64,000 nucleotides of DNA, taken from contig SNWL01000008.1 in the NCBI GenBank assembly GCA_004362315.1, positions 248,001 through 312,000 on the forward strand. Reading direction: 5' to 3'. Source of the stretch: Mycobacterium sp. BK086. GTDB taxonomy: Bacteria; Actinomycetota; Actinomycetes; Mycobacteriales; Mycobacteriaceae. Position numbers and translations under genes: made by a program. The notes under the pieces were generated by a model that was given only the letters and a program-made list of their open reading frames with translations, searched no databases and was not told the origin of the DNA. Positions within the stretch are counted from its first letter, which is position 1. The number at the start of each line of letters is the position of its first letter. Below are positions 1 to 64,000 of this stretch, in pieces.

Positions 1-8
1 GCTCGCGG

Positions 9-905
9 CTAGGGCTCGATGATGTGCGACGGGTCGGGCCGCCGCTCGGGCGGGGCCTGGCTGTAGTCACCCCACGGCCCGTCGCGCAGCTCGACGGCCG
101 CGCGGACGCCCTGTGCGCCTGCAGTATTGATGAAGTCGAGAGCTTCGGGGGTGTTGCGCATCAGTCCGTCGAGAATGCCGCCCAGAGTCTGCGTACTGGC
201 CAGGCCCATGTTCTCGTAGGCCTGGTTGACGATCATCTTCTGAGCCTGCAACTGTGACAACGGGATTCGTGCCAGATCAGCGGCGATCTCGGCCACCCGC
301 GCCTCCAGTCGCTCGAAAGGCACCGCCTCGTTGATCAGCTCGATGTCGGCGGCCTCCCGCCCGGTGAGCGGGCGCCCGGTCAGCGAATGCCACTTGGCCT
401 TGCTGAAACTGAGTCGGTAGAGCCACATTCCGGACAGGTAGGCGCCCCACATCCGGCTGTACGGCGTGCCGATCATCGCGTCCTCGCTGGCGATCACCAG
501 ATCGGCAAGCAGCGCATAGTCGCTGGCGCCGCCCACACACCAGCCGTGGACCTGTGCGATCACCGGCTTGGTGGCCCGCCAGATTGCCATGAATTTCTGG
601 GTCGGGCCGGTCGCGCGCCCACTGACCATGGCGAAATCCTTACCGGGGTCCCAGCGGCCATCGGTCATCATCGACTCGCCCCAGTGCTGGAATCCGCCGC
701 CGAAGTCGTAGCCGCCGCAGAAGGCGCGACCGGCGCCGCGCAGCACGATCACCTTGATCGAGGGATCGTGTTCGGCCAGCCCGATCGCGGCCTCCACCTC
801 GTCGGGCATGGGCGGCACGATCGTGTTGAGGTGTTCGGGGCGGTTGAGCGTGACGGTCGCGACGGGGCCATCGGTCATGTAGAGCACGGTTTCGAATGTG
901 GTCAT
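9..905 (-). CDS. Crotonase-family enzyme (enoyl-CoA hydratase/isomerase-like)
   Basis: This 298-residue protein has the crotonase fold signature. The first oxyanion-hole segment is GRAFCGGYDF at residues 59-68 and the second is GWCVGGASDYALLAD at 121-135. Members bind acyl-CoA thioesters and stabilise an enolate. Two points are odd. A stretch of about 30 residues between the two oxyanion segments (about 71-105) is longer than in short enoyl-CoA hydratases. The position that carries the first catalytic glutamate in classical hydratases is Asp129, and no second glutamate stands out around 144-160. The reaction may therefore not be simple hydration. The gene is complete and starts at ATG. It is divergent from the DapB-like gene. 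Confidence 0.85.
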   Translation of the reverse strand: MTTFETVLYMTDGPVATVTLNRPEHLNTIVPPMPDEVEAAIGLAEHDPSIKVIVLRGAGRAFCGGYDFGGGFQHWGESMMTDGRWDPGKDFAMVSGRATGPTQKFMAIWRATKPVIAQVHGWCVGGASDYALLADLVIASEDAMIGTPYSRMWGAYLSGMWLYRLSFSKAKWHSLTGRPLTGREAADIELINEAVPFERLEARVAEIAADLARIPLSQLQAQKMIVNQAYENMGLASTQTLGGILDGLMRNTPEALDFINTAGAQGVRAAVELRDGPWGDYSQAPPERRPDPSHIIEP

Positions 906-952
906 ACGTCCAATTAACGGTCTTGGACACCGGCCAATTCAACGGGCACAAA

Positions 953-980
953 TTGAAGGTATTACCGAATGGCTTACAGT
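953..980 (+). promoter_or_regulatory. Candidate promoter of the DapB-like gene
   Basis: TTGAAG (953-958) and TACAGT (975-980) are spaced by 16 bp. The GTG start at 992 follows 11 nt after the -10 box, so the leader would be almost absent. No Shine-Dalgarno sequence precedes the GTG. Confidence 0.5.
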
Positions 981-991
981 ACGATCACCCC

Positions 992-2041
992 GTGCTGCGA
1001 GTCATCCAGTGGGCCACCGGTTCGGTCGGTAAGCATTCCGTCGCGGCCGTCCATCGCCATCCCGACCTCGAGTTGGTCGGAGCCCTGGTCTACAGCGATG
1101 CCAAGGCGGGCCGCGACGTCGGCGAGCTGAGCGGGATCGGTCCGATCGGCGTGCAGGCCACCAAGGATCCAGACGAGATCGTCGCGCTCGACGCCGACTG
1201 CGTGCTGTACATGCCGCAGGGGGAGATGAATCCGACCGGGGCGGTCGACGACATCTGCCGGCTGCTGGCGTCGGGCAAGAACGTGGTCTCGACCGCGGTG
1301 ACGGCCTTGATCTATCCGCTCGCGATGGGCCAGGAGGTGGTGGACCGGCTCAGCCAGGCCTGCGCCGAGGGTGGGACGTCGTTTCACGGCACCGGCATCG
1401 AGCCCGGCTGGGCCGCCGAGGTATTGCCACTGACGATGTCCGGATTGTTCGCGCGCATCGACTCGCTGCTGGTGCAGGAACTGATGGACTACACGACCTA
1501 TGACAGCGCGCTGATGCTGTTCGACATCATGGGATTCGGGAAACGGCCCGACGAACCGGTGCCGATGGCCGACGCCGCGCTGGCCGGGGTGACGTTCCGA
1601 GCCCCGTTGATGTTGCTGGCCGACGGGCTGGGCGCGACGGTCGACGACTTCGTCTACCATCGCGAAATCGCGCTGGCCGCTGAGGCTTTCGACGTCAAGG
1701 CGGGCCGGGTGGAGGCGGGTACCGTTGCCGCGCAACGCTTCGGCTACACGGCCGTGGTCAACGGGCGACCCGCGATGACCGTGGAGCACATCACCCGCCT
1801 CGGCGACGAGCAGGCGCCGGAGTGGCCGACCGGGCGGGGGTGGAAGGTGACCGTCGAGGGGGAGCCGTCGATGGTGCTGGAATCCAAGATCGCCACCCAC
1901 GGCGAGGACGAGACCGATCAGGGTTGCCTGGGCACGGCAATGCATGCGGTGCATGCGATTTCGCCGGTGTGCGCTGCCGCGCCCGGTATCCGGACGTTCC
2001 TGGATCTGCCGATGATCACCGGCAGGCACGTGCTGGGCTGA
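992..2041 (+). CDS. DapB-like NAD(P)-dependent dehydrogenase (diaminopentanoate dehydrogenase-like)
   Basis: The 349-residue protein opens with a Rossmann segment, VIQWATGSVGKHSV, followed by a C-terminal region around GTGIEPGWAAEVLPL. That is the pattern of mycobacterial proteins annotated as dihydrodipicolinate reductase-like or 2,4-diaminopentanoate dehydrogenase-like. True lysine-pathway DapB is shorter and this gene has no lysine-synthesis neighbours, so the substrate is unknown. I chose the GTG at 992 because the Rossmann strand starts immediately there and a promoter sits just upstream. An upstream in-frame start would add 32 residues without family character. The gene converges with the membrane-protein gene at 2043, 1 bp away. 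Confidence 0.75.
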   Translation: MLRVIQWATGSVGKHSVAAVHRHPDLELVGALVYSDAKAGRDVGELSGIGPIGVQATKDPDEIVALDADCVLYMPQGEMNPTGAVDDICRLLASGKNVVSTAVTALIYPLAMGQEVVDRLSQACAEGGTSFHGTGIEPGWAAEVLPLTMSGLFARIDSLLVQELMDYTTYDSALMLFDIMGFGKRPDEPVPMADAALAGVTFRAPLMLLADGLGATVDDFVYHREIALAAEAFDVKAGRVEAGTVAAQRFGYTAVVNGRPAMTVEHITRLGDEQAPEWPTGRGWKVTVEGEPSMVLESKIATHGEDETDQGCLGTAMHAVHAISPVCAAAPGIRTFLDLPMITGRHVLG

Positions 2042-2042
2042 A

Positions 2043-2378
2043 TCACTCGTCGTCGGCGGGAGCCAATGCCGGTGGTCGGTCGGAGCGAGGAGAGGCGCTG
2101 AACACCCGCCCGTTGATCTTGATGAACGTGGTCCACCGACCGGCGACGAAGAACAGCGCGACCGCGAGCAGGATCGCGGCGAACACGCCCTGCCCCCAGT
2201 TGGGCAGTTGCCACAGCAACACCGATACCGCGGCGATCGCGCAACACGTCCACCACACTCGGCGCTGAATCGCATCGGGCGACACGGTCGCCGACTTCCA
2301 CAGCGGGAAACTGCTGAAGATCGCAGCGGCTGCGAGCGCGGCGATTGCGGAGAACCCGAAGATCTCTTGCACTCTCAC
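2043..2378 (-). CDS. Three-helix membrane protein, third gene of the ESX-type cassette
   Basis: The 111-residue product has three hydrophobic segments, about residues 7-25, 42-58 and 64-80, and a charged Pro-rich tail. I do not recognise a named family. Its start overlaps the stop of the 508-residue gene by 4 nt, so the two are translationally coupled. Its place directly behind a gene for a putative membrane-inserting protein is the arrangement seen for immunity proteins of pore-forming toxins. That role is inference from context and topology only. Confidence 0.7.
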   Translation of the reverse strand: MRVQEIFGFSAIAALAAAAIFSSFPLWKSATVSPDAIQRRVWWTCCAIAAVSVLLWQLPNWGQGVFAAILLAVALFFVAGRWTTFIKINGRVFSASPRSDRPPALAPADDE

Positions 2379-3901
2379 CAGCTACCTCCGCCACCGCCTG
2401 CGGACCCGAATGCGGGGTCGAACATCGACCCGATACCACCGCCGATCTGCTCGCCGCCAAGCCCACCGACCACACTGGCCGCGACCACGATCGCCGCGGT
2501 GGTCCACGGCCCGGTGAACGAGCCGGCGATGGCCGCCGCGCCCCAGGCGGCCGCCGATCCACCTGCCACCCCGCCCACCGCGCTACCGAAGTCTTCGTTG
2601 CTGCCGCCGTTGGCCCGATCGTTGAGGGCGTCGACCAGTTGGATGACGTCGCCGACCTTTCCGACCTTGCCTGCGATATGGGCCCACTTCTCGGCATCGG
2701 CAGGTGACAGCAGATCTTCCAGTTTCGCGTGTCGTCCGCCGGGCACCCGCTCGCCGTAGGCTTCGACACCGTTGGCCGCCGGTCCGGTGTAGCCGGCCAG
2801 ATCACTACCTTTGTTCACCATGTCGTTGAGCACCGCCTTGGCGCCGTCCTCGGACATGCCCTGGCTGGTCAGTGCGAACATCGCCTGCTTGACCGCGACG
2901 ACCCGGCCGAACTGCTCGCCGTTGTCGAGCTGCTGGGTTGCCTGATCGGGTGTCATCGGCGGCAGGTTGTACAACCCGCCGTGTTCCAACTGTTGTTGCA
3001 TGTCGAGTCGGCGCTGCGCCCGCGTGCGGGCATCCTCGCCGAGGATGGGGTCCCTGGGTAGTGGCCCGACGAAGTTGGCCATCCGGAAATCGTCGAGACG
3101 TTCACCGGCCAGCTTTCGCGCGTCGGGGTCGGCGCCTGGATTCGTGGCGGTGGCGAAATCGCGCAAACGCGCTGCGGCCGCGGCCTTTTCCGGCGTCATG
3201 GGCCCGCCGCTGTTGACCAGCGCCTCGTCCTTGGCGCGCTGGTTCGCGTCGTAGTACTCGGTGGACTCCCGTCCGCGTTCTTCCGGGCCGAGTTCACCGT
3301 CGCCGTCGACGTCCTCGATCCCCGCGGGGTCGTACCCATGCTCGACGCGCAGGTCGGTCAACGACGCTTCCAGCTTGGCGCCGTAGTCGTCGCGCAGGGC
3401 CACCACCTGCTGCAGCACCCCGGAGGTCGCGGCGATCGCGTTGTCCTCCAAGGCCGAAGTGTCCTGTTTGTTCTTCAGTGCCTGGTCGATCAGGGCGTCG
3501 ATGTAGTGCAGCTGGGTGTTGAGGTTGTCCACCTGCATATCGGAAAAACGTTGTGCCTCAGCAAGGTTCGCGGCAATGGTCGAGAGGTCGGCGCCGATCG
3601 CCGGCAGCTGGTCGCGCTGGACCAGCAATCCGGTGGTGGCGCGCTGCACCTCGGCGCTGTCGTTGATCGGATGCTCGCCATTTTCGCGATTCCAGGACGC
3701 CTGGAACCGCGCCTGCGCCTGCGTGAATTCCGTGTAGGTCTCGGCCGTGCAGGCGCCGGCGTTGTAGAACGCCCGGCCCAGCTCGGCGATCTGCCCGGGA
3801 TCACCACTCTGCAGCGTGGCGTCGACCTGCCACGGATCGCCACCGGCCTCGCCGATGAGGGCGCCGACGCTGATGTGGATCAGGCTCGGGTATTCGGTCA
3901 C
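2375..3901 (-). CDS. Putative type VII secretion-linked effector-like protein with EF-hand loop and glycine-zipper C-terminus
   Basis: This 508-residue protein resembles mycobacterial proteins labelled 'TPR repeat region-containing'. Residues 1-190 are mostly helical. Residues 197-208 (DVDGDGELGPEE) are a textbook 12-residue EF-hand loop, with Asp at 1, 3 and 5, Gly at 6, Leu at 8 and Glu at 12. The last 70 residues are rich in Gly and Ala with hydrophobic stretches (about 440-490), a glycine-zipper pattern of membrane-inserting proteins, and the tail is GGGGGSW. There is no Sec signal peptide. The preceding gene, overlapping by 4 nt, encodes a small EspC/WXG100-like protein, which points to export through an ESX system. 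No enzymatic domain is visible. The effector role is an inference. Confidence 0.75.
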   Translation of the reverse strand: MTEYPSLIHISVGALIGEAGGDPWQVDATLQSGDPGQIAELGRAFYNAGACTAETYTEFTQAQARFQASWNRENGEHPINDSAEVQRATTGLLVQRDQLPAIGADLSTIAANLAEAQRFSDMQVDNLNTQLHYIDALIDQALKNKQDTSALEDNAIAATSGVLQQVVALRDDYGAKLEASLTDLRVEHGYDPAGIEDVDGDGELGPEERGRESTEYYDANQRAKDEALVNSGGPMTPEKAAAAARLRDFATATNPGADPDARKLAGERLDDFRMANFVGPLPRDPILGEDARTRAQRRLDMQQQLEHGGLYNLPPMTPDQATQQLDNGEQFGRVVAVKQAMFALTSQGMSEDGAKAVLNDMVNKGSDLAGYTGPAANGVEAYGERVPGGRHAKLEDLLSPADAEKWAHIAGKVGKVGDVIQLVDALNDRANGGSNEDFGSAVGGVAGGSAAAWGAAAIAGSFTGPWTTAAIVVAASVVGGLGGEQIGGGIGSMFDPAFGSAGGGGGSW

Positions 3902-4197
3902 AGCACCGAACGCAGGGCCTCGGCGTTGCGCTCCTCCATGTCGACGAACACCGACGCGGTCTTGTGCCCCTTGTCGCCCAGCACCCCGAGACGGTTCTCG
4001 TGCTTGCGCAGCCGGTCGACGTGGTTGCTGTGCGCGGCGGTCAGCGCGCCGTGAAACGACTCCGCAGCCGGAAAATCGCCGAATATGCCCGAGGTCGGGT
4101 GGACCCGTGACAGCTGGTCAGCGCCCTCCATCGCGAACGAGGCCGCGTTGTATGAGCGGTTTGCACCCGACCGCATCTCATCGACATCGACCTGCAC
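3898..4197 (-). CDS. Small EspC/WXG100-like ESX-associated protein
   Basis: The 99-residue product is predicted to be two amphipathic helices around a turn (GIFGDFPAAESF, about 37-48). This is the layout of the EspC/DUF2563-type type VII secretion targets of mycobacteria. A strict W-x-G turn is absent, and I see no YxxxD/E signal near the C-terminus, so secretion would depend on a partner. The gene is first in a three-gene operon and overlaps the next gene by 4 nt, as expected for a chaperone or co-secreted partner. Confidence 0.7.
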   Translation of the reverse strand: MQVDVDEMRSGANRSYNAASFAMEGADQLSRVHPTSGIFGDFPAAESFHGALTAAHSNHVDRLRKHENRLGVLGDKGHKTASVFVDMEERNAEALRSVL

Positions 4198-4352
4198 CGA
4201 ACACCCCCTGGCGTGTTAGCTGTTAGCTCGAGGGTACGCGAAAGTAGGTGCTGGTCAATTCAGCAGTTACCACTGCGCGAGAACGCCACCAGGGTCGTGA
4301 ATTCGACAATTTCGCAGCCCTGAAGGCGGTCTCGCGGCTCGGCTCTAGTCGA

Positions 4353-6368
4353 TCAACCCAGCATGCGGTGCAGGAACGAGTAGCTCAACGCCGACTTGAA
4401 CGCCGTCTGGGCATTGTCGGCCGCCCCGGCGTGCCCACCTTCGATGTTCTCGTAGTACCAAACCGGCTGCCCGGCCTGCTCCAGGGCGGCCGTCATCTTG
4501 CGGGCATGCCCCGGATGCACCCGGTCGTCGCGCGTCGACGTCGTGATGAGCACCGGGGGATAGCGCTTGTCAGCCGAAATATTCTGATACGGCGAGTATT
4601 CGGACATGAACGCCCAGTCCTGCGGATCGTCGGGATCCCCGTACTCGGCCACCCAGGACGCCCCGGCCAACAGCAGATGAAAGCGCTTCATGTCCAGCAG
4701 TGGCACCTGGCACACCAACGCGCCGAACAACTCCGGGTACTTGGTCAACATGATGCCCATCAGCAGACCGCCGTTACTGCCGCCCTGTGCACCCAACTGC
4801 GCGACGCTGGTGATGCCGCGGTCCACCAGATCCCGTGCGACCGCGGCGAAGTCTTCGGCCACCTTGTGCCGGCCTTCCCGCATCGCCTGGGTGTGCCAGG
4901 CCGGGCCGTACTCGCCGCCCCCGCGGATGTTGGCCAGAACGTAGGTCCCGCCACGTGACAGCCATAACCGTCCCAGCACACCGTCGTAACCCGGAGTGCG
5001 CGATACCTCGAACCCGCCGTAGCCGCCCAGCAGCGTGGGGGACGGGCCCTGGTTGTGTCTATGGCCGACAACGAAATAGGGGATCGCCGTGCCGTCGTCG
5101 GAGGTCGCGAAGTGTTGGTGCACCTCGAGGTCGGCGGCGTCGAAGAACGAGGGCGCCCTCTTGATCTCGGTGAGGTCGCCGCCGATCCGGCCGTGCAGAA
5201 GTCGCGATGGCGTGATGAAATCGCTGGATTCCATGAAGATTTCGTCACCGTCGGGGTCGGTGGCCACGACGACGGCGTTATCGCCCAGGCCAGGCACCGG
5301 CTCGCGCGTCCATGAACCGGGTGTCGCGATCTCCACGCGGGTGGCGACGTCGACGAGCGTCACGATCAGCAGCCGGTCCAGCGTCCACGAGTACTGGTGC
5401 AGGCTGCTGTGCTCGTCGGGTTCGAAGACCACCGCCAATTCCGCTGTGCCGCTCAAGAATTCCTCGTAGTTGGCGGCCAACAGCGATCCGGTTCGATACG
5501 ACGCCTTGCCTGTCAGCCAGTCGCTGCGCAGCTCGATGAGCAGCCACTCGCGGTGCACCGACAAGCTTGCGTCGGTCGGCGCGTCGATGCGGACCAATTC
5601 ACCCAAGCGGAGTTCATACACCTGGTCGTTGAAGAAGTCGACGGCTCGGCTCAGCAGCGTGCGTTCGTAGCCGGGGGTGCGGTCCACCGATGCGCCTACC
5701 GCCACATCGGTGACCGGCCCGGTGAACAGTGTCTCGGCGTCGGCCAGCGGCTGGCCGCGGTGCCACCGCTTGACGATCCGCGGATATCCGGACTCCGTCA
5801 TCGAATCCGGTCCGAAGTCGGTACCCACCAACACCGTGTCGTGGTCTTCCCACGACAACCGCGACTTGGCCTCCGGCAGCTCGAAGCCGCCGGTCACGAA
5901 TTCCCGAGTCGCCATGTCGAATTCGCGCACGATCGCGGCATCCGAACCGCCCGGCGACAGGCTGATCAGCGCCCGCGTGTGATCCGGCTCGATGACGTCG
6001 GCCCCGGCCCACACCCACTTCTCGCCGTCGGCGGCTGCCAGTTCGTCGAGGTCGAGGATGACATCCCAGTCGATGGTCTCCGACAGGTAGCTCTCGAGTG
6101 TGGTCCGCCGCCACAGACCCCGCGGGTTGTCCGCGTCGCGCCAGTAGTTGTAGAGGAATTCACCGCGACGGCGCACGTACGGGATCCGTGCGTCGGTGTC
6201 CAGCACCTCCAGTGCTTCGGTGCGCAGCTGCTCGAACGTCTCCCCGCTGAATTCGGCAACTGTCGGATCGTTGTGCTTGCGCACCCAGTCCAATTGTTCG
6301 TCGCCGGCGATCTCTTCCAGCCAGAGGTAGGGATCGGCGTCGGTCTGCTCGGGGTGCCTGTTCGTCAC
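4353..6368 (-). CDS. Prolyl oligopeptidase family serine peptidase (Rv0457c-like)
   Basis: The 671-residue protein has the S9 peptidase layout: an N-terminal beta-propeller region (about 70-430) and a C-terminal alpha/beta-hydrolase domain. The catalytic triad is visible: Ser531 in GGSNGG, the Asp pair 614-615 in DDRV, and His646 in EGGHAG. Such enzymes cleave short peptides after proline and are usually cytosolic, and no signal peptide is present. I chose the GTG at 6368, since the conserved start region DPYLWLEEI begins 10 residues later. Farther upstream the frame encodes only Arg/Pro-rich sequence. Its neighbour order matches M. tuberculosis Rv0457c, next to the Rv0458 ALDH, but here Block B separates the two. 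Confidence 0.92.
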   Translation of the reverse strand: MTNRHPEQTDADPYLWLEEIAGDEQLDWVRKHNDPTVAEFSGETFEQLRTEALEVLDTDARIPYVRRRGEFLYNYWRDADNPRGLWRRTTLESYLSETIDWDVILDLDELAAADGEKWVWAGADVIEPDHTRALISLSPGGSDAAIVREFDMATREFVTGGFELPEAKSRLSWEDHDTVLVGTDFGPDSMTESGYPRIVKRWHRGQPLADAETLFTGPVTDVAVGASVDRTPGYERTLLSRAVDFFNDQVYELRLGELVRIDAPTDASLSVHREWLLIELRSDWLTGKASYRTGSLLAANYEEFLSGTAELAVVFEPDEHSSLHQYSWTLDRLLIVTLVDVATRVEIATPGSWTREPVPGLGDNAVVVATDPDGDEIFMESSDFITPSRLLHGRIGGDLTEIKRAPSFFDAADLEVHQHFATSDDGTAIPYFVVGHRHNQGPSPTLLGGYGGFEVSRTPGYDGVLGRLWLSRGGTYVLANIRGGGEYGPAWHTQAMREGRHKVAEDFAAVARDLVDRGITSVAQLGAQGGSNGGLLMGIMLTKYPELFGALVCQVPLLDMKRFHLLLAGASWVAEYGDPDDPQDWAFMSEYSPYQNISADKRYPPVLITTSTRDDRVHPGHARKMTAALEQAGQPVWYYENIEGGHAGAADNAQTAFKSALSYSFLHRMLG

Positions 6369-6403
6369 GCCCCCATTGTGCTCAATGCGACATACTGCCT
6401 CGC

Positions 6404-6697
6404 ATGGGCATCTTCGGCCGGTCGGACAACGTCGACGACGTCGATGACGGTGGATTGCGGCGCCGGGTCGACGAGTTGGAACGTCGCGTCGCCGCGCTGG
6501 AGTGGGCGCTTCGCGGCGCGGGCGCGCCGCCCGCACCAACTCCGGCTCCGGCTCCCGCTGCCACCGGTCAGGTCAGTTCCGAAGTTCTGCAGTTGGCTCG
6601 TCAGGGAAAGAAGATCCAGGCCATCAAGGTGCTTCGCGAGCAGACAGGTCTGGGACTCAAGGAATCCAAGGACATCGTCGACGCTCTCGATCCCTGA
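6404..6697 (+). CDS. Small protein with partial ribosomal L7/L12 C-terminal domain
   Basis: The 97-residue product has three parts. Residues 1-20 are acidic, 20-38 form a short predicted coiled coil (RRRVDELERRVAALEWAL), and a Pro/Ala hinge follows at 40-55. The tail, QGKKIQAIKVLREQTGLGLKES, matches the helical half of the L7/L12 C-terminal domain that contacts translation factors. The N-terminal dimerisation domain of L12 and the other half of its C-terminal domain are missing, so this is not the ribosomal stalk protein. A role near GTPase factors is speculative. A CATACT box (6391-6396) lies 7 nt upstream of the ATG. Confidence 0.75.
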   Translation: MGIFGRSDNVDDVDDGGLRRRVDELERRVAALEWALRGAGAPPAPTPAPAPAATGQVSSEVLQLARQGKKIQAIKVLREQTGLGLKESKDIVDALDP

Positions 6698-6703
6698 CCG
6701 ACG

Positions 6704-8524
6704 TCAGCTCAGGTGGTGCACCTCTTGCAGGCCGTAGACGGGCGTGGGGAGTCCTTCGTGGCGGGCCTTCAGCTGTAGCGCCAGATACAGCGAGTAGTGC
6801 CGCGACTGGTGCAGGTTGCCGCCGTGGAACCACAGGTTGGGCTGCTGGGTCGGCTTCCACATGTTGCGCTGCTCGCCCTCCCACGGGCCGGGGTCTTTCG
6901 GGGTGTCGCTGCCAAGGCCCCACACCTTGCCCACCTTGTCGGCGACGTCCTGACCGATCAGGTCGGCCGCCCAGCCGTTCATCGAGCCGTAGCCGGTCGC
7001 GTACACCACGACGTCGGCGGGGAGTTCGGTGCCGTCGGCCAGCACCACCGAGTTCGCCGTCAGGTGGTCGACCTGTCCGTGGGCCAGCTTGATCCGGCCG
7101 TCGGCGACCATGTCGCAGGCGCCGACGTCGATGTAATAGCCGGATCCGCGACGCAGGTACTTCATGAAAAGCCCGGAACCGTCAGCACCCCAATCCAATT
7201 CGAATCCGGCGGCTTCCAGCCGGTCGTAGAACTCCTTGTCGCGCTCACGCATCTGGTCATAGAGCGGGATCTGGAATTCGTGCATGATGCGGTACGGCAG
7301 CGACGCGAACGTGAGGTCGGCCTTTTCGGTCGTCATGCCGGCGGCCAGTGCGCGCTCGGAGTACAGGTCGCCAAGACCGATGTCCATCAGCGAATCCGAT
7401 TTGACGATGTGCGTCGATGACCGCTGCACCATCGTCACGTCGACGCCGTTCTCGTAGAGCGCCTTACAGATGTCGTGCGCCGAGTTGTTCGACCCGATCA
7501 CGACGGCCCTGCGGCCCACGTAGGTGTCGGGACCGGGATGTGCCGACGAATGGTGCTGGTCACCGGTGAACACGTCCTGCCCCGGCAAGACCGGCACACT
7601 GGGCTTGCCCGACATGCCGGTGGCGAGCACCAGCTGGGTCGGACGCAGCGTCAGCCGCTCGCCGTCACGGTCCACCTCCACCGTCCATCGGCCGTCGGAT
7701 TCGTCGAAGGATGCGGACAGGCACGTGGTCTTCGACCAGTACGGCACCTCCATCACGCGGGTGTAGAACTCCAGCCAGTCGCCGATCTTGTCCTTCGGGG
7801 CGAACACCGGCCAGTTCTGCGGGAACGGCAGATACGGCAGGTGGTCGTACCAGACCGGGTCGTGCAGGCACAGCGACTTGTACCGCTTGCGCCACTGGTC
7901 GCCGGGGCGTTCGTACCGGTCGACAACGATCGCGGGCACTCCGAGCTGACGCAGCCGCGCGCCGAGCGCGATCCCGCCCTGGCCGCCACCGACGACCAGT
8001 GCGTACGGCTGGACGGTGCGCCCGAGCTCGGCGTCCTCGGCGGCCTTCTTCTCCGCCCACGACCGCGGATCCGGGTCGTCACCGTGCACCGCACCCATCA
8101 CGCGGCTGGGGCCCTTGCGCTCCTCGTGGCCCTTGAGCTCCTGCAGTGCGGTCAGCAGCGTCCATGCCTCATCACCCTTGAGCCGGAGATGGCCGACGCC
8201 GCGGCCCGCTCCGGTCTCGAATTCGATGAACGCCGATGTGACATCACCGTCGGCGGTGGGGGCTTCACGGGTGCGGAAGCCGGACGGGTCAGCATCGATG
8301 AGCTGGGATCCCAGCATCGCGGCGATCTCGTCACGGCCCTCCAGGGTCTTGATGTTCCAGGTGAAGGACACGAGATCACGCCAGAAGCTGTCGACGGCGA
8401 ACATGCCGGCGACCCGATCGATGTCGCGGGCGGCCAGCGCGGCTTCGAAGCCGGCGAGCCAGGCGTCGACGCGCTGCTGCGGTGTCACATCCGAAGCGGT
8501 CTGAGGTTCGAGAGTGGAAGTCAT
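6704..8524 (-). CDS. NTF2-like domain fused to flavin-containing monooxygenase
   Basis: This 606-residue protein has an N-terminal SnoaL/NTF2-like domain (about 15-145) joined to a class B flavin monooxygenase. The FAD motif is GGGQGG (179-184), the NADPH-side motif is GSNNSA (344-349), and FTGDQHHSSAH (319-329) matches the FxGxxxHxxx signature of FMO and Baeyer-Villiger enzymes. It should insert one oxygen atom from O2 using NADPH. A ketone substrate is suggested by the divergent butanediol dehydrogenase and SDR genes. ATG 8524 is chosen because the TGTGA of a CRP-like site begins exactly at its A-pairing base. The longer frame upstream crosses the regulatory region. Confidence 0.88.
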   Translation of the reverse strand: MTSTLEPQTASDVTPQQRVDAWLAGFEAALAARDIDRVAGMFAVDSFWRDLVSFTWNIKTLEGRDEIAAMLGSQLIDADPSGFRTREAPTADGDVTSAFIEFETGAGRGVGHLRLKGDEAWTLLTALQELKGHEERKGPSRVMGAVHGDDPDPRSWAEKKAAEDAELGRTVQPYALVVGGGQGGIALGARLRQLGVPAIVVDRYERPGDQWRKRYKSLCLHDPVWYDHLPYLPFPQNWPVFAPKDKIGDWLEFYTRVMEVPYWSKTTCLSASFDESDGRWTVEVDRDGERLTLRPTQLVLATGMSGKPSVPVLPGQDVFTGDQHHSSAHPGPDTYVGRRAVVIGSNNSAHDICKALYENGVDVTMVQRSSTHIVKSDSLMDIGLGDLYSERALAAGMTTEKADLTFASLPYRIMHEFQIPLYDQMRERDKEFYDRLEAAGFELDWGADGSGLFMKYLRRGSGYYIDVGACDMVADGRIKLAHGQVDHLTANSVVLADGTELPADVVVYATGYGSMNGWAADLIGQDVADKVGKVWGLGSDTPKDPGPWEGEQRNMWKPTQQPNLWFHGGNLHQSRHYSLYLALQLKARHEGLPTPVYGLQEVHHLS

Positions 8525-8630
8525 GTGAGCCACACCACACCCCCGGGGCAAGGCCTGGCAAGAGTTGCGACCCGTTGCAACGACCGGCTGCAACCCTCTG
8601 CAACTCTTTCGGGGTGTGGTCGCCGTCACA
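8524..8630. promoter_or_regulatory. Symmetrical divergent operator with paired CRP-like sites and TTGC/GCAA repeats
   Basis: Two near-identical 20-bp arms face each other at 8524-8543 and 8611-8630. The inner 10 bp (ACCACACCCC / GGGGTGTGGT) are perfect complements. Each arm contains a TGTGN-N6-NCACA palindrome, at 8524-8539 and 8615-8630, close to the TGTGA-N6-TCACA consensus for mycobacterial CRP. The centre (8577) coincides with a perfect palindrome GTTGCAAC (8574-8581). AAGAGTTGC (8560-8568) is mirrored by GCAACTCTT (8600-8608), and CTGCAAC occurs at 8588 and 8598, one helical turn apart. Binding proteins (CRP and the GAF regulator at 10496) are inferred. Confidence 0.65.
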
Positions 8631-8643
8631 TAGAACTGGCCCT

Positions 8644-9696
8644 ATGAAGGCAGCTGTGTACTACGGACCGAACAAGATCGAGATCGACGACGTCGCCGAA
8701 CCGGACCCGAAACCGGGCACCGTCAAACTCAAGGTCGGCTTCAACGGCATCTGCGGCACCGACCTGCACGAGTACTACGCCGGGCCGATCTTCGTGCCGA
8801 CCCAGCCGCATCCGCTGACCGGAGCTGAGCTGCCGCTCACCATCGGCCACGAGTTCTCCGGCACGATCACCGCGATCGGCGACGGGGTCACCGGCTGGGC
8901 CGAGGGCGACCGGGTCGCCGTCGAACCCATCTACAAGTGCGATCACTGCGGGCCGTGCCGAGCCGGCAACTACAACGTCTGTCAGCAGATCGGCTTTCAC
9001 GGCCTGATGTCCGACGGCGGGATGGCGGAGTACACCGTGGTGCCGACCGGCATGCTGCACAAGCTGCCGGACAGCGTCTCGCTGGAACTCGGCGCCCTGG
9101 TCGAGCCGATGTCGGTGGCCTACCACGCCGCGACTCTCGGCGATGTCCGCGCCGGCGATACGGCCATGGTGTTCGGCGCGGGGCCGATCGGCATCGGTCT
9201 GTGGTTCGCGTTGCGCGGCAAGGGACTTGACGATGTCTTCGTCGTCGAACCATCTCCGACCCGGCGTGCGGCCATCGAGGCGCTCGGTGCCGCAACGCTG
9301 GACCCTGCGGCCCTCGACGTCCCCGGCTTCATCGCCGACCACACCGACGGCCACGGCGCCGACGCGGTCTTCGATGCCGCGGGCGTGACTCCCGCAGTGT
9401 CGACCGCCCTGGCGTGTGTCGGCTCTCGCAAACCGATGATCAGTGTCGCGATCTACGAAAAGCCGCTCGAGACACCGCTTCTCAATCTCGTCATGAACGA
9501 GTCCCGCATTCAGGGCTCGCTGTGCTACACCGGCGCCGATTTCGAGGCCGTCATCGCGCTGATGGCCGATGGCAGGTACGACACCACCGGATGGGTGACC
9601 CGGATCCCGATCGACGACGTCATCGACGAGGGATTCGAGGCGCTGCACGCCGGCACCAAGATGAAAGTTCTGGTCGACCCGAACGGAGAATCATGA
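8644..9696 (+). CDS. Zinc-dependent 2,3-butanediol dehydrogenase-like alcohol dehydrogenase
   Basis: This 350-residue medium-chain dehydrogenase has catalytic zinc ligands Cys37 and His69-Glu70. The structural zinc site is Cys99, Cys102, Cys105 and Cys113. The nucleotide-binding motif is GAGPIG (about 179-184). The N-terminal pattern and the long loop before GHE are those of (R,R)-butanediol dehydrogenases, which interconvert 2,3-butanediol and acetoin with NAD. The ATG at 8644 begins the family's usual MKAAVYYG. The stop overlaps the next gene's start (ATGA), forming an operon with the SDR. Confidence 0.88.
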   Translation: MKAAVYYGPNKIEIDDVAEPDPKPGTVKLKVGFNGICGTDLHEYYAGPIFVPTQPHPLTGAELPLTIGHEFSGTITAIGDGVTGWAEGDRVAVEPIYKCDHCGPCRAGNYNVCQQIGFHGLMSDGGMAEYTVVPTGMLHKLPDSVSLELGALVEPMSVAYHAATLGDVRAGDTAMVFGAGPIGIGLWFALRGKGLDDVFVVEPSPTRRAAIEALGAATLDPAALDVPGFIADHTDGHGADAVFDAAGVTPAVSTALACVGSRKPMISVAIYEKPLETPLLNLVMNESRIQGSLCYTGADFEAVIALMADGRYDTTGWVTRIPIDDVIDEGFEALHAGTKMKVLVDPNGES

Positions 9697-10472
9697 GTCT
9701 GCAGGGGAAGGTCGCACTGGTCACCGGTGCTGCGCGAGGCATCGGACGCGGCATCGCGCTGCGGCTCGCACGCGACGGCGCCGATATCGCACTGGTGGAT
9801 GTGCTCCCGGACGGCATCAATACCGTCGCCGACGAGATCACCGAGATCGGTTGCAAAGTAACCACATTCGTCGCCGACGTGAGCGATCGGGACCAGGTGT
9901 TCGCGGCCGTCGATCACGCGGACTCGGCGCTCGGTGGCTTCGACATCATGGTCAACAACGCCGGTATCGCCCTGGTCGGGCCGATCGCCGACGTCACGCC
10001 TGCCCAGATCGAGAAGCTGTGGGCGATCAACGTCAACGGCGTGCTGTGGGGCATTCAAGCCGCCGTCGACAAATTCACCGAGAACGGCACCAGAGGCAAG
10101 ATCATCAACGCGTCGTCCATCGCCGGCCACGACGGTTTCGCGATGCTCGGTCCCTACAGCGCATCGAAGTTCGCTGTGCGTGCATTGACTCAGGCCGCCG
10201 CCAAGGAGCACGCCGCGCACGGCATCACCGTCAACGCGTATTGCCCCGGCGTCGTCGGCACCGACATGTGGGTCGAGATCGACAAACGGTTCGCCGAGCT
10301 GACCGGGGCGGCCGAAGGCGAGACGTATGACAAGTTCGTCGGCGGCATCGCGTTGGGCCGGGCCGAAACCCCCGACGATGTCGCCGGCTTCGTGTCCTAC
10401 CTCGCCGGCCCTGATGCCGACTACATGACCGGCCAGTCTGGTCTAATCGACGGCGGCCTGGTTTACCGCTGA
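9693..10472 (+). CDS. Short-chain dehydrogenase (acetoin/diacetyl reductase-like)
   Basis: This 259-residue classical SDR has TGAARGIG (11-18), NNAG (about 89-92), a serine in NASSIAG, and the catalytic YSASK. The C-terminal stretch ending in TGQSGLIDGGLVY is typical of (S)-acetoin forming diacetyl reductases. It likely reduces or oxidises a four-carbon ketone or alcohol with NAD(H), working with the dehydrogenase whose stop it overlaps by 4 nt. Substrate assignment rests on the neighbourhood. Confidence 0.85.
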   Translation: MSLQGKVALVTGAARGIGRGIALRLARDGADIALVDVLPDGINTVADEITEIGCKVTTFVADVSDRDQVFAAVDHADSALGGFDIMVNNAGIALVGPIADVTPAQIEKLWAINVNGVLWGIQAAVDKFTENGTRGKIINASSIAGHDGFAMLGPYSASKFAVRALTQAAAKEHAAHGITVNAYCPGVVGTDMWVEIDKRFAELTGAAEGETYDKFVGGIALGRAETPDDVAGFVSYLAGPDADYMTGQSGLIDGGLVYR

Positions 10473-10495
10473 GATGCGGAGCACAATCGGCATTG

Positions 10496-11785
10496 ATGCA
10501 AGGGGCGTATGTGCCTGAGCCCGCGGTCGCGGTCGGCGAGGACCCGCGCAGCTACGCGCGGCTGATGTCGGCTGTCTACGACGCGACGATGTCGGGCCAC
10601 CGTGCCCCCGCCCGCCCACGCGAGGTGATCGGCGAATCCTGGCGGAGACTCATGGTGGCCGGTGTCGACCCGGACGCTCGCACGCCACCCGTGGTCGAGT
10701 CCGGTGGCCTGGAGACGCTGCGCCGGGCGTCGGGATTGACCGCGGTGCTCGACGAGGTCTCTCGCGGGCTCGAGTCGATCGTCGCCGACGGAACCAACAT
10801 CCTGGTCGTCGCCGACTCCCACGGGCGGGTGCTGTGGCGATCGGGTTCGCCCGCGGTGCTCAGCAATGCCGACCGGCTGGGCTTCATCGAGGGTGCGAAC
10901 TGGGGCGAAGGCGAAGTCGGCACCAACGCGATCGGCACGGCGCTGGTGTCCAACCGCGCCGTCCAGGTGTTCTCCGCCGAGCACTTCATGCGCAGCCACC
11001 ATTCGTGGACGTGTGCCGGTGCGCCCATCCGAGATCCGCGAACCGGCCACGTCATTGGTGTCGTCGACGTCTCGGGCCCCGCGGCCACTGTGCATCCGAC
11101 GACGGTGGCGTTGGTCGACGCGGTCGCCCGGCTCGCCGAATCGCACCTGCGGGAACAACACGACCGCACGCTCAATCGACTGCGCATGGTGGCGGCTCCG
11201 ATCCTGGCGCGCATCGGCAAACCGGCTCTGGCGGTGGATGCCGAGGGCTGGGTGGCGGCCGTCGACTCGTTGCCCCTGCACCACCGCATCCTGCTGCCCG
11301 ATGACGTCGCCCCGGGCCGGGCGTGGATTCCCACCTTCGGCATCTGTGACGTCGATGTGCTGCCCGGCGGCTGGCTGGTGCGGCCCGCCGATGACGACGA
11401 CGCGCCGGCGCTGGCGCAGGTGTCGCTGGACCTGAGCGCCGCGGGCGCACCGGCACTGGAGATGGTCGGACAGTTCGGTTCCTGGCGCCATGACATTTCA
11501 CTGCGGCACGCCGAGATCCTGCTGATCCTGGCGCGCGATCCGCGCGGTCGGTCGGCACCGGAGCTGGCCGCCGATCTGTACGGCGACCGGTCCCGGGTCG
11601 TCACCGTCCGTGCCGAATTATCCAGGCTGCGTAAGCATTTCGCGGGTCTACTGGCGGCTCAGCCGTATCGCTTCGCGGGCGGGATCGATGTGACCGTGCG
11701 CTACCCGCTCGACAAGTCAATGGTGTTACCCGCGTCGACCGCACCGGCGGTTCGCGCTGCTCGTGTCCAGGAAAGTATCTCGTAG
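10496..11785 (+). CDS. GAF-domain transcriptional regulator without AAA+ domain (AcoR/MimR-like)
   Basis: The 429-residue protein aligns in layout with acetoin-type activators. An N-terminal region (about 1-75) leads to a GAF sensor (about 75-210, ending near THPTTV-like sequence) and a C-terminal winged-helix-like part (about 325-400, [20 protein letters not shown]). The central sigma-54 AAA+ ATPase of true AcoR proteins is absent, fitting mycobacteria, which lack sigma-54. It lies between the SDR and the ALDH gene, so it probably senses the module's substrate. Its stop codon is embedded in the ribosome binding site of the ALDH gene. The start is ATG 10496. A TTG directly before it is less likely. 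Confidence 0.8.
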
Positions 11786-11791
11786 AGGAGG
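11784..11791 (+). promoter_or_regulatory. Strong Shine-Dalgarno of the ALDH gene overlapping the regulator's stop
   Basis: AGAGGAGG at 11784-11791 shares bases with the TAG stop (11783-11785) of the regulator and sits 4 nt before the ATG at 11796. It fixes the ALDH start and couples the two genes. Confidence 0.8.
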
Positions 11792-11795
11792 ACTT

Positions 11796-13315
<1,520 letters not shown>

Positions 13316-13316
<1 letters not shown>

Positions 13317-13807
13317 TGAGCGAGGCGCCGGCGCGGGCACTGATCACCGCGGCGGCCGCGGACCTTCTGCGCCGGCTGCAGGAGCGGCACGGGCCGGTGA
13401 TGTTCCACCAGTCCGGCGGCTGCTGCGACGGGTCCTCGCCGATGTGCTACCCCGACGGGGAGTTCATCGTGGGCGACCGTGACGTATTGCTCGGGGTCCT
13501 CGAGGGTGCGCCGGTGTGGATCTCCGGACCGCAGTTCGAGACCTGGAAGCACACCCAGCTGGTGATCGACGTCGTTCCCGGGCGGGGCGGTGGTTTCAGC
13601 CTTGAGACCCCCGAGGGGGTGCGCTTCCTGAGCCGCGGGCGGGCCTTCACCGACGCCGAAAACGAGTTGCTGGCCAGCGCATTGCCGCTGACCGGAGCCG
13701 ATTACGAGCGTGGTGCGCGGCTGCCTGAACGGTCCGATCTGGTGGTCGCCGAGGCTGCTGACGCGTGTGCAATCCCTGGTCGGCACGCCGGAGTCGTTCA
13801 GCCGTAG
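13316..13807 (+). CDS. DUF779 protein (Rv0459-like), ALDH partner
   Basis: This 163-residue protein carries the family signature FHQSGGCCDGSSPMC (about residues 29-43), with three cysteines that could bind metal, followed by GxxxLL and a C-terminal WKHTQLVIDVVPGRG segment. DUF779 genes nearly always sit directly behind an acetaldehyde-type aldehyde dehydrogenase, as here (1-nt overlap with a GTG start). The biochemical role is unknown. About 40 residues beyond the usual DUF779 end are not conserved-looking. Confidence 0.9.
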
Positions 13808-13823
13808 TCGGCTCACAGGCAAG

Positions 13824-13838
13824 TACCCTCATAAGGGT
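13824..13838 (+). promoter_or_regulatory. Leaderless promoter box and small inverted repeat
   Basis: TACCCT (13824-13829) lies 7 nt before the GTG at 13837. ACCCT (13825-13829) and AGGGT (13834-13838) form an inverted repeat spanning the start. It lies just behind the DUF779 stop and could drive the 13837 gene without a leader. Confidence 0.5.
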
Positions 13839-14115
13839 GATACCCCTGCCTCGGGCATGGCTGCTCACAAGTGCGTTGCTGGTCGGGACCGTGACCGGTC
13901 TGATCGCGGCTGTCGCGGCCACCGTGCTGATCAAGACCCCGGTTCGCCCCGATCTCGTGGTGGGCTTGGTGGTGGCGGTCCCCAGTGTGATCGGAATGCT
14001 GCTCATCCTGTTCTCCGGGCGGCGCTGGGTCACGACGGCGGGGGCGTTCATCCTGGCGATGGCGCCGGGCTGGTTGGGGGCCTTGGTTCTGGTTCAGGTG
14101 GTGTCCAGTGGCTGA
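13837..14115 (+). CDS. Small hydrophobic membrane protein (Rv0460-like)
   Basis: The 92-residue product has three hydrophobic segments (about 7-28, 38-55 and 67-88) and little else. Gene order and size correspond to M. tuberculosis Rv0460, a conserved hydrophobic protein of unknown function. GTG 13837 is chosen over an upstream in-frame ATG because of the -10 box 7 nt before it and because the hydrophobic segment then starts near the N-terminus. It overlaps the next gene by 8 nt. Confidence 0.75.
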   Translation: MIPLPRAWLLTSALLVGTVTGLIAAVAATVLIKTPVRPDLVVGLVVAVPSVIGMLLILFSGRRWVTTAGAFILAMAPGWLGALVLVQVVSSG

Positions 14116-14656
14116 CAAAGCGTCCCTTCCGTCGACCGAACCGCATCATGCGCCGATCTTCGATACCGGACCGCACCCCGAGGCGTTGCGGTCGCTGACC
14201 GACGAGCCCGAGGCGGAGATCTCGGGACCGTCCATCGCCTTCAGCGAGCTGGAGGCTTTCGACACCGACTCATTCCTTCGTCCGCTCAACGGCCACGCGG
14301 AGCCGGTCGTGGTGCCGCCCGCGGTGATCGCGGCGTCGGACAACTACCAGTCGGTCAAACGCTGGCAGTTCGTGTTCATCGTCGCCGCGGTCTGGGTGCT
14401 GGCCGCGGCAGCCGGCCTGGGCTTCTACTTCTGGTGGTACACCTCGCTGAACAAGACGCCCGCGGTGTTCTTCGTGCTGATCTACCTGATCTTCTGCTCG
14501 GTCGGCAGCATGCTGGTGTCGATGGTGCAGAACCGGCCGTCGGTAACGGCGCTGGCCATCGCCCTGATGTCGGCTCCGCTTGCGTCGGTGGCCACCGCCG
14601 CGCTACTGCACGGTGCCTACTACTTCGAATGGATCGCGCGTCCGACGATAGGCTGA
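14108..14656 (+). CDS. Membrane protein (Rv0461-like)
   Basis: The 182-residue protein has an acidic cytosolic N-terminus (1-80) and three transmembrane segments (about 84-106, 116-135 and 143-165). The position before lpdC corresponds to Rv0461. Function is unknown. The GTG start lies inside the end of the previous gene, implying coupled translation. Confidence 0.75.
14649..14654 (+). promoter_or_regulatory. Leaderless -10 box of lpdC
   Basis: TAGGCT ends 6 nt before the GTG start of lpdC (14661). It overlaps the last codons of the preceding gene. The purine-rich GAGGAC directly before the GTG is too close to act as a normal Shine-Dalgarno. Confidence 0.45.
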
Positions 14657-14660
14657 GGAC

Positions 14661-16055
14661 GTGACTCACTATGACGTCGTCGTTCTCGGAGCAGGTCCTG
14701 GCGGGTACGTCGCGGCGATCCGCGCCGCCCAGCTCGGGCTGAACACCGCCATCATCGAACCCAAGTACTGGGGCGGAGTCTGCCTCAATGTCGGCTGCAT
14801 TCCGTCGAAAGCGTTGCTGCGCAACGCGGAGTTGGCCCACATCTTCACCAAGGAAGCCAAGACGTTCGGCATCAGCGGGGAGGCCACCTTCGACTACGGA
14901 GCCGCTTTCGACCGCAGCCGCAAGGTCGCCGACGGCCGGGTGGCCGGCGTGCACTTCCTGATGAAGAAGAACAAGATCACCGAGATCCACGGCTACGGCA
15001 AGTTCACCGGCCCGAACAGCATCGAGGTCGACCTGAACGAGGGTGGCACCGAAAAGGTCGAGTTCGACAACGCCATCATCGCGACCGGCTCGAGCACCCG
15101 CCTTGTCCCCGGCACGTCGCTGAGCGAGAACGTCGTCACCTACGAGAAGCAGATCCTCGCGCGCGAACTGCCGGGCTCGATCATCATCGCCGGCGCCGGC
15201 GCGATCGGCATGGAGTTCGCCTACGTCCTGAAGAACTACGGCGTCGATGTCACCATCGTCGAGTTCCTGCCCCGGGCGCTGCCCAACGAGGACGCCGAGG
15301 TCTCCAAGGAGATCGAGAAGCAATACAAGAAGCTGGGCGTCAAGATTCTCACCGGCACCAAGGTGGAGTCCATCAACGATGACGGATCGACGGTCACCGT
15401 CACCGTCAGCAAGGACGGCAAGACCGAGGAGCTCAAAGCCGATAAGGTGTTGCAGGCCATCGGTTTTGCCCCCAACGTCGACGGCTTCGGACTCGAGGCC
15501 ACCGGCGTGGCGCTGACCGACCGCAAGGCCATCGGCATCGACGACTACATGCGCACCAACGTGCCGCACATCTACGCGATCGGCGATGTGACCGGCAAGC
15601 TGATGCTCGCTCACGTCGCCGAGGCGATGGGTGTGGTGGCCGCCGAGACCATCGCCGGCGCCGAGACGCTGGCCCTCGGCGATTACCGGATGCTGCCGCG
15701 CGCCACGTTCTGCCAGCCGCAGGTGGCCAGCTTCGGCCTCACCGAGGAGCAGGCCCGCGACGAGGGCTACGACGTCGTCGTCGCCAAGTTCCCGTTCACC
15801 GCCAACGGCAAGGCGCACGGCTTGGCCGACCCGACTGGCTTCGTCAAGCTGATCGCCGACAAGAAGCACCTGGAGCTGCTCGGCGGGCACCTCATCGGTC
15901 CTGACGTTTCCGAGCTGCTGCCGGAGCTGACCTTGGCGCAGAAGTGGGATCTGACCGCTACCGAGCTGGCCCGCAACGTGCACACTCACCCGACGCTGTC
16001 GGAGGCACTCCAGGAATGCTTCCACGGTCTCGCCGGCCACATGATCAACTTTTGA
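14661..16055 (+). CDS. lpdC: Dihydrolipoamide dehydrogenase
   Basis: This 464-residue flavoprotein reoxidises dihydrolipoamide in the pyruvate and 2-oxo acid dehydrogenase complexes. In mycobacteria it also feeds the AhpD/AhpC peroxidase chain. FAD binding is GAGPGG (10-15), the redox pair is Cys41/Cys46 in [10 protein letters not shown], a second Rossmann motif is [10 protein letters not shown] (about 179-188), and the active-site dyad is His443/Glu448 in HPTLSE. Length and residue numbers match Rv0462 exactly. GTG 14661 is supported by the immediate beta strand. Confidence 0.97.
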
Positions 16056-16321
16056 GACCGACGCTGATCGCCGGTATCGGCGGACTCGTGGTCGGCCACA
16101 TCCTGTGGCTGATCGGCATTTCCGTCGCTACCAGCGGCCAGGACGTCAGCTTCTGGGTGTTGATCCTGTCGGCGGTGATCGCGGTACTGGCCGCCGTCGT
16201 CGGCTTCGTCGCGTGGCGGAACTACAAACGCAAGCGGCTGGTGTGGGCGGCGTTTCTGGGTTGTGTCCCGGTCTCGCCGATCATCTTCACGCTGATCGTT
16301 CTCGGGGTCACCTACCTGTAG
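16052..16321 (+). CDS. Two- to three-helix membrane protein (Rv0463-like)
   Basis: The 89-residue product has hydrophobic segments at about 4-24, 32-52 and 66-88 and a basic loop RNYKRKR. TTG 16052 overlaps the lpdC stop (TTGA), so it is coupled to lpdC, as is Rv0463 in M. tuberculosis. Function is unknown. Confidence 0.75.
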
Positions 16322-16435
16322 CCGGATCTGCCAGCGGTTCGCCAGGTTCGTGACAGGCTGTCGCAAGCATCGTGGTGTCCACTGTCGTTCACTACCGGCG
16401 ACCACGCCTGGCGCCGGTTCGAAGCGGGGGGCAAC

Positions 16436-16702
16436 ATGGCTGAACTCACTCGTCTTGCGCGTACCAAAATCCTGATGGCAGTGGTCGCCGGCGGTGCCGT
16501 GGTGACGATGGCCGGTCTGGCCGTCGCGATCGACGATGGCGCGCCGCTGGTATCGACTCCGGTTGCCGCCCCGATCCTTCCGGGCCCAATGACGCAGGGC
16601 GACACCGTGACAACCACGATCGTGCCCGTGGCACTCCCGGGCACCGCGTTGGCCACCGCGAAGGCGGTCGTGACGCACAAGGCCCAGCCCTACAAGGGCT
16701 GA
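16436..16702 (+). CDS. Small exported protein of unknown function
   Basis: The 88-residue product has a basic N-terminus and one hydrophobic segment (about 12-33) that could be a signal peptide or anchor, followed by a Thr/Val/Pro-rich tail. I recognise no family. It has a purine-rich GGGGGG stretch before the ATG and ends 6 bp before the convergent Rv0464c-like gene. Confidence 0.55.
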   Translation: MAELTRLARTKILMAVVAGGAVVTMAGLAVAIDDGAPLVSTPVAAPILPGPMTQGDTVTTTIVPVALPGTALATAKAVVTHKAQPYKG

Positions 16703-16708
16703 GTCGCG

Positions 16709-17248
16709 CTAGTCGGGGAAATCCATCGGAACGCGAAGCGTCGCCAGTATCGCGGCGATCGCGTCGTAATGCCCTGCCAGGGCACAGAATTCGATGACCT
16801 GCTCGCGACTCAGGTGGGTCGACAGGTCGGCGAACGTCTCATCGCTGAGATCCCGGTTGAGCACGAACTCGTCGACCGCCGTGATCAGGGCGCGCTGACG
16901 ATCGGTCAATCCTTGCGCGGTCGGGCCGGCAAAGATCTTGTCCTGCACCGCAGAATCCAGCCCTCGGCTTCGGGCCAGCCGGCGGTGCTGCTGCAGTTCG
17001 TACGCCGAGTTCCGCAGGTGGCCCACCCGCAGGATCACCAGTTCCTTGTCCCGCTTGGACAGCTTGCCCCAATTCAGCAGCACGTGCGAGTAGGGCAGGA
17101 ACGACAGGAACAGCATCTTGTGCTGGCCCAGGACCTCGAACAGATGCATGTGCGGAGCCCGAATCGCGCGGGCACCCAACCGGGAGATGCCCCAGTTGAC
17201 CAGGCCCAGTTCGCGACGGCTGCCTGGCGGAATGCGTTGACCCATCAT
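16709..17248 (-). CDS. Carboxymuconolactone decarboxylase/AhpD-like protein (Rv0464c-like)
   Basis: The 179-residue all-helical protein has the CMD/AhpD-like core: KELVILRVGHLRNSAYEL, then the second half YDAIAAILATLRVP. The CxxC of peroxidase-type AhpD is absent (NSAYE in its place), so a thiol peroxidase role is not supported. The start is one of two adjacent ATGs (17248 or 17245). An AAGGAG lies 2 or 5 nt upstream, favouring the second. The gene overlaps the ramB stop by 4 nt, so it is cotranscribed with ramB. Confidence 0.82.
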   Translation of the reverse strand: MMGQRIPPGSRRELGLVNWGISRLGARAIRAPHMHLFEVLGQHKMLFLSFLPYSHVLLNWGKLSKRDKELVILRVGHLRNSAYELQQHRRLARSRGLDSAVQDKIFAGPTAQGLTDRQRALITAVDEFVLNRDLSDETFADLSTHLSREQVIEFCALAGHYDAIAAILATLRVPMDFPD

Positions 17249-18669
17249 GGCTCCTTGACTAGGTAGGGCGACACTGTGCTGCGGTGCTCGTCGAGATCCA
17301 GTGCCCGGCCCAGCGCGGGGAAGGCGCGCTGCGGGCAGTTGTCGCGTTCGCACACCCGGCAGCCCGCACCGATGGGTGTCGCGCTGTCTGACGAGAGGTC
17401 GAGACCCTTCGAATACACCAGCCGGTTGGCGTGCCGGGCCTCGCAACCCAGGCCGATCGCGAACGTCTTGACCGGCTGACCGTATCGCGACGCTCGCCGC
17501 TCGACGGTGCGGGCCACCCACATGTAGTTCTGTCCGTCGGGCATTTGCGCGATCTGCACCAGGATCTTGCCCGGGCTTGCGAACGTCTCGTAGACGTTCC
17601 ACAGCGGACAGGTACCGCCGGCGGAGGAGAAGTGAAAGCCGGTGGCGGACTGGCGTTTCGACATGTTTCCGGCCTTGTCCACCCGGACGAACGAGAACGG
17701 GACCCCGCGCATCGAAGGCCGCTGCAGTGTCGAAAGCCGGTGACAGATCGTCTCGTAGCTCACCTGGTAGAAGGCCGAGAGTCGTTCGATGTCGTAGCGG
17801 AAGGTGTCGGCCATGTTGTGGAATTGCCCATAGGGGAGCACCGTCGCCGCGGCGAAGTAATTGGCCAGCCCGAGCCGGGCCAGCTTGCGGGATTCGTCGC
17901 TGGTGAACTTGCCCTCGTCGACCAGTCGATCGATCAGGTCGCCGAACTCCAAATACGCCAGCTCCGTTGCCATCTTGAAGACCTGCTGACCGGAGGACAG
18001 GTGGTTGCTGATCTCCAGCGTGCGGGACTCCGGGTCGTAGCGGTGTAGCAGCGTGTCGCCGAGATCGACGCGTCGGATGATGTGCACGCCGTGCACCATG
18101 GTCAGCCGGTCGGACAGCTCGCGCGGCAACTCGGCGCGGTGCATCCGCATCCGAATGGTGAGATCTTCTGCGGCGGTGTCGAGTTCGTGCAGATAGTTCT
18201 GCCGTTGGTAGAAGTAGTCCCGAACTTCCTCGTGCGGCATCGAGATCGATCCCGTGCCGCTGCCGCCGGTGTTCACGCTGAAGCGGTCCTCGGTGGCGGC
18301 GGCCAGCTGTGCGGTGGTGATCCGGTAGCGGCGGTGCAGGTTGACAATGGCGCGGGCGACGCTGGGATGGGTGTTGACGATGTCGGCGACCTCGGTCATA
18401 TCGACATCGAGATCCAGATCGCGATCCAGCGTGACTTCGCGCAGTTCGGCCAACAGTCGGGTCTCGTCCTGAGATGCGAAGAAGGTGGCGTCCACTCCGA
18501 ACACTTCGGTGATGCGCAGCAGCACCGCGACGGTCAGCGGCCGGACATCGTGCTCGATCTGGTTGAGATAGCTGGGTGAGATCTCCAGCATCTGAGCCAG
18601 TGCAGCCTGACTGAATCCACGTTCATTGCGCAGTTGGCGGATTCGGGAGCCGACGAACGTCTTGGCCAC
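17245..18669 (-). CDS. ramB: Regulator of acetate metabolism
   Basis: The 474-residue regulator has an N-terminal XRE helix-turn-helix (about 7-62: RQLRNERGFSQAALAQML), a central domain with an IrrE/HExxH-neighbouring fold pattern, and a C-terminal cysteine-rich end (CEARHANR, CRVCERDNCPQRAFP). RamB controls the glyoxylate shunt and acetate activation genes in mycobacteria and corynebacteria and represses itself. Here it is divergent from the Rv0466-like gene and two genes from icl, the same arrangement as Rv0465c-Rv0467. A perfect inverted repeat in its own upstream region is a likely autoregulatory site. Confidence 0.94.
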   Translation of the reverse strand: MAKTFVGSRIRQLRNERGFSQAALAQMLEISPSYLNQIEHDVRPLTVAVLLRITEVFGVDATFFASQDETRLLAELREVTLDRDLDLDVDMTEVADIVNTHPSVARAIVNLHRRYRITTAQLAAATEDRFSVNTGGSGTGSISMPHEEVRDYFYQRQNYLHELDTAAEDLTIRMRMHRAELPRELSDRLTMVHGVHIIRRVDLGDTLLHRYDPESRTLEISNHLSSGQQVFKMATELAYLEFGDLIDRLVDEGKFTSDESRKLARLGLANYFAAATVLPYGQFHNMADTFRYDIERLSAFYQVSYETICHRLSTLQRPSMRGVPFSFVRVDKAGNMSKRQSATGFHFSSAGGTCPLWNVYETFASPGKILVQIAQMPDGQNYMWVARTVERRASRYGQPVKTFAIGLGCEARHANRLVYSKGLDLSSDSATPIGAGCRVCERDNCPQRAFPALGRALDLDEHRSTVSPYLVKEP

Positions 18670-18689
18670 TCGTCCAGCCTAGCGATACC

Positions 18690-18708
18690 TGCGAAGAACA
18701 CCTTCGCA
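18690..18708. promoter_or_regulatory. Candidate RamB operator upstream of ramB
   Basis: TGCGAAG (18690-18696) and CTTCGCA (18702-18708) are a perfect 7-bp inverted repeat with a 5-nt spacer, 21 bp upstream of the ramB start. The half-site CTTCGCA recurs upstream of icl. Assignment to RamB is inference. Confidence 0.55.
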
Positions 18709-18792
18709 GCGTTGGCAACACAGGTTGGTTGGCATCCCCGGGGCCCTTTGGCATGATCGCGCTGGGATGGGGATTGGGGAAAGGACGACCGA

Positions 18793-19614
18793 ATGAGTGC
18801 CGCTGAGCGCGCCGCCAACCCCGGGTTGGCGAAAGTGCTGATGCCCGTTCCCGACCCACACCCCGACGTCTTCGACCGGGAATGGCCACTTCGGGTCGGC
18901 GACATCGACCGGGTGGGCCGGTTGCGGCTCGACGCGGCCTGCCGCCATATCCAGGACATCGGTCAGGACCAGCTGCGCGAGATGGGCCAGGAGGAGACCC
19001 ATCCGCTGTGGATCGTCCGGCGCACGATGGTCGACTTGATCCGCCCGATCGAGTTCCACGAAACGCTGCGGATGCGGCGCTGGTGTTCGGGCACGTCGAA
19101 TCGCTGGTGTGAGATGCGCGTGCGGATCGACGGGCGCAAGGGCGGGCTGATCGAATCGGAAGCGTTCTGGATCAACATCAATCGGGAGACCCAGGGCCCT
19201 GCCCGCATCTCCGATGACTTCCTGGACGGTCTGAAACGCACCACCAGCGAAGCCAGGCTGCGCTGGAAGTCCTACCTGAGTGCCGGGGCCCGCGAGGACG
19301 CCGCCGAAATCCGCGACTTCCCGATCCGGGTCAGCGATATCGATCTGTTCGATCACGTCAACAACTCGGTGTACTGGAAGGTGGTCGAGGAGTTCCTCGC
19401 GCCGAACCCCGAGCTGTTCGAGGCCCCGCTGCGGGTCACCATCGAGCACGATGCCCCGGTGGCCTTCGGCGACAAGCTCGAAATCCTGTTGCACGTGTAT
19501 CCGCCCGGTTCCACCGACAAGTTCGGGCCCGAGCTCACGGATCGCACTGTTAGAACGCTCACATACGTCGTCGGCGACGAGATCAAAGCCCTCGCCGCGA
19601 TCTTCCCGCTCTGA
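18793..19614 (+). CDS. Acyl-ACP thioesterase-like double hotdog protein (Rv0466-like)
   Basis: This 273-residue protein has two hotdog repeats in the manner of plant FatA/FatB. The first half contains DIDRVGRLRLDAACRHIQD and the second DIDLFDHVNNSVYWKVVEE. The DxxxHVNN motif of the second hotdog is the usual acyl-thioesterase feature. It should hydrolyse acyl-CoA or acyl-ACP thioesters. It lies between ramB and icl, so a fatty-acid or acetate link is plausible. The start ATG is preceded by a purine-rich AAAGGA. Confidence 0.88.
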   Translation: MSAAERAANPGLAKVLMPVPDPHPDVFDREWPLRVGDIDRVGRLRLDAACRHIQDIGQDQLREMGQEETHPLWIVRRTMVDLIRPIEFHETLRMRRWCSGTSNRWCEMRVRIDGRKGGLIESEAFWININRETQGPARISDDFLDGLKRTTSEARLRWKSYLSAGAREDAAEIRDFPIRVSDIDLFDHVNNSVYWKVVEEFLAPNPELFEAPLRVTIEHDAPVAFGDKLEILLHVYPPGSTDKFGPELTDRTVRTLTYVVGDEIKALAAIFPL

Positions 19615-19628
19615 GCGACGCGGTTTAA

Positions 19629-19644
19629 CAGTACGAGCGTACTG
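19629..19644. promoter_or_regulatory. Palindrome in the icl upstream region
   Basis: CAGTACG (19629-19635) and CGTACTG (19638-19644) are perfect arms around AG. It is 15 bp behind the Rv0466-like stop. It could be an operator or a weak hairpin. No T-tract follows. Confidence 0.4.
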
Positions 19645-19701
19645 ACCTGCGAAAAGGTGCTACTGGACGGTAACTTCTGAACCGGTTCAGCTGGAGACGA
19701 C

Positions 19702-19719
19702 CTTCGCAACCTTTGCAAA
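19702..19719. promoter_or_regulatory. Candidate RamB box(es) upstream of icl
   Basis: CTTCGCAA (19702-19709) is followed at once by CTTTGCAAA (19711-19719). TTTGC(A)AA-type sequences are the known RamB targets upstream of mycobacterial and corynebacterial icl. The sites lie about 150 bp before the icl start. Confidence 0.55.
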
Positions 19720-19870
19720 CTTCTCGGCCCTGTTGGCGAAAATTGGCATTCAAAACCGCTTGAACTGCACTAATGATGCGAGGCATCCTCGTATCAGCAC
19801 ACAAGCGAAGCTGCGTTGGCGTTAACAGTTCCCCGTCAAGGTGGCGACCTCGATCCGAGAAGGAGCAGGC

Positions 19871-21157
19871 ATGTCCACCGTTGGCCAGCCGAAGACCCCA
19901 GAAGCAATCCAGAAGGACTGGGACACCAACCCCCGCTGGAAGGGGATCACCCGTACCTACACCCCGGCCGACGTCGTCGCGCTGCAGGGCAGCGTCGTGG
20001 AGGAGGCCACCCTGGCCCGCCGCGGTGCCGAGGTGCTGTGGAACCAGCTGCACGACATGGAGTTCGTCAACGCGCTGGGTGCGCTGACCGGCAACATGGC
20101 CGTCCAGCAGGTCCGCGCCGGCCTGAAGGCCATCTACCTGTCGGGTTGGCAGGTCGCCGGTGACGCGAACCTGTCCGGCCACACCTACCCCGACCAGAGC
20201 CTCTACCCGGCCAACTCGGTGCCGCAGGTCGTGCGCCGCATCAACAATGCGCTGCTGCGCGCCGACGAGATCGCCAAGGTCGAGGGCGACACCTCGGTGG
20301 AGAACTGGCTGGCCCCGATCGTCGCCGACGGCGAGGCCGGTTTCGGTGGCGCACTGAACGTCTACGAGCTGCAGAAGGCGATGATCGCCGCCGGTGTCGC
20401 GGGCTCGCACTGGGAAGACCAGCTGGCCTCGGAGAAGAAGTGTGGTCACCTCGGTGGCAAGGTGCTGATCCCGACCCAGCAGCACATCCGCACCCTGACC
20501 TCGGCCCGTCTGGCTGCCGACGTCGCCGACGTCCCGACCGTCGTCATCGCCCGTACCGATGCCGAGGCCGCCACGCTCATCACGTCCGATGTCGACGAGC
20601 GCGACCAGCCCTTCATCACCGGTGAGCGCACCGCAGAAGGCTTCTACCGGGTCAAGAACGGCATCGAGCCCTGCATCGCCCGCGCCAAGGCCTACGCGCC
20701 GTACTCCGACCTGATCTGGATGGAGACCGGCACCCCGGACCTGGAGCTGGCGGCGAAGTTCGCCGAGGGCGTCAAGAGCGAGTTCCCTGACCAGATGCTG
20801 GCTTACAACTGCTCGCCGTCGTTCAACTGGAAGCAGCACCTCGACGATTCGACGATCGCGAAGTTCCAGAAGGAACTCGGTGCGATGGGCTTCAAGTTCC
20901 AGTTCATCACGCTGGCCGGCTTCCACGCCCTCAACTACTCGATGTTCGATCTGGCCTACGGTTACGCCCGCAACCAGATGAGCGCCTACGTCGAGCTGCA
21001 GGAGCGCGAGTTCGCTGCCGAGGAGCGCGGCTACACCGCGACCAAGCACCAGCGCGAGGTCGGCGCCGGCTACTTCGACCGGATCGCCACCACCGTGGAC
21101 CCGACCAGCTCGACGACCGCTCTCGCGGGTTCGACCGAAGAGGGTCAGTTCCACTAA
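19871..21157 (+). CDS. icl: Isocitrate lyase
   Basis: This 428-residue enzyme splits isocitrate into glyoxylate and succinate, and can act on methylisocitrate in mycobacteria. Catalytic Cys191 is in the KKCGH signature (189-193), and length and numbering equal Icl1 (Rv0467). ATG 19871 is preceded by AAGGAGCAGG. The 256-bp upstream region holds candidate RamB sites. A strong hairpin follows the stop. Confidence 0.97.
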
Positions 21158-21172
21158 TCCCGCCGTGAGTGA

Positions 21173-21209
21173 CATCAGGCCCCGTCCTTATATTGGGCGG
21201 GGCCTGATG
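21173..21209 (+). terminator. Hairpin terminator after icl
   Basis: CATCAGGCCCCGTCC and GGGCGGGGCCTGATG form a 15-bp stem with one G-T pair and a 7-nt AT-rich loop, 15 bp after the icl stop. No T-tract follows, as is common in mycobacteria. It also separates icl from fadB2. Confidence 0.75.
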
Positions 21210-21246
21210 CGTAGGGGAGACGACCTGTTTGTGTGAGGAGTTGGAG

Positions 21247-22101
21247 TTGAGCATTCAACGAGTTGGCGTGGTCGGCGCGGGACAGATGGGCGCGGGCATC
21301 GTCGAGGTGGCGGCCAAGGCGGGCGCGAACGTCGTCGTCTACGAGCCCACCGACGCACTGATCAACGCGGGCCGCGATCGCGTCACCTCATCGCTGGAAC
21401 GCGCGACGAGCAAGGGCAAGCTCTCCGAAGCCGATCGCGATGCCACGCTGGCCCGGCTCACGTTCACCACCGACCTCGAGGACATGGCCGACCGCCAGCT
21501 CGTCATCGAAGCGGTCGTGGAGGACGAGGCCGTCAAGGCCAAGATCTTCGGTGAGCTCGACCGGATCGTCACCGACCCCGACGCCGTGCTGGCGTCGAAC
21601 ACCTCGAGCATCCCGATCATGAAAATCGCTGCGGCCACGAAGAACCCGAGCCGGGTTTTGGGCCTGCACTTTTTCAACCCGGTGCCGGTGCTGCCGCTGG
21701 TCGAGGTGATCAACACGCTGGTCACCTCCGATACCGCCGTCGCCAGCGTCGAACAGTTCGCCGGTGAGGTCCTCGGAAAGAAGGTCGTGCGCTGCGGCGA
21801 CCGATCCGGATTCGTCGTCAACGCGCTGCTGGTGCCCTACCTGCTGTCGGCGATCCGGATGGTCGAGGCGGGCGTTGCCACCATCGAAGACGTGGACACC
21901 GCGATCGTCGCCGGCCTGTCGCACCCGATGGGCCCGCTGCGCCTCTCGGACCTCATCGGTCTCGACACGATGAAGCTCATCGCGGACTCGATGTACGACG
22001 AACTCAAGGATGCGCACTACGCTCCGCCCCCGTTGCTGCTGCGCATGGTCGAGGCCGGAATGCTGGGCAAGAAGTCGGGACAGGGCTTCTACTCGTACTG
22101 A
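21247..22101 (+). CDS. fadB2: 3-hydroxybutyryl-CoA dehydrogenase
   Basis: The 284-residue protein oxidises 3-hydroxyacyl-CoA with NAD. The N-terminal Rossmann motif is GAGQMGAGIVE (about 9-19), followed by the HFFNPVPVLPLVEV substrate loop and the C-terminal helical dimerisation domain ending KKSGQGFYSY. TTG 21247 is chosen because AGGAG (21236-21240) lies 6 nt before it. The position after icl equals Rv0468. Confidence 0.94.
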   Translation: MSIQRVGVVGAGQMGAGIVEVAAKAGANVVVYEPTDALINAGRDRVTSSLERATSKGKLSEADRDATLARLTFTTDLEDMADRQLVIEAVVEDEAVKAKIFGELDRIVTDPDAVLASNTSSIPIMKIAAATKNPSRVLGLHFFNPVPVLPLVEVINTLVTSDTAVASVEQFAGEVLGKKVVRCGDRSGFVVNALLVPYLLSAIRMVEAGVATIEDVDTAIVAGLSHPMGPLRLSDLIGLDTMKLIADSMYDELKDAHYAPPPLLLRMVEAGMLGKKSGQGFYSY

Positions 22102-22231
22102 CCCCAACACCTGCGGGCCTTATGCATTTCCCAGAAGGATTGGCTAGGCTCCTGGTTTTGGTCGGGGCGGCCGTTGCAACAACAATGCTTTTCGCGGCAT
22201 CTGACCATGCAAGTAGAAAGCTAAGAGGTAG

Positions 22232-23113
<882 letters not shown>

Positions 23114-23116
23114 CGG

Positions 23117-23974
23117 TCAGGCCTGCGCCAGCCGCTGCTTCTCGGCCTCGATGTCGAAGTCGGCGGCCGGCCACGACAGATTCATGCCCTTGAGGGCCTC
23201 GATCAGCAATTCGTTGATGGCCAGCCGGGCATACCACTTCTTGTCGCACGGGATGACGAACCAGGGCGCGTGGTCGGTCGAAGTCCGGTCGAGCACAGCC
23301 TGATAGGCCTCTTGATAGGCCGGCCACAGCAGGCGCTCGGTGACGTCGCCGGGGTTGTATTTCCAGTACTTGTCGGGCCGGTCCAGGCGTTCGGCCAGCC
23401 GCCGCTTCTGCTCGTCGAGGGAGACGAACATTGCGCATTTGAGGATCGTGGTGCCGGAGTCGACGAGTTCCTTTTCGAAGGCGTTGATCTCCTCGTAGCG
23501 GGGCTCCCACACGTCGCGCGGCACCAGATCGTGGACCCGGACCACCAGCACGTCCTCGTAGTGCGACCGGTCGAACACCCCGATCTGGCCGCCTGTTGGA
23601 AGCGCCTTGCGGATGCGCCACAGGTAATGGTGGGCGCGTTCTTCTTCGGTCGGAACACCGAAACCGGTGTAGCGGATGCCCATTGGATCACCGGCACCGA
23701 CGACGTGCTTGACGATGCCGCCCTTGCCTGCCGTGTCCATGCCCTGCAGGACCAACAGCAACGAGCGGTTGTCACCGGACTTGCCGTTGGCGTAGAGCAT
23801 CTCCTGCAGGCCCGCGAAGCGCTCGTTGCGCTCGGCCTGTAGTTCCTCTGACCCGTCTTTGCCGTCGGAGTACCCGGGGCTCGAGTCGGTGTCTATGTCG
23901 GCGATGGTGGTTCCGGGCCGGAACCGCAGGATCTTCCGCGGCTCGTGTGTCCATTGCGACGGCAGATCGGTCAT
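23117..23974 (-). CDS. ppk2: Polyphosphate kinase 2 family protein
   Basis: The 285-residue protein is a one-domain PPK2. The Walker A-like motif is GMDTAGKGG (about 78-86), the Walker B region is FDRSHYEDVLV (about 133-143), and the lid contains RRLAERLDRPDKYWKY. PPK2 enzymes use polyphosphate to phosphorylate nucleoside mono- or diphosphates. The N-terminal 50 residues are family-typical. It converges with umaA 3 bp away and sits behind the channel gene on the same strand. It belongs to the accessory Block C rather than the Rv0457c-Rv0497 backbone. Confidence 0.92.
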   Translation of the reverse strand: MTDLPSQWTHEPRKILRFRPGTTIADIDTDSSPGYSDGKDGSEELQAERNERFAGLQEMLYANGKSGDNRSLLLVLQGMDTAGKGGIVKHVVGAGDPMGIRYTGFGVPTEEERAHHYLWRIRKALPTGGQIGVFDRSHYEDVLVVRVHDLVPRDVWEPRYEEINAFEKELVDSGTTILKCAMFVSLDEQKRRLAERLDRPDKYWKYNPGDVTERLLWPAYQEAYQAVLDRTSTDHAPWFVIPCDKKWYARLAINELLIEALKGMNLSWPAADFDIEAEKQRLAQA

Positions 23975-24005
23975 AGCCGACGAGAGTAGTCGGCGATCGG
24001 CTCAA

Positions 24006-25124
24006 TCAGTTGTGGTCGCCGGTTGCGTGTTCTTCGGACCCGAACCACTTCCGGTAGATCGTCTGGTACGTCCCGTCTTCGCGGATCGCCAGCAGGGCGC
24101 CGTCGATCGGCTTGCGCAGGTCGCTTCCCAGCCGGAACGCCAGTCCGTAGTCCTCGTCGTGGAATTGGATCCCGGTCATCTGGGCCTTGCCCACACCCTG
24201 ATGGGTCGCGTAGTACCGCAGGACCGGGGCGTCGAAAACGATCGCCTCTTGGCCCTGCCCGAGCGCCTTGTAGCAGTCGTCGATCGTGGGCAGTGAGGTG
24301 AAGCCGATCCCCATGGCCTGCAGGTAGTCCGATGACGTTGTATTGGCCACGGTGGCAACCGATTTGCCGTACAAGTCGTCGGGCCCGGCAATACGGCTCT
24401 CGATCTGTTCGACGGTCAGATTGGCCGTCAGGTTGGCGGTGTACAGGGCGACGAAGATGATCCCGGCGAATCCCCACACGATCGCCAGCGAACGGCTCAC
24501 CCAATGCTGCGGTTCCCCCGGAGCCACCGCTGCCAGCGCTCCGAAGCCCCAGGCGAAGGCCTGGAAGATGCCCGGGAAATACGACCGGGACACCATCGAC
24601 TCCGGGTGGCGGCGCTCGATCAACCACATGATGTGCGCGGGAATCAGAGCCACCAACGCCGCTGCGGACAGCCAGATCAGCATGGATTTCGACCACAGCA
24701 GGTTCAGGAAACTGCGCAATCCTGGCGCCGAGTCCGCGTGTTCGTTGTGCGGCACCATGATCTGCAGCCCGGCGTCGAGGATGGGTTGGGAGAAGTCGAA
24801 GCGCTTTTCCCGTTCGGCGGTGATCGACAATCCGCCGGCGGCGATATCGGCCTTGCCGCCGGCCACCGTGTCGAGCTGGTTCTTGACGTCGCCGACGCTG
24901 ACGTAGTTCGTGGTCCAGCCAAGACGTTGGGCGATCTGCTCCCACAGCTCGATCGTGAATCCGGTCCACTGGCCTTGGTTCTCGATGACGAACGGCGACA
25001 TCTGGTAGACCGCCACCGACACCGTGCGCTCCTGGGCGGCCGCCGGCGGTGCGAATGCCGGTGCGCCGCCGCAGAGTGCGACGACGAAGGCCACCAGCAA
25101 CAGTGCGTACCAGCGCCTGCTCAT
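24006..25124 (-). CDS. Prokaryotic ionotropic glutamate receptor-like channel (GluR0-type)
   Basis: The 372-residue protein has the full iGluR layout. A signal peptide (1-30) precedes ligand-binding lobe S1 (33-140). Then come a first transmembrane helix (147-168), a pore loop (183-200), a second helix (211-233) and lobe S2 (240-365). Residues 227-238 (LYTANLTANLTV) match the eukaryotic SYTANLAAF gate motif. In S1, SITAER places Arg105 where ligand carboxylate is bound, and Asp298 in S2 fits the amino-group ligand. The K+ filter GYGD of GluR0 is absent (pore GFGALAAVAP), so ion selectivity is open. It is likely a ligand-gated channel of the inner membrane. Confidence 0.88.
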   Translation of the reverse strand: MSRRWYALLLVAFVVALCGGAPAFAPPAAAQERTVSVAVYQMSPFVIENQGQWTGFTIELWEQIAQRLGWTTNYVSVGDVKNQLDTVAGGKADIAAGGLSITAEREKRFDFSQPILDAGLQIMVPHNEHADSAPGLRSFLNLLWSKSMLIWLSAAALVALIPAHIMWLIERRHPESMVSRSYFPGIFQAFAWGFGALAAVAPGEPQHWVSRSLAIVWGFAGIIFVALYTANLTANLTVEQIESRIAGPDDLYGKSVATVANTTSSDYLQAMGIGFTSLPTIDDCYKALGQGQEAIVFDAPVLRYYATHQGVGKAQMTGIQFHDEDYGLAFRLGSDLRKPIDGALLAIREDGTYQTIYRKWFGSEEHATGDHN

Positions 25125-25197
25125 AACAGTGCCTCCCGGGCAAAGTGTAGGTGACGGATTGTTGCGAACGCTCGTGAACTGTTGCAGCTCAGCGCAT

Positions 25198-25854
25198 TTA
25201 ACGCCCGACCGCGCCGCGTGCCGGCACGACCGGAACCGGTGCCTGGTGCGGACTGAACAAGGCCAGTGCGGCGATGGTGGCGTCGTCGATCAAGTCTTGT
25301 ATCCGGCCGCCCCGCTCGAGGGTCAGCGCCGTCAGTTCGCGCAATCCGCCGATGAACATGATCGCCTGCGATCGGGCGACCTTCTCGTAGCCCGCCGCGC
25401 GATGTAACGGGGTATCGCTGAAACTTTGGATCAGGTGGATGTAGGCCTCGGTCACCTCGAGCTTGTGCTGGCGCGCCGCATGGCCCAGTCCCGGTGTCTC
25501 ACGAATCCAGCTGAGCATCACCGCCGATTGCGGTGCGGCATTCTCGATCCAAGCGCGCACCGCCTGCGCGATCTGCACCTCCCACGGCGCCTCGATATCG
25601 ATGGCCAACCGGATGGACCGGATTCCCTGGGTGTTGATGTGGGTGAGCAAGGCGACCAGGCAGGCCTCACGGTCGGCGAAATAGTCGTAGAACGTGCGCC
25701 GCGATGTCTTGGCGCGGCGCACGATGTCGGTCACCGTGGTGGCGGGGTAGCCGATCTCGGCGATCGAGGCCGACAGAGCGCCGATGAGGCGCTGGCGCGG
25801 AGTCTCATCGGATCCGTCCGTCGCATGTCCGACATTCACGGTGGCCCCCAGCAT
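25198..25854 (-). CDS. TetR-family regulator
   Basis: The 218-residue protein has a TetR DNA-binding domain at about 18-65 (TTVTDIVRRAKTSRRTFYDYF) and a helical ligand domain without a recognised effector. It is upstream of the channel gene on the same strand with a 73-bp gap and may control it. ATG 25854 is chosen. Further upstream the frame runs into the intergenic region. Confidence 0.85.
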   Translation of the reverse strand: MLGATVNVGHATDGSDETPRQRLIGALSASIAEIGYPATTVTDIVRRAKTSRRTFYDYFADREACLVALLTHINTQGIRSIRLAIDIEAPWEVQIAQAVRAWIENAAPQSAVMLSWIRETPGLGHAARQHKLEVTEAYIHLIQSFSDTPLHRAAGYEKVARSQAIMFIGGLRELTALTLERGGRIQDLIDDATIAALALFSPHQAPVPVVPARGAVGR

Positions 25855-25960
25855 CGATGCGTGAGTGGATCCTAACCGCGTTGACCTGCACCGGTCGGCC
25901 CTTTGCACCACCGCCGCCGCGTACGAAAACGGGTGGGTCGGTGGGTAGGTGTCCGGGCCG

Positions 25961-27304
25961 CTACCCGCTGCGCCGCCGCCTGGTGGCAAGGATGAGCCCG
26001 ACCGCAGCCAACGCCAACACGCCCGCGCCGACGGCGACACCGATCAGCAAGGTCTTGTTCTTGTCGATCCACGAACGCTTCTCGGCCGCGGTGGCGGCTG
26101 TCAGCTTCACGTTGTAGCCCGGCAGCGGTTCCTGGCCCGGCGGATTCACGCCGGGAAGGGTCTGGGTTTGGTTGATCACGAACAACGCGTCGCCCTTGTC
26201 GGTCTTCGACCATTGGCCCCAGGCGGGAATCTCTTCGTCGAGCAACACCTTGGTGGCGCCGTTGACGGTCGGGTCGGTGCCCAGATCGGTCAGCGACTTC
26301 ACCCGGAACGGCGCTGACGCACCGCGGTCGAACTTCACCTGGACGAGCACGTTCTTCTGGGTGTTGAGCGACGCCGGCCGCTGGGGCGGTGCCTGCCCGG
26401 GAGCGGGCTCGTAGCCGCCGCCGGAGAAGCTGCCCACCGACAGGTTCGTGGGTGGCCCGGACTGAGGGCGCGTCACCGCGGTGAAGCTGTAGACGCCGGC
26501 GTTGGGGACGTTCACCGCGGCGCGAGCAAGCGGCGGCACGGTGAAGACCTGAGGTTGGCCGCCGGAGGTGTAGACAATGCTCAGCGGTGTGCGGTACGGG
26601 TTGGTGAACACCGGACGGTAGTACCTGTCGTAGGAGATCCAACCCGAATTCCACAGTGCCACAGGGCTACTCAAGGTGAACCCGGTGGTGAGTGTCGACG
26701 TGCTCACGACCGATGACATCGACGACTGGAAGCTGGAGTACTCCTCCGACGTCATCTCGGTCGTTGTCGTGGTCGTCACCTCGGAGTCCGAGGCGGTCTT
26801 GACATCTGTCGCCTCGGCCTGCGGGCCCTGGGGTGTCGGCTCGGCGACGTCGCCCGCGCCGGCAGTGTCCGTACCGGGTTCTTCGCCCGGCACCTCGTTC
26901 GTGCCGCTGCCGGGTTCTTCGTGCGTTCCGCCGGGTGCCTCGCTGCCACCGGGCTCTTCGTGTGTGCCACCGGGGGTTTCGTTGCCGCCGCCCGGTTCGT
27001 CGTGGGTGGCGCCGGGTTCGTCGTGCGTGCCGCCCGGTTCTTCGTGCGTGCCACCGGGTTCTTCCTGCGGAGCGCTGGGTTCTTCCACGCCACCGCCCGC
27101 GGGCTCCTCGACGCCCCCTCCCGAGGGTTCCTCGACGGCGCCGCCGCTATCGCCACCGCCGTCATAGCTGCTGCCGCCGCCGTCGTCCCCGTCAAACGGA
27201 TCGGCAACGGCAACGGGGGTGCCAGCAAATACCGTGCACAACGACACGGCGACCGCGGCAACGACCCCTGCCGGCTTGCGATACGTGAAACTGTCGGTTC
27301 CCAC
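25961..27304 (-). CDS. Exported, membrane-anchored surface protein with Pro/Gly/Glu/Thr/His repeats
   Basis: The 447-residue protein starts with a clear signal peptide (about 1-34: basic YRK, hydrophobic AGVVAAVAVSL, cleavage after AVA). A low-complexity region (about 40-135) follows, built from units such as PGGTHEEPGG, PGATHDEPGG and GGGVEEP. A folded region (about 170-400) comes next, and a C-terminal transmembrane helix (about 418-440) followed by RRRRSG anchors it. I do not recognise a family. GTG 27304 is chosen for the signal peptide and for GAGGGGA upstream. Longer frames start in unrelated sequence. Confidence 0.7.
   Translation of the reverse strand: MGTDSFTYRKPAGVVAAVAVSLCTVFAGTPVAVADPFDGDDGGGSSYDGGGDSGGAVEEPSGGGVEEPAGGGVEEPSAPQEEPGGTHEEPGGTHDEPGATHDEPGGGNETPGGTHEEPGGSEAPGGTHEEPGSGTNEVPGEEPGTDTAGAGDVAEPTPQGPQAEATDVKTASDSEVTTTTTTEMTSEEYSSFQSSMSSVVSTSTLTTGFTLSSPVALWNSGWISYDRYYRPVFTNPYRTPLSIVYTSGGQPQVFTVPPLARAAVNVPNAGVYSFTAVTRPQSGPPTNLSVGSFSGGGYEPAPGQAPPQRPASLNTQKNVLVQVKFDRGASAPFRVKSLTDLGTDPTVNGATKVLLDEEIPAWGQWSKTDKGDALFVINQTQTLPGVNPPGQEPLPGYNVKLTAATAAEKRSWIDKNKTLLIGVAVGAGVLALAAVGLILATRRRRSG
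26875..27150 (-). repeat. Degenerate repeats encoding PGGTHEEP-type units
   Basis: The coding strand repeats GAAGAACCCGGTGGCACGCAC-like units, translated as EEPGGTHEEPGGTHDEPGATHDEPG and so on, with related GGGVEEP units at the N-terminal end. Copies are diverged, so it is an old in-frame expansion rather than a fresh tandem array. Confidence 0.7.
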
Positions 27305-27768
27305 CCTGATTCCCCTCGATGTGCGGCCCGGATTCTGCGATGTCGAAGAGATGCCCATTTGATCGAAACACTCTCCATCTGAGGCTGAATGCTCTTCATA
27401 CATGGTCTGGGCACTCTCCATTCACGGTTTGCTTTTCAGCGAGGGGATTGCGGCGCGGCTTGCCGGGTGAGATGGGGTCTTGCGGGGCGCACGCAAATAC
27501 GCCGTTGAAATGGTATGTCGCTCAATACCGTTGCGGCTTGGCGCCGAGATGTCCGGTATCAACCCAGCGATACCGCACCTCCCGGCATCGCCGGAGTGAA
27601 CGCTATCAATCGGCAGCGTCGTTGGCGGGGAAACACATCCGTGCGACCGTCCGGATTTGGTATGCGGTTGTACCAACCTCTCGAATGAGCGGTTGCGTGA
27701 TCACCCCGCATCGCGCCCGCGCGCCAGTTAACATCATCGGGCGTTGGATCGACGACTCGGGGGGACTG
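27305..27768. other. 464-bp divergent intergenic region
   Basis: No convincing gene is present. It separates the surface-protein gene from the lipoprotein gene and must hold both promoters. The only clear structure is a 7-bp perfect inverted repeat, CGGTATC (27554-27560) and GATACCG (27569-27575), with an 8-nt spacer, a possible operator. Confidence 0.5.
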
Positions 27769-28674
27769 GTGCGCGCGCGAACCTGCTCGATCGGTGTGGT
27801 GCTGCTGTCGCTGGCGGCGGCCGCCGGTTGCGGACACAACAATTCATCGACGTCGTCACCGTCACCGTCGTCGACGGCCTCGGTGGTCGCCTCAACCGCG
27901 CAGGCACCGCCCGACGTCAACGGCAATGGGGTCCCCGACGCGTCGACCGACGACAAGGACTGGCCGGGCAAGATGACGGCGACCTACGAGGATGCGACCT
28001 CTCCGGACGCGATCACCGGTCGCGACATCATGCGCAACGATCACCTGCTCGAAGATCTCGCCGACGGCATCACCGATTCCATGAAGCTGCCGTATGACAT
28101 TCCGCTGATCGGCAAGCAGTGCGACACGGCCAACGCCTACTGGAGCCCCGGCGACAAGTCGATCACCATCTGCTACGAGGACGCGGCCGACGCGCTGGAC
28201 ATCTACACCAAAGCCGGCGACCCCGACCCTCGGGCATCGGCGATCAACTCGGAGATCGCGACGTTCTACCACGAGACCGGTCACATGGTGATCGACCTCT
28301 ACGACCTGCCCGCGACCGGCAAGGAAGAGGACGTCGCCGATCAGCTGGCCGCCTACATCCTGCTGGCGCCCGGACCCGACGGGAAGATCGATCCGGACTC
28401 GGTGCAGGCGGTCAAGGACTTCGCGCGTGAGTTCAAGGGCTACAGCGACCAAAAGGGCGGCGAGATCGACGAAGGCCAGCTCTCGGATGTGCACTCGCTG
28501 GATCTCGCCCGCATGTACAACCTCGAATGCTGGGTCTACGGAGCCGATCCCGTCGGCAACGCGGATCTGGTCAAGAACGGCTCACTGCCCGAGGACCGGG
28601 CCGATGGCTGCGAGGACGAGTACGCCAAGCTCAGCAGTTCCTGGGATACCCTGCTCGGCCCGTACCTCAAATGA
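27769..28674 (+). CDS. Lipoprotein with HExxH metallopeptidase motif (DUF4344-like)
   Basis: The 301-residue protein has a lipoprotein signal with the lipidated Cys21 (LAAAAGC), a Ser/Thr linker (24-45), and a domain with H168-E-T-G-H172, the zinc-peptidase motif. Length and motif placement resemble the DUF4344 putative metallopeptidases. It probably acts at the outer face of the inner membrane, with an unknown substrate. GTG 27769 is preceded by GGGGGGA. Its end overlaps the convergent TetR gene by 8 bp. Confidence 0.75.
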   Translation: MRARTCSIGVVLLSLAAAAGCGHNNSSTSSPSPSSTASVVASTAQAPPDVNGNGVPDASTDDKDWPGKMTATYEDATSPDAITGRDIMRNDHLLEDLADGITDSMKLPYDIPLIGKQCDTANAYWSPGDKSITICYEDAADALDIYTKAGDPDPRASAINSEIATFYHETGHMVIDLYDLPATGKEEDVADQLAAYILLAPGPDGKIDPDSVQAVKDFAREFKGYSDQKGGEIDEGQLSDVHSLDLARMYNLECWVYGADPVGNADLVKNGSLPEDRADGCEDEYAKLSSSWDTLLGPYLK

Positions 28675-29368
28675 GATTGGGCGGCAGCATCGGGGACGGA
28701 TGCGCGACGGAGCTGAACATTTCCAGCGAGCCGCCCGCTTCGACGATTCCGCACAGCGCGTTCCAGCACAGCATCGTCAGGTAATCGATCAGCTCGTCGC
28801 TGCTCATCCGCGGGTTCGACATCCACGAGTGGGTGGCCAGCTGCACGCCACCGACGATGAGGTAGGCCCAGGGCTCGACGCCGCCGGTGTCCATCCCGGC
28901 CCGGTGCATCCGCCTGCGGAGCACCACCGCGAGCATCCTGGCGATGATTTGCTCCGAGTCTGCGATGACTTTGTTTTTGCTGGCGGAACTGTTTGCCATC
29001 ACAAATTGGTACGTGGCGGGTTCGTCGGCGACCGTGTCCACGTAGACGCGGATGATCTCGCGGGTGAGCGCGAAACCGTCCATGTTCGACGACAGTGCGG
29101 CCGCCATATTGGGGATCAACGTGGTCTGCGCGAAGCGCATCATAATCGCTGTGGTCAGATCATTCTTGTCGACGAAGTAGCGGTACAAAACGGTCTTCGA
29201 CACGCCGATTTCCGCAGCTATCTCGTCCATGCTCACGTCGCGGCCGCGATGCCGGACGGCCTCAAGCGCGCCGTCCACCAACTCGGTGCGACGTTCGACC
29301 TTGTGTTGATGCCAGCGTCGCTTGCGACCATCGGTCTTGGCGACCCCATGGGTAGTCTGCTGTGCCAC
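28667..29368 (-). CDS. TetR-family regulator (Rv0472c-like)
   Basis: The 233-residue protein has a TetR helix-turn-helix around 45-75 (MDEIAAEIGVSKTVLYRYF). Length and the divergent DUF445 neighbour match Rv0472c. The ligand is unknown. It lies head to head with the DUF445 gene, 98 bp apart. Confidence 0.9.
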   Translation of the reverse strand: MAQQTTHGVAKTDGRKRRWHQHKVERRTELVDGALEAVRHRGRDVSMDEIAAEIGVSKTVLYRYFVDKNDLTTAIMMRFAQTTLIPNMAAALSSNMDGFALTREIIRVYVDTVADEPATYQFVMANSSASKNKVIADSEQIIARMLAVVLRRRMHRAGMDTGGVEPWAYLIVGGVQLATHSWMSNPRMSSDELIDYLTMLCWNALCGIVEAGGSLEMFSSVAHPSPMLPPNLI

Positions 29369-29466
29369 TTTCGCGGAGTCCGTTCCCCTCGTTCTCGACG
29401 ATTCTACTGTCTAATCAAAGGGCAGGGTCACATTAACTGGCTCGCCCGATAGCGGATGATGGTGGG

Positions 29467-30801
29467 GTGGCAGCGAAACATCGTCTCCCGGCGTTGCCGG
29501 CGGAGGTAGCCCGAGCGGGTGCGTCGTTTGCGGAGTCGTTTGCCGGGGCCGACCCGGAGGCGGACGAGCAGCGGCGCCGCGGGCTGCGCCGGATGAAGGC
29601 CGTCGCGCTGAGTTTCCTGATCGGCGCGACGGTGATCTTCCTGGTCTGCCGGTGGGGCCAATCCCAGGGCGGACCGGCGTGGATCGGCTACATCGGCGCG
29701 GCCGCCGAGGCCGGGATGGTCGGCGCGCTGGCCGACTGGTTCGCCGTCACCGCACTGTTCCGTCATCCGCTCGGGCTCAAGATTCCGCACACCGCGATCA
29801 TCAAGCGCAAGAAGGATCAGCTCGGTGAGGGACTGGGCACCTTCGTGCGCGAGAACTTCCTCTCACCGGAGGTGGTGGAGACCAAGCTGCGTGACGCCGA
29901 AGTGGCAGGCCGGCTGGGCAAGTGGCTGTCCGAACCGTCGCACGCCGCCCGGGTGGCCAGCGAGGCAGGCACCGTGCTGCGGGTGGTCGTCGAGTTGCTC
30001 AACGACGACGACATTCAGCAGGTCATCGACCGCACGATCGTCAGACGGCTCGCTGAGCCGCAGTGGGGACCGCCGGTGGGTCGTGTGCTCGCCCAGCTGT
30101 TGGCCGAGAACCGCCAGGAGGCCTTGATACAGCTGTTGTGCGACCGGGCTTTTCAATGGGCTCTCAACGCCGGCGACACCATCGAGCGCGTCGTCACCCG
30201 CGACTCACCCACCTGGTCACCGCGATTCGTCGACCAGTTGGTGGGCGACCGGATCCACCGGGAGCTGATGGACTTCACCGACAAAGTGCGTCGCGATCCG
30301 AATCATGAACTGCGCCAATCGGCTAACAGATTCCTGTTCGAGTTCGCCAACGATCTGCAGAACGACGATGCGACGATCGCCCGCGCGGAGGCGGTCAAAG
30401 AGCAGCTGATGGAACGGGACGAGGTTGCGCGTGCGGCCGAGACCGCGTGGAAGACCTTGAAGCGCTTGGTCCTTGAGGGAGTCGACGACCCGTCGAGCAC
30501 ATTGCGCACGCGCGTCACCGATTCGGTGGTGCGGATCGGGGAGTCGCTGCGCGACGACGCCGAGTTGCGCGACAAGGTGGACAACTGGATCGTGCGGGGC
30601 GCGCAGCATCTGGTGGCCCAATATGGGGCGGAAATCACCACGATCATCACCGACACCATCGAGCGGTGGGATGCCGAAGAGGCGAGCCGGCGGATCGAAT
30701 TGCACGTCGGCCGCGACCTGCAATTCATCCGGATCAACGGCACGGTGGTGGGCGCTCTGGCCGGCCTGATTATCTACAGTGTGGCGCAATTCATGTTCTG
30801 A
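29467..30801 (+). CDS. DUF445 membrane protein (Rv0473-like)
   Basis: The 444-residue protein has transmembrane helices near residues 44-64 and 75-95 (GAAAEAGMVGALADWFAVTALF is the family core), a long helical soluble region, and a C-terminal transmembrane helix (about 424-442). DUF445 proteins sit in the inner membrane and their role is not established. It starts with GTG. Confidence 0.9.
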   Translation: MAAKHRLPALPAEVARAGASFAESFAGADPEADEQRRRGLRRMKAVALSFLIGATVIFLVCRWGQSQGGPAWIGYIGAAAEAGMVGALADWFAVTALFRHPLGLKIPHTAIIKRKKDQLGEGLGTFVRENFLSPEVVETKLRDAEVAGRLGKWLSEPSHAARVASEAGTVLRVVVELLNDDDIQQVIDRTIVRRLAEPQWGPPVGRVLAQLLAENRQEALIQLLCDRAFQWALNAGDTIERVVTRDSPTWSPRFVDQLVGDRIHRELMDFTDKVRRDPNHELRQSANRFLFEFANDLQNDDATIARAEAVKEQLMERDEVARAAETAWKTLKRLVLEGVDDPSSTLRTRVTDSVVRIGESLRDDAELRDKVDNWIVRGAQHLVAQYGAEITTIITDTIERWDAEEASRRIELHVGRDLQFIRINGTVVGALAGLIIYSVAQFMF

Positions 30802-30805
30802 CCTG

Positions 30806-30847
30806 CGCTAGCAAGTGCTTGCAAAAGTTAGCACCCCCACGTAATGT
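30806..30847 (+). promoter_or_regulatory. Promoter and operator of the XRE regulator gene
   Basis: TTGCAA (30819-30824) and TAATGT (30842-30847) are separated by 17 bp, a good sigma-A-type promoter. The -35 box is embedded in a dyad-rich stretch, GCTAGCAAGTGCTTGC, with a second TTAGC at 30828-30832, suggesting autoregulation. Confidence 0.6.
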
Positions 30848-30892
30848 GGCGTCCGTACGCATCGGAATACCCAACGCGACGGGAGGCGAACC

Positions 30893-31285
30893 ATGGCGCA
30901 AGACGGCGATATCCAGGCCGTGGTGTCCAATGCCGCGCATGACATCGGGGGCTTCATCAGGGCGCAGCGTGAAGCCGCTCAGGTTTCGGTGCGGCAGTTG
31001 GCCGAAAAGGCCGGTGTCAGCAATCCGTACCTCAGTCAGATCGAACGGGGGCTGCGGAAACCTTCCGCGGAAGTTCTGAGCCAGATTGCCAAGGCGCTGC
31101 GGATGTCTGCCGAAGTGCTCTACATCCGGGCTGGGATTCTCGAGCCCGGGGAAGCGAGCAAGGTGCACGACGCGATCATCGGAGACACCGTGATCACCGA
31201 GCGTCAAAAGCAGGTGCTGCTCGACATTTACACGTCGTTCTGTCAGCAGAACGAAGCTGCCCGTGAGGAGCTCATCCCTGAGTAA
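30893..31285 (+). CDS. XRE-family regulator (Rv0474-like)
   Basis: The 130-residue protein has one XRE helix-turn-helix (about 18-72: RQLAEKAGVSNPYLSQIERG) and a short helical tail. It is upstream of hbhA as in M. tuberculosis. From memory, Rv0474 has been reported as a copper-responsive regulator. ATG 30893 is preceded by GGGAGGCG. Confidence 0.93.
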   Translation: MAQDGDIQAVVSNAAHDIGGFIRAQREAAQVSVRQLAEKAGVSNPYLSQIERGLRKPSAEVLSQIAKALRMSAEVLYIRAGILEPGEASKVHDAIIGDTVITERQKQVLLDIYTSFCQQNEAAREELIPE

Positions 31286-31357
31286 CAGACCAGCAAGCTT
31301 CCAAACCCGTTAACTGACAACCGATTCCAACATCGAAACATCGGAAGGAGCCATACC

Positions 31358-31969
31358 ATGGCTGAGAACAATCCCAACCTCGAAGATCTGAAGGCCCCGC
31401 TGCTCGCTGCGGTAGGCGCCGCTGATCTGGCCCTGGCCACCGTCAACGAGATCCTGGCCACCCTGCGTGAGCGCGCCGAAGAGGCCCGCACCGAGGCCAG
31501 CAGCCGTGTCGAGGAGCGTCGTGCGGCGCTGACCAAGCTGCAGGAAGACCTGCCCCAGCGTGCCGAGGAACTGCGCGGCAAGCTGTCCACCGAGGAGCTG
31601 CGCAAGGCTGCCGAGGGCTACGTCGAGTCGGCCACCGAGACCTACAACAGCCTGGTTGAGCGCGGCGAGGCCGCCCTGGAGCGGCTGCGCAGCCAGTCCG
31701 ACCTCAAGGATCTCGGCGCCCGTGCCGAGGGCTATGTCGACCAGGCCGTCGAGCTGACCCAGGAAGCCCTGGGCAACGTCTCGTCGCAGACCCGCGCCGT
31801 CGGCGAGCGTGCCGCCAAGCTGGTCGGTGTCGAGCTGCCGGCCAAGAAGGCTCCGGCCAAGGCCCCGGCGAAGAAGGCCCCGGCCAAGAAGGCTGCTCCG
31901 GCTGCCAAGAAGGCCCCGGCCAAGGCTCCCGCCAAGAAGGCTCCGGCCAAGAAGGTCACCCAGAAGTAA
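31358..31969 (+). CDS. hbhA: Heparin-binding haemagglutinin
   Basis: The 203-residue surface protein has a long coiled coil (about 40-150) and a C-terminal Lys/Ala/Pro repeat region (about 160-201) of KKAPAK-type units that binds heparan sulfate. Lysines there are methylated in pathogenic species. The start has a strong GGAAGGAG. In environmental species the protein may serve in aggregation or lipid-inclusion functions. Confidence 0.96.
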
Positions 31970-31982
31970 TTTCACTTCCACG

Positions 31983-32036
31983 ACAAGACCCGCCTACGCT
32001 TGTAGCTGTGATGCTGCAAGGTGTGGCGGGTCTTGT
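31983..32036 (+). promoter_or_regulatory. Long-loop hairpin spanning the start of the DUF2516 gene
   Basis: ACAAGACCCGCC (31983-31994) and GGCGGGTCTTGT (32025-32036) are perfect 12-bp complements around a 30-nt loop that contains the -10 box TACGCT (31995-32000) and the GTG/ATG starts (32008/32011). An outer CACGAC/GTCGTG pair (31979-31984 / 32044-32049) may extend it partly. It can act as hbhA terminator and as a start-codon mask for read-through RNA. Confidence 0.6.
31995..32000 (+). promoter_or_regulatory. Leaderless -10 box of the DUF2516 gene
   Basis: TACGCT ends 7 nt before the GTG at 32008. No Shine-Dalgarno sequence lies before that GTG. Confidence 0.5.
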
Positions 32037-32289
32037 TCTTGAAGTCGTGTTCTGGATGGTCACCGCAGTGACCATCTACGCGTTCGTCCACGCGGCGATG
32101 CAGCGGCAGGACGCCTACACCGCGGCCGAGAAGCTCACCAAGCCGGTCTGGCTGGTGATCCTCGGCGTTGCGGGACTGTTGTCACTGTTCCTGGGCGTCA
32201 CGGGCGTGGCGATCGCCGCCGTGGCCGCCGGGGTCTATCTGGTCGACGTCCGGCCCAAGCTGCTCGAGGTCCAGGGGAAGTCGCGCTGA
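32008..32289 (+). CDS. DUF2516 membrane protein (Rv0476-like)
   Basis: The 93-residue product has two transmembrane segments (about 7-28 and 48-75) and a charged end. It follows hbhA as Rv0476 does. Function is unknown. GTG 32008 is favoured over ATG 32011 by the -10 spacing, though either is possible. Confidence 0.85.
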
Positions 32290-32705
32290 GCGCACGAGGC
32301 CGGCTGGCGGCGGCGCTCGTCGTCGTTCCTATCGGGCTGAGCCTGGCCGCCCCCGCCGCCGCCGACACCACCCCCGCGCCGCCGTTCATCGATCACGCCC
32401 AGTGGGTGAGCTGGGGCGATCTGAAGAGTCTGCGGGTCTACCCGACCCCGGCCGGCCGACAGGCGGCCGCAGCGCTGCTGAAAACCCCGTGGGAAATCGA
32501 TGAGGCATGGGGCGAGGTGCTGGCCCTGGCTCCCGATGCCGATCTGCCCGGGATGCGGGATCAATTCGTCTGTCACTTCCGGTTCGCCGAGATCGGCCAG
32601 CCGGGCAAGACCAGCTGGAACCTGGAGCCGTTCCGGCCCGTGGTCGACGACCAGACGATGACGGAAGCGGGCTGCAATCCCGGCGGCCTGGACGAGCCGT
32701 TCTGA
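32286..32705 (+). CDS. Exported DUF2599-like protein (Rv0477-like) with apparent CTG start
   Basis: The 139-residue protein has a signal peptide (about 1-26, ending PAAA) and a small secreted domain with two cysteines (CHFRFAE and GCNPGG). No ATG, GTG or TTG exists in frame before the signal peptide. The only start that keeps it is CTG 32286, which overlaps the upstream stop (CTGA) and is preceded by AGGGGA 7 nt away. A GTG further in would delete the signal peptide. It overlaps deoC by 1 nt. Confidence 0.75.
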
Positions 32706-33385
32706 TGCGCTTCAAGGCTGACGTTGCCGCACTGGTCGACCACACGCTGCTCAAGCCCGAGGCCACCGATGCCGACGTCATCGCGCTGGTCGGCGAGGCA
32801 GCCGACCTCGGCGTGTTCGCGGTGTGCGTGTCCCCGTCGATGGTGAGCGTTGCCCACACAGCCGCGACCGCGTATCCGGAAGCCCCAGCTATCGCCGCCG
32901 TCGCCGGCTTCCCGTCGGGCAAGCATCTGCCGGACGTCAAGGCCCGGGAGGCAGCGGCGGCTGTCGACGATGGTGCCGCCGAGATCGACATGGTCATCGA
33001 CGTTGGGGCGGCGCTAGCCGGCACGTACGCCGAGGTGGCCGCGGACATCGCGACGGTCCGGTCCGCTGTGCCCGGCGCGGTGCTGAAGGTCATCGTGGAA
33101 TCGGCCGCGCTGCTGAGCCTGGCCGACGAGGACACGTTAGTGGCGGTGTGCCGGGCCGCCGAGGAATCCGGCGCCGACTTCGTCAAGACCTCCACCGGCT
33201 TTCACCCCGCGGGCGGAGCGTCGGTGATCGCGGTCGAGATCATGGCCGCCACCGTCGGCGGTCGCCTCGGGGTGAAGGCCAGCGGCGGTATCCGCACCGC
33301 CGAGCACGCGGTGGCGATGCTCGACGCGGGTGCGACCCGGCTCGGGCTGTCCGGGACGCGCGCGGTACTCGACGGGCTCGGCTAG
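32705..33385 (+). CDS. deoC: Deoxyribose-phosphate aldolase
   Basis: The 226-residue class I aldolase splits 2-deoxyribose-5-phosphate into glyceraldehyde-3-phosphate and acetaldehyde. The Schiff-base lysine is in [15 protein letters not shown] (about residues 158-172), and the KASGGIRT phosphate site follows. The start is ATG in TGATG overlap with the previous gene, and the order equals Rv0478. The stop region overlaps the convergent DUF2993 gene by 4 bp. Confidence 0.96.
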
Positions 33386-34329
33386 ACGCCTGCGAAGCAG
33401 GGATCCTGCTGACCGTTGGGGATCGTCGCGTTGCGGGTGATGAACTTGGCGGTGACGCCGTCATCGGTCACCGCGACGCTGTCGGCGTGAATGCCCATCG
33501 GCAGGTTGTTGGTCAGCGTGGTCATGAACGCGTCCAGCGCCGGCTGCACCGACTCCTTCGGCAGCATGAAGCCCAGGCCGGTGAGGCTCACCACCTGCAG
33601 GCTCAACGCCCCGTTGGCCACCGCAGGCTTCACGATCACACTGCCCAGCCCGCCCTGAAGCTCGATGGTGCCGTCGGACGGCGTCGTGGTCACACCACTG
33701 ATCAGGCTGCCCAGGAACGGGATGGCGTCCTGCACGGTCTGCTTGATGCCGTCGCTGGACCAGGTGATGTCGGCATCGAGCGCGCCCATCGTGCCCGCCG
33801 AGTTGGCGGTCTGGTTGATCCGGACGTCATCGAGAAGAAGGTCGAGTTTCATGCCCTTGGCCTGGCGGATCTGATTGCCGGCCGTCTCGACGTGAATGTC
33901 GTTGTAGTGCTTGGTCAGGTGCTGGAGGATGAACGGCCGGACGCCGAACGAGACCTTGGTCTGGTCCTGGACCACGCAGGACACGGCCCTGGACACCACG
34001 GTGTCGGCCACGTGGCGCACATAGAGTTCGGTGCCCAACAGCCCGGCGATCACCACCGCCACCACGATGATCAGCGACAGGACGATCGTCAGCGGGTCGC
34101 GAAAGAACCCCCGTTTGGGCTCTTCGGGCTCCTCCGGCGATGTGGGCGGCGTTGGCGGGGCCGGTGGCGGTGGCTGCGGGATGTACTGCGTCGGCGCCTC
34201 GGTTGGGCCACCCGCACGCGGGATGTACTCGGTGGGTGTGCCCTGCCCCGGGGCCGCTGGCCACGCCGGGGTGGTCGGATCGCCAGGGCCCACGGGATGG
34301 TTCGGTCCTTGGGGGGGCGGATTGGTCAC
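33382..34329 (-). CDS. DUF2993 (LmeA-type) membrane-anchored protein (Rv0479c-like)
   Basis: The 315-residue protein has a cytosolic Pro/Gly/Thr-rich N-terminus (1-70) with two PTxYIP repeats, a single transmembrane helix (about 80-102) and an extracytoplasmic DUF2993 domain (about 110-312). DUF2993 proteins such as LmeA bind phospholipid and aid mannan or lipoglycan elongation. This paralogue's partner is unknown. It overlaps the upstream nitrilase gene by 4 nt. Confidence 0.85.
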
Positions 34330-35147
34330 CCGCGCGATTCTGCCTTATCAGTCTGAGTGAACTCGGCGCGGTTGCGCAGTACCCCGAGCATTTCCCGCAC
34401 GGGTGCGACGCGATCGACGTCGATATCGGTCACCACCAACTGCGGATCGTCGCCTGCGGAGGCCACCACCTCGCCCAGCGGAGAGGCCACCACACTGCCG
34501 CCCACCCCGGTGGGGGCTTTGGATGCCGTGGCCATCTCGTCGCCGGGATAGCCCTGGTCGACCGCGGCCACAAAGCACGCCGAGTCCAGGGCGCGGGCGC
34601 GGGCCAGCAGGGTCCACTGCTCCAGCTTGCCCGGCCCGGCACCCCACGAGGCGTGGACGGTGATCAGCTGGGCGCCGCGGTCGGCGAGCTCGGCGTAGAG
34701 GGTGGGGAAGCGGATGTCGTAGCAGAGGGTGATCCCGACACCCACCCCGTCGACGGTGATCACCACCGGCTCGCGGCCCGGTGCCACCGCATCGGATTCA
34801 GCGAATCCGAACGCGTCGTACATATGGATCTTGTCGTAGTGCGCGTCGACGTCGGGTCCGACCGCCAGCACCGTGTTGGTGACCCGACCGTCGGGGACCG
34901 GGGTGAACATGCCGGCCAGCACGGTGATCCCCGCGCTGTGCGCGATGCGGCGCACCTCGTCGGCCCACGGGCCGCCGAGCGGCTCGGCCACCGGGGCCAG
35001 CGGAACGCCGAACCGGCACATCATGCCTTCGGGGAAGGCGACCAACCGGGCACCGGCGTCGGCGGCGCGGCGGGTGTAGTCCTCGACGAGCTTGAGGTTC
35101 ACGGCCGGGTCGGTGTCCGAGAGCAGTTGGGCCAGGGCAATCCGCAT
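34326..35147 (-). CDS. Carbon-nitrogen hydrolase, nitrilase superfamily (Rv0480c-like)
   Basis: The 273-residue enzyme has the Glu-Lys-Cys triad: Glu in FPEGMMC (about 40), Lys in YDKIHMYDAFG (about 111) and Cys in GITLCYDIRFP (about 146). The family hydrolyses C-N bonds. Relatives of this size include omega-amidase and deaminated-glutathione amidase. No signal peptide is present. Confidence 0.9.
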   Translation of the reverse strand: MRIALAQLLSDTDPAVNLKLVEDYTRRAADAGARLVAFPEGMMCRFGVPLAPVAEPLGGPWADEVRRIAHSAGITVLAGMFTPVPDGRVTNTVLAVGPDVDAHYDKIHMYDAFGFAESDAVAPGREPVVITVDGVGVGITLCYDIRFPTLYAELADRGAQLITVHASWGAGPGKLEQWTLLARARALDSACFVAAVDQGYPGDEMATASKAPTGVGGSVVASPLGEVVASAGDDPQLVVTDIDVDRVAPVREMLGVLRNRAEFTQTDKAESRG

Positions 35148-35156
35148 GCCGCCAGC

Positions 35157-35876
35157 CTACGTCGGCGCGACCGTCGACCAGGGAACAGTCAGCAGTGCAT
35201 CGCGGGCAGTGCGCCGCTGCGGCTCGATCGGAACCCCCGCCCCGCGCAGGTCGGCGAGCATCGCCCGCCAGCGGTCGCGGGGCCCGAACACCGAGTGGCC
35301 GGCCGCCGCGGCCCAGGCCCGATCCGCTTGCATCAGCAGAGTATGGATGGGCTGTCCTGGAACATTATGGTGGATAAGGACTTTCGGCAATCGCTCGGCC
35401 AGATCCGACGGTCGCTCGATATGCCGCGGGTCGCATGCCAGGGTCAGGCTCACCGGGCCGTCGCGGTCCAGCAGCACCCAACAGCAGCGCCTGCCGAGCT
35501 CGTCGCAGGTGCCGTCGAGGATCAGCCCACCCGGCGCGAGCCGGGCCCGCATCTGTGCCCACGCTTCGTCCACGGCATCTTCGGGGTACTGCCGCAAGAC
35601 GTTGAACGCGCGCACCAGAACCGGGTGCAAGCCGGCGAGTTCGAAACCGCCGAACCGGAATTCGACGCCGTCGACGCCGGGCATCACCCGCTCGGGATCG
35701 ATCTCCAGGCCGACGACGCGGGCGTCGGGGCATACCGTGCGCAGCCGTGCCGCCAGTTCCAGTGTGGTGACAGGCAATCGGCCATAGCCCAGGTCGACGA
35801 TCACCGGTTCGGCGGCCGACTCGAGCGCCGCGCGGACCCGTGGCGAATTCACCAGCCAACGGTCGGCCCGCCGCAA
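35157..35876 (-). CDS. SAM-dependent methyltransferase-like protein, start uncertain
   Basis: The protein (239 residues from TTG 35876) has a class I methyltransferase fold: VIVDLGYGRLPVTTLELA is motif I and VVGLEIDPERV is motif II. The family-like N-terminus appears to extend further (RGTTNANRLRRADRWL) into the end of the DUF2505 gene, but that stretch has no ATG, GTG or TTG. An ATT at 35936 would be the only start that keeps it. I give the conservative TTG. Substrate is unknown. Confidence 0.7.
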   Translation of the reverse strand: MRRADRWLVNSPRVRAALESAAEPVIVDLGYGRLPVTTLELAARLRTVCPDARVVGLEIDPERVMPGVDGVEFRFGGFELAGLHPVLVRAFNVLRQYPEDAVDEAWAQMRARLAPGGLILDGTCDELGRRCCWVLLDRDGPVSLTLACDPRHIERPSDLAERLPKVLIHHNVPGQPIHTLLMQADRAWAAAAGHSVFGPRDRWRAMLADLRGAGVPIEPQRRTARDALLTVPWSTVAPT

Positions 35877-35928
35877 CCGGTTGGCATTGGTGGTGCCGCG
35901 GGTCGGAACGCCGACCGGGCGCGGTGGT

Positions 35929-36441
35929 CTAGTAATGGCTGGCGATCCAGTCGCGGGTGAAATCCCGTTCGCTGTCGAACATTCCGCGCAGTCCGTCCAG
36001 GACCCACTTCTCGATCTTGCCGCCGACCAGCGGCACGTTGACCTTGCACTGGCTGTGCAGTTGCAGCTGGCTGCCCGCACCGGTCTGCGTCAGCACGTAG
36101 GTGCCGTCGAAGTTCATCGGTGCGGCAGGCACCAGCGCCCGGTAGTGCCCGTCGGCCGAATTCGTCGCGGCGTCGAACGGATCGAAGTGCTGTTCGCGGG
36201 TGATGGTGAGCCGCAACGGAACCACCGCGGCGATCATCGACGGCACATCTCTGCGCGACACCGTGTGGGTGAACACGATGTCGGTGCCGTTGTCGTCGGA
36301 GTGGAACCGGGTGAGCTCGGTGTCGGTGTGCTGCTGGTGCTCGGCGACCAGGTCTTCCCAGTACGTACGGCTGGTGAAGCTCTGGTAGAGGTCGGCCACC
36401 GGCTTGTCGAGTCCGATGACGTAGTCCATGCGGCGGGACAT
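35929..36441 (-). CDS. DUF2505 protein (Rv0481c-like), copy 2
   Basis: The 170-residue protein is a DUF2505/START-like fold: an N-terminal MDYVIGLDKPV strand and the closing VPLVGGKIEKWVLDGL helix. Function is unknown. It is a diverged tandem paralogue of the gene at 36463, with which it shares the VPLVGGK(I/V)E signature. Confidence 0.85.
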   Translation of the reverse strand: MSRRMDYVIGLDKPVADLYQSFTSRTYWEDLVAEHQQHTDTELTRFHSDDNGTDIVFTHTVSRRDVPSMIAAVVPLRLTITREQHFDPFDAATNSADGHYRALVPAAPMNFDGTYVLTQTGAGSQLQLHSQCKVNVPLVGGKIEKWVLDGLRGMFDSERDFTRDWIASHY

Positions 36442-36462
36442 GGGCCAACGGTACCCGCGGAG

Positions 36463-36969
36463 TCAGCCGTTCTGCGCGATCCACCTGGTGGTGAATCGCT
36501 GCTCGGCGATCAACAGGTCGACGAGCTGATTGCCGATGAAGTTCTCCACCTTGCCGCCGACAAGCGGGATCCGCACCTCGACGGTGGCCCGAAAAGCCAA
36601 GTGCGCCCGCAATTCTGACGGCGCCAACTGTGCGCTGCCGGTCAGTGACACCGGTGCCCCGGGAATGGTGCCGTCGACGGTGGCATTGGCTTGGCCGCCT
36701 ACCAGTCCGGTCCAGTTCTCCGCGCGCCGGATCTCCAGGTCACCGTGGTGGAATTGATGGACTACCGCGGGTAGCCGGTCGGCCCGCAGCACCTGAGTGG
36801 TCGTCACCTCGACGCCGCCGTTCGGGGTGAACCGGATCGAGTTGAGTGTCGCGTCGTCGGCACCGGAATCGGCCAAGCGGGCCAGCCAATACTGCTCGTC
36901 GAGGAATGCCTCGTGCACCTGTTCGACGCTGCCCTCGTAGTCGGTGGCCATGTCGAATGAACGCGGCAT
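36463..36969 (-). CDS. DUF2505 protein, copy 1
   Basis: The 168-residue paralogue has IPLVGGKVENFIGNQL near the C-terminus and the FDMATDYEGSVEQV start. It is 21 bp upstream of its partner on the same strand, so the pair is probably one transcript. It is divergent from murB with 26 bp between the starts, so the two promoters overlap. Confidence 0.85.
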   Translation of the reverse strand: MPRSFDMATDYEGSVEQVHEAFLDEQYWLARLADSGADDATLNSIRFTPNGGVEVTTTQVLRADRLPAVVHQFHHGDLEIRRAENWTGLVGGQANATVDGTIPGAPVSLTGSAQLAPSELRAHLAFRATVEVRIPLVGGKVENFIGNQLVDLLIAEQRFTTRWIAQNG

Positions 36970-36981
36970 AGCTGGTGAGGC

Positions 36982-36987
36982 TACCGT
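36982..36987 (+). promoter_or_regulatory. Leaderless -10 box of murB
   Basis: TACCGT ends 8 nt before GTG 36996. The purine run AGGGGA (37004-37009) is too close to ATG 37011 to serve it, which favours the GTG. Confidence 0.4.
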
Positions 36988-36995
36988 TACGGGCC

Positions 36996-38063
36996 GTGGG
37001 AGCAGGGGACATGTACAGCGGCGCGGCGGTTGCCGAGAACGTCCCGCTGGCCCCTCTGACCACACTGCGGGTCGGGCCGATCGCACGCCGCGTCATCACC
37101 TGCACCACCTCCGAGCAGATCGTGGCGACCCTGAGTGCCCTCGACGGCGCCGTCGACGGCCCGGTCCTGGTGCTGGCCGGCGGGTCCAACGTGGTGATCG
37201 CCGACGATCTCGCGGATCTGACCGTCGTCCGGCTGGCCAATCGAGCGGTCCGTGTCGACGGCGCCCTGCTGCGTGCCGAGGCCGGCGCGGTCTGGGACGA
37301 CGTCGTGGTCGCCGCCGTGACGGCCGGACTGGGCGGGCTGGAATGCCTGTCCGGGATCCCCGGCTCGGCCGGTGCCACCCCGGTGCAGAACGTCGGCGCG
37401 TACGGCGTCGAGGTGGCCGACTACTTGACCCGTGTCCGGCTGCTGGACCGCAGACGGTCCCAGGTGAGCTGGGTTCCTGCCGGTGAACTCGGCCTGGCAT
37501 ACCGGCACAGCGACCTGAAGAACTCCTCGGATGCGGTGGTGCTGGAGGTGGAATTCGCCCTCGACGACACCGGCCGGTCAGCCCCGCTGCAGTATGCCGA
37601 GCTCACCAAGGCCCTCGGCGTGCCGGCGGGGGAGCGGGCGCAGCCCGCCGAGGTGCGGGCCGCCGTGCTGGAACTGCGGGCGCGCAAGGGCATGGTGCTC
37701 GATGCCGACGACCACGACACCTGGAGCGTCGGCTCGTTCTTCACCAACCCCGTCGTCCCGGCCGACCGGTTCGCGGAACTCCAGGGTCGCCGCGACGATC
37801 CGGTGCCGCACTACCCGGCGCCGGACGGGGTGAAGTTGGCCGCCGGCTGGCTGGTGGAGCACGCCGGTTTCGGCAGAGGCTATCCAGGCGCGGACGGCGC
37901 GCCGTGCCGGTTGTCGACCAAGCACGCGCTGGCCGTGACCAATCGTGGCAGCGCGACCACCTCCGATGTGCTGGCGCTGGCGCGGACCGTCCGTGACGGC
38001 GTGCGGGACGCGTTCGGCATCACGCTGGTGCCCGAACCCGTGCTGGTTGGCTGTTCGCTGTAG
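36996..38063 (+). CDS. murB: UDP-N-acetylenolpyruvoylglucosamine reductase
   Basis: The 355-residue flavoenzyme reduces UDP-GlcNAc-enolpyruvate to UDP-MurNAc for peptidoglycan. The FAD-binding stretch is GGSNVVIAD (about 60-68), then [19 protein letters not shown], and the catalytic serine is in [11 protein letters not shown] near the C-terminus. GTG 36996 or ATG 37011 may start it. Gene order equals Rv0482. Confidence 0.95.
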
Positions 38064-38218
38064 CCCGCTGCGACATCGCCTCGACCGGTATTCACCGCGC
38101 CTGCGGCGACACACCTCGATCAATATTCTCAAAATTAACCCGCACGACGAAAAATGGGGAGAATGGTGGGTATCAGCCCGCTCACGGGTTTGCTTCGACG
38201 ACTACTGGGGGATTCGAC

Positions 38219-39166
38219 ATGGCCACTGGGACCACGAAAACTGTGAAGCGCGGACCGCACCGCACGCTGGGTGTCAGAACTTGGCTGGGCGCGGGCGCGG
38301 TGACCCTGGGAGTGGGGGCTGCCCTGGCAGGTGCGACCGCGGTCGCCGCGGCCGACACCGGCGGTCACGCGTCCTCGAGTTCGGCGTCGTCGAGCTCGTC
38401 GGACGCCGGGCCCAAGCGCGCCACAGGCGTGGCCCAGACCAAGCGGGTGAACGCGCCGGTGGCCAAGGTGGCGAACGCCAGGCCCGCGGTGGCGGGCAAA
38501 TCCGCTGTGGCGAGCTCGCAGACCAACGAGACCACCCAGACGATCAACACGCCGATCGGCCCGATCACCGTCGCGATCAGCGCCACAACCCCTGACCTCG
38601 GTCAGAGTGGCCCGGTCGACCTGGCGGTGAACGCGAGCACCCCGCTCGGCAAGGTGAAACTCGGCCTGGCGGGCAATGAGGTCTTCACTGCGCCTACCCA
38701 GCAGGATCCCACGGCCAAGGTCCAGTTCTCGCTGACAGACGGCACGCTCGTCGTCCCCAAGCCGGTCGCCTTCCTGGTGAGCTCCGCCGGCTCCGCCGTG
38801 TTGGGGGCCATGTCGGCGTACAACAGCGTCAACGCGTTCTTCACCGCCGCCCAGCACGGAAACTTCCTCGGCGCGGCGCAAGCCTTCCTCGAGGGCGGTC
38901 CCAAGATGGCGAATGCCATCTTGTTCGGCCAGGAGTCGCTCACCCTGCCGATCAGCGTCGGTCAGGGTGAACCCGCCCAGGTGAGCATTCCGTTCGGTGG
39001 GTTCTTCGCGCCGCTACGGCCCGTGACGCTGACCTGGCCGGGCTACAGCTACGTCGATCAGACTACCGGCGCGGAAGTCACCATCGATCCGGTCGATATC
39101 GAGTTCGCGGGCACCAAGTTCGGCGGCGTCGCCGGTGCTCTGGGGCAACTAATCGGCCTCTTGTGA
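38219..39166 (+). CDS. Exported protein of unknown function
   Basis: The 315-residue protein has a twin-basic N-terminus and hydrophobic signal sequence (about 20-46, AGATAVAAA), a Ser-rich linker (50-65), then a low-charge domain rich in Gly, Ala and Val. I recognise no family. It lies between murB and the L,D-transpeptidase lprQ, so a cell-wall location is plausible. The upstream 155 bp include an AT-rich stretch (38119-38145) likely to hold its promoter. Confidence 0.6.
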
Positions 39167-39213
39167 GGGATTGACCACACACGCTCAATTGGCAGCACGG
39201 CGGCCGGGTTCCG

Positions 39214-39219
39214 TATCTT
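39214..39219 (+). promoter_or_regulatory. Leaderless -10 box of lprQ
   Basis: TATCTT ends 8 nt before GTG 39228. A TTGGCA (39189-39194) lies 19 bp before it. Confidence 0.45.
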
Positions 39220-39227
39220 GGATTGAC

Positions 39228-40607
39228 GTGAGCCCAGCCGACCAGCCGCCGATCAACCGGCGACGCGCTTTGACCGCGCTGGCGCTCGGCGTGGCCGCAC
39301 CCGGTGTGCTGGCCGCCTGCGTCAGCAACCAGCCCGGCAAACAAAGCGCGGCGTCGGGACCCCCACCCAAGCCGTCGCTGAACTTCTCCCCGGCCGACGC
39401 GTCCAAGGACGTCATGCCGACGACGCCGGTGAGCATCCAGGTCAAGGACGGCTGGCTGCAGCATGTCTCGCTGACCAATGCCGACGGCAGGGCCGTCGCC
39501 GGGGTGCTCAACCGCGACCGCACCGCGTTCACGATCACCGAACCGCTCGGGTACGGCGCCTCCTACACCTGGGCCGGATCGGCGGTCGGACGCGACGGCA
39601 AGGCTCTGCCGGTAGCCGCGTCGTTCACCACGGTCGATCCCACCACTAAGGTCAACGGCCAGTTCCAGCTGTCCGACGGCCAGACGGTCGGAGTGGCGGC
39701 GCCGATCATCCTGCAGTTCGACGCCGCGATCGACGACGAACACAAGCCCGATGTCGAGAAGGCGCTGACCGTCACCACGACGCCGACGGCCGAGGGCAGC
39801 TGGGCCTGGCTGCCTGACGAGGTCGGCGGCTCGCGGGTGCACTGGCGGACCAAGGAGTACTACCCGGCCGGCACCAAGGTCCACGTCGACGCCCGCCTCT
39901 ACGGCGTGAAGTTCGGCGAGGACGCCTACGGCGCAGCGGATTCCACGCTGGACTTCGATATCGGCCGGCGTCAGGTCGTCAAGGCCGACGCCACCTCGCA
40001 CCGGATCCAGGTGATCACCGACGAGGGCGTCATCATGGACTTCCCCTGCAGCTACGGCGAGGCCGATCAACCCCGCAACGTCACCCGCAGCGGGATCCAC
40101 GTCGTCAGCGAGAAGTACGCCGACTTCTACATGACCAACCAGGCCGCCGGCTACAGCAACGTGCACGAGCGCTGGGCGGTGCGGATCTCCAACAACGGTG
40201 AGTTCATCCACGCCAATCCGGCGTCGTCGGGCGCGCAGGGCAACACCAACGTCACCAACGGGTGCATCAACCTGTCCACCGGCGACGCCGAGCAGTACTT
40301 CGGCACCGCGGTGTACGGCGACCCCGTCGAGGTGACCGGGACCTCCATCAAGCTGTCCTACGCCGACGGCGACATCTGGGACTGGGCGGTGGACTGGAAC
40401 GATTGGAAGGCCATGTCGGCACTGTCCGACACGCAGCCGCAGACGAGCATCCCGAGCAGTGCGCCGGCCACCCCGAGCGACGCGCCGACGCTGTCGGGCA
40501 CGCCGACCACGACGAGTCCCACCCCAACCTCATCGTCGAGCCCAACGACGACGGAGACGACGACGTCGACACCGACGACGACGCGGACGGCTACGTCCGG
40601 CGGTTGA
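39228..40607 (+). CDS. lprQ: L,D-transpeptidase lipoprotein (Ldt5-type)
   Basis: The 459-residue lipoprotein forms 3-3 peptidoglycan cross-links. The lipobox is LAAC (about residues 26-29), followed by two Ig-like domains and a YkuD catalytic domain with TNGCINLS carrying the active Cys. A Pro/Ser/Thr-rich tail closes it. GTG 39228 gives a proper lipoprotein signal and a length near Rv0483. The longer TTG start at 39171 has a poorly placed ribosome site. Its end overlaps the SDR gene by 17 bp. Confidence 0.93.
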
Positions 40608-41340
40608 ACCGGCTGGCGCTGGCCTGATCCCGGGGCCGGATGACGATCTGGTCGAGGTTGACGTGCGACGGGCGCGATGCCACGAAGCCGATCACCTCGG
40701 CGACGTCATCGGCGGCCAGCGGCGTGATCCCGGAATAGACCGCGTCGGCGCGTTGCTCGTCGCCGCCGAAGCGCACCAGGGAGAACTCCGTCTCCACCGC
40801 GCCTGGCGCAATCTCGGTGAGCCGCACCGGTTTTCCGAGCAGCTCCCCGCGCAGTGTCCGGTGCAACGCACCCTGCGCGTGCTTGGCGGCGGTGTATCCG
40901 CCACCGCCGTCGTAGACCTCGAGGGCGGCGATCGACGTGACGGTGACGATCAGGCCGTCCCCGGATTCGACGAGTTTGGGCAGCAGCGCCCGCGTGACTC
41001 GCAACGTCCCGACGACGTTGGTCTCCCACATCCAGCGCCAGTTGTCGAGGTTGGCTTCGGCGATCGGTTCCAGCCCTTTGGCGCCGCCGGCATTGTTGAC
41101 CAGCACGTCGACCCGGGTCAGGCCCGCGGCCAGGGCCTCGACCTGGGCTTCGTCTGTGACGTCGGCCACCACGGGCGTTCCGCCGATCTCGTCGGCCAGC
41201 CGTTGGAGGCGATCCGCCCGCCGGGCTACTACGACGACGTGAAACCCAAGAGCGGCAAGGGTTTTGGATGTCGCCTCGCCGATACCGGAGCTGGCGCCGG
41301 TGACCACGGCCACGCGGGAATGGGCATCTGGACTCGTCAT
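40591..41340 (-). CDS. Short-chain dehydrogenase (Rv0484c-like)
   Basis: The 249-residue classical SDR has TGASSGIG (about 14-21), NNAGG, and YTAAKHA as the catalytic Tyr-Lys motif. The substrate is unknown. It is divergent from the ROK regulator. The order equals Rv0484c. Confidence 0.92.
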
Positions 41341-41535
41341 CGCTCCAACTCTAGTAACTGTGCTACTTTCTCCCCGTGATCCGTTTCGGTCTGACCAGCT
41401 GTCTGGTCGCGCACACCGCGTGTTGTTGTCGCGCGATTCGCTGCGCCTGACCAGACCGGACACTTTTCTCTCGTCCCGCTCAAGTCGCCAGGTGTGGCAC
41501 AGGCCCCCACTGAAGACTCGAGAAGGACACCCCCT

Positions 41536-42843
41536 ATGCGCACCGTCGCACTTTCCTCACAAAATCCGCTCCGCACTTCCGCCCATGACGCGGCCCGCAT
41601 CGCCACCCGGCCGCATCCCCTGCGGGCCCGCCACCACATCGTGGCCCCCTCGCTGCGAATCCCCGATGCCGCCGCCGCATCGGTGTTCGCGGCGGTACGG
41701 CAGCGCGGTGCCATCGGCCGGGATGTGATCGCCCAGGTCACCAACCTGTCGATCGCCACAGTGAACCGCCAGGTCACCGCCCTGCTGGACGCCGGAATCC
41801 TGCGTGAGCGCGCCGATCTCGCGGTGTCCGGCGCCATCGGCCGCCCGCGTGTCCCCGTCGAGGTCAACCACGAGCCGTTCCTGACCCTCGGTATCCACAT
41901 CGGCGCGCGGACCACCAACATCGTCGCGACCGACCTGCTTGGCCGCACGCTCGACGCCGTGGAAACCCCCACCCCGCGGGGCGGGCAGGCCGCCGCGCTG
42001 GCCTCGCTGGCCGGCAGTGCCCGTCGTTATCTGAGCCGCTGGCATCGCCGTCGCCCGTTGTGGATCGGCGTTGCGATCGGCGGTGTGGTCGACAGCGTCA
42101 CCGGACACGTCGACCACAGTCGGCTGGGCTGGGCGCAGGCTCCGGTCGGACCGGTGCTCGCCGAGGCGTTGGGGTTGCCGGTGTCGGTGGCGTCTCACGT
42201 GGATGCGATGGCCGGCGCCGAAGTGCTGCTCGGTCTGCGTCGCCCGCCGGCCCCGACCTCGAGCAGCCTGTACGTCTATGCCCGCGAGACCGTCGGCTTC
42301 GCGCTGGTGATCGGCGGCCGGGTGCACAGCCCATCCAGTGGGCCTGGCACCATCGCTGCACTGCCGGTGTCCTCCGAATTACTCGGCGGCAGTGGACAAT
42401 TGGAGTCAACCGTCAGCGACGAGGCCGTGCTGGCCGCCGCCCGCAAGCGCGGCATCGTGCCCTCGTCGGGCCCCAGCGCGTCGATGGCCGCCCTGCTTCG
42501 CACCGCCCGCCAAGGTGATACGCCCGCCGCGGTCGGCGCCCGCGAACTGCTGGCCGAACGGGCGCGGGTTCTCGGTGGTGCGGTCGCGCTGCTGCGCGAC
42601 ATGCTCAACCCCGACGACCTCGTCGTGGGCGGCCAGGCGTTCACCGAATATCCCGAGGGCATGCAACTTGTCGAGGCCGCGTTCGCCGAGCGGTCGGTGC
42701 TGCCGGACCGCGATATCCGGGTGACCGCGTTCGGTAATCGGGTGCAAGAAGCCGGCGCCGGAATCGTGTCGCTGGGTGGGCTGTACGCGGATCCGATCGG
42801 CGCTTTGAGACGGGCGCAGAACCGCCGCGAAGCCGCGGTGTAA
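41536..42843 (+). CDS. ROK-family transcriptional regulator (Rv0485-like)
   Basis: The 435-residue protein has an N-terminal winged helix (about 50-100: [18 protein letters not shown]) and a ROK sugar-kinase-like domain (about 110-420). The ROK zinc-binding motif and a clear ATP-binding DxGxT are not evident, so it is a regulator rather than a kinase. From memory, Rv0485 affects PE/PPE gene expression. The ATG is preceded by GAAGGAC. Confidence 0.88.
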
Positions 42844-42846
42844 AGA
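42841..42846 (+). promoter_or_regulatory. Leaderless -10 box of mshA
   Basis: TAAAGA overlaps the stop of the ROK gene and ends 7 nt before GTG 42854. The GGAGG at 42848-42852 is only 1 nt from the GTG and is unlikely to act as Shine-Dalgarno. Confidence 0.5.
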
Positions 42847-42853
42847 TGGAGGC

Positions 42854-44191
42854 GTGCGGTACGCCCGGGAACTGACTGACAGTTCGACCGATGCGATGCC
42901 GCGGCGTGTTGCGGTGTTGTCGGTACACACCTCGCCACTGGCCCAGCCCGGCACCGGTGATGCCGGCGGAATGAACGTCTACGTCCTGCAGACCGCTCTG
43001 CACATGGCCCGGCGCGGGGTGGAGGTGGAGATCTTCACCCGGGCGACCTCGTCGTCGGATCAGCCGCTGGTCCGGGTGGCACCCGGGGTGCTGGTGCGCA
43101 ACGTGGTCGCGGGCCCCTTCGAGGGGCTCGACAAGTACGACCTGCCGACTCAGCTGTGCGCGTTCACCGCCGGGGTCCTGCGTGCCGAGGCCAATCACGA
43201 GCCCGGGTACTACGACGTCGTGCACTCGCATTACTGGCTGTCTGGTCAGGTCGGCTGGTTGGCCCGCGACCGCTGGGCGGTGCCGCTGGTCCACACCGCG
43301 CACACGCTGGCCGCGGTGAAGAACGCCGCACTGGCCGAGGGTGATTCGCCGGAACCGCCGCTGCGCTCAGTGGGCGAGCAGCAAGTGGTCGATGAGGCCG
43401 ACCGGCTGGTGGTCAACACCGAAGATGAAGCTCGCCAACTGATTTCGTTGCACAATGCCGACCCGCGGCGGATCGACGTGGTGTACCCGGGCGTCGACCT
43501 GGACACGTTCACTCCCGGCGACAAGGCAACCGCGAGGGCAGGTTTGGGGCTGCGGGCAGACGAGCGGGTGGTCGCCTTCGTCGGGCGGATCCAGCCGCTG
43601 AAGGCACCCGATGTGCTGTTGCGGGCGGCGGCCCAGGTGCCCGGTGTACGGGTGCTGGTCGCCGGTGGCCCGTCGGGCAGTGGGTTGGCCGCACCCGATG
43701 CTTTGGTGGGTCTTGCCGCTGAATTGGGTATCGCAGATCGGGTGACGTTCCTTCCTCCGCAGTCCCGCGAGCAGCTGGTCAATGTTTATCGGGCTGCCGA
43801 TCTGGTTGCGGTGCCCAGCTATTCGGAATCGTTCGGGCTGGTGGCCGTCGAGGCTCAGGCCTGTGGAACACCGGTGGTGGCCGCCGCGGTGGGTGGACTG
43901 CCCGTCGCCGTCGCCGATGGTGTCAGCGGGGCCCTGGTGTCCAGTCACGACCCCGCTCGGTGGGCCGACGCGATCGCCGAAGTGCTTCGGCGCGACCCCG
44001 ATGAGCTCAGCCGGGCGGCCGCCGCGCACGCGCAGCGCTTCTCCTGGGCCAGCACCGTCGATGGACTGCTCGACAGCTATGGCAGGGCGATCACCGACTA
44101 CGCCAGCGCCCGCAGGCGCGGTGCGGCCGGTGACGCGCTGGCCCGGCGTAACGGCCGACGCTGGTCGATGCGCCGCGGGGTCCGGGCCTGA
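42854..44191 (+). CDS. mshA: D-inositol-3-phosphate glycosyltransferase
   Basis: The 445-residue GT4 enzyme makes the first step of mycothiol, joining GlcNAc from UDP-GlcNAc to inositol-3-phosphate. The N-terminal loop [18 protein letters not shown] and the C-terminal [20 protein letters not shown] are characteristic. The N-terminus is about 30 residues shorter than in M. tuberculosis Rv0486, which loses only unconserved sequence. Confidence 0.96.
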
Positions 44192-44697
44192 TGGGTGACG
44201 TTCAGCAGCTCATCGAGGACGCGCTGACCGAACATGGGCTCGTCTACAGCCGACACGTTGGGGCTCACGGCGGGCTACCCGGGCTGATCGTCGAGCTGCC
44301 GGGGGAGCGCAAGCTCAAGACCAACACCCTGTTGAGCATCGGTGAGCACTCGGTGCGTGTCGAGGCGTTCGTCTGCCGCCAGCCCGACGAGAACCACCAG
44401 GGCGTCTACCGATTTCTGCTCAAGCGCAACCGACGGCTCTACGGCGTCGCCTACACGCTGGACAACACGGGCGACATCTATCTGGTCGGGCGGATGGCGC
44501 TGGAGGCGGTCACCCCCGACGAGCTCGATCGGGTGCTCGGACAGGTCCTCGAGGCCGTCGACACCGACTTCAACACCCTGCTGGAGCTGGGTTTCAAGTC
44601 GTCCATCCAGAAGGAGTGGGCGTGGCGGGTGTCGCGCGGTGAATCACTGAAGAACCTCGAGGCGTTCGAGCATCTGATCGACCAAGACGACGACTGA
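44191..44697 (+). CDS. YbjN-domain protein (Rv0487-like)
   Basis: The 168-residue protein has the YbjN/secretion-chaperone-like fold, with [21 protein letters not shown] as core. The ATG overlaps the mshA stop (TGATG). Function is unknown. In M. tuberculosis a LysE-type gene (Rv0488) separates this from gpm1. Here only 22 bp remain, so that gene is absent. Confidence 0.9.
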
Positions 44698-44719
44698 GCC
44701 GCGTGAGAGGATTTCGGGC

Positions 44720-45466
44720 ATGGCTGACTCGACATTGATCCTGCTCCGGCACGGCGAGAGCGAATGGAACGCGCTGAATCTGTTCACCGGCTGGGTGGAC
44801 GTCGACCTCACGGACAAGGGCCGGGCCGAGGCCGTGCGTGGCGGGAAGCTGATGGCCGAGCAGGGCGTGCTGCCCGACGTGCTCTACACCTCGCTGCTGC
44901 GGCGCGCGATCACCACCGCGCACCTGGCGCTGGATGCCGCTGACCGGCTGTGGATTCCGGTGGTCCGGGACTGGCGGCTCAACGAGCGGCACTATGGCGC
45001 GCTGCAGGGCCTGGACAAGGCCGAGACCAAGGAGAAGTACGGCGAGGAGCAGTTCATGCTGTGGCGCCGCAGCTACGACACGCCGCCGCCGCCGATCGAG
45101 CGGGGCAGCACCTACAGCCAGGACGCCGACCCGCGCTACGCCGATATCGGCGGCGGACCGCTGACGGAGTGCCTGGCCGACGTCGTCGCCCGGTTCGTCC
45201 CGTACTTCACCGAGACGATCGTCCCGGATCTGCAGGCCGGTAAGACAGTCCTGATGGTGGCGCACGGCAATTCCTTGCGCGCGCTGGTGAAATACCTGGA
45301 CGGCATGTCGGACGACGAGGTCGTCGGCCTGAACATCCCGACCGGGATCCCGCTGCGTTACGACCTGGACGCCGACCTGAAGCCGCGGGTCGCCGGGGGT
45401 ACCTATCTGGATCCCGAGGCCGCCGCCGCCGGTGCTGCCGCCGTGGCCAGCCAGGGCGCCAAATAA
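44720..45466 (+). CDS. gpm1: 2,3-bisphosphoglycerate-dependent phosphoglycerate mutase
   Basis: The 248-residue glycolytic enzyme interconverts 3- and 2-phosphoglycerate. The catalytic His is in [10 protein letters not shown] (about residues 8-17), and the second His is in [14 protein letters not shown]. Order equals Rv0489. Its ATG has AGAGGA upstream. Confidence 0.96.
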
Positions 45467-45585
45467 CCCGACGATTCGGCCGGTTTGGGAAACGGCGGGT
45501 AAACGGGGGCGGAATACATACGTCCTGAGAGTGTGACGTGACCCGATTTAGCCGCACGCTGCTGGGATGACGTTCACCGGATGCG

Positions 45586-45591
45586 TACCCT
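45586..45591 (+). promoter_or_regulatory. Leaderless -10 box of senX3
   Basis: TACCCT ends 6 nt before GTG 45598. A single GTTCACC (45572-45578) lies just upstream and resembles half of the reported RegX3 site, too little to assign. Confidence 0.5.
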
Positions 45592-45597
45592 TTGCGT

Positions 45598-46806
45598 GTG
45601 GGTGTTGTCTCGGTGGCACTGTTGGTCACCGCTGCGGCGCTGGTAGCGCTCGCTTTGGGTCTTGGAATAGGGGCCGCGCTCACCCCACGCATCCTCGAGC
45701 GCAGGCAGCGCCGCGCGATCACCGAAGCCGGCATCACGGTGTCGCAGATGTTGCAGCACGTCGTGTCGCTCGCGCCGATCGGCATGGTGGTCGTCGACTC
45801 CCACCGCGACGTGGTCTTCATCAACGACCGCGCCACTGAACTCGGCCTCGTGCGCGACCGCCAGCTCGACGAGCGAGCCTGGGCCGCTGCGCAGCACGTG
45901 CTGGCCACCGGGGAGGGTGTCGAGGTCGACCTCTCTGCGCAGCCGCAGCGCGCCGCCGCCGGCCGTTCGGGACTCTCGGTTCGCGGACACGTACAGATGC
46001 TGAGCAAGCAGGATCCGCGGTTCGCCGTGGTCTACGTCGAAGACCAGTCCGAGCAGGCGCGCATGGAGGCCAGCCGGCGCGACTTCGTGGCCAACGTCAG
46101 CCATGAACTCAAGACGCCGGTCGCCGCGATGGGTGTGCTGGCCGAGGCGCTGCTGGAGTCGGCCGAAGACCCCGAGACCGTGCACCACTTCAGTCGCAAG
46201 ATCCTCACCGAGTCCCAGCGGCTGGCCAACATGGTCGGCGAGCTGATCGAACTGTCTCGTCTGCAGGGCGCCGAACCGCTGCCGAACCTGGACGGCATCG
46301 ACGTGGATTCCGTTGTCAGCGAGGCGATTTCGCGCCACAAGGTGGCAGCCGACAATGCCGACATCAAGGTGACGACCGACGCGCCGAGCGGCTTCCGGGT
46401 GCTGGGCGATCAGACGTTGTTGGTCACCGCGCTGGCGAATCTGATCTCGAATGCGATCGCGTACTCACCCGACGGGTCGAAGGTGTCGATCAGTCGACGT
46501 CGCCGCGGCGACAACGTCGAGATCGCGGTCACCGACCGGGGAATCGGCATCGCCCGCGCCGATCAGGAGCGGGTGTTCGAACGGTTCTTCCGGGTCGACA
46601 AAGCGCGCTCCCGTGCCACCGGCGGCACCGGTCTGGGGTTGGCCATCGTCAAACATGTGGCGGCCAATCACAACGGCAGTATCCGGCTGTGGAGCCAGCC
46701 GGGAACCGGCTCGACGTTCACCCTGTCCATTCCCGCCTATCCCAACAACGATGACGACGAACCGGCCGACCAATCGGCCATTGACGAGGAGGCACTACGC
46801 CAATGA
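45598..46806 (+). CDS. senX3: Phosphate-responsive sensor histidine kinase
   Basis: The 402-residue kinase has one clear N-terminal transmembrane segment (about 5-28) followed by a PAS domain (about 48-155). The dimerisation domain carries phospho-acceptor His169 in [11 protein letters not shown], and the ATPase domain has N (NLISNAIAY), G1 (DRGIGI) and G2 ([11 protein letters not shown]) boxes. It activates RegX3 when phosphate is low. GTG 45598 is chosen for its leaderless promoter. A TTG at 45592 is an alternative. Confidence 0.94.
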
Positions 46807-47489
46807 CCAATGTGTTGATCGTGGAGGACGAAGAATCCCTGGCCGACCCGCTGGCATTCCTGCTGCGCAAGGAAGGGTTCGAGGCCACCGTCGTCGGTGA
46901 CGGCCCATCGGCCCTTGCTGAATTCGATCGATCCGGCGCCGACATCGTGCTGCTCGATCTGATGCTGCCGGGGATGACCGGCACCGATGTGTGTAAGCAG
47001 TTGCGCGCTCGCTCCAGCGTGCCGGTGATCATGGTGACCGCACGCGACAGCGAGATCGACAAGGTGGTCGGGCTGGAGCTCGGTGCCGACGATTACGTGA
47101 CCAAGCCGTATTCGGCCCGCGAGCTGATCGCCCGTATCCGTGCCGTGCTGCGCCGCGGCAGTGACGCCGAAGACTCCGGCATCGGTGACGCCATCCTGGA
47201 GGCCGGCCCGGTGCGCATGGACGTGGAGCGTCACGTCGTTACAGTCAACGGTGAGCCGATCACCTTGCCGCTCAAGGAATTCGACCTTCTGGAATACCTG
47301 ATGCGCAACAGCGGGCGGGTGCTCACCCGCGGTCAGCTCATCGACCGGGTGTGGGGTGCGGACTATGTCGGCGACACCAAAACCCTTGACGTCCACGTGA
47401 AGCGGCTGCGGTCCAAGATCGAGGGCGATCCGGCCAACCCGGTGCACCTGGTCACGGTGCGCGGGCTGGGCTACAAGCTGGAAGGCTAG
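46803..47489 (+). CDS. regX3: Phosphate-responsive response regulator
   Basis: The 228-residue OmpR-type regulator has the phospho-acceptor Asp52 in LLDLMLPG and a winged-helix domain (about 125-225, [14 protein letters not shown]). It overlaps senX3 by 4 nt (ATGA), so the intercistronic MIRU repeats found in M. tuberculosis are absent. Confidence 0.96.
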
Positions 47490-47507
47490 CCCGGCCGCTG
47501 GCTGGAT

Positions 47508-49055
47508 CTAGTAGGCGCCGTCGCCGCTCAAAACGGTCTTGATCGTCTTGACGATGATCACCAGATCCTTGATGGGCGACCAGTTTTCGATGTAGCTGAG
47601 GTCCAGACGGACGGCGTCCTCGGTCTGCAGGTCTGAGCGTCCGCTGATCTGCCACAGGCCGGTCAGGCCGGGCTTGACGCTCAACCGGCGGCGAACCAGA
47701 TAGTCGTACGAGTCGACCTCGCGGCGGACCTGCGGCCGGGGCCCGACAACGCTCATGTCACCGCGCAGCACGTTGATGAACTGCGGCAGCTCGTCGATGC
47801 TGTATTTGCGAATCACCTTGCCGACCCGGGTAACCCGCGGATCGTCCTTGGCCTTCCAGAACATCGGGGTGCTGCCGTCGGCGGCGATCATCGCCGACGC
47901 TCCGGCGTCGGCACCGTCGACCATGCTGCGGAACTTGAGCATCTTGAACGTGGTGCCCCGCAGGCCGATCCGCTCGGAGACGTAGAAAACCGGTCCGGGG
48001 CTGGACAACCGCACGGCCAGTGCTGCGAGTGCGAACAGCGGTGCCACGACGATCAGCGCGATCGTGGTGAACACGATGTCGAAGGCGCGCTTGGCTGCCG
48101 AGTTGGCCCCTTCGTGCTGCGGCTTGGTCACCTCGAACATGGCCATGCCCGCGACCGGCCGGCTGTGCAGCCGGTCCTCGGCGATGTCGACCAGCCCGGG
48201 GGCGATCAGCAGATCCACGCCGAGCGAATCGAGCTCCCAGATCAGCCGGCGGATCTCGGTGGGGTGCAGATGATCGGTGGCCGCCAGCGCGACCGTGTGC
48301 GCCCCGGTGCGGCGCACGGCATCGGCGATGGCCTGGTCGATCCCGACGATGGGGATGGACCGCCCGTCGACGTCGATGCTGTGGTCACGCACTGTCGGCC
48401 CCGCGGGGGTGCAGACCCCGACGACTCGGTACCCAGCACTGGGGTCACGGACGAAGGTTGCGGCAACGTCGGTTGCCGAGCGCGAGCTACCGACCACGAG
48501 CACGGAAACCTGGTGCTCGGCGCGACTGAGTTCGGCGACCGCTACCTTGCGCCAGTAGCGGCGGCTGACCAGCAGGCCGGCCAGTCCGAGCGGGAAGGCG
48601 ATCGCGAGATAGGGGCGCGAGATGTCGACGTGGAACAGCAGCGCGCCGATCGCGATCAGGCCAAACAGCTGCAGGGTGGCGAGCACGACGCTGGTGTACT
48701 CGCTGACGCCGCGGCCGACTGTCCGGCGTGCGCGGTAGCCGTTGAGCCCCAGGGCGCCCATCCACAGCGCAGCCAGCCCGGCCGAGCCCGCGGCGTAAGT
48801 CAGCAGGGCGTCCGGCTGGCCGGCAAACACCACCGCGGTCGCGACAGCCAACATCAAGCTAATAATCGCCGCGTCGGTCAGCACCATCCGCTTGGAGTGC
48901 CGATCATGACGGGCCTCGCGCCGCGAAGCACGAGTTTCGGGCCACAGCGGGGGAATAGTGTTCTCGAAAAATAACGGCGAGGTCGAGTTTTGGCGAAGAT
49001 CTTCATCCCAGTCGTTACCGACTGAGATGTGATTATCAGACTGTTCGGCCAACAC
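47508..49055 (-). CDS. Polyprenyl-phosphate sugar phosphotransferase (WbaP/CpsE-like)
   Basis: The 515-residue protein starts exopolysaccharide synthesis by moving a sugar-1-phosphate to a lipid carrier. It has four or five transmembrane helices (about 55-170), a nucleotide-binding-like central domain (about 175-300), and the C-terminal transferase: KRAFDIVFTTIALIVVAPL, ERIGLRGTTFKMLKFRSMV, and DELPQFINVLRGDMSVVGPRP with PGLTGLWQISGRS at the end. GTG 49055 is chosen because a CATATT box lies 6 nt upstream. A longer ATG frame adds only 24 residues. It converges with regX3. Confidence 0.92.
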   Translation of the reverse strand: MLAEQSDNHISVGNDWDEDLRQNSTSPLFFENTIPPLWPETRASRREARHDRHSKRMVLTDAAIISLMLAVATAVVFAGQPDALLTYAAGSAGLAALWMGALGLNGYRARRTVGRGVSEYTSVVLATLQLFGLIAIGALLFHVDISRPYLAIAFPLGLAGLLVSRRYWRKVAVAELSRAEHQVSVLVVGSSRSATDVAATFVRDPSAGYRVVGVCTPAGPTVRDHSIDVDGRSIPIVGIDQAIADAVRRTGAHTVALAATDHLHPTEIRRLIWELDSLGVDLLIAPGLVDIAEDRLHSRPVAGMAMFEVTKPQHEGANSAAKRAFDIVFTTIALIVVAPLFALAALAVRLSSPGPVFYVSERIGLRGTTFKMLKFRSMVDGADAGASAMIAADGSTPMFWKAKDDPRVTRVGKVIRKYSIDELPQFINVLRGDMSVVGPRPQVRREVDSYDYLVRRRLSVKPGLTGLWQISGRSDLQTEDAVRLDLSYIENWSPIKDLVIIVKTIKTVLSGDGAY

Positions 49056-49215
49056 AGCGAAAATATGCCCTCGGTATCGGAGAACTGCTATTAACTGCAC
49101 CGTAACCCCACTTAGGCCGCAAGGCAACCACTGGGACGGATGACGTCCATCACTTGTTTTGTGCAGAGTGATGCAGATTCAGCAAATAATCGAAAGAAGG
49201 CGCTGCTCGGCGTCG

Positions 49216-50472
49216 TCAGTCCGTGCCGAAGGCGTCGTCATACGCGGCGAACACCGCGGGACGCGAGTACTTGGAAAGAAAGTGTTCGCGGGCCTGCGCC
49301 GAGATCTCGGCGTTGTAGGCCGGGTTGGTCAGCGAGCACAGCTGCTCGGTGAATTCGGCCGGTTCGGCACACACCAGCACGCCGGTGCCGGCGCCGCTGG
49401 CGATGCCCTCAGCACCGATGGGCGTGGACACCACCGGCAGCGCCCGGCCGAGCGCTTCGACCACCTTGAGCTTGATACCGGAGCCGAAACGCACGGGGTT
49501 GACCAGTGCCGCGGCCCCGCCGAGTGCCTCGCCGAGGTCGGTGACATAGCCCTCGATCTGGACGCTGTCGCGCAAGGTCGCCGCCAGCTCGGATAATTCG
49601 GGCCTGGCCTCGCGTCCGATGACTCGGAGCCGGGCACCGGGCAATCGCTCGACAATGCTCGGCCAGGCCGTGCGCAGAAACGAGCGCAGGCCGTCGTCGT
49701 TGTGGGGAAGCGACAGCAATCCGAGGAAGACGAACTCCGGTTCGCCGTCCCAGTGTCGTTGGGGCATGGTCGGTGCCAGGACCAGCGGCGGAACGCTGCG
49801 GATTCGATGTGCCGGCGCACTGGAGCGATCGGCCAGCACGCTGGCCTCGTCGGCGTTGACCAGTAGCGAGCGACGAAACCGGTGCACTGTGCGGTCCTCG
49901 CTGCGCCGGACCAGTGACCGCTCGGCGCGCAGCAGCAGGGTCTGGCTGTGACGGTGAGTGGCCAGCGGACGCAACTTCGCCGGGACGTGTTCGGCGAAAT
50001 TGCCCAACGGGCTGACGTTGATCTCGCCGTAGCGTTCGGCGGCTTCCAGCATGCGGTCGTAGCGCTCGGAGAACAGGTCGTCGAGATAGCAGACCTGGGT
50101 GGCCGCCACCTGGTCGGGAGCGTACTGCGCCATTCGGACCGTATCGTATACCTGCAGTTCAGGACGTATTTTGCCGAGGATCTCGGTGATGCCCGCGGCG
50201 GTCTGCCGGGAGCCAAGGAAGGCTTCCTGCAAGCTGGCCCGCCCGGTGGTGACCTTGGTCATGAGATTGCCGAGGACCTGGCCGCGGCTGGGACCGGGCA
50301 CGACGTGCAGCGGAACCGGAAACTGGTGCTGTGGTGGTGCGCCGACCTTGATGTAGTGCACGTTGTCCTGGCCGTGCCGTTCGCTGAGGTAGTCGATGAA
50401 TCCCGCCAGGACGACCTTCTTACCGGCATCGGTCGGATAGGGGTCGACGGCACTTATCAACGCAACAGCCAC
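49216..50472 (-). CDS. Family 4 glycosyltransferase
   Basis: The 418-residue enzyme has the GT4 C-terminal donor-binding signature (FGSGIKLKVVEALGRALPVVSTPIGAEGI in pieces). It begins with a Rossmann-like SAVDPYPTDAGKKV. It adds a sugar in EPS repeat-unit assembly. Donor and acceptor are unknown. GTG 50472 is preceded by a TAACAT box 6 nt upstream (50479-50484). Confidence 0.85.
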   Translation of the reverse strand: MAVALISAVDPYPTDAGKKVVLAGFIDYLSERHGQDNVHYIKVGAPPQHQFPVPLHVVPGPSRGQVLGNLMTKVTTGRASLQEAFLGSRQTAAGITEILGKIRPELQVYDTVRMAQYAPDQVAATQVCYLDDLFSERYDRMLEAAERYGEINVSPLGNFAEHVPAKLRPLATHRHSQTLLLRAERSLVRRSEDRTVHRFRRSLLVNADEASVLADRSSAPAHRIRSVPPLVLAPTMPQRHWDGEPEFVFLGLLSLPHNDDGLRSFLRTAWPSIVERLPGARLRVIGREARPELSELAATLRDSVQIEGYVTDLGEALGGAAALVNPVRFGSGIKLKVVEALGRALPVVSTPIGAEGIASGAGTGVLVCAEPAEFTEQLCSLTNPAYNAEISAQAREHFLSKYSRPAVFAAYDDAFGTD

Positions 50473-50478
50473 CGCGTG

Positions 50479-50484
50479 ATGTTA
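50479..50484 (-). promoter_or_regulatory. Leaderless -10 box of the GT4 gene
   Basis: On the minus strand TAACAT ends 6 nt before GTG 50472. Confidence 0.45.
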
Positions 50485-50542
50485 GCTAAATTGCGAAAAT
50501 TTGCCATGACGTCTTCTGGCAGCGGTGGTGTAGCCGCCGCCG

Positions 50543-51904
50543 TCAGTTCGGGTAGCAGGTCAGCGCGACCTGCGCCTCCTTCATGTATGCGGGTGCGTTG
50601 ACGCCGAAGAGTCGAAGGATCGTCGGGGCCACCGACGTCAGCGGGATCCGCTCGTCGACCCGGCGAGGTGTGGGGGACTGCACCCAGAAGCAGCCGTCGG
50701 GATGGTGGCGGCCGCTGCGCAGGCTGTGGATGCGGTAGAAGTACTCGTCGAACGGTGCCTGCCTGCCGTCGGGCAGCGTCATCATCGTGCGGCCCTGCGA
50801 CCACTCGTTGATCGCACAGCCGGCCTTGAACCGTGGCCCCTCGGCCTCCTGCATCCGGAACAGCGGCTGGTCGCTGACTCGGCACTCCGTGAGCTGCGCG
50901 ATGGCGCGCTGGGCGGCGGCCTCGTCGGGGAACGACAGCAGGAATTCCTCGGCCATCAACGGCGCCACTTCCGCGCTGGTCATGTCGATGCCGATCAGCC
51001 CGAGCAACTGGTCGAAATCCTTGGGCCGGTAGGTGCACTTCGTCGTGTCCCAGGGCTGCTGGCTCAGTGCGGTCGCGAACACCAGCCGGTCATCGGGGAA
51101 GTCGGCCAGGAAGCGCCCGATGAGCTGGTCATTGTTGCGGTAACCCTCGAGCATCGCGTCCGCCAGGGACGAGTGATCCTCGGGCGGCGACGGCAGCGAG
51201 AAGATCTCGGGTCGGAAGTTGCGCCAGTAGTAGTGCTGAAGGTGGGCCGTCGAATTCGAGAAGAAGGTGGCGAACGCGACGTTGTGGCGGCGCACCAGAT
51301 TGCGAAAGACGTCGTAGGACATGGCGTCCAGGGCGAAGGAGCGACGCCATTTCACGCCGGGATCGCGCCGTTCACCGAGGAGCTGCTGCACGGTGGACAA
51401 CGCGGTGGCCGGCGTCAGGCCATGTGTCGCGAGGTATCTGGCGAACGGGAGTGCGGCCCGCTTGTCGAGTTGATCGGCGGAATTCTCCTGCACGGCAGAC
51501 ACCACGAAGTTGGTGAACGCCTTGATATCGGCGGGATGCGGCGACAATTCCGCATTCCACGGGTCGGGTATGACGAAACCGTCGAGCGGTCCGTAGTCGA
51601 GGTTCATCGAGCCGAAGACGCCGACCTTGAATCCGGCGGCGGCCAGTTCGCGAGCGATCCCGCGCCCGGCGACCAGATCGGCTTCGCCGAGATGCTGGAT
51701 ACCGTGATCGCGGTCCGGGATACCGGTGTGCAGCGTCGGCCACTGAACCCACGGCTCGAGGTTGATCTCGTTGGCGGCGTCGGTGACGAAGACTTCCGAG
51801 GAGTCCCGCAGCTTCCGGAAATTCGGCAACTCGCCCGCGTCGATGAACTCGTCGATCAGAGTCGGACTCAACTCGTTGAATTCGATCTGAATTGTCCGTC
51901 GCAT
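50543..51904 (-). CDS. Alkaline phosphatase-superfamily enzyme (type I phosphodiesterase-like)
   Basis: The 453-residue protein has features of the metal-dependent NPP/sulfatase/phosphatase superfamily. WPTLHTG (55-61) offers nucleophile Thr57, H221-L-Q-H224 resembles the HxxQH metal site, and EFNELS at the start corresponds to the first metal-ligand strand. No signal peptide is visible, so it may act in the cytosol. In an EPS locus it could transfer or remove phosphate, sulfate or a phospho-substituent. ATG 51904 follows GGAG by 7 nt. An in-frame GTG is 12 nt earlier. Confidence 0.75.
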   Translation of the reverse strand: MRRTIQIEFNELSPTLIDEFIDAGELPNFRKLRDSSEVFVTDAANEINLEPWVQWPTLHTGIPDRDHGIQHLGEADLVAGRGIARELAAAGFKVGVFGSMNLDYGPLDGFVIPDPWNAELSPHPADIKAFTNFVVSAVQENSADQLDKRAALPFARYLATHGLTPATALSTVQQLLGERRDPGVKWRRSFALDAMSYDVFRNLVRRHNVAFATFFSNSTAHLQHYYWRNFRPEIFSLPSPPEDHSSLADAMLEGYRNNDQLIGRFLADFPDDRLVFATALSQQPWDTTKCTYRPKDFDQLLGLIGIDMTSAEVAPLMAEEFLLSFPDEAAAQRAIAQLTECRVSDQPLFRMQEAEGPRFKAGCAINEWSQGRTMMTLPDGRQAPFDEYFYRIHSLRSGRHHPDGCFWVQSPTPRRVDERIPLTSVAPTILRLFGVNAPAYMKEAQVALTCYPN

Positions 51905-52126
51905 CGGCAACTCCACCCCGTAGGTCCTGGCGTGAAGATAGCACGAGCGTGGCGACGTCGAGATGTGCCGAGGATGCTGTCCAAAGTTCGCCGGGCCGAC
52001 GCGCCAAACAGCAGTCGTCCCAGTTCAGACGGCGCTGTATTGTGTCCAACACCCGAAGACATCGGTAACGAGAAAATTGTCTCGGCGCCAAGTTGCACAT
52101 GGCGCGGCGAGACTGAAGGACGGGAT

Positions 52127-52750
52127 ATGACCAAGCATCGCAGGACGATCGCCGTCTTCGCGTTCGTCGGCGCCATCCTCGGAGCGGCACTGGGATTCTT
52201 TCTGGCCCCGCAACCGCACTGGTACCAAGCGTCGGCCAACGTCGCGCTTCTCCCGGCACCCGATCTCACCACCGAGCAGTCCTCGGCGTTCTGGGAGGTG
52301 CTCACCCGCGGGCAGGTCAGCAGGACGGCCGCGGTGCTGTACAACGACGGCCGCTGGATACCGTCGGCGGCCACGGCGGCGAAGGTGCCCCAGGCCGATC
52401 TCTCGCTGTCCGCCGCGGCCCTGCCCGATACGACGATCGTGGTCGTCACGGTGGTGGCGCATTCGGCAGGTGCCGCCGAGGCGGGTCTCAACGACGTTCT
52501 GAACAAGGCCACTCCCGAAGTCGCGTCGCTGGCCGCGCCGTATGCCGTGAAAGTGATGTGGCCGCCGCAGAACAACGCCCTTCCCCTTCCGAGCCCGCGC
52601 CGCTCACAGATCGCGGCCGCGGTGGCGCTCGGCGGACTGCTCATCGGCGGCGGCGTCGGCTGGATCGTCGCCCGATCGCGAGATCGCCGCGATGACACCG
52701 CATCTCGTCGGACCGGCCCGATCCGCGAAGAGGTGCGACCCGGGCTATGA
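52127..52750 (+). CDS. Wzz-like chain-length determinant family protein
   Basis: The 207-residue protein has two transmembrane helices (about 8-27 and 168-190) flanking an extracytoplasmic domain, then a short basic tail. This is the polysaccharide co-polymerase layout. There is no tyrosine-kinase domain. The C-terminal end of the next protein repeats the same layout. It is divergent from the phosphatase-like gene and overlaps the polymerase gene by 4 nt. Confidence 0.7.
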   Translation: MTKHRRTIAVFAFVGAILGAALGFFLAPQPHWYQASANVALLPAPDLTTEQSSAFWEVLTRGQVSRTAAVLYNDGRWIPSAATAAKVPQADLSLSAAALPDTTIVVVTVVAHSAGAAEAGLNDVLNKATPEVASLAAPYAVKVMWPPQNNALPLPSPRRSQIAAAVALGGLLIGGGVGWIVARSRDRRDDTASRRTGPIREEVRPGL

Positions 52751-54762
52751 CCGGCCCGATCCGCGCCACGCCTCAATCCGGCGAACTTGCGGCGATGGCC
52801 CTCGTCGGTGGTGCCGCGACCGTCGCGGCGGTGGTGATGTTCGGTTCGCGCAGCCCGTTGTTCGTGATCGCCGCGCTGATCGGCGGTGTCGGGCTGGTGT
52901 ACGCGGCGCGGCGACCGCTTCTGGCACTTGTCGCGATGGTTGCCATCGAGGCCAGCAACCTGTCGGGTGTGCTGGAGCAACACGGCAATGTCCCGGTGTT
53001 CCAGGCGTCGATGGCGCTCGGACTTCTGGCCGTCGTTCTTGGCCTGCGTGATTCGGAGTTACGCGCGCGGCTCAACGTCTGGACGGTGATCTGCGCCGGA
53101 CTACTGGCTGTGTTCCTGGCGACGCAGATGGTGGCCGCGATCGGCAGTGCCGATCTGGCGGCGTCGCTTTCTTCGGTGCGCCGCACCGCTATCGACCTGC
53201 TCTTCCTGATGCTCGTTCTGATGCTGGCTCAGATGACGGCGCGGCCGTGGACCGTCGCGATCACGATCGTCACGGTGCTGGCGCTGCTGTCTGTACTGAC
53301 GGTGATCGACTTCGTCGTCTTCGGTGGCACCAACTCGTTCGGCGGATTCTCCATCGTCACAACATCTTCGGGTGAACTGGTCACCACGCCCCGATACGGC
53401 GGACCGCTGCCGGACTCCAACTTCTGGGGCAGGCACCTGATAATGGGCCTGCCGCTCGCGGCGGCCCTGTTGACACGGTCACTGCGGGCGTCGGACCGGC
53501 GGGCCGTGACCCTGGTCGCCCTGTCGATTCTTGCGTTGCTGGCCGGCATCTACCTGACCCAGTCGCGCGGCACGTTCCTGTCGGCCGGCATCGCAATGGT
53601 GGTGTGGTTCATCGCTTCTGAACGATCCATCCGGCGGTGGGCGCTGGTCGCCCTGCCCGCGGTGTTCGCATCGTCGTTCGTTCCCGGCATCGGCAACCGC
53701 CTCCAGGACATGTTCCAGCAGATCAGCCAGGGCGACGAGAGCAGCCACGTGGACCCGTCGCTGCTCGGCCGGTTGGCCGCCCAGGAACAGGCCGCCATGA
53801 TGTGGTCGCAGCGGCCCTATTTCGGGTTCGGTCCCGGTACGTTCGCCGGTGAGGTGATCAACTTCGCCGGGCGGGTGTCGACGGCGGTTCGGGAGCCGAA
53901 TCTGGCCGCGCACAACCTCTATCTGTCGCTGCTCGCTGAGACCGGGGTCTTCGGTCTCATCGGGTGGACGGTAATGGTGGCCGGTTTCTTGGCCATCATC
54001 GTCTTGCGGATCATCGCGCAGCCGCGCTCGGCCGACCGGGTTCTGGTGGCCGCACTGGCCGCGGCGATCGTCGGATGGTCGGTATCCAGTGTCGGGCTTC
54101 ATCTCTCGTACTTCCGCACCTTCGCATTGGTGCTGGCCATGGTGGCGGCGGTCGCGCCGCAGTGGCCGGTTTCGGCCGAGATCGTGCGAAGGTTCCTGCG
54201 CAACGCCGGGATATGGCTGGTGGCCACGGCTCTGGGCGGAGCGTTCTTCTGGGCCTACCTCACCGCGAACAGCACCTCGGTGTTCCGGGCCAGCCAGCAC
54301 ATGACGCTGGTGCCCGCGCAGCCCCCCGACGGTTGGTATGCATACGCCCTCGATGTCCGGTCGAGGATCGAGATGTTGCCCACCATGGGAAGAGTTCTGC
54401 GCGACGGGAATTCGCCGGTCACCATCGAGGCCGACGCCGTACGCGGACTTCTCACCTTCACCGCCGAGGCGGACAGCGCGGACCAGGCTCGCGACGAGGT
54501 GCAGCGCGCCGCGGCGGTCGCGGGTACCCGGTTGAGTGAGGTGAACGGCTACGACCAGTACCTGCTGCAGACCGTCGGCAGCATGCAGATCACGCAGACC
54601 AGCGATCACACGAACACCACGGTCTTCGTCGCCGTTGCCGTCGGCATCGCCGGTGGACTGGTGACGGGTATGTCGTTGTTCGCGATGATCGGTGGCAGGC
54701 GTACCGATGATCAGGATTCCGTGACGCAGTCGTCGACAGACGATCGCGTTGCCGCCGAATGA
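52747..54762 (+). CDS. Wzy-type polysaccharide polymerase/ligase fused to a Wzz-like hairpin
   Basis: The 671-residue protein has about 11-12 transmembrane helices in residues 14-480, with the large loop containing SQRPYFGFGPGTFAGEV and NLAAHNLYLSLLAETGVFG, the O-antigen ligase/polymerase signature. Beyond it, a helix (488-505), an extracytoplasmic stretch (about 508-625) and a last helix (628-649) repeat the topology of the preceding 207-residue protein. It would join repeat units or ligate the chain. The fused hairpin is uncommon. Confidence 0.85.
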   Translation: MTGPIRATPQSGELAAMALVGGAATVAAVVMFGSRSPLFVIAALIGGVGLVYAARRPLLALVAMVAIEASNLSGVLEQHGNVPVFQASMALGLLAVVLGLRDSELRARLNVWTVICAGLLAVFLATQMVAAIGSADLAASLSSVRRTAIDLLFLMLVLMLAQMTARPWTVAITIVTVLALLSVLTVIDFVVFGGTNSFGGFSIVTTSSGELVTTPRYGGPLPDSNFWGRHLIMGLPLAAALLTRSLRASDRRAVTLVALSILALLAGIYLTQSRGTFLSAGIAMVVWFIASERSIRRWALVALPAVFASSFVPGIGNRLQDMFQQISQGDESSHVDPSLLGRLAAQEQAAMMWSQRPYFGFGPGTFAGEVINFAGRVSTAVREPNLAAHNLYLSLLAETGVFGLIGWTVMVAGFLAIIVLRIIAQPRSADRVLVAALAAAIVGWSVSSVGLHLSYFRTFALVLAMVAAVAPQWPVSAEIVRRFLRNAGIWLVATALGGAFFWAYLTANSTSVFRASQHMTLVPAQPPDGWYAYALDVRSRIEMLPTMGRVLRDGNSPVTIEADAVRGLLTFTAEADSADQARDEVQRAAAVAGTRLSEVNGYDQYLLQTVGSMQITQTSDHTNTTVFVAVAVGIAGGLVTGMSLFAMIGGRRTDDQDSVTQSSTDDRVAAE

Positions 54763-55736
54763 GACGTGCCGGCAAGGCTGTTCACCATTGGTCTAGCAGC
54801 AGATCGGCGCGGTCGGTCACCGCGGTGGTCGCCATCGTGATCGTGGTTGTGGCGGTGCTTGCCGGGCGGGCGGCGTGTTCGAGCCCTGCCCATGACTGGC
54901 TGGCCAATCCGTTCGCAGCCGAGAGCCCTTGGCGGACAGCGATTCCACAGGATGCGGGGGTCGACCCGAACAGTGCGGCCATGATCGGCTACGTGCAGTC
55001 GACCCGCGGCGTGTTCGCCAACATCGTGGAGTTCGGCATTCCGATCTTCTCGGTTGGCCCGGATACCCCCGCCTACGCGGTGAAATGCTCAGGCCCCGAG
55101 TGGGGAGTATGCCCTTTCGCCGGCTGGCCGGTACCGATTCCGTATGGGGCGAAGCCCAATTCGGGCTCCGATGGGGTGATGGTCACCGTCGACGAGGCCA
55201 CCTCGACCATCTTCGAGTTCTGGCAGGCGGCCAAGAGCGGCAATGACTGGTCCGCGCAGTGGGGCGCTGTCAACAGTCTGCGCGGGTCCGGATGGGGTGG
55301 CTCGGCAACGGGATCGGGTGCGTCGCGGCTCGGCGGCGTCATCCGGGTCGCCGAGATCAGTTCAGGCGTGATACCGCATGCGCTGGCCCTGCAAACCAGC
55401 AACGCCTGCAAGACCTTTCGGCCGCCTGCACTGAAGTCCGATGGCAAGTCGGCCCGGGCTGACTGCCTGCCCGAAGGCGCTCATCTGCAACTGGATCCGT
55501 CTGTCGACCTGACCAAGCTCGGCCTCACCAAGGGGGAGCTGGCGGTTGCGACGGCCATGCAACGCTACGGCGGCTATATCGTGGATGTCGGGGGCGCACC
55601 ACTGAGCATGAGCTTCGAATTCGAAGCCTCGGCCAGCCCGCCCGCGCTCGGCAAGACCTACCAAGCCGCGGGATTCCGTTGGGATTACGACCCGATGGAA
55701 CGCATCCCGTGGGAGAAGCTTCGGGTGCTGAGCTGA
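54759..55736 (+). CDS. Exported protein of the EPS locus, possibly polysaccharide-acting
   Basis: The 325-residue protein has an N-terminal signal anchor (about 20-40). The rest is a soluble beta-rich region with a conserved-looking core: VIPHALAL, LPEGAHLQLDPSVDL and MQRYGGYIVDVGGAP. This pattern recalls secreted actinobacterial proteins of polysaccharide-lyase-like fold, from memory only. It overlaps the polymerase gene by 4 nt and so belongs to that operon. Confidence 0.6.
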   Translation: MRRAGKAVHHWSSSRSARSVTAVVAIVIVVVAVLAGRAACSSPAHDWLANPFAAESPWRTAIPQDAGVDPNSAAMIGYVQSTRGVFANIVEFGIPIFSVGPDTPAYAVKCSGPEWGVCPFAGWPVPIPYGAKPNSGSDGVMVTVDEATSTIFEFWQAAKSGNDWSAQWGAVNSLRGSGWGGSATGSGASRLGGVIRVAEISSGVIPHALALQTSNACKTFRPPALKSDGKSARADCLPEGAHLQLDPSVDLTKLGLTKGELAVATAMQRYGGYIVDVGGAPLSMSFEFEASASPPALGKTYQAAGFRWDYDPMERIPWEKLRVLS

Positions 55737-55776
55737 CGCGGTTCGCGCAAGCGCTTATCGGCCCTAGAAGTGCTGC

Positions 55777-55782
55777 TATCGT
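55777..55782 (+). promoter_or_regulatory. Leaderless -10 box of the FkbM gene
   Basis: TATCGT ends 6 nt before GTG 55789. Confidence 0.45.
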
Positions 55783-55788
55783 GCACAA

Positions 55789-56613
55789 GTGGCCCTCAAG
55801 CACGCCGTGTACGACGCCGTCAATCGACCTTCGACCCGCTGGTTGCTCGGCCTCGCGGCGTCGGCGAACGCCACCCTCGCCGGTGACCGCGCGCTGTTCA
55901 CCTACGACCGGCAGACCGGGGATTGGCTGAAGCGGACACGCGCCGGTGCGATGCTCCTGCCCGACCTTCGTGGCGGCGAGGGGATGGACGCCGCGCAGTG
56001 TGACGCGTTCGCGCGAGAGGTGTTCCTACCCGAATACGCGATTCGGCCCGGCGACGTCGTTCTCGACGTGGGGGCGGGGATCGGCACAGAGGCGCTGCCG
56101 TTCTCCCGCATGGTCGGCGACTCGGGCCGGGTGATCGCCATCGAGGCGCACCCGACGACCTACGCCAAGCTCGCACGCGTGTGCCAGGCCAACAACCTGC
56201 GCAACGTCGAACCGATCCACGCCGCGGTGATGGACACCGAAGGAACGGTGAAAATCACTGACCTGCAGGCGGAGTCGTATCTCGAGAACAAGATCGGCGA
56301 CGAGGGGGTGCCCGTCGCGGCGGTCACGATCCCCGGGCTGGTCGCCAAGCTGAAGCTGGATCGCATCGACTTTTTGAAAATGAACATCGAAGGCGCCGAA
56401 CTACCTGCCCTGCGAGGTGCTCTCGACGTGCTGCCGATCGTCCGCCATGCGGCGATCGGGTGCCATGACTTCCTCGCCGACGAAACCGGCGACGAGTCGT
56501 ACCGCACCAAGGATGCAGTCCACGCGATATTGGTCGACGCCGGTTTCACGGTCACCTCGCGGTCGGACGATCCGCGTCCGTGGGCGGCCGGGTACCTTTT
56601 CGCTTCGCGCTGA
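55789..56613 (+). CDS. FkbM-family methyltransferase
   Basis: The 274-residue protein has the SAM-binding VVLDVGAGIGTEALPF (about 86-101), VIAIEAHPTT, and the FkbM LDRIDFLKMNIEGAE motif. FkbM enzymes O-methylate sugars or polyketides, and in this locus a sugar of the repeat unit is the likely target. Confidence 0.88.
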   Translation: MALKHAVYDAVNRPSTRWLLGLAASANATLAGDRALFTYDRQTGDWLKRTRAGAMLLPDLRGGEGMDAAQCDAFAREVFLPEYAIRPGDVVLDVGAGIGTEALPFSRMVGDSGRVIAIEAHPTTYAKLARVCQANNLRNVEPIHAAVMDTEGTVKITDLQAESYLENKIGDEGVPVAAVTIPGLVAKLKLDRIDFLKMNIEGAELPALRGALDVLPIVRHAAIGCHDFLADETGDESYRTKDAVHAILVDAGFTVTSRSDDPRPWAAGYLFASR

Positions 56614-56676
56614 AGCCCGCCGCTCTATGATGGCCGTGAAATGGCTGCGGCTCCAGGCTGATCGGGGACTCTTCGG

Positions 56677-58326
56677 GTGGGACAGGGCGAGGATCCGACC
56701 ATAGCCGGGGACAGTCGCGATCGCATCGGGGACGAGCCGCCCGCGGCACCGGAATCGACTCCGCAGACCGGCCGGCAGGCTGCGTGGAACTACTTGGTCT
56801 TCGGTCTGAGCAAGAGCTCGACGCTGATCATGACGATCGTGGCGGCGCGGCTTCTCGATCCCGCCGATTTCGGTCTGTTCACGCTCGCACTGCTGGTCGT
56901 CAATCTGTTCGACTACATGAAGGATCTCGGGGTCGGCGCCGCCCTTGTCCAGAGTCCGGGCAAGTGGGACCGGCTCGCCCCGACAGGGTTGACGCTGTCC
57001 GCGATCTTCGGTGTCATCGCCGGAGCGGCCCTGGCTGTCTTCGCCCCTTATGGTGCCGAGCTGGTCCGCCAACCGCAGCTGACGCCGCTGATCCGAGTAC
57101 TGGCCATCGGGCTCACCATCTCGGCTTTCAGCGTGATTCCCGCCGCCCGGCTACGGCGCGATCTCGACTTCCGGCAGCGGATCTGGCCGGAGTTCGTGGG
57201 CTCCGCGGTCAAAGCGATACTCACCATCGTCCTGGCCGCCGCCGGGCACGGTGTGTGGAGCCTCGTCTGGGGCCAACTCGTCGGGACCATCTTGACGACG
57301 ATCCTGTACTGGGTGGTTGCCCGCACTCCGGTCGTGTTCGGCTTCGATCGCCAGCAGGCGCGAAATCTCATCCGCTACGGATCAGCGCTGACCGGCGTCG
57401 CGCTGCTCAGCTTCGCGATGTTCAACACCGATTATCTGTTCATCGGCATGCGCCGCGGTGACGAACAGCTGGGTCTCTACACCTTGGCCTACCGGCTGCC
57501 CGACTTGCTGGTGCTGGCGCTCTGCAACGTGATCAGCGAGGTACTGTTCAGCTCTCTGTCGCGACTCCAGCATGCCCGCGAGCGTCTTTCGGAGCATTTC
57601 CTCCAGGTCATGGCCGTCACGATGGCGCTGAGCGCACCGATCAGCGTCGCCCTTGCCACGGTGGCGCCGGCCGTTGTGGGCACCCTGTACGGTCCCCAAT
57701 ATGCCGGTGCCGCACCGGTACTCATGGTGTTGTCCGTCTACGGTCTGCTGTTCTCGGTCTCCTGGCATGCCGGTGACGTGTTCAAAGCCATTGGTAGACC
57801 GTCGCTTCTCCTCGCGACAGGCACCGGCAGGCTCGGACTCATGGTCGGCCCGGTCTGGTGGGCCGCAGGACACAGCATCGTGGCGGTGGCGTCGGTGCTG
57901 GTGGCGGTCGAGACGGTGCTCCTCATGGTGAACACCGTGTTGTTGCGGAGGATGGGGGGAATCACCCCCGGCCAACTGTGGAATGCGGTGGGACGGCCGT
58001 TGCCCGCGGCGGCGGGGATGGGCGTCGTCATGCTCGCGCTCGCGTATCTGATGGCCGGACTGCCGGATCCGCTTGTCCTTGTCGTCGCCGGGGTGGCGGG
58101 TGTGCTGACCTACATTCTCGGGTTGCAACTCAGTGCGCCGAGCCTGTTCGAAGCGGGACTCGCGGTGGTCCGGTCCGTCCGCGGACACAGCGCCGCGGAA
58201 TCGGCGAGTTCGGCTGTCGCACAACCTGGCAGCAGCATCGTCGTCACCATCCTTGTCGTGTTCGGCCTGTCACCGGTCATCGCCGCCGTCAACGGCGTTC
58301 GGCAGCTGTTGGGAGGTTCTCGGTGA
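56677..58326 (+). CDS. Wzx-type polysaccharide flippase
   Basis: The 549-residue protein has a soluble N-terminus (1-40) and about 12-14 transmembrane helices of the MATE/MOP polysaccharide exporter family (AAWNYLVFGLSKSSTLIM, then GSALTGVALLSFAMFNTDYLFIG). It flips lipid-linked repeat units across the inner membrane. The GTG start follows CTTCGG without a clear ribosome site. It overlaps the next gene by 4 nt. Confidence 0.88.
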   Translation: MGQGEDPTIAGDSRDRIGDEPPAAPESTPQTGRQAAWNYLVFGLSKSSTLIMTIVAARLLDPADFGLFTLALLVVNLFDYMKDLGVGAALVQSPGKWDRLAPTGLTLSAIFGVIAGAALAVFAPYGAELVRQPQLTPLIRVLAIGLTISAFSVIPAARLRRDLDFRQRIWPEFVGSAVKAILTIVLAAAGHGVWSLVWGQLVGTILTTILYWVVARTPVVFGFDRQQARNLIRYGSALTGVALLSFAMFNTDYLFIGMRRGDEQLGLYTLAYRLPDLLVLALCNVISEVLFSSLSRLQHARERLSEHFLQVMAVTMALSAPISVALATVAPAVVGTLYGPQYAGAAPVLMVLSVYGLLFSVSWHAGDVFKAIGRPSLLLATGTGRLGLMVGPVWWAAGHSIVAVASVLVAVETVLLMVNTVLLRRMGGITPGQLWNAVGRPLPAAAGMGVVMLALAYLMAGLPDPLVLVVAGVAGVLTYILGLQLSAPSLFEAGLAVVRSVRGHSAAESASSAVAQPGSSIVVTILVVFGLSPVIAAVNGVRQLLGGSR

Positions 58327-59450
58327 CCGAACAGAACCACGCACCGACGCGAGTGCTGATGATCCTGGACTCGTACAACTTCGGCGGTGCCGAGAACCTG
58401 ATCGCCGAACTCGGCCGTTATGCGCCTGCGGCACTTGATGTGTCGGTCGCAAGCCTGGCACCGCAGGAGAGCAACCGCAATGCCCTGTACGGACGGTTGG
58501 CTGATGCGAACCTGAATCCGACCTACATCTCGGTGCGAAAGTTGTTGGATCCCCGTGGTTTCGTTCGGCTGGTGCGGGCGCTGCGCCAGGCGCACGTCGA
58601 CGTGGTCCATGCTCATCTCGGGTATTCGGCGACTCTGGTCCCGCTCGCCGCCCGACTGGTAGGCCTGCCGGTGGTCGCCACCCTGCACCTGAGCCCGCAA
58701 CCCCACTCGAGCCGAGGTGAATGGTTCAAAGAGCTTCTCTCGGTGCGGATCCCGGCTCGACTGGGCCGGATCGTGCTGGTGTCCCAACATGCTTTCGACC
58801 AGTATGCCAAGAGATACGGCCCGGCCCGCTCCACCTGGCGGGCGATCCCCAACGGGGTGGATGTCGGCCGCTACACCGTTCGCAGCGGCGCCCGCGCCAC
58901 CGATCGACCGGTGTGGGCCGTTGTCGCCGCGTTGCGTCCGGACAAGAACCACGTCGACCTCATCAAAGCCTGGGCCGGGGTCGTGGCCGTGCATCCGTCC
59001 GCCAAACTGTTGGTGGTCGGTGACGGGCCCAGTCGCGCGGATATCGAAAATGCCGTTGCGGTAGCCGGATTGGAGGACTCGGTGGAGCTACTGGGCCGCC
59101 GCGAGGACGTACCCGACATCCTGGCGACCGTCGACGGCGTGGTCTCGGCGTCAGTCGACGAAGCGCTCCCGACCGCATTGATCGAGGCTGGTGCCTGCGG
59201 CCTGCCGGTGGTGGCCTCCGACGCAGGCGGAACCCGGGAGATCGTTGTCGACGGCGTCACCGGGCGGCTGGTACCCCTTCGTGACGTTCCTGCACTCACC
59301 GACGCACTTCTGGAGGTCATCGGAAACCCCGAACTGGCAGCCACATTCGGCGCTGCGGGGCGGACCCAGGCCGAGGACAAATACTCGATGCGCACGTGGG
59401 TCGACAGTCTCGACCATCTGTATCAGGAGGTCATCGGTGAACGCGCCTGA
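58323..59450 (+). CDS. Family 4 glycosyltransferase
   Basis: The 375-residue GT4 enzyme begins MILDSYNFGGAENLIAEL-like and has the donor motif EALPTALIEAGACGLPVV (E-x7-E). GTG 58323 overlaps the flippase stop. It overlaps the following glycosyltransferase gene by 14 nt. Confidence 0.9.
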   Translation: MTEQNHAPTRVLMILDSYNFGGAENLIAELGRYAPAALDVSVASLAPQESNRNALYGRLADANLNPTYISVRKLLDPRGFVRLVRALRQAHVDVVHAHLGYSATLVPLAARLVGLPVVATLHLSPQPHSSRGEWFKELLSVRIPARLGRIVLVSQHAFDQYAKRYGPARSTWRAIPNGVDVGRYTVRSGARATDRPVWAVVAALRPDKNHVDLIKAWAGVVAVHPSAKLLVVGDGPSRADIENAVAVAGLEDSVELLGRREDVPDILATVDGVVSASVDEALPTALIEAGACGLPVVASDAGGTREIVVDGVTGRLVPLRDVPALTDALLEVIGNPELAATFGAAGRTQAEDKYSMRTWVDSLDHLYQEVIGERA

Positions 59451-61818
59451 CCGGGCCGTGCCTGCGCCGTTGACGGTGGCGCACGTGATCCACTCTCTCG
59501 GATCAGGCGGCGCCGAGGCGGTATTGGTCGATCTTGCCCGCGCGGCCCCGTCGGCGGCGATACGCCTCGTCGTCATCGGGCTTTCTGATGCGCACTCCGA
59601 GGGGGCCGTGGACAACCGGGCCGTCCCACTGCTGCGCGAGCAGGGCGCAACTGTCTACGAAATGCACTCGGGGCGTTATGATCTCACCGCCGTCATACGA
59701 TTGGCCAAGGTGCTCAGAGACGAGCGCGTCGATATCGTGCACACCCACCTGAAGCACGCCGACCTGGTCGGCGGGCTAGCGGCCCGCCTGGTCGGGGTTC
59801 CGTCGGTCTCGACTCTGCATGTCATCGACATCCCGAAGTCCCGGGCGTCCCGGTTGCGGGTCAAGGCGGCGGTCGTCGGCCGCCGGTTCCTGTCGCGCGC
59901 GGTCATCGCCCTGTCCAGCGCCCAACGACGATGGTATGCCGAATACGCCGGCGCGGCGGCCCCGATCGTGGTGTTGCCCAACGGTGTTGTCGAACCTCGG
60001 GTCACCCGCGACCGCGCGGCGATCCGCGACGAGATCGGGGTACCCGAGGGCCACCTGCTGGCCGTCTGCGCGAGTCTGATGCGGCCGGAGAAGGGTCATG
60101 CCGACCTCGTCGAGGCGGTACGGCTGCTTACCGCCGACGTGCCCGTGGTCGTCGCCCTTGCCGGCGACGGCCCGCTGCTGGACGAGATCCAATCATCGGT
60201 GGACTCCGATCCTTCTCTTGCCCAACGGGTTCGGATCCTCGGATTCCGCGGCGACGTGCCAGACCTCATCGCGGCCGCCGACTTCGTCGTCCAACCCTCG
60301 CTGGAGGATGCCCTACCCACATCGCTCATCTCGTCGCTGGCCGGCGCCCGGCCGATCGTGGCGACCAACGTCGGGGGCATCCCCGATATCGTCGGCCCCG
60401 GCTGCGGGCTCCTCGTGGCGGCGGGACAGCCCGCTGCGCTGAGCTCTGGAATCGCCGATATGGCAACGACGATCCAGACCGACCCCGGCCAGCTCGCCGC
60501 AATGGAGCGCGCCACCCGCGAGCGCTACGACACCACCTACAGCGCCGACGTCTGGGTGCAGAACCTGCGCGCGCTCTACTCCCAGGTACTCCGGCGCGAC
60601 AACGCGCGAGCACCGCAATCTGTGGTATTGGTGGAGTTTCCGCCGTCCGGTGGCCTGTACCAATTCTCGCTTCAGCTCGGTGAGGCGCTGGCACGCGCCG
60701 GTGACAGCGTGGAGCTCGTCACCGGCCCGTCCCCTGAACTGGGCTCTCGCGAACTCGGTTGCCGCGTCCTGTCTATCCTGCCGACCTGGCACCCCACGGC
60801 CGGCGCGGCTCTGCCGGAACTCTTGCGTAAGGGCCGCAGGGTGATTCGGGCCGGTCGGCACACCGCCGCCTGGGGTGTCCTGCTGGCGCACCTGATCCGT
60901 ACCCGGCCCGACGTGGTGGTGTGGTCGGCCTGGCGGTTCCCGAGCGACGGCTGGGGTGTGCGTGCGGTGCGCAAGGTCATCCCGAATGCCTTGTTGGTCT
61001 TGGTGGCTCATGAACCGCGCGCGCTGGTCGAGCAACCCGGCCAGGACGGCCTGTACAAGACATCGCCGCTCATGACGCGGGCGCTGGGTCCGGCCTACGC
61101 CGATCTCGACGCCGTGTTCGTGCTCGGGGAGTCGGCGAAGCGCATCCTGCTGGAGACGTGGCCGGTGACCGCACCGGTCCACGTGATCCCGCACGGCGAC
61201 GAAGGGATCTATGCCTCGGCCACCATGCCGAGCCCGGCCGCCACCGGTCCGCAAGCGCTGTGCTTCGGCACGGTCACCGCCTACAAGGGCATCGACACCC
61301 TGTTCAAGGCCTGGCCCGCGGTACGGGCTCAACTCCCCGACGCCGAACTGGTGGTGGCCGGCGCGCTGGGTCCCGACATGGACGAGTCGGCGCTGCGTGC
61401 CGATGTCGCCCAGCTGTCCGGGGTGCGGCTGGAGCTCGGGTATATCCCCGTCTCGGACGTGGCGTCCTACTTCGCGCCCGCGCGCTGCGTGGTCCTTCCG
61501 TACAAGCGCAGCTCGCAATCCGGTGTGGCACACCTGGCATACACGTTGGGCCGGCCCGTTGTCGCCACCAGAGTCGGGGACATCCCGGTTGTGGTCCGCG
61601 ACGGGATCTCCGGAATCCTCGTCGAACCCGATGACCCCGATTCACTGGCCGCCGGGCTGATTCGGCTGCTGACCGATCCCGCGCTCGCGGAGACCATGGG
61701 CAAGGCCGGCGAACAGAGCCTGGCCGGGGTGTCGTGGGACGAGGTCGGAACCCAAGTCCTGGCGGCTCTGTCAGACGCCCGAAAGGCGCGGGGCGCAACA
61801 GGATTGGCGCAGCGTTAG
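59437..61818 (+). CDS. Two glycosyltransferase domains in one protein
   Basis: The 793-residue protein is two GT4 enzymes in tandem. Domain 1 (about 12-385) starts VAHVIHSLGSGGAEAVLVDL and ends in EDALPTSLISSLAGARPIV. Domain 2 (about 395-785) starts VVLVEFPPSGGLYQFSLQL and ends SGVAHLAYTLGRPVVATRVG. It probably adds two successive sugars. GTG 59437 has CAGGAGG 6 nt upstream. No break in frame or codon use marks the join. Confidence 0.88.
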   Translation: MNAPDRAVPAPLTVAHVIHSLGSGGAEAVLVDLARAAPSAAIRLVVIGLSDAHSEGAVDNRAVPLLREQGATVYEMHSGRYDLTAVIRLAKVLRDERVDIVHTHLKHADLVGGLAARLVGVPSVSTLHVIDIPKSRASRLRVKAAVVGRRFLSRAVIALSSAQRRWYAEYAGAAAPIVVLPNGVVEPRVTRDRAAIRDEIGVPEGHLLAVCASLMRPEKGHADLVEAVRLLTADVPVVVALAGDGPLLDEIQSSVDSDPSLAQRVRILGFRGDVPDLIAAADFVVQPSLEDALPTSLISSLAGARPIVATNVGGIPDIVGPGCGLLVAAGQPAALSSGIADMATTIQTDPGQLAAMERATRERYDTTYSADVWVQNLRALYSQVLRRDNARAPQSVVLVEFPPSGGLYQFSLQLGEALARAGDSVELVTGPSPELGSRELGCRVLSILPTWHPTAGAALPELLRKGRRVIRAGRHTAAWGVLLAHLIRTRPDVVVWSAWRFPSDGWGVRAVRKVIPNALLVLVAHEPRALVEQPGQDGLYKTSPLMTRALGPAYADLDAVFVLGESAKRILLETWPVTAPVHVIPHGDEGIYASATMPSPAATGPQALCFGTVTAYKGIDTLFKAWPAVRAQLPDAELVVAGALGPDMDESALRADVAQLSGVRLELGYIPVSDVASYFAPARCVVLPYKRSSQSGVAHLAYTLGRPVVATRVGDIPVVVRDGISGILVEPDDPDSLAAGLIRLLTDPALAETMGKAGEQSLAGVSWDEVGTQVLAALSDARKARGATGLAQR

Positions 61819-62649
61819 TTACTCCGCGGCGCGGGTGGCCGGGTGGATGGCAAGCAGTCCCAATCCCGCCCGCCGTTTGCACATGGCCGCGAGTTCCGCG
61901 TAGGCCTTCTCACCGATCAGCTCGGTCAGCTCAGGGCCGTAGGACTGCCACACCTGCTTTTTCCCGACGTGGGCCCCCGGATCGCCTGTGCAATACCAGT
62001 GCAGGTCCAAACCGCCTTCGCCCCAGCCACGCCGGTCGTATTCGGTGATCAGGGTTTTGAGCACCTCGCTGCCGTCGGGCCGGGTGATGCGCTCCTGGAC
62101 GCGACGGATCGGAAGCTGCCAGCAGATCTCGGGTTTCATCGTCAGCGGCTCGACGCCGAGTTTGAGTGCCTTGGTGTGCAGCGCGCAGCCGATGCCCGTC
62201 GGGAAGCCCGGCCGATTCAGGAAGATGCAGGCGCCCTTGTACTTGCGGGTGCGCAGTGCGGGCTCGTCGTCGTACTCGTCCTGTTCGAGGTAGCCCTTGC
62301 GGCCCAGCCCCTTCTCCCGGAACTGCCAATCGTCGTCGGTCAACTGTTTGACCGCCTCGTCGAGGTTGGCGCGGTCGTCGTCATCGGACAGGAACGCTCC
62401 GTGCGAGCAGCAGCCGTCGTCCGGGCGTCCCTCGACCGTGCCCTTGCAGGCCGGCGTCCCGAAGACACACGTCCAATGCGACAGCAGCCAGGTCATATCC
62501 GCGGCGATGAGATGTTCTGGATCGTCCGGGTCGTAGAACTCGACCCACTCGCGCGGGAAGTCCAGTTCGACCTCGCCTGGGTGCCCATGTGTCACAGCGC
62601 CCAACGGTAGTCCACTTTCGCGCAGCCTTCTCGCCGGCTTTTGTGCCAT
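61819..62649 (-). CDS. Conserved protein (Rv0495c-like, DUF3109)
   Basis: The 276-residue protein has a cysteine-rich segment ([17 protein letters not shown] at about 60-85) and later CALHTK and CWQLPIRR, suggesting metal binding. It is a conserved mycobacterial protein of unknown function. ATG 62649 is chosen; a GTG further in would drop 18 residues. It is convergent with the EPS block and marks its end. Confidence 0.88.
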
Positions 62650-62678
62650 GTCGCAAGTGGCGCGCATCGCTGTCGCGC

Positions 62679-62684
62679 TACGTT
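62679..62684 (+). promoter_or_regulatory. Leaderless -10 box of ppx
   Basis: TACGTT ends 7 nt before GTG 62692. Confidence 0.45.
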
Positions 62685-62691
62685 TGTCCAC

Positions 62692-63708
62692 GTGCGATTA
62701 GGCGTCCTCGATGTGGGCAGCAACACGGTTCATCTGCTGGTGGTCGATGCGCACCGCGGCGGGCACCCGACTCCGATGAGTTCGACAAAGGCCGCGCTGC
62801 GGCTCGCCGAGGCGATCGACGACTCCGGCAAGCTCACCCGCCGCGGCGCGGACAAGCTGATCGAGACCATCGACGAGTTCGCCAAGATCGCGGCCAGCTC
62901 CGGCTGCGCCGACCTGATGGCCTTTGCCACGTCCGCGGTCCGCGACGCCAAGAATTCCGAGGACGTGCTGGCCCGGGTCCTGGCCGAGACTGGGGTGAAC
63001 CTGCAGGTTCTCTCGGGTGCCAACGAGTCCCGGCTGACGTTCTTGGCGGTGCGGCGCTGGTACGGCTGGAGTGCCGGGCGGATCATCAACCTCGACATCG
63101 GTGGCGGGTCACTCGAGCTGTCCAACGGTGTCGACGAGGCACCCGAGGTGGCGTTGTCGCTGCCGCTGGGGGCCGGCCGGCTCACCCGCGAATGGCTGCC
63201 CGACGATCCGCCGGGCCGGCGCCGGGTGGCCATGCTGCGGGACTGGCTGGACAACGAACTCGCCGAGGCCAGCGCGTTCGTCCTGGAGGCCGGCGTTCCG
63301 GACCTCGCGGTGGCGACCTCGAAGACGTTCCGCTCGCTGGCCCGCCTCACCGGCGCCGCCCCCTCGGGCGCCGGGCCCAGGGTCAAGCGGACGCTCACAG
63401 CCAACGGCCTGAGGCAGCTCATATCCTTCATCTCTAGGATGACGACGACAGATCGTGCCGAGTTGGAGGGAGTCAGCGCCGAGCGGGCGCCACAAATCGT
63501 GGCCGGCGCTCTGGTGGCGGAAGCAAGTATGCGAGCACTGTCACTGGAGTCCGTCGACATCTGTCCGTGGGCACTGCGCGAGGGCATCATCCTGCGGCGA
63601 CTCGATAGCGAAGCTGACGGAACTGCCCTGGTAGAAACCTCCGTGGGGGATGCTGGAGGCAAGGTTTTTGATCGGTCGACTGCCGCCCGATCGAGAGGCA
63701 CACGATGA
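62692..63708 (+). CDS. ppx: Exopolyphosphatase / ppGpp phosphohydrolase family
   Basis: The 338-residue protein has the ASKHA phosphate motifs: [17 protein letters not shown] (1-18) and [12 protein letters not shown] (about 141-152). It hydrolyses polyphosphate or the guanosine alarmone pppGpp. The order equals Rv0496. It is the second polyphosphate enzyme in the window besides ppk2. Confidence 0.94.
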
Positions 63709-64000
63709 CTGCACCAGATGACAGCGAGAACAGCCGGCCGATCTCGGTCGCCGAGCTGCTCGCCAAGAACGGAACGATCGGCTCACCGCCGGTCGGGGGG
63801 CGGCGTCGCCGCCGGCGCGGTAACAGCGACGCGGTGACGGTAGCCGAGCTGACCGGCGAGATCCCGATCATTCGGACCGGCGAGATGCCGATCGTGCGTG
63901 ACGTCGAGGTCACCGACGTCGAGGTGACCGAGGAACCGGTCGACGAAGAGACCACCGCTCCCGAGCCGGCCGAGACGCCGGCCACCAACGGATCGGCCCC
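63705..64000 (+). CDS. Rv0497-like membrane protein, cut by the window's right edge
   Basis: Only the first 98 residues are present: a Ser/Glu-rich cytosolic region with RRRRRR and repeated ITTGE/IVRTGE-like units ([14 protein letters not shown]). The membrane part lies beyond the edge. It overlaps ppx by 4 nt. Confidence 0.8.

Follow-up and report, generated by a model that had tools for sequence, protein, structure and literature searches.

Positions 47508..61818 of the 64-kb window (i.e., the whole stretch of DNA analyzed here) very probably hold a Wzx/Wzy-dependent heteropolysaccharide locus, located at a site that varies among mycobacterial chromosomes. As the first-pass annotation had proposed, the genes lie between regX3 and a gene named Rv0495c-like in that annotation, and they encode a complete pathway, comprising an initiator, glycosyltransferases, an FkbM methyltransferase, Wzx, Wzy, and a co-polymerase. 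Since seven genes have Pfam matches at E < 1e-15 and related genes recur jointly in other genomes, this gene set is not a chance assembly.

Gene content of the locus

The features of the locus and its flanks are as follows.

45592-46806, + strand (shared with regX3): senX3
46803-47489, + strand: regX3, left anchor, outside the pathway (PF00072/PF00486)
47508 to ~49055, - strand: gpt, polytopic phosphoglycosyltransferase (initiator), WbaP/WcaJ-like
49216-50472, - strand: GTa, GT4-type glycosyltransferase (PF13692, E 4.3e-21)
50543-51904, - strand: ALP, alkaline-phosphatase/phosphodiesterase-superfamily-like, accessory
51905..52126: intergenic region from which the two gene groups run apart, one leftward and one rightward (read directly)
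52127-52750, + strand: wzz, putative stand-alone minimal polysaccharide co-polymerase
52747-54762, + strand: wzy, polymerase fused to a C-terminal Wzz-like domain (Wzy_C, E 3.2e-20)
54759-55736, + strand: sec, secreted or membrane-anchored protein
55789-56613, + strand: MT, FkbM-family methyltransferase (PF05050, E 1.5e-16; TIGR01444, E 3.1e-26)
56677-58326, + strand: wzx, MOP-family flippase (PF13440, E 6e-69)
58323-59450, + strand: GTb, GT4-type glycosyltransferase (PF00534, E 2.7e-33)
59437-61818, + strand: GTcd, two GT4-type domains in a single chain
61819-62646, - strand: Rv0495c-like gene, right anchor, outside the pathway

The product of gpt matched PF02397 (E 1e-66) and TIGR03025 (E 1.6e-121, above its cut-off), and it supplies the polyprenyl-phosphate sugar-phosphate transferase of a Wzx/Wzy locus; given its uncertain start codon, the 5' end is placed at about 49055. 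The PF13440 match of wzx likewise identifies the flippase of such a locus. Five glycosyltransferase domains had been counted previously; we found four GT-B domains and reach five only by adding the initiator. Among these, GTa also matched TIGR03087 (E 6.5e-31, below its cut-off), GTcd matched PF13692 over two stretches (E 1.8e-50), and the Pfam scan of GTb was run on a longer ORF (57858-59450). Two genes of the locus, ALP and sec, were absent from the earlier description. ALP matched PF01663 below its cut-off (E 0.0037), had nothing better than E 0.58 among PDB sequences, and was present in 6 of 51 related loci (those 6 were aligned); it was kept as accessory. The Rv0495c-like gene was without a match in the Pfam scan.

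GC content ranged from 63 to 70% over 47.5-62 kb (1-kb steps) and was similar in the flanks, so the cassette bears no clear foreign signature. The window contains no tRNA genes, and therefore no tRNA lies beside the regX3-Rv0495c site.

The statements that neither an outer-membrane exporter nor a Wzc kinase is encoded were borne out, as a search of the whole genome for Wza-type exporters (PF02563) gave no matches at E <= 0.01 and no Wzc kinase was found among the genes called in 47508-61818. The locus therefore has neither of the two marks of a Gram-negative group 1 capsule, i.e., a Wza exporter and an in-locus Wzc kinase. PF02706 matched twice elsewhere in the genome, within ORFs of 516 and 495 aa.

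The polymerase and its predicted product

Residues ~56-472 of Wzy, which is the polymerase of the Wzx/Wzy set, have a predicted WaaL-like fold, and residues ~476-654 form the C-terminal Wzz-like domain. A profile of the stand-alone Wzz (A4) aligned to this domain with an hhalign probability of 96.3 (E 1.5e-9), and on this profile evidence the two are homologous. Fold comparison also pointed to a Wzz-like domain, although some unrelated domains reached similar scores, and the model of the C-terminal domain is without a long helical hairpin. A Wzz-type co-polymerase is thus recognized by profile comparison and fold, whereas the only Pfam match of the stand-alone protein, to PF02706 (E 0.017), is below its cut-off.

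Alternatively, "Wzy" could be a WaaL-type ligase that passes the flipped oligosaccharide to a lipid or wall acceptor, in which case the locus would make a short-chain glycolipid, or a glycan attached to some other molecule, instead of a polymer. We regard this as unlikely, because the putative ligase is fused to a Wzz-like domain, with a second Wzz-like protein encoded ahead of it, and co-polymerases accompany Wzy polymerases. In the enterobacterial common antigen system, WzyE and WzzE form one complex at ~1:8 (PMC10030265), so that polymerase and Wzz co-polymerase are physically tied as they are here; there, however, they are two proteins, whereas our locus has a fused Wzz-like domain plus a relative encoded just upstream. 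Such a fusion would make the question of Wzy-Wzz stoichiometry addressable within one polypeptide.

For a Wzy polymer, the pathway would begin with gpt placing a sugar-1-phosphate on polyprenyl phosphate, after which the four GT-B domains would build a repeat unit of perhaps roughly five sugars and FkbM would add a methyl group to one of them. Wzx would then flip the repeat unit across the membrane and Wzy would polymerize the units outside it, with chain length presumably set jointly by the C-terminal co-polymerase domain of Wzy and by the separate co-polymerase whose gene directly precedes wzy. Finally, Sec, anchored at the outer face or secreted, may trim or cut the polymer. The identity of this polymer is inferred, and the sequence is compatible both with a capsule that stays attached to the cell and with an exopolysaccharide that is shed.

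Clustered sugar transferase, glycosyltransferase, Wzx, Wzy, and Wzz genes are also found in another actinomycete, Actinoplanes missouriensis, whose imp and wps-1 to wps-3 are Wzx/Wzy-dependent exopolysaccharide clusters (PMC13390465). In the accessible text of that report, Wzy and Wzz are separate proteins and no cassette-exchange site is described, whereas the mycobacterial locus encodes a fused Wzy-Wzz.

The regX3-Rv0495c interval as a variable site

Both anchors are conserved, each being found in 146 of 148 same-genus genomes (regX3 at E <= 1e-100, the Rv0495c-like gene at E <= 1e-40). The first-pass annotation had called for a comparison of gene order around regX3, and this revealed that related genes co-occur in other genomes and that 15 of 137 same-genus intervals carry a Wzy_C gene, compared with ~0.17 expected under an even spread. 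These Wzy_C-bearing intervals have four layouts. In addition, M. rhodesiae JS60 and its sister M. vinylchloridicum have different cassettes between near-identical flanks, and cassettes are thus exchanged in place. In 4 relatives, gpt is the sole gene between the anchors, and M. tuberculosis presumably has Rv0492c-Rv0494 at the corresponding spot. Since 26 of the 41 intervals longer than 5 kb have no Wzy_C match, the site is not specific to a Wzy-type product. Collectively, these data suggest that the interval is variable and that entire polysaccharide cassettes are replaced there.

Pneumococci and enterobacteria keep their capsule loci at a fixed address, with cassettes exchanged between conserved flanks. 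The mycobacterial site resembles theirs in that differing polysaccharide cassettes are swapped between conserved flanks, but here the exchange is between species and takes place beside regX3, where gene sets without Wzy_C are found as well.

The position next to regX3, a gene conserved across the genus, might instead reflect regulation, with SenX3-RegX3 controlling the locus as part of a phosphate response. We consider this improbable, and the adjacency to regX3 noted in the first-pass annotation does not speak for phosphate control. First, gpt and regX3 face tail to tail. Second, among the 20 genomes that have this Wzy, 13 carry it outside the regX3-Rv0495c interval, and, as noted above, the site is not tied to a Wzy-type product. 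Third, a scan for PHO-box-like repeats (a single motif; <= 3 mismatches) gave 9 sites in the 64-kb window versus 5.5 in plain shuffles; one of them directly precedes senX3 (45572), two fall within cassette genes (47696 and 54780), and none lies in the cassette intergenic stretches, including 51905..52126; RegX3 control through such a repeat is therefore unsupported.

The proposal of an undescribed capsule stood in part. Among the open-access papers listed, we found none on a mycobacterial Wzx/Wzy polymer, but the locus is no oddity of this strain, given that, of 148 same-genus genomes, 106 encode Wzy_C-family proteins, 111 encode PF02397 initiators, and 20 encode a member of this Wzy family. 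Research on the mycobacterial surface has focused on lipids, arabinogalactan, lipoglycans, and alpha-glucan; a Wzx/Wzy polymer whose cassette moves from one species to another would extend this list by an antigen that varies and by a candidate receptor for phages, or barrier to them.

Sec and its relatives in phages

Sec shares homology with Gordonia phage minor tail proteins. Of the 64 phage records, 55 belong to phages with Gordonia terrae 3612 or G. rubripertincta NRRL B-16540 as host. It matched PHROG 17388 ("minor tail protein") over residues 50-292 (E 2.7e-19), as did 41 of 47 Sec relatives at E <= 0.01, and its predicted structure (model pLDDT 88.0) matched a Gordonia phage tail protein in Foldseek (E 1.9e-20). 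Some relatives bear CBM60 or beta-helix domains. Sec had no Pfam family at E <= 1, no significant match to the sequences of solved structures (PDB; best E 0.06), and nothing at E <= 0.001 in a fold search of the PDB; likewise, three phage tail proteins with the Sec domain had no Pfam family at E <= 0.05. A fold resemblance to MltA/expansin-like double-psi barrel enzymes was too weak to use.

Sec, a relative of phage tail proteins, is most likely an enzyme that cleaves polysaccharides. The stewartan cluster of Pantoea stewartii, also a Wzy-type exopolysaccharide cluster encoding a secreted phage-tail-like protein, offers a parallel, as its WceF was shown to hydrolyze the exopolysaccharide (PMC7949094). 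WceF, however, is a trimeric right-handed beta-helix, whereas Sec has a different predicted fold and only some of its relatives are beta-helix-fused. A less likely, though appreciable, possibility is that Sec is a non-enzymatic binding or attachment protein that keeps the polysaccharide on the cell, the same fold serving phages for adsorption: its phage relatives are annotated mostly as minor tail or hypothetical proteins among the 40 matches listed, the CBM60-bearing relatives fit adhesion too, and Sec has no significant match to any known catalytic fold.

If Sec is an enzyme, it would represent a new family and could explain the role of a set of Gordonia phage minor tail proteins. More tentatively, environmental mycobacteria might carry serotype-like surface polysaccharides, with phages driving cassette exchange at regX3-Rv0495c and Sec founding a new polysaccharide-cleaving family, which the bacteria would use to trim their own polymer and actinobacteriophages would carry on their tails to penetrate it. 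Sec matches also occur in 5 plasmid records (28-37% identity), the best of which, from Tsukamurella (E 9e-16), is annotated as carbohydrate-binding.

Layout and spread of the gene set

The polysaccharide gene set spans positions 47508-61818 of the window, where two divergent groups of genes arise from a common intergenic region. The features needed here are as follows.

46803-47489, + strand, regX3 (left anchor)
47508-61818, polysaccharide gene set
51905-52126, divergent intergenic origin of the leftward (gpt, GTa, ALP) and rightward (wzz, wzy, sec, MT, wzx, GTb, GTcd) groups
54759-55736, + strand, sec, encoding a predicted secreted or membrane-anchored protein
61819-62646, - strand, Rv0495c-like gene (right anchor)

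The rightward genes overlap or almost abut (gaps of -4, -4, 52, 63, -4, and -14 bases); GTcd ends at 61818, directly before the Rv0495c-like gene on the opposite strand, and gpt and regX3 lie tail to tail. Domains were called with Pfam and NCBIfam, and all functional statements on the locus are derived from homology, predicted fold, and gene neighbourhood. The first-pass annotation had counted five glycosyltransferase domains; these calls reduce that number to 4 GT-B domains besides the initiator.

Relatives of the window's Wzy were found in 20 of 148 genus genomes at E <= 1e-10, a count that includes the genome of the window itself. Parts of the Wzx/Wzy type are common across the genus, as Wzy_C-family proteins occur in 106 of the 148 genomes and PF02397 initiators in 111. 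When named genomes were scanned with a Wzy alignment, 198 relatives emerged, of which the best 80 were retained and 51 (L041-L091) analyzed; the other 29 (L092-L120; 23-32% identity, titles nearly all Bacteroidota) were dropped. By title, the 51 loci belong mostly to Mycolicibacterium/Mycobacterium, Williamsia, and Pseudonocardia, together with single Gordonia and Smaragdicoccus records, a few actinobacterial MAGs, and one Kitasatospora record. This set overlaps in genomes with the 20-genome set, and the two counts are not additive.

Occurrence of the window's genes in related loci (match coverage >= 40% in the 51 loci; GT counts may include paralogous GT4 genes, and anchor counts cover the fetched 10 kb on each side)
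51 loci: wzy 51, wzz 50, GTcd 48, GTb 47, wzx 45, sec 44, GTa 42, gpt 30, MT 13, ALP 6, regX3 8, Rv0495c 8
42 loci >= 20 kb: wzz, wzy, GTb, and GTcd 42 each, wzx 41, sec 39, GTa 38, gpt 27, MT 11

Cassettes at the regX3-Rv0495c site and their exchange

Each anchor is present in 146 of the 148 genus genomes. The interval survey covered 145 genomes with both (one with regX3 but without an Rv0495c match was left out, and one with two copies of each anchor was represented by a single pair), and the anchors lay on one contig in 137 and on different contigs in 8. Among those 137, the interval was below 500 bases in 50, 3-6 kb in 31, and above 5 kb in 41, with a maximum of 42 kb. Of the 147 Wzy_C matches listed (E <= 1e-5; 7 under the curated cut-off), 15 fell inside intervals, against 0.17 expected from an even spread over an assumed 148 x 5.6 Mb, a figure that gives the size of the excess among related genomes and is not a test.

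These 15 intervals form four layout groups. Kind A, the window's, has six members, and kind B has one (G035), with a different gene order and divergent homologues. Kind C (G077, G021, G049, and G119) carries a PF02397 match in each interval; G077, its only member with a Pfam run, encodes Wzx, Wzy_C, three GT proteins, and an aminotransferase. Among the matches listed, PF02397 was absent from the kind D intervals (G090, G112, G137, and G067); G090, likewise the only member with a Pfam run, encodes Wzy_C, Wzx, Wzz, GT2, a WecG-family GT, two methyltransferases, an epimerase, and a pectate-lyase-like protein. The other members of kinds C and D were grouped by interval length and reading-frame layout. 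The window's Wzy itself lies inside the interval in 7 of its 20 genomes (six A, one B) and elsewhere in 13.

Exchange in place is seen between M. rhodesiae JS60 (L056), which is of kind B, and M. vinylchloridicum (L041), of kind A. The two share 97.0% identity over the 4.5 kb up to regX3 and 91.3% in gpt. Past gpt, similarity shrinks to fragments of 153-1141 bases at 69.5-79.4%, before identity returns to 93.2% in the final 2.0 kb, starting with the right flank. In a 14-row tree built from the DNA of gpm1, senX3, regX3, the Rv0495c-like gene, and ppx, they paired with support of 100/100 and had the window as their neighbour; among these rows, they are the window's nearest named relatives. The near-identical flanks and the tree together argue for a replacement, either of kind A by kind B in the JS60 line or of kind B by kind A in its relatives. 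The hypothesis that the eight kind-A rows form one clade is rejected by the flank tree (p-AU 6.1e-63), on which the A label changes at least 5 times, with 3 of these changes forced by starred branches and some deeper forks open. The simplest route of exchange would be recombination within gpt and the Rv0495c-like gene, both of which are conserved.

In four relatives (G053, G018, G024, and G098), gpt is the sole gene at the site, in intervals of 1753-1805 bases. The remaining 26 intervals above 5 kb had no Wzy_C match among those listed; fetched examples were covered by reading-frame lists and comparison with the window's proteins. Eight of 33-42 kb (G050, G088, G092, G147, G071, G117, G122, and G107) indicate that the site holds other large gene sets too.

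A protein of ~2400 residues is encoded beside regX3 in three genus genomes (L155:865-8085; L154 from 4195 and L158 from 4090, both on the - strand). The regX3-site locus of M. litorale F4 (L043, about 5.8-13.2 kb) looks like a decaying copy, because it has no gpt match, an ALP in two pieces, and a Sec with a longer, aberrant C-terminus. At window position 45572, just upstream of the senX3 start, there is a PHO-box-like repeat with 3 mismatches, which would be in keeping with self-control if senX3-regX3 has it; the scan as a whole was near chance level.

Sec, a putative polysaccharide-cleaving enzyme

Sec has 325 residues. A hydrophobic helix (18-39) lies at its N-terminal end, and a confidently modelled domain starts at about residue 50 (pLDDT 88.0). 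Its predicted fold matched no PDB entry at E <= 0.001. Among predicted viral structures, it matched a minor tail protein of Gordonia phage Guillaume (E 1.9e-20, TM by query 0.68). A further four proteins passed E <= 0.001, including one named a parallel beta-helix repeat protein. By sequence (E <= 1e-3), 64 phage records matched, all from Gordonia phages; the 40 listed rows have identities of 26-29%. PHROG 17388 recognized the window's Sec (E 2.7e-19) and 41 of 47 relatives. These phages belong to Gordonia rather than to mycobacteria; a related locus occurs in one Gordonia MAG (L088).

D138, E199, H207, D228, and D276 are invariant in 15 host and phage sequences; across 47 host sequences, D138, H207, and D228 remain invariant, and E199 and D276 are conserved in at least 90%. 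At other loci, CBM60 precedes the Sec-domain relative in 5 of 7 long proteins scanned (E 2.5e-13 to 7.7e-21), a right-handed beta-helix is fused to it in two Pseudonocardia proteins, and in Smaragdicoccus an fn3 domain, slightly under its cut-off, adjoins it. A strict lipobox was found in 5 of the 47 relatives, and none was seen in the window's Sec. Matches to the domain in 55 of 296 genomes of the class show that it is not tied to this locus.

On these homologies and folds, Sec is best read as a putative polysaccharide-cleaving enzyme. A precedent is WceF of Pantoea stewartii: as described in PMC7949094, this protein is encoded in an EPS cluster, has a fold like that of a phage tailspike, and hydrolyses the EPS. 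The pectate-lyase-like protein (PF12708) of a kind-D locus at the same site (L138:3701-5092) perhaps plays Sec's part there.

Attachment, export, and other loci of the genome

PF02563 had no match in the genome at E <= 0.01, and PF02706 had two, both at other loci. Four LytR-CpsA-Psr proteins are encoded in the genome, all outside the window, and are possible candidates for attaching the polymer to the wall. At two further places, at about 156-159 kb and 538-561 kb of contig C6 (outside the window), a Wzy_C match lies close to a Wzz-family match; at the second, the Wzy_C match is under the cut-off and a PF02397 gene is near. These two places suggest that the genome has more polysaccharide loci.
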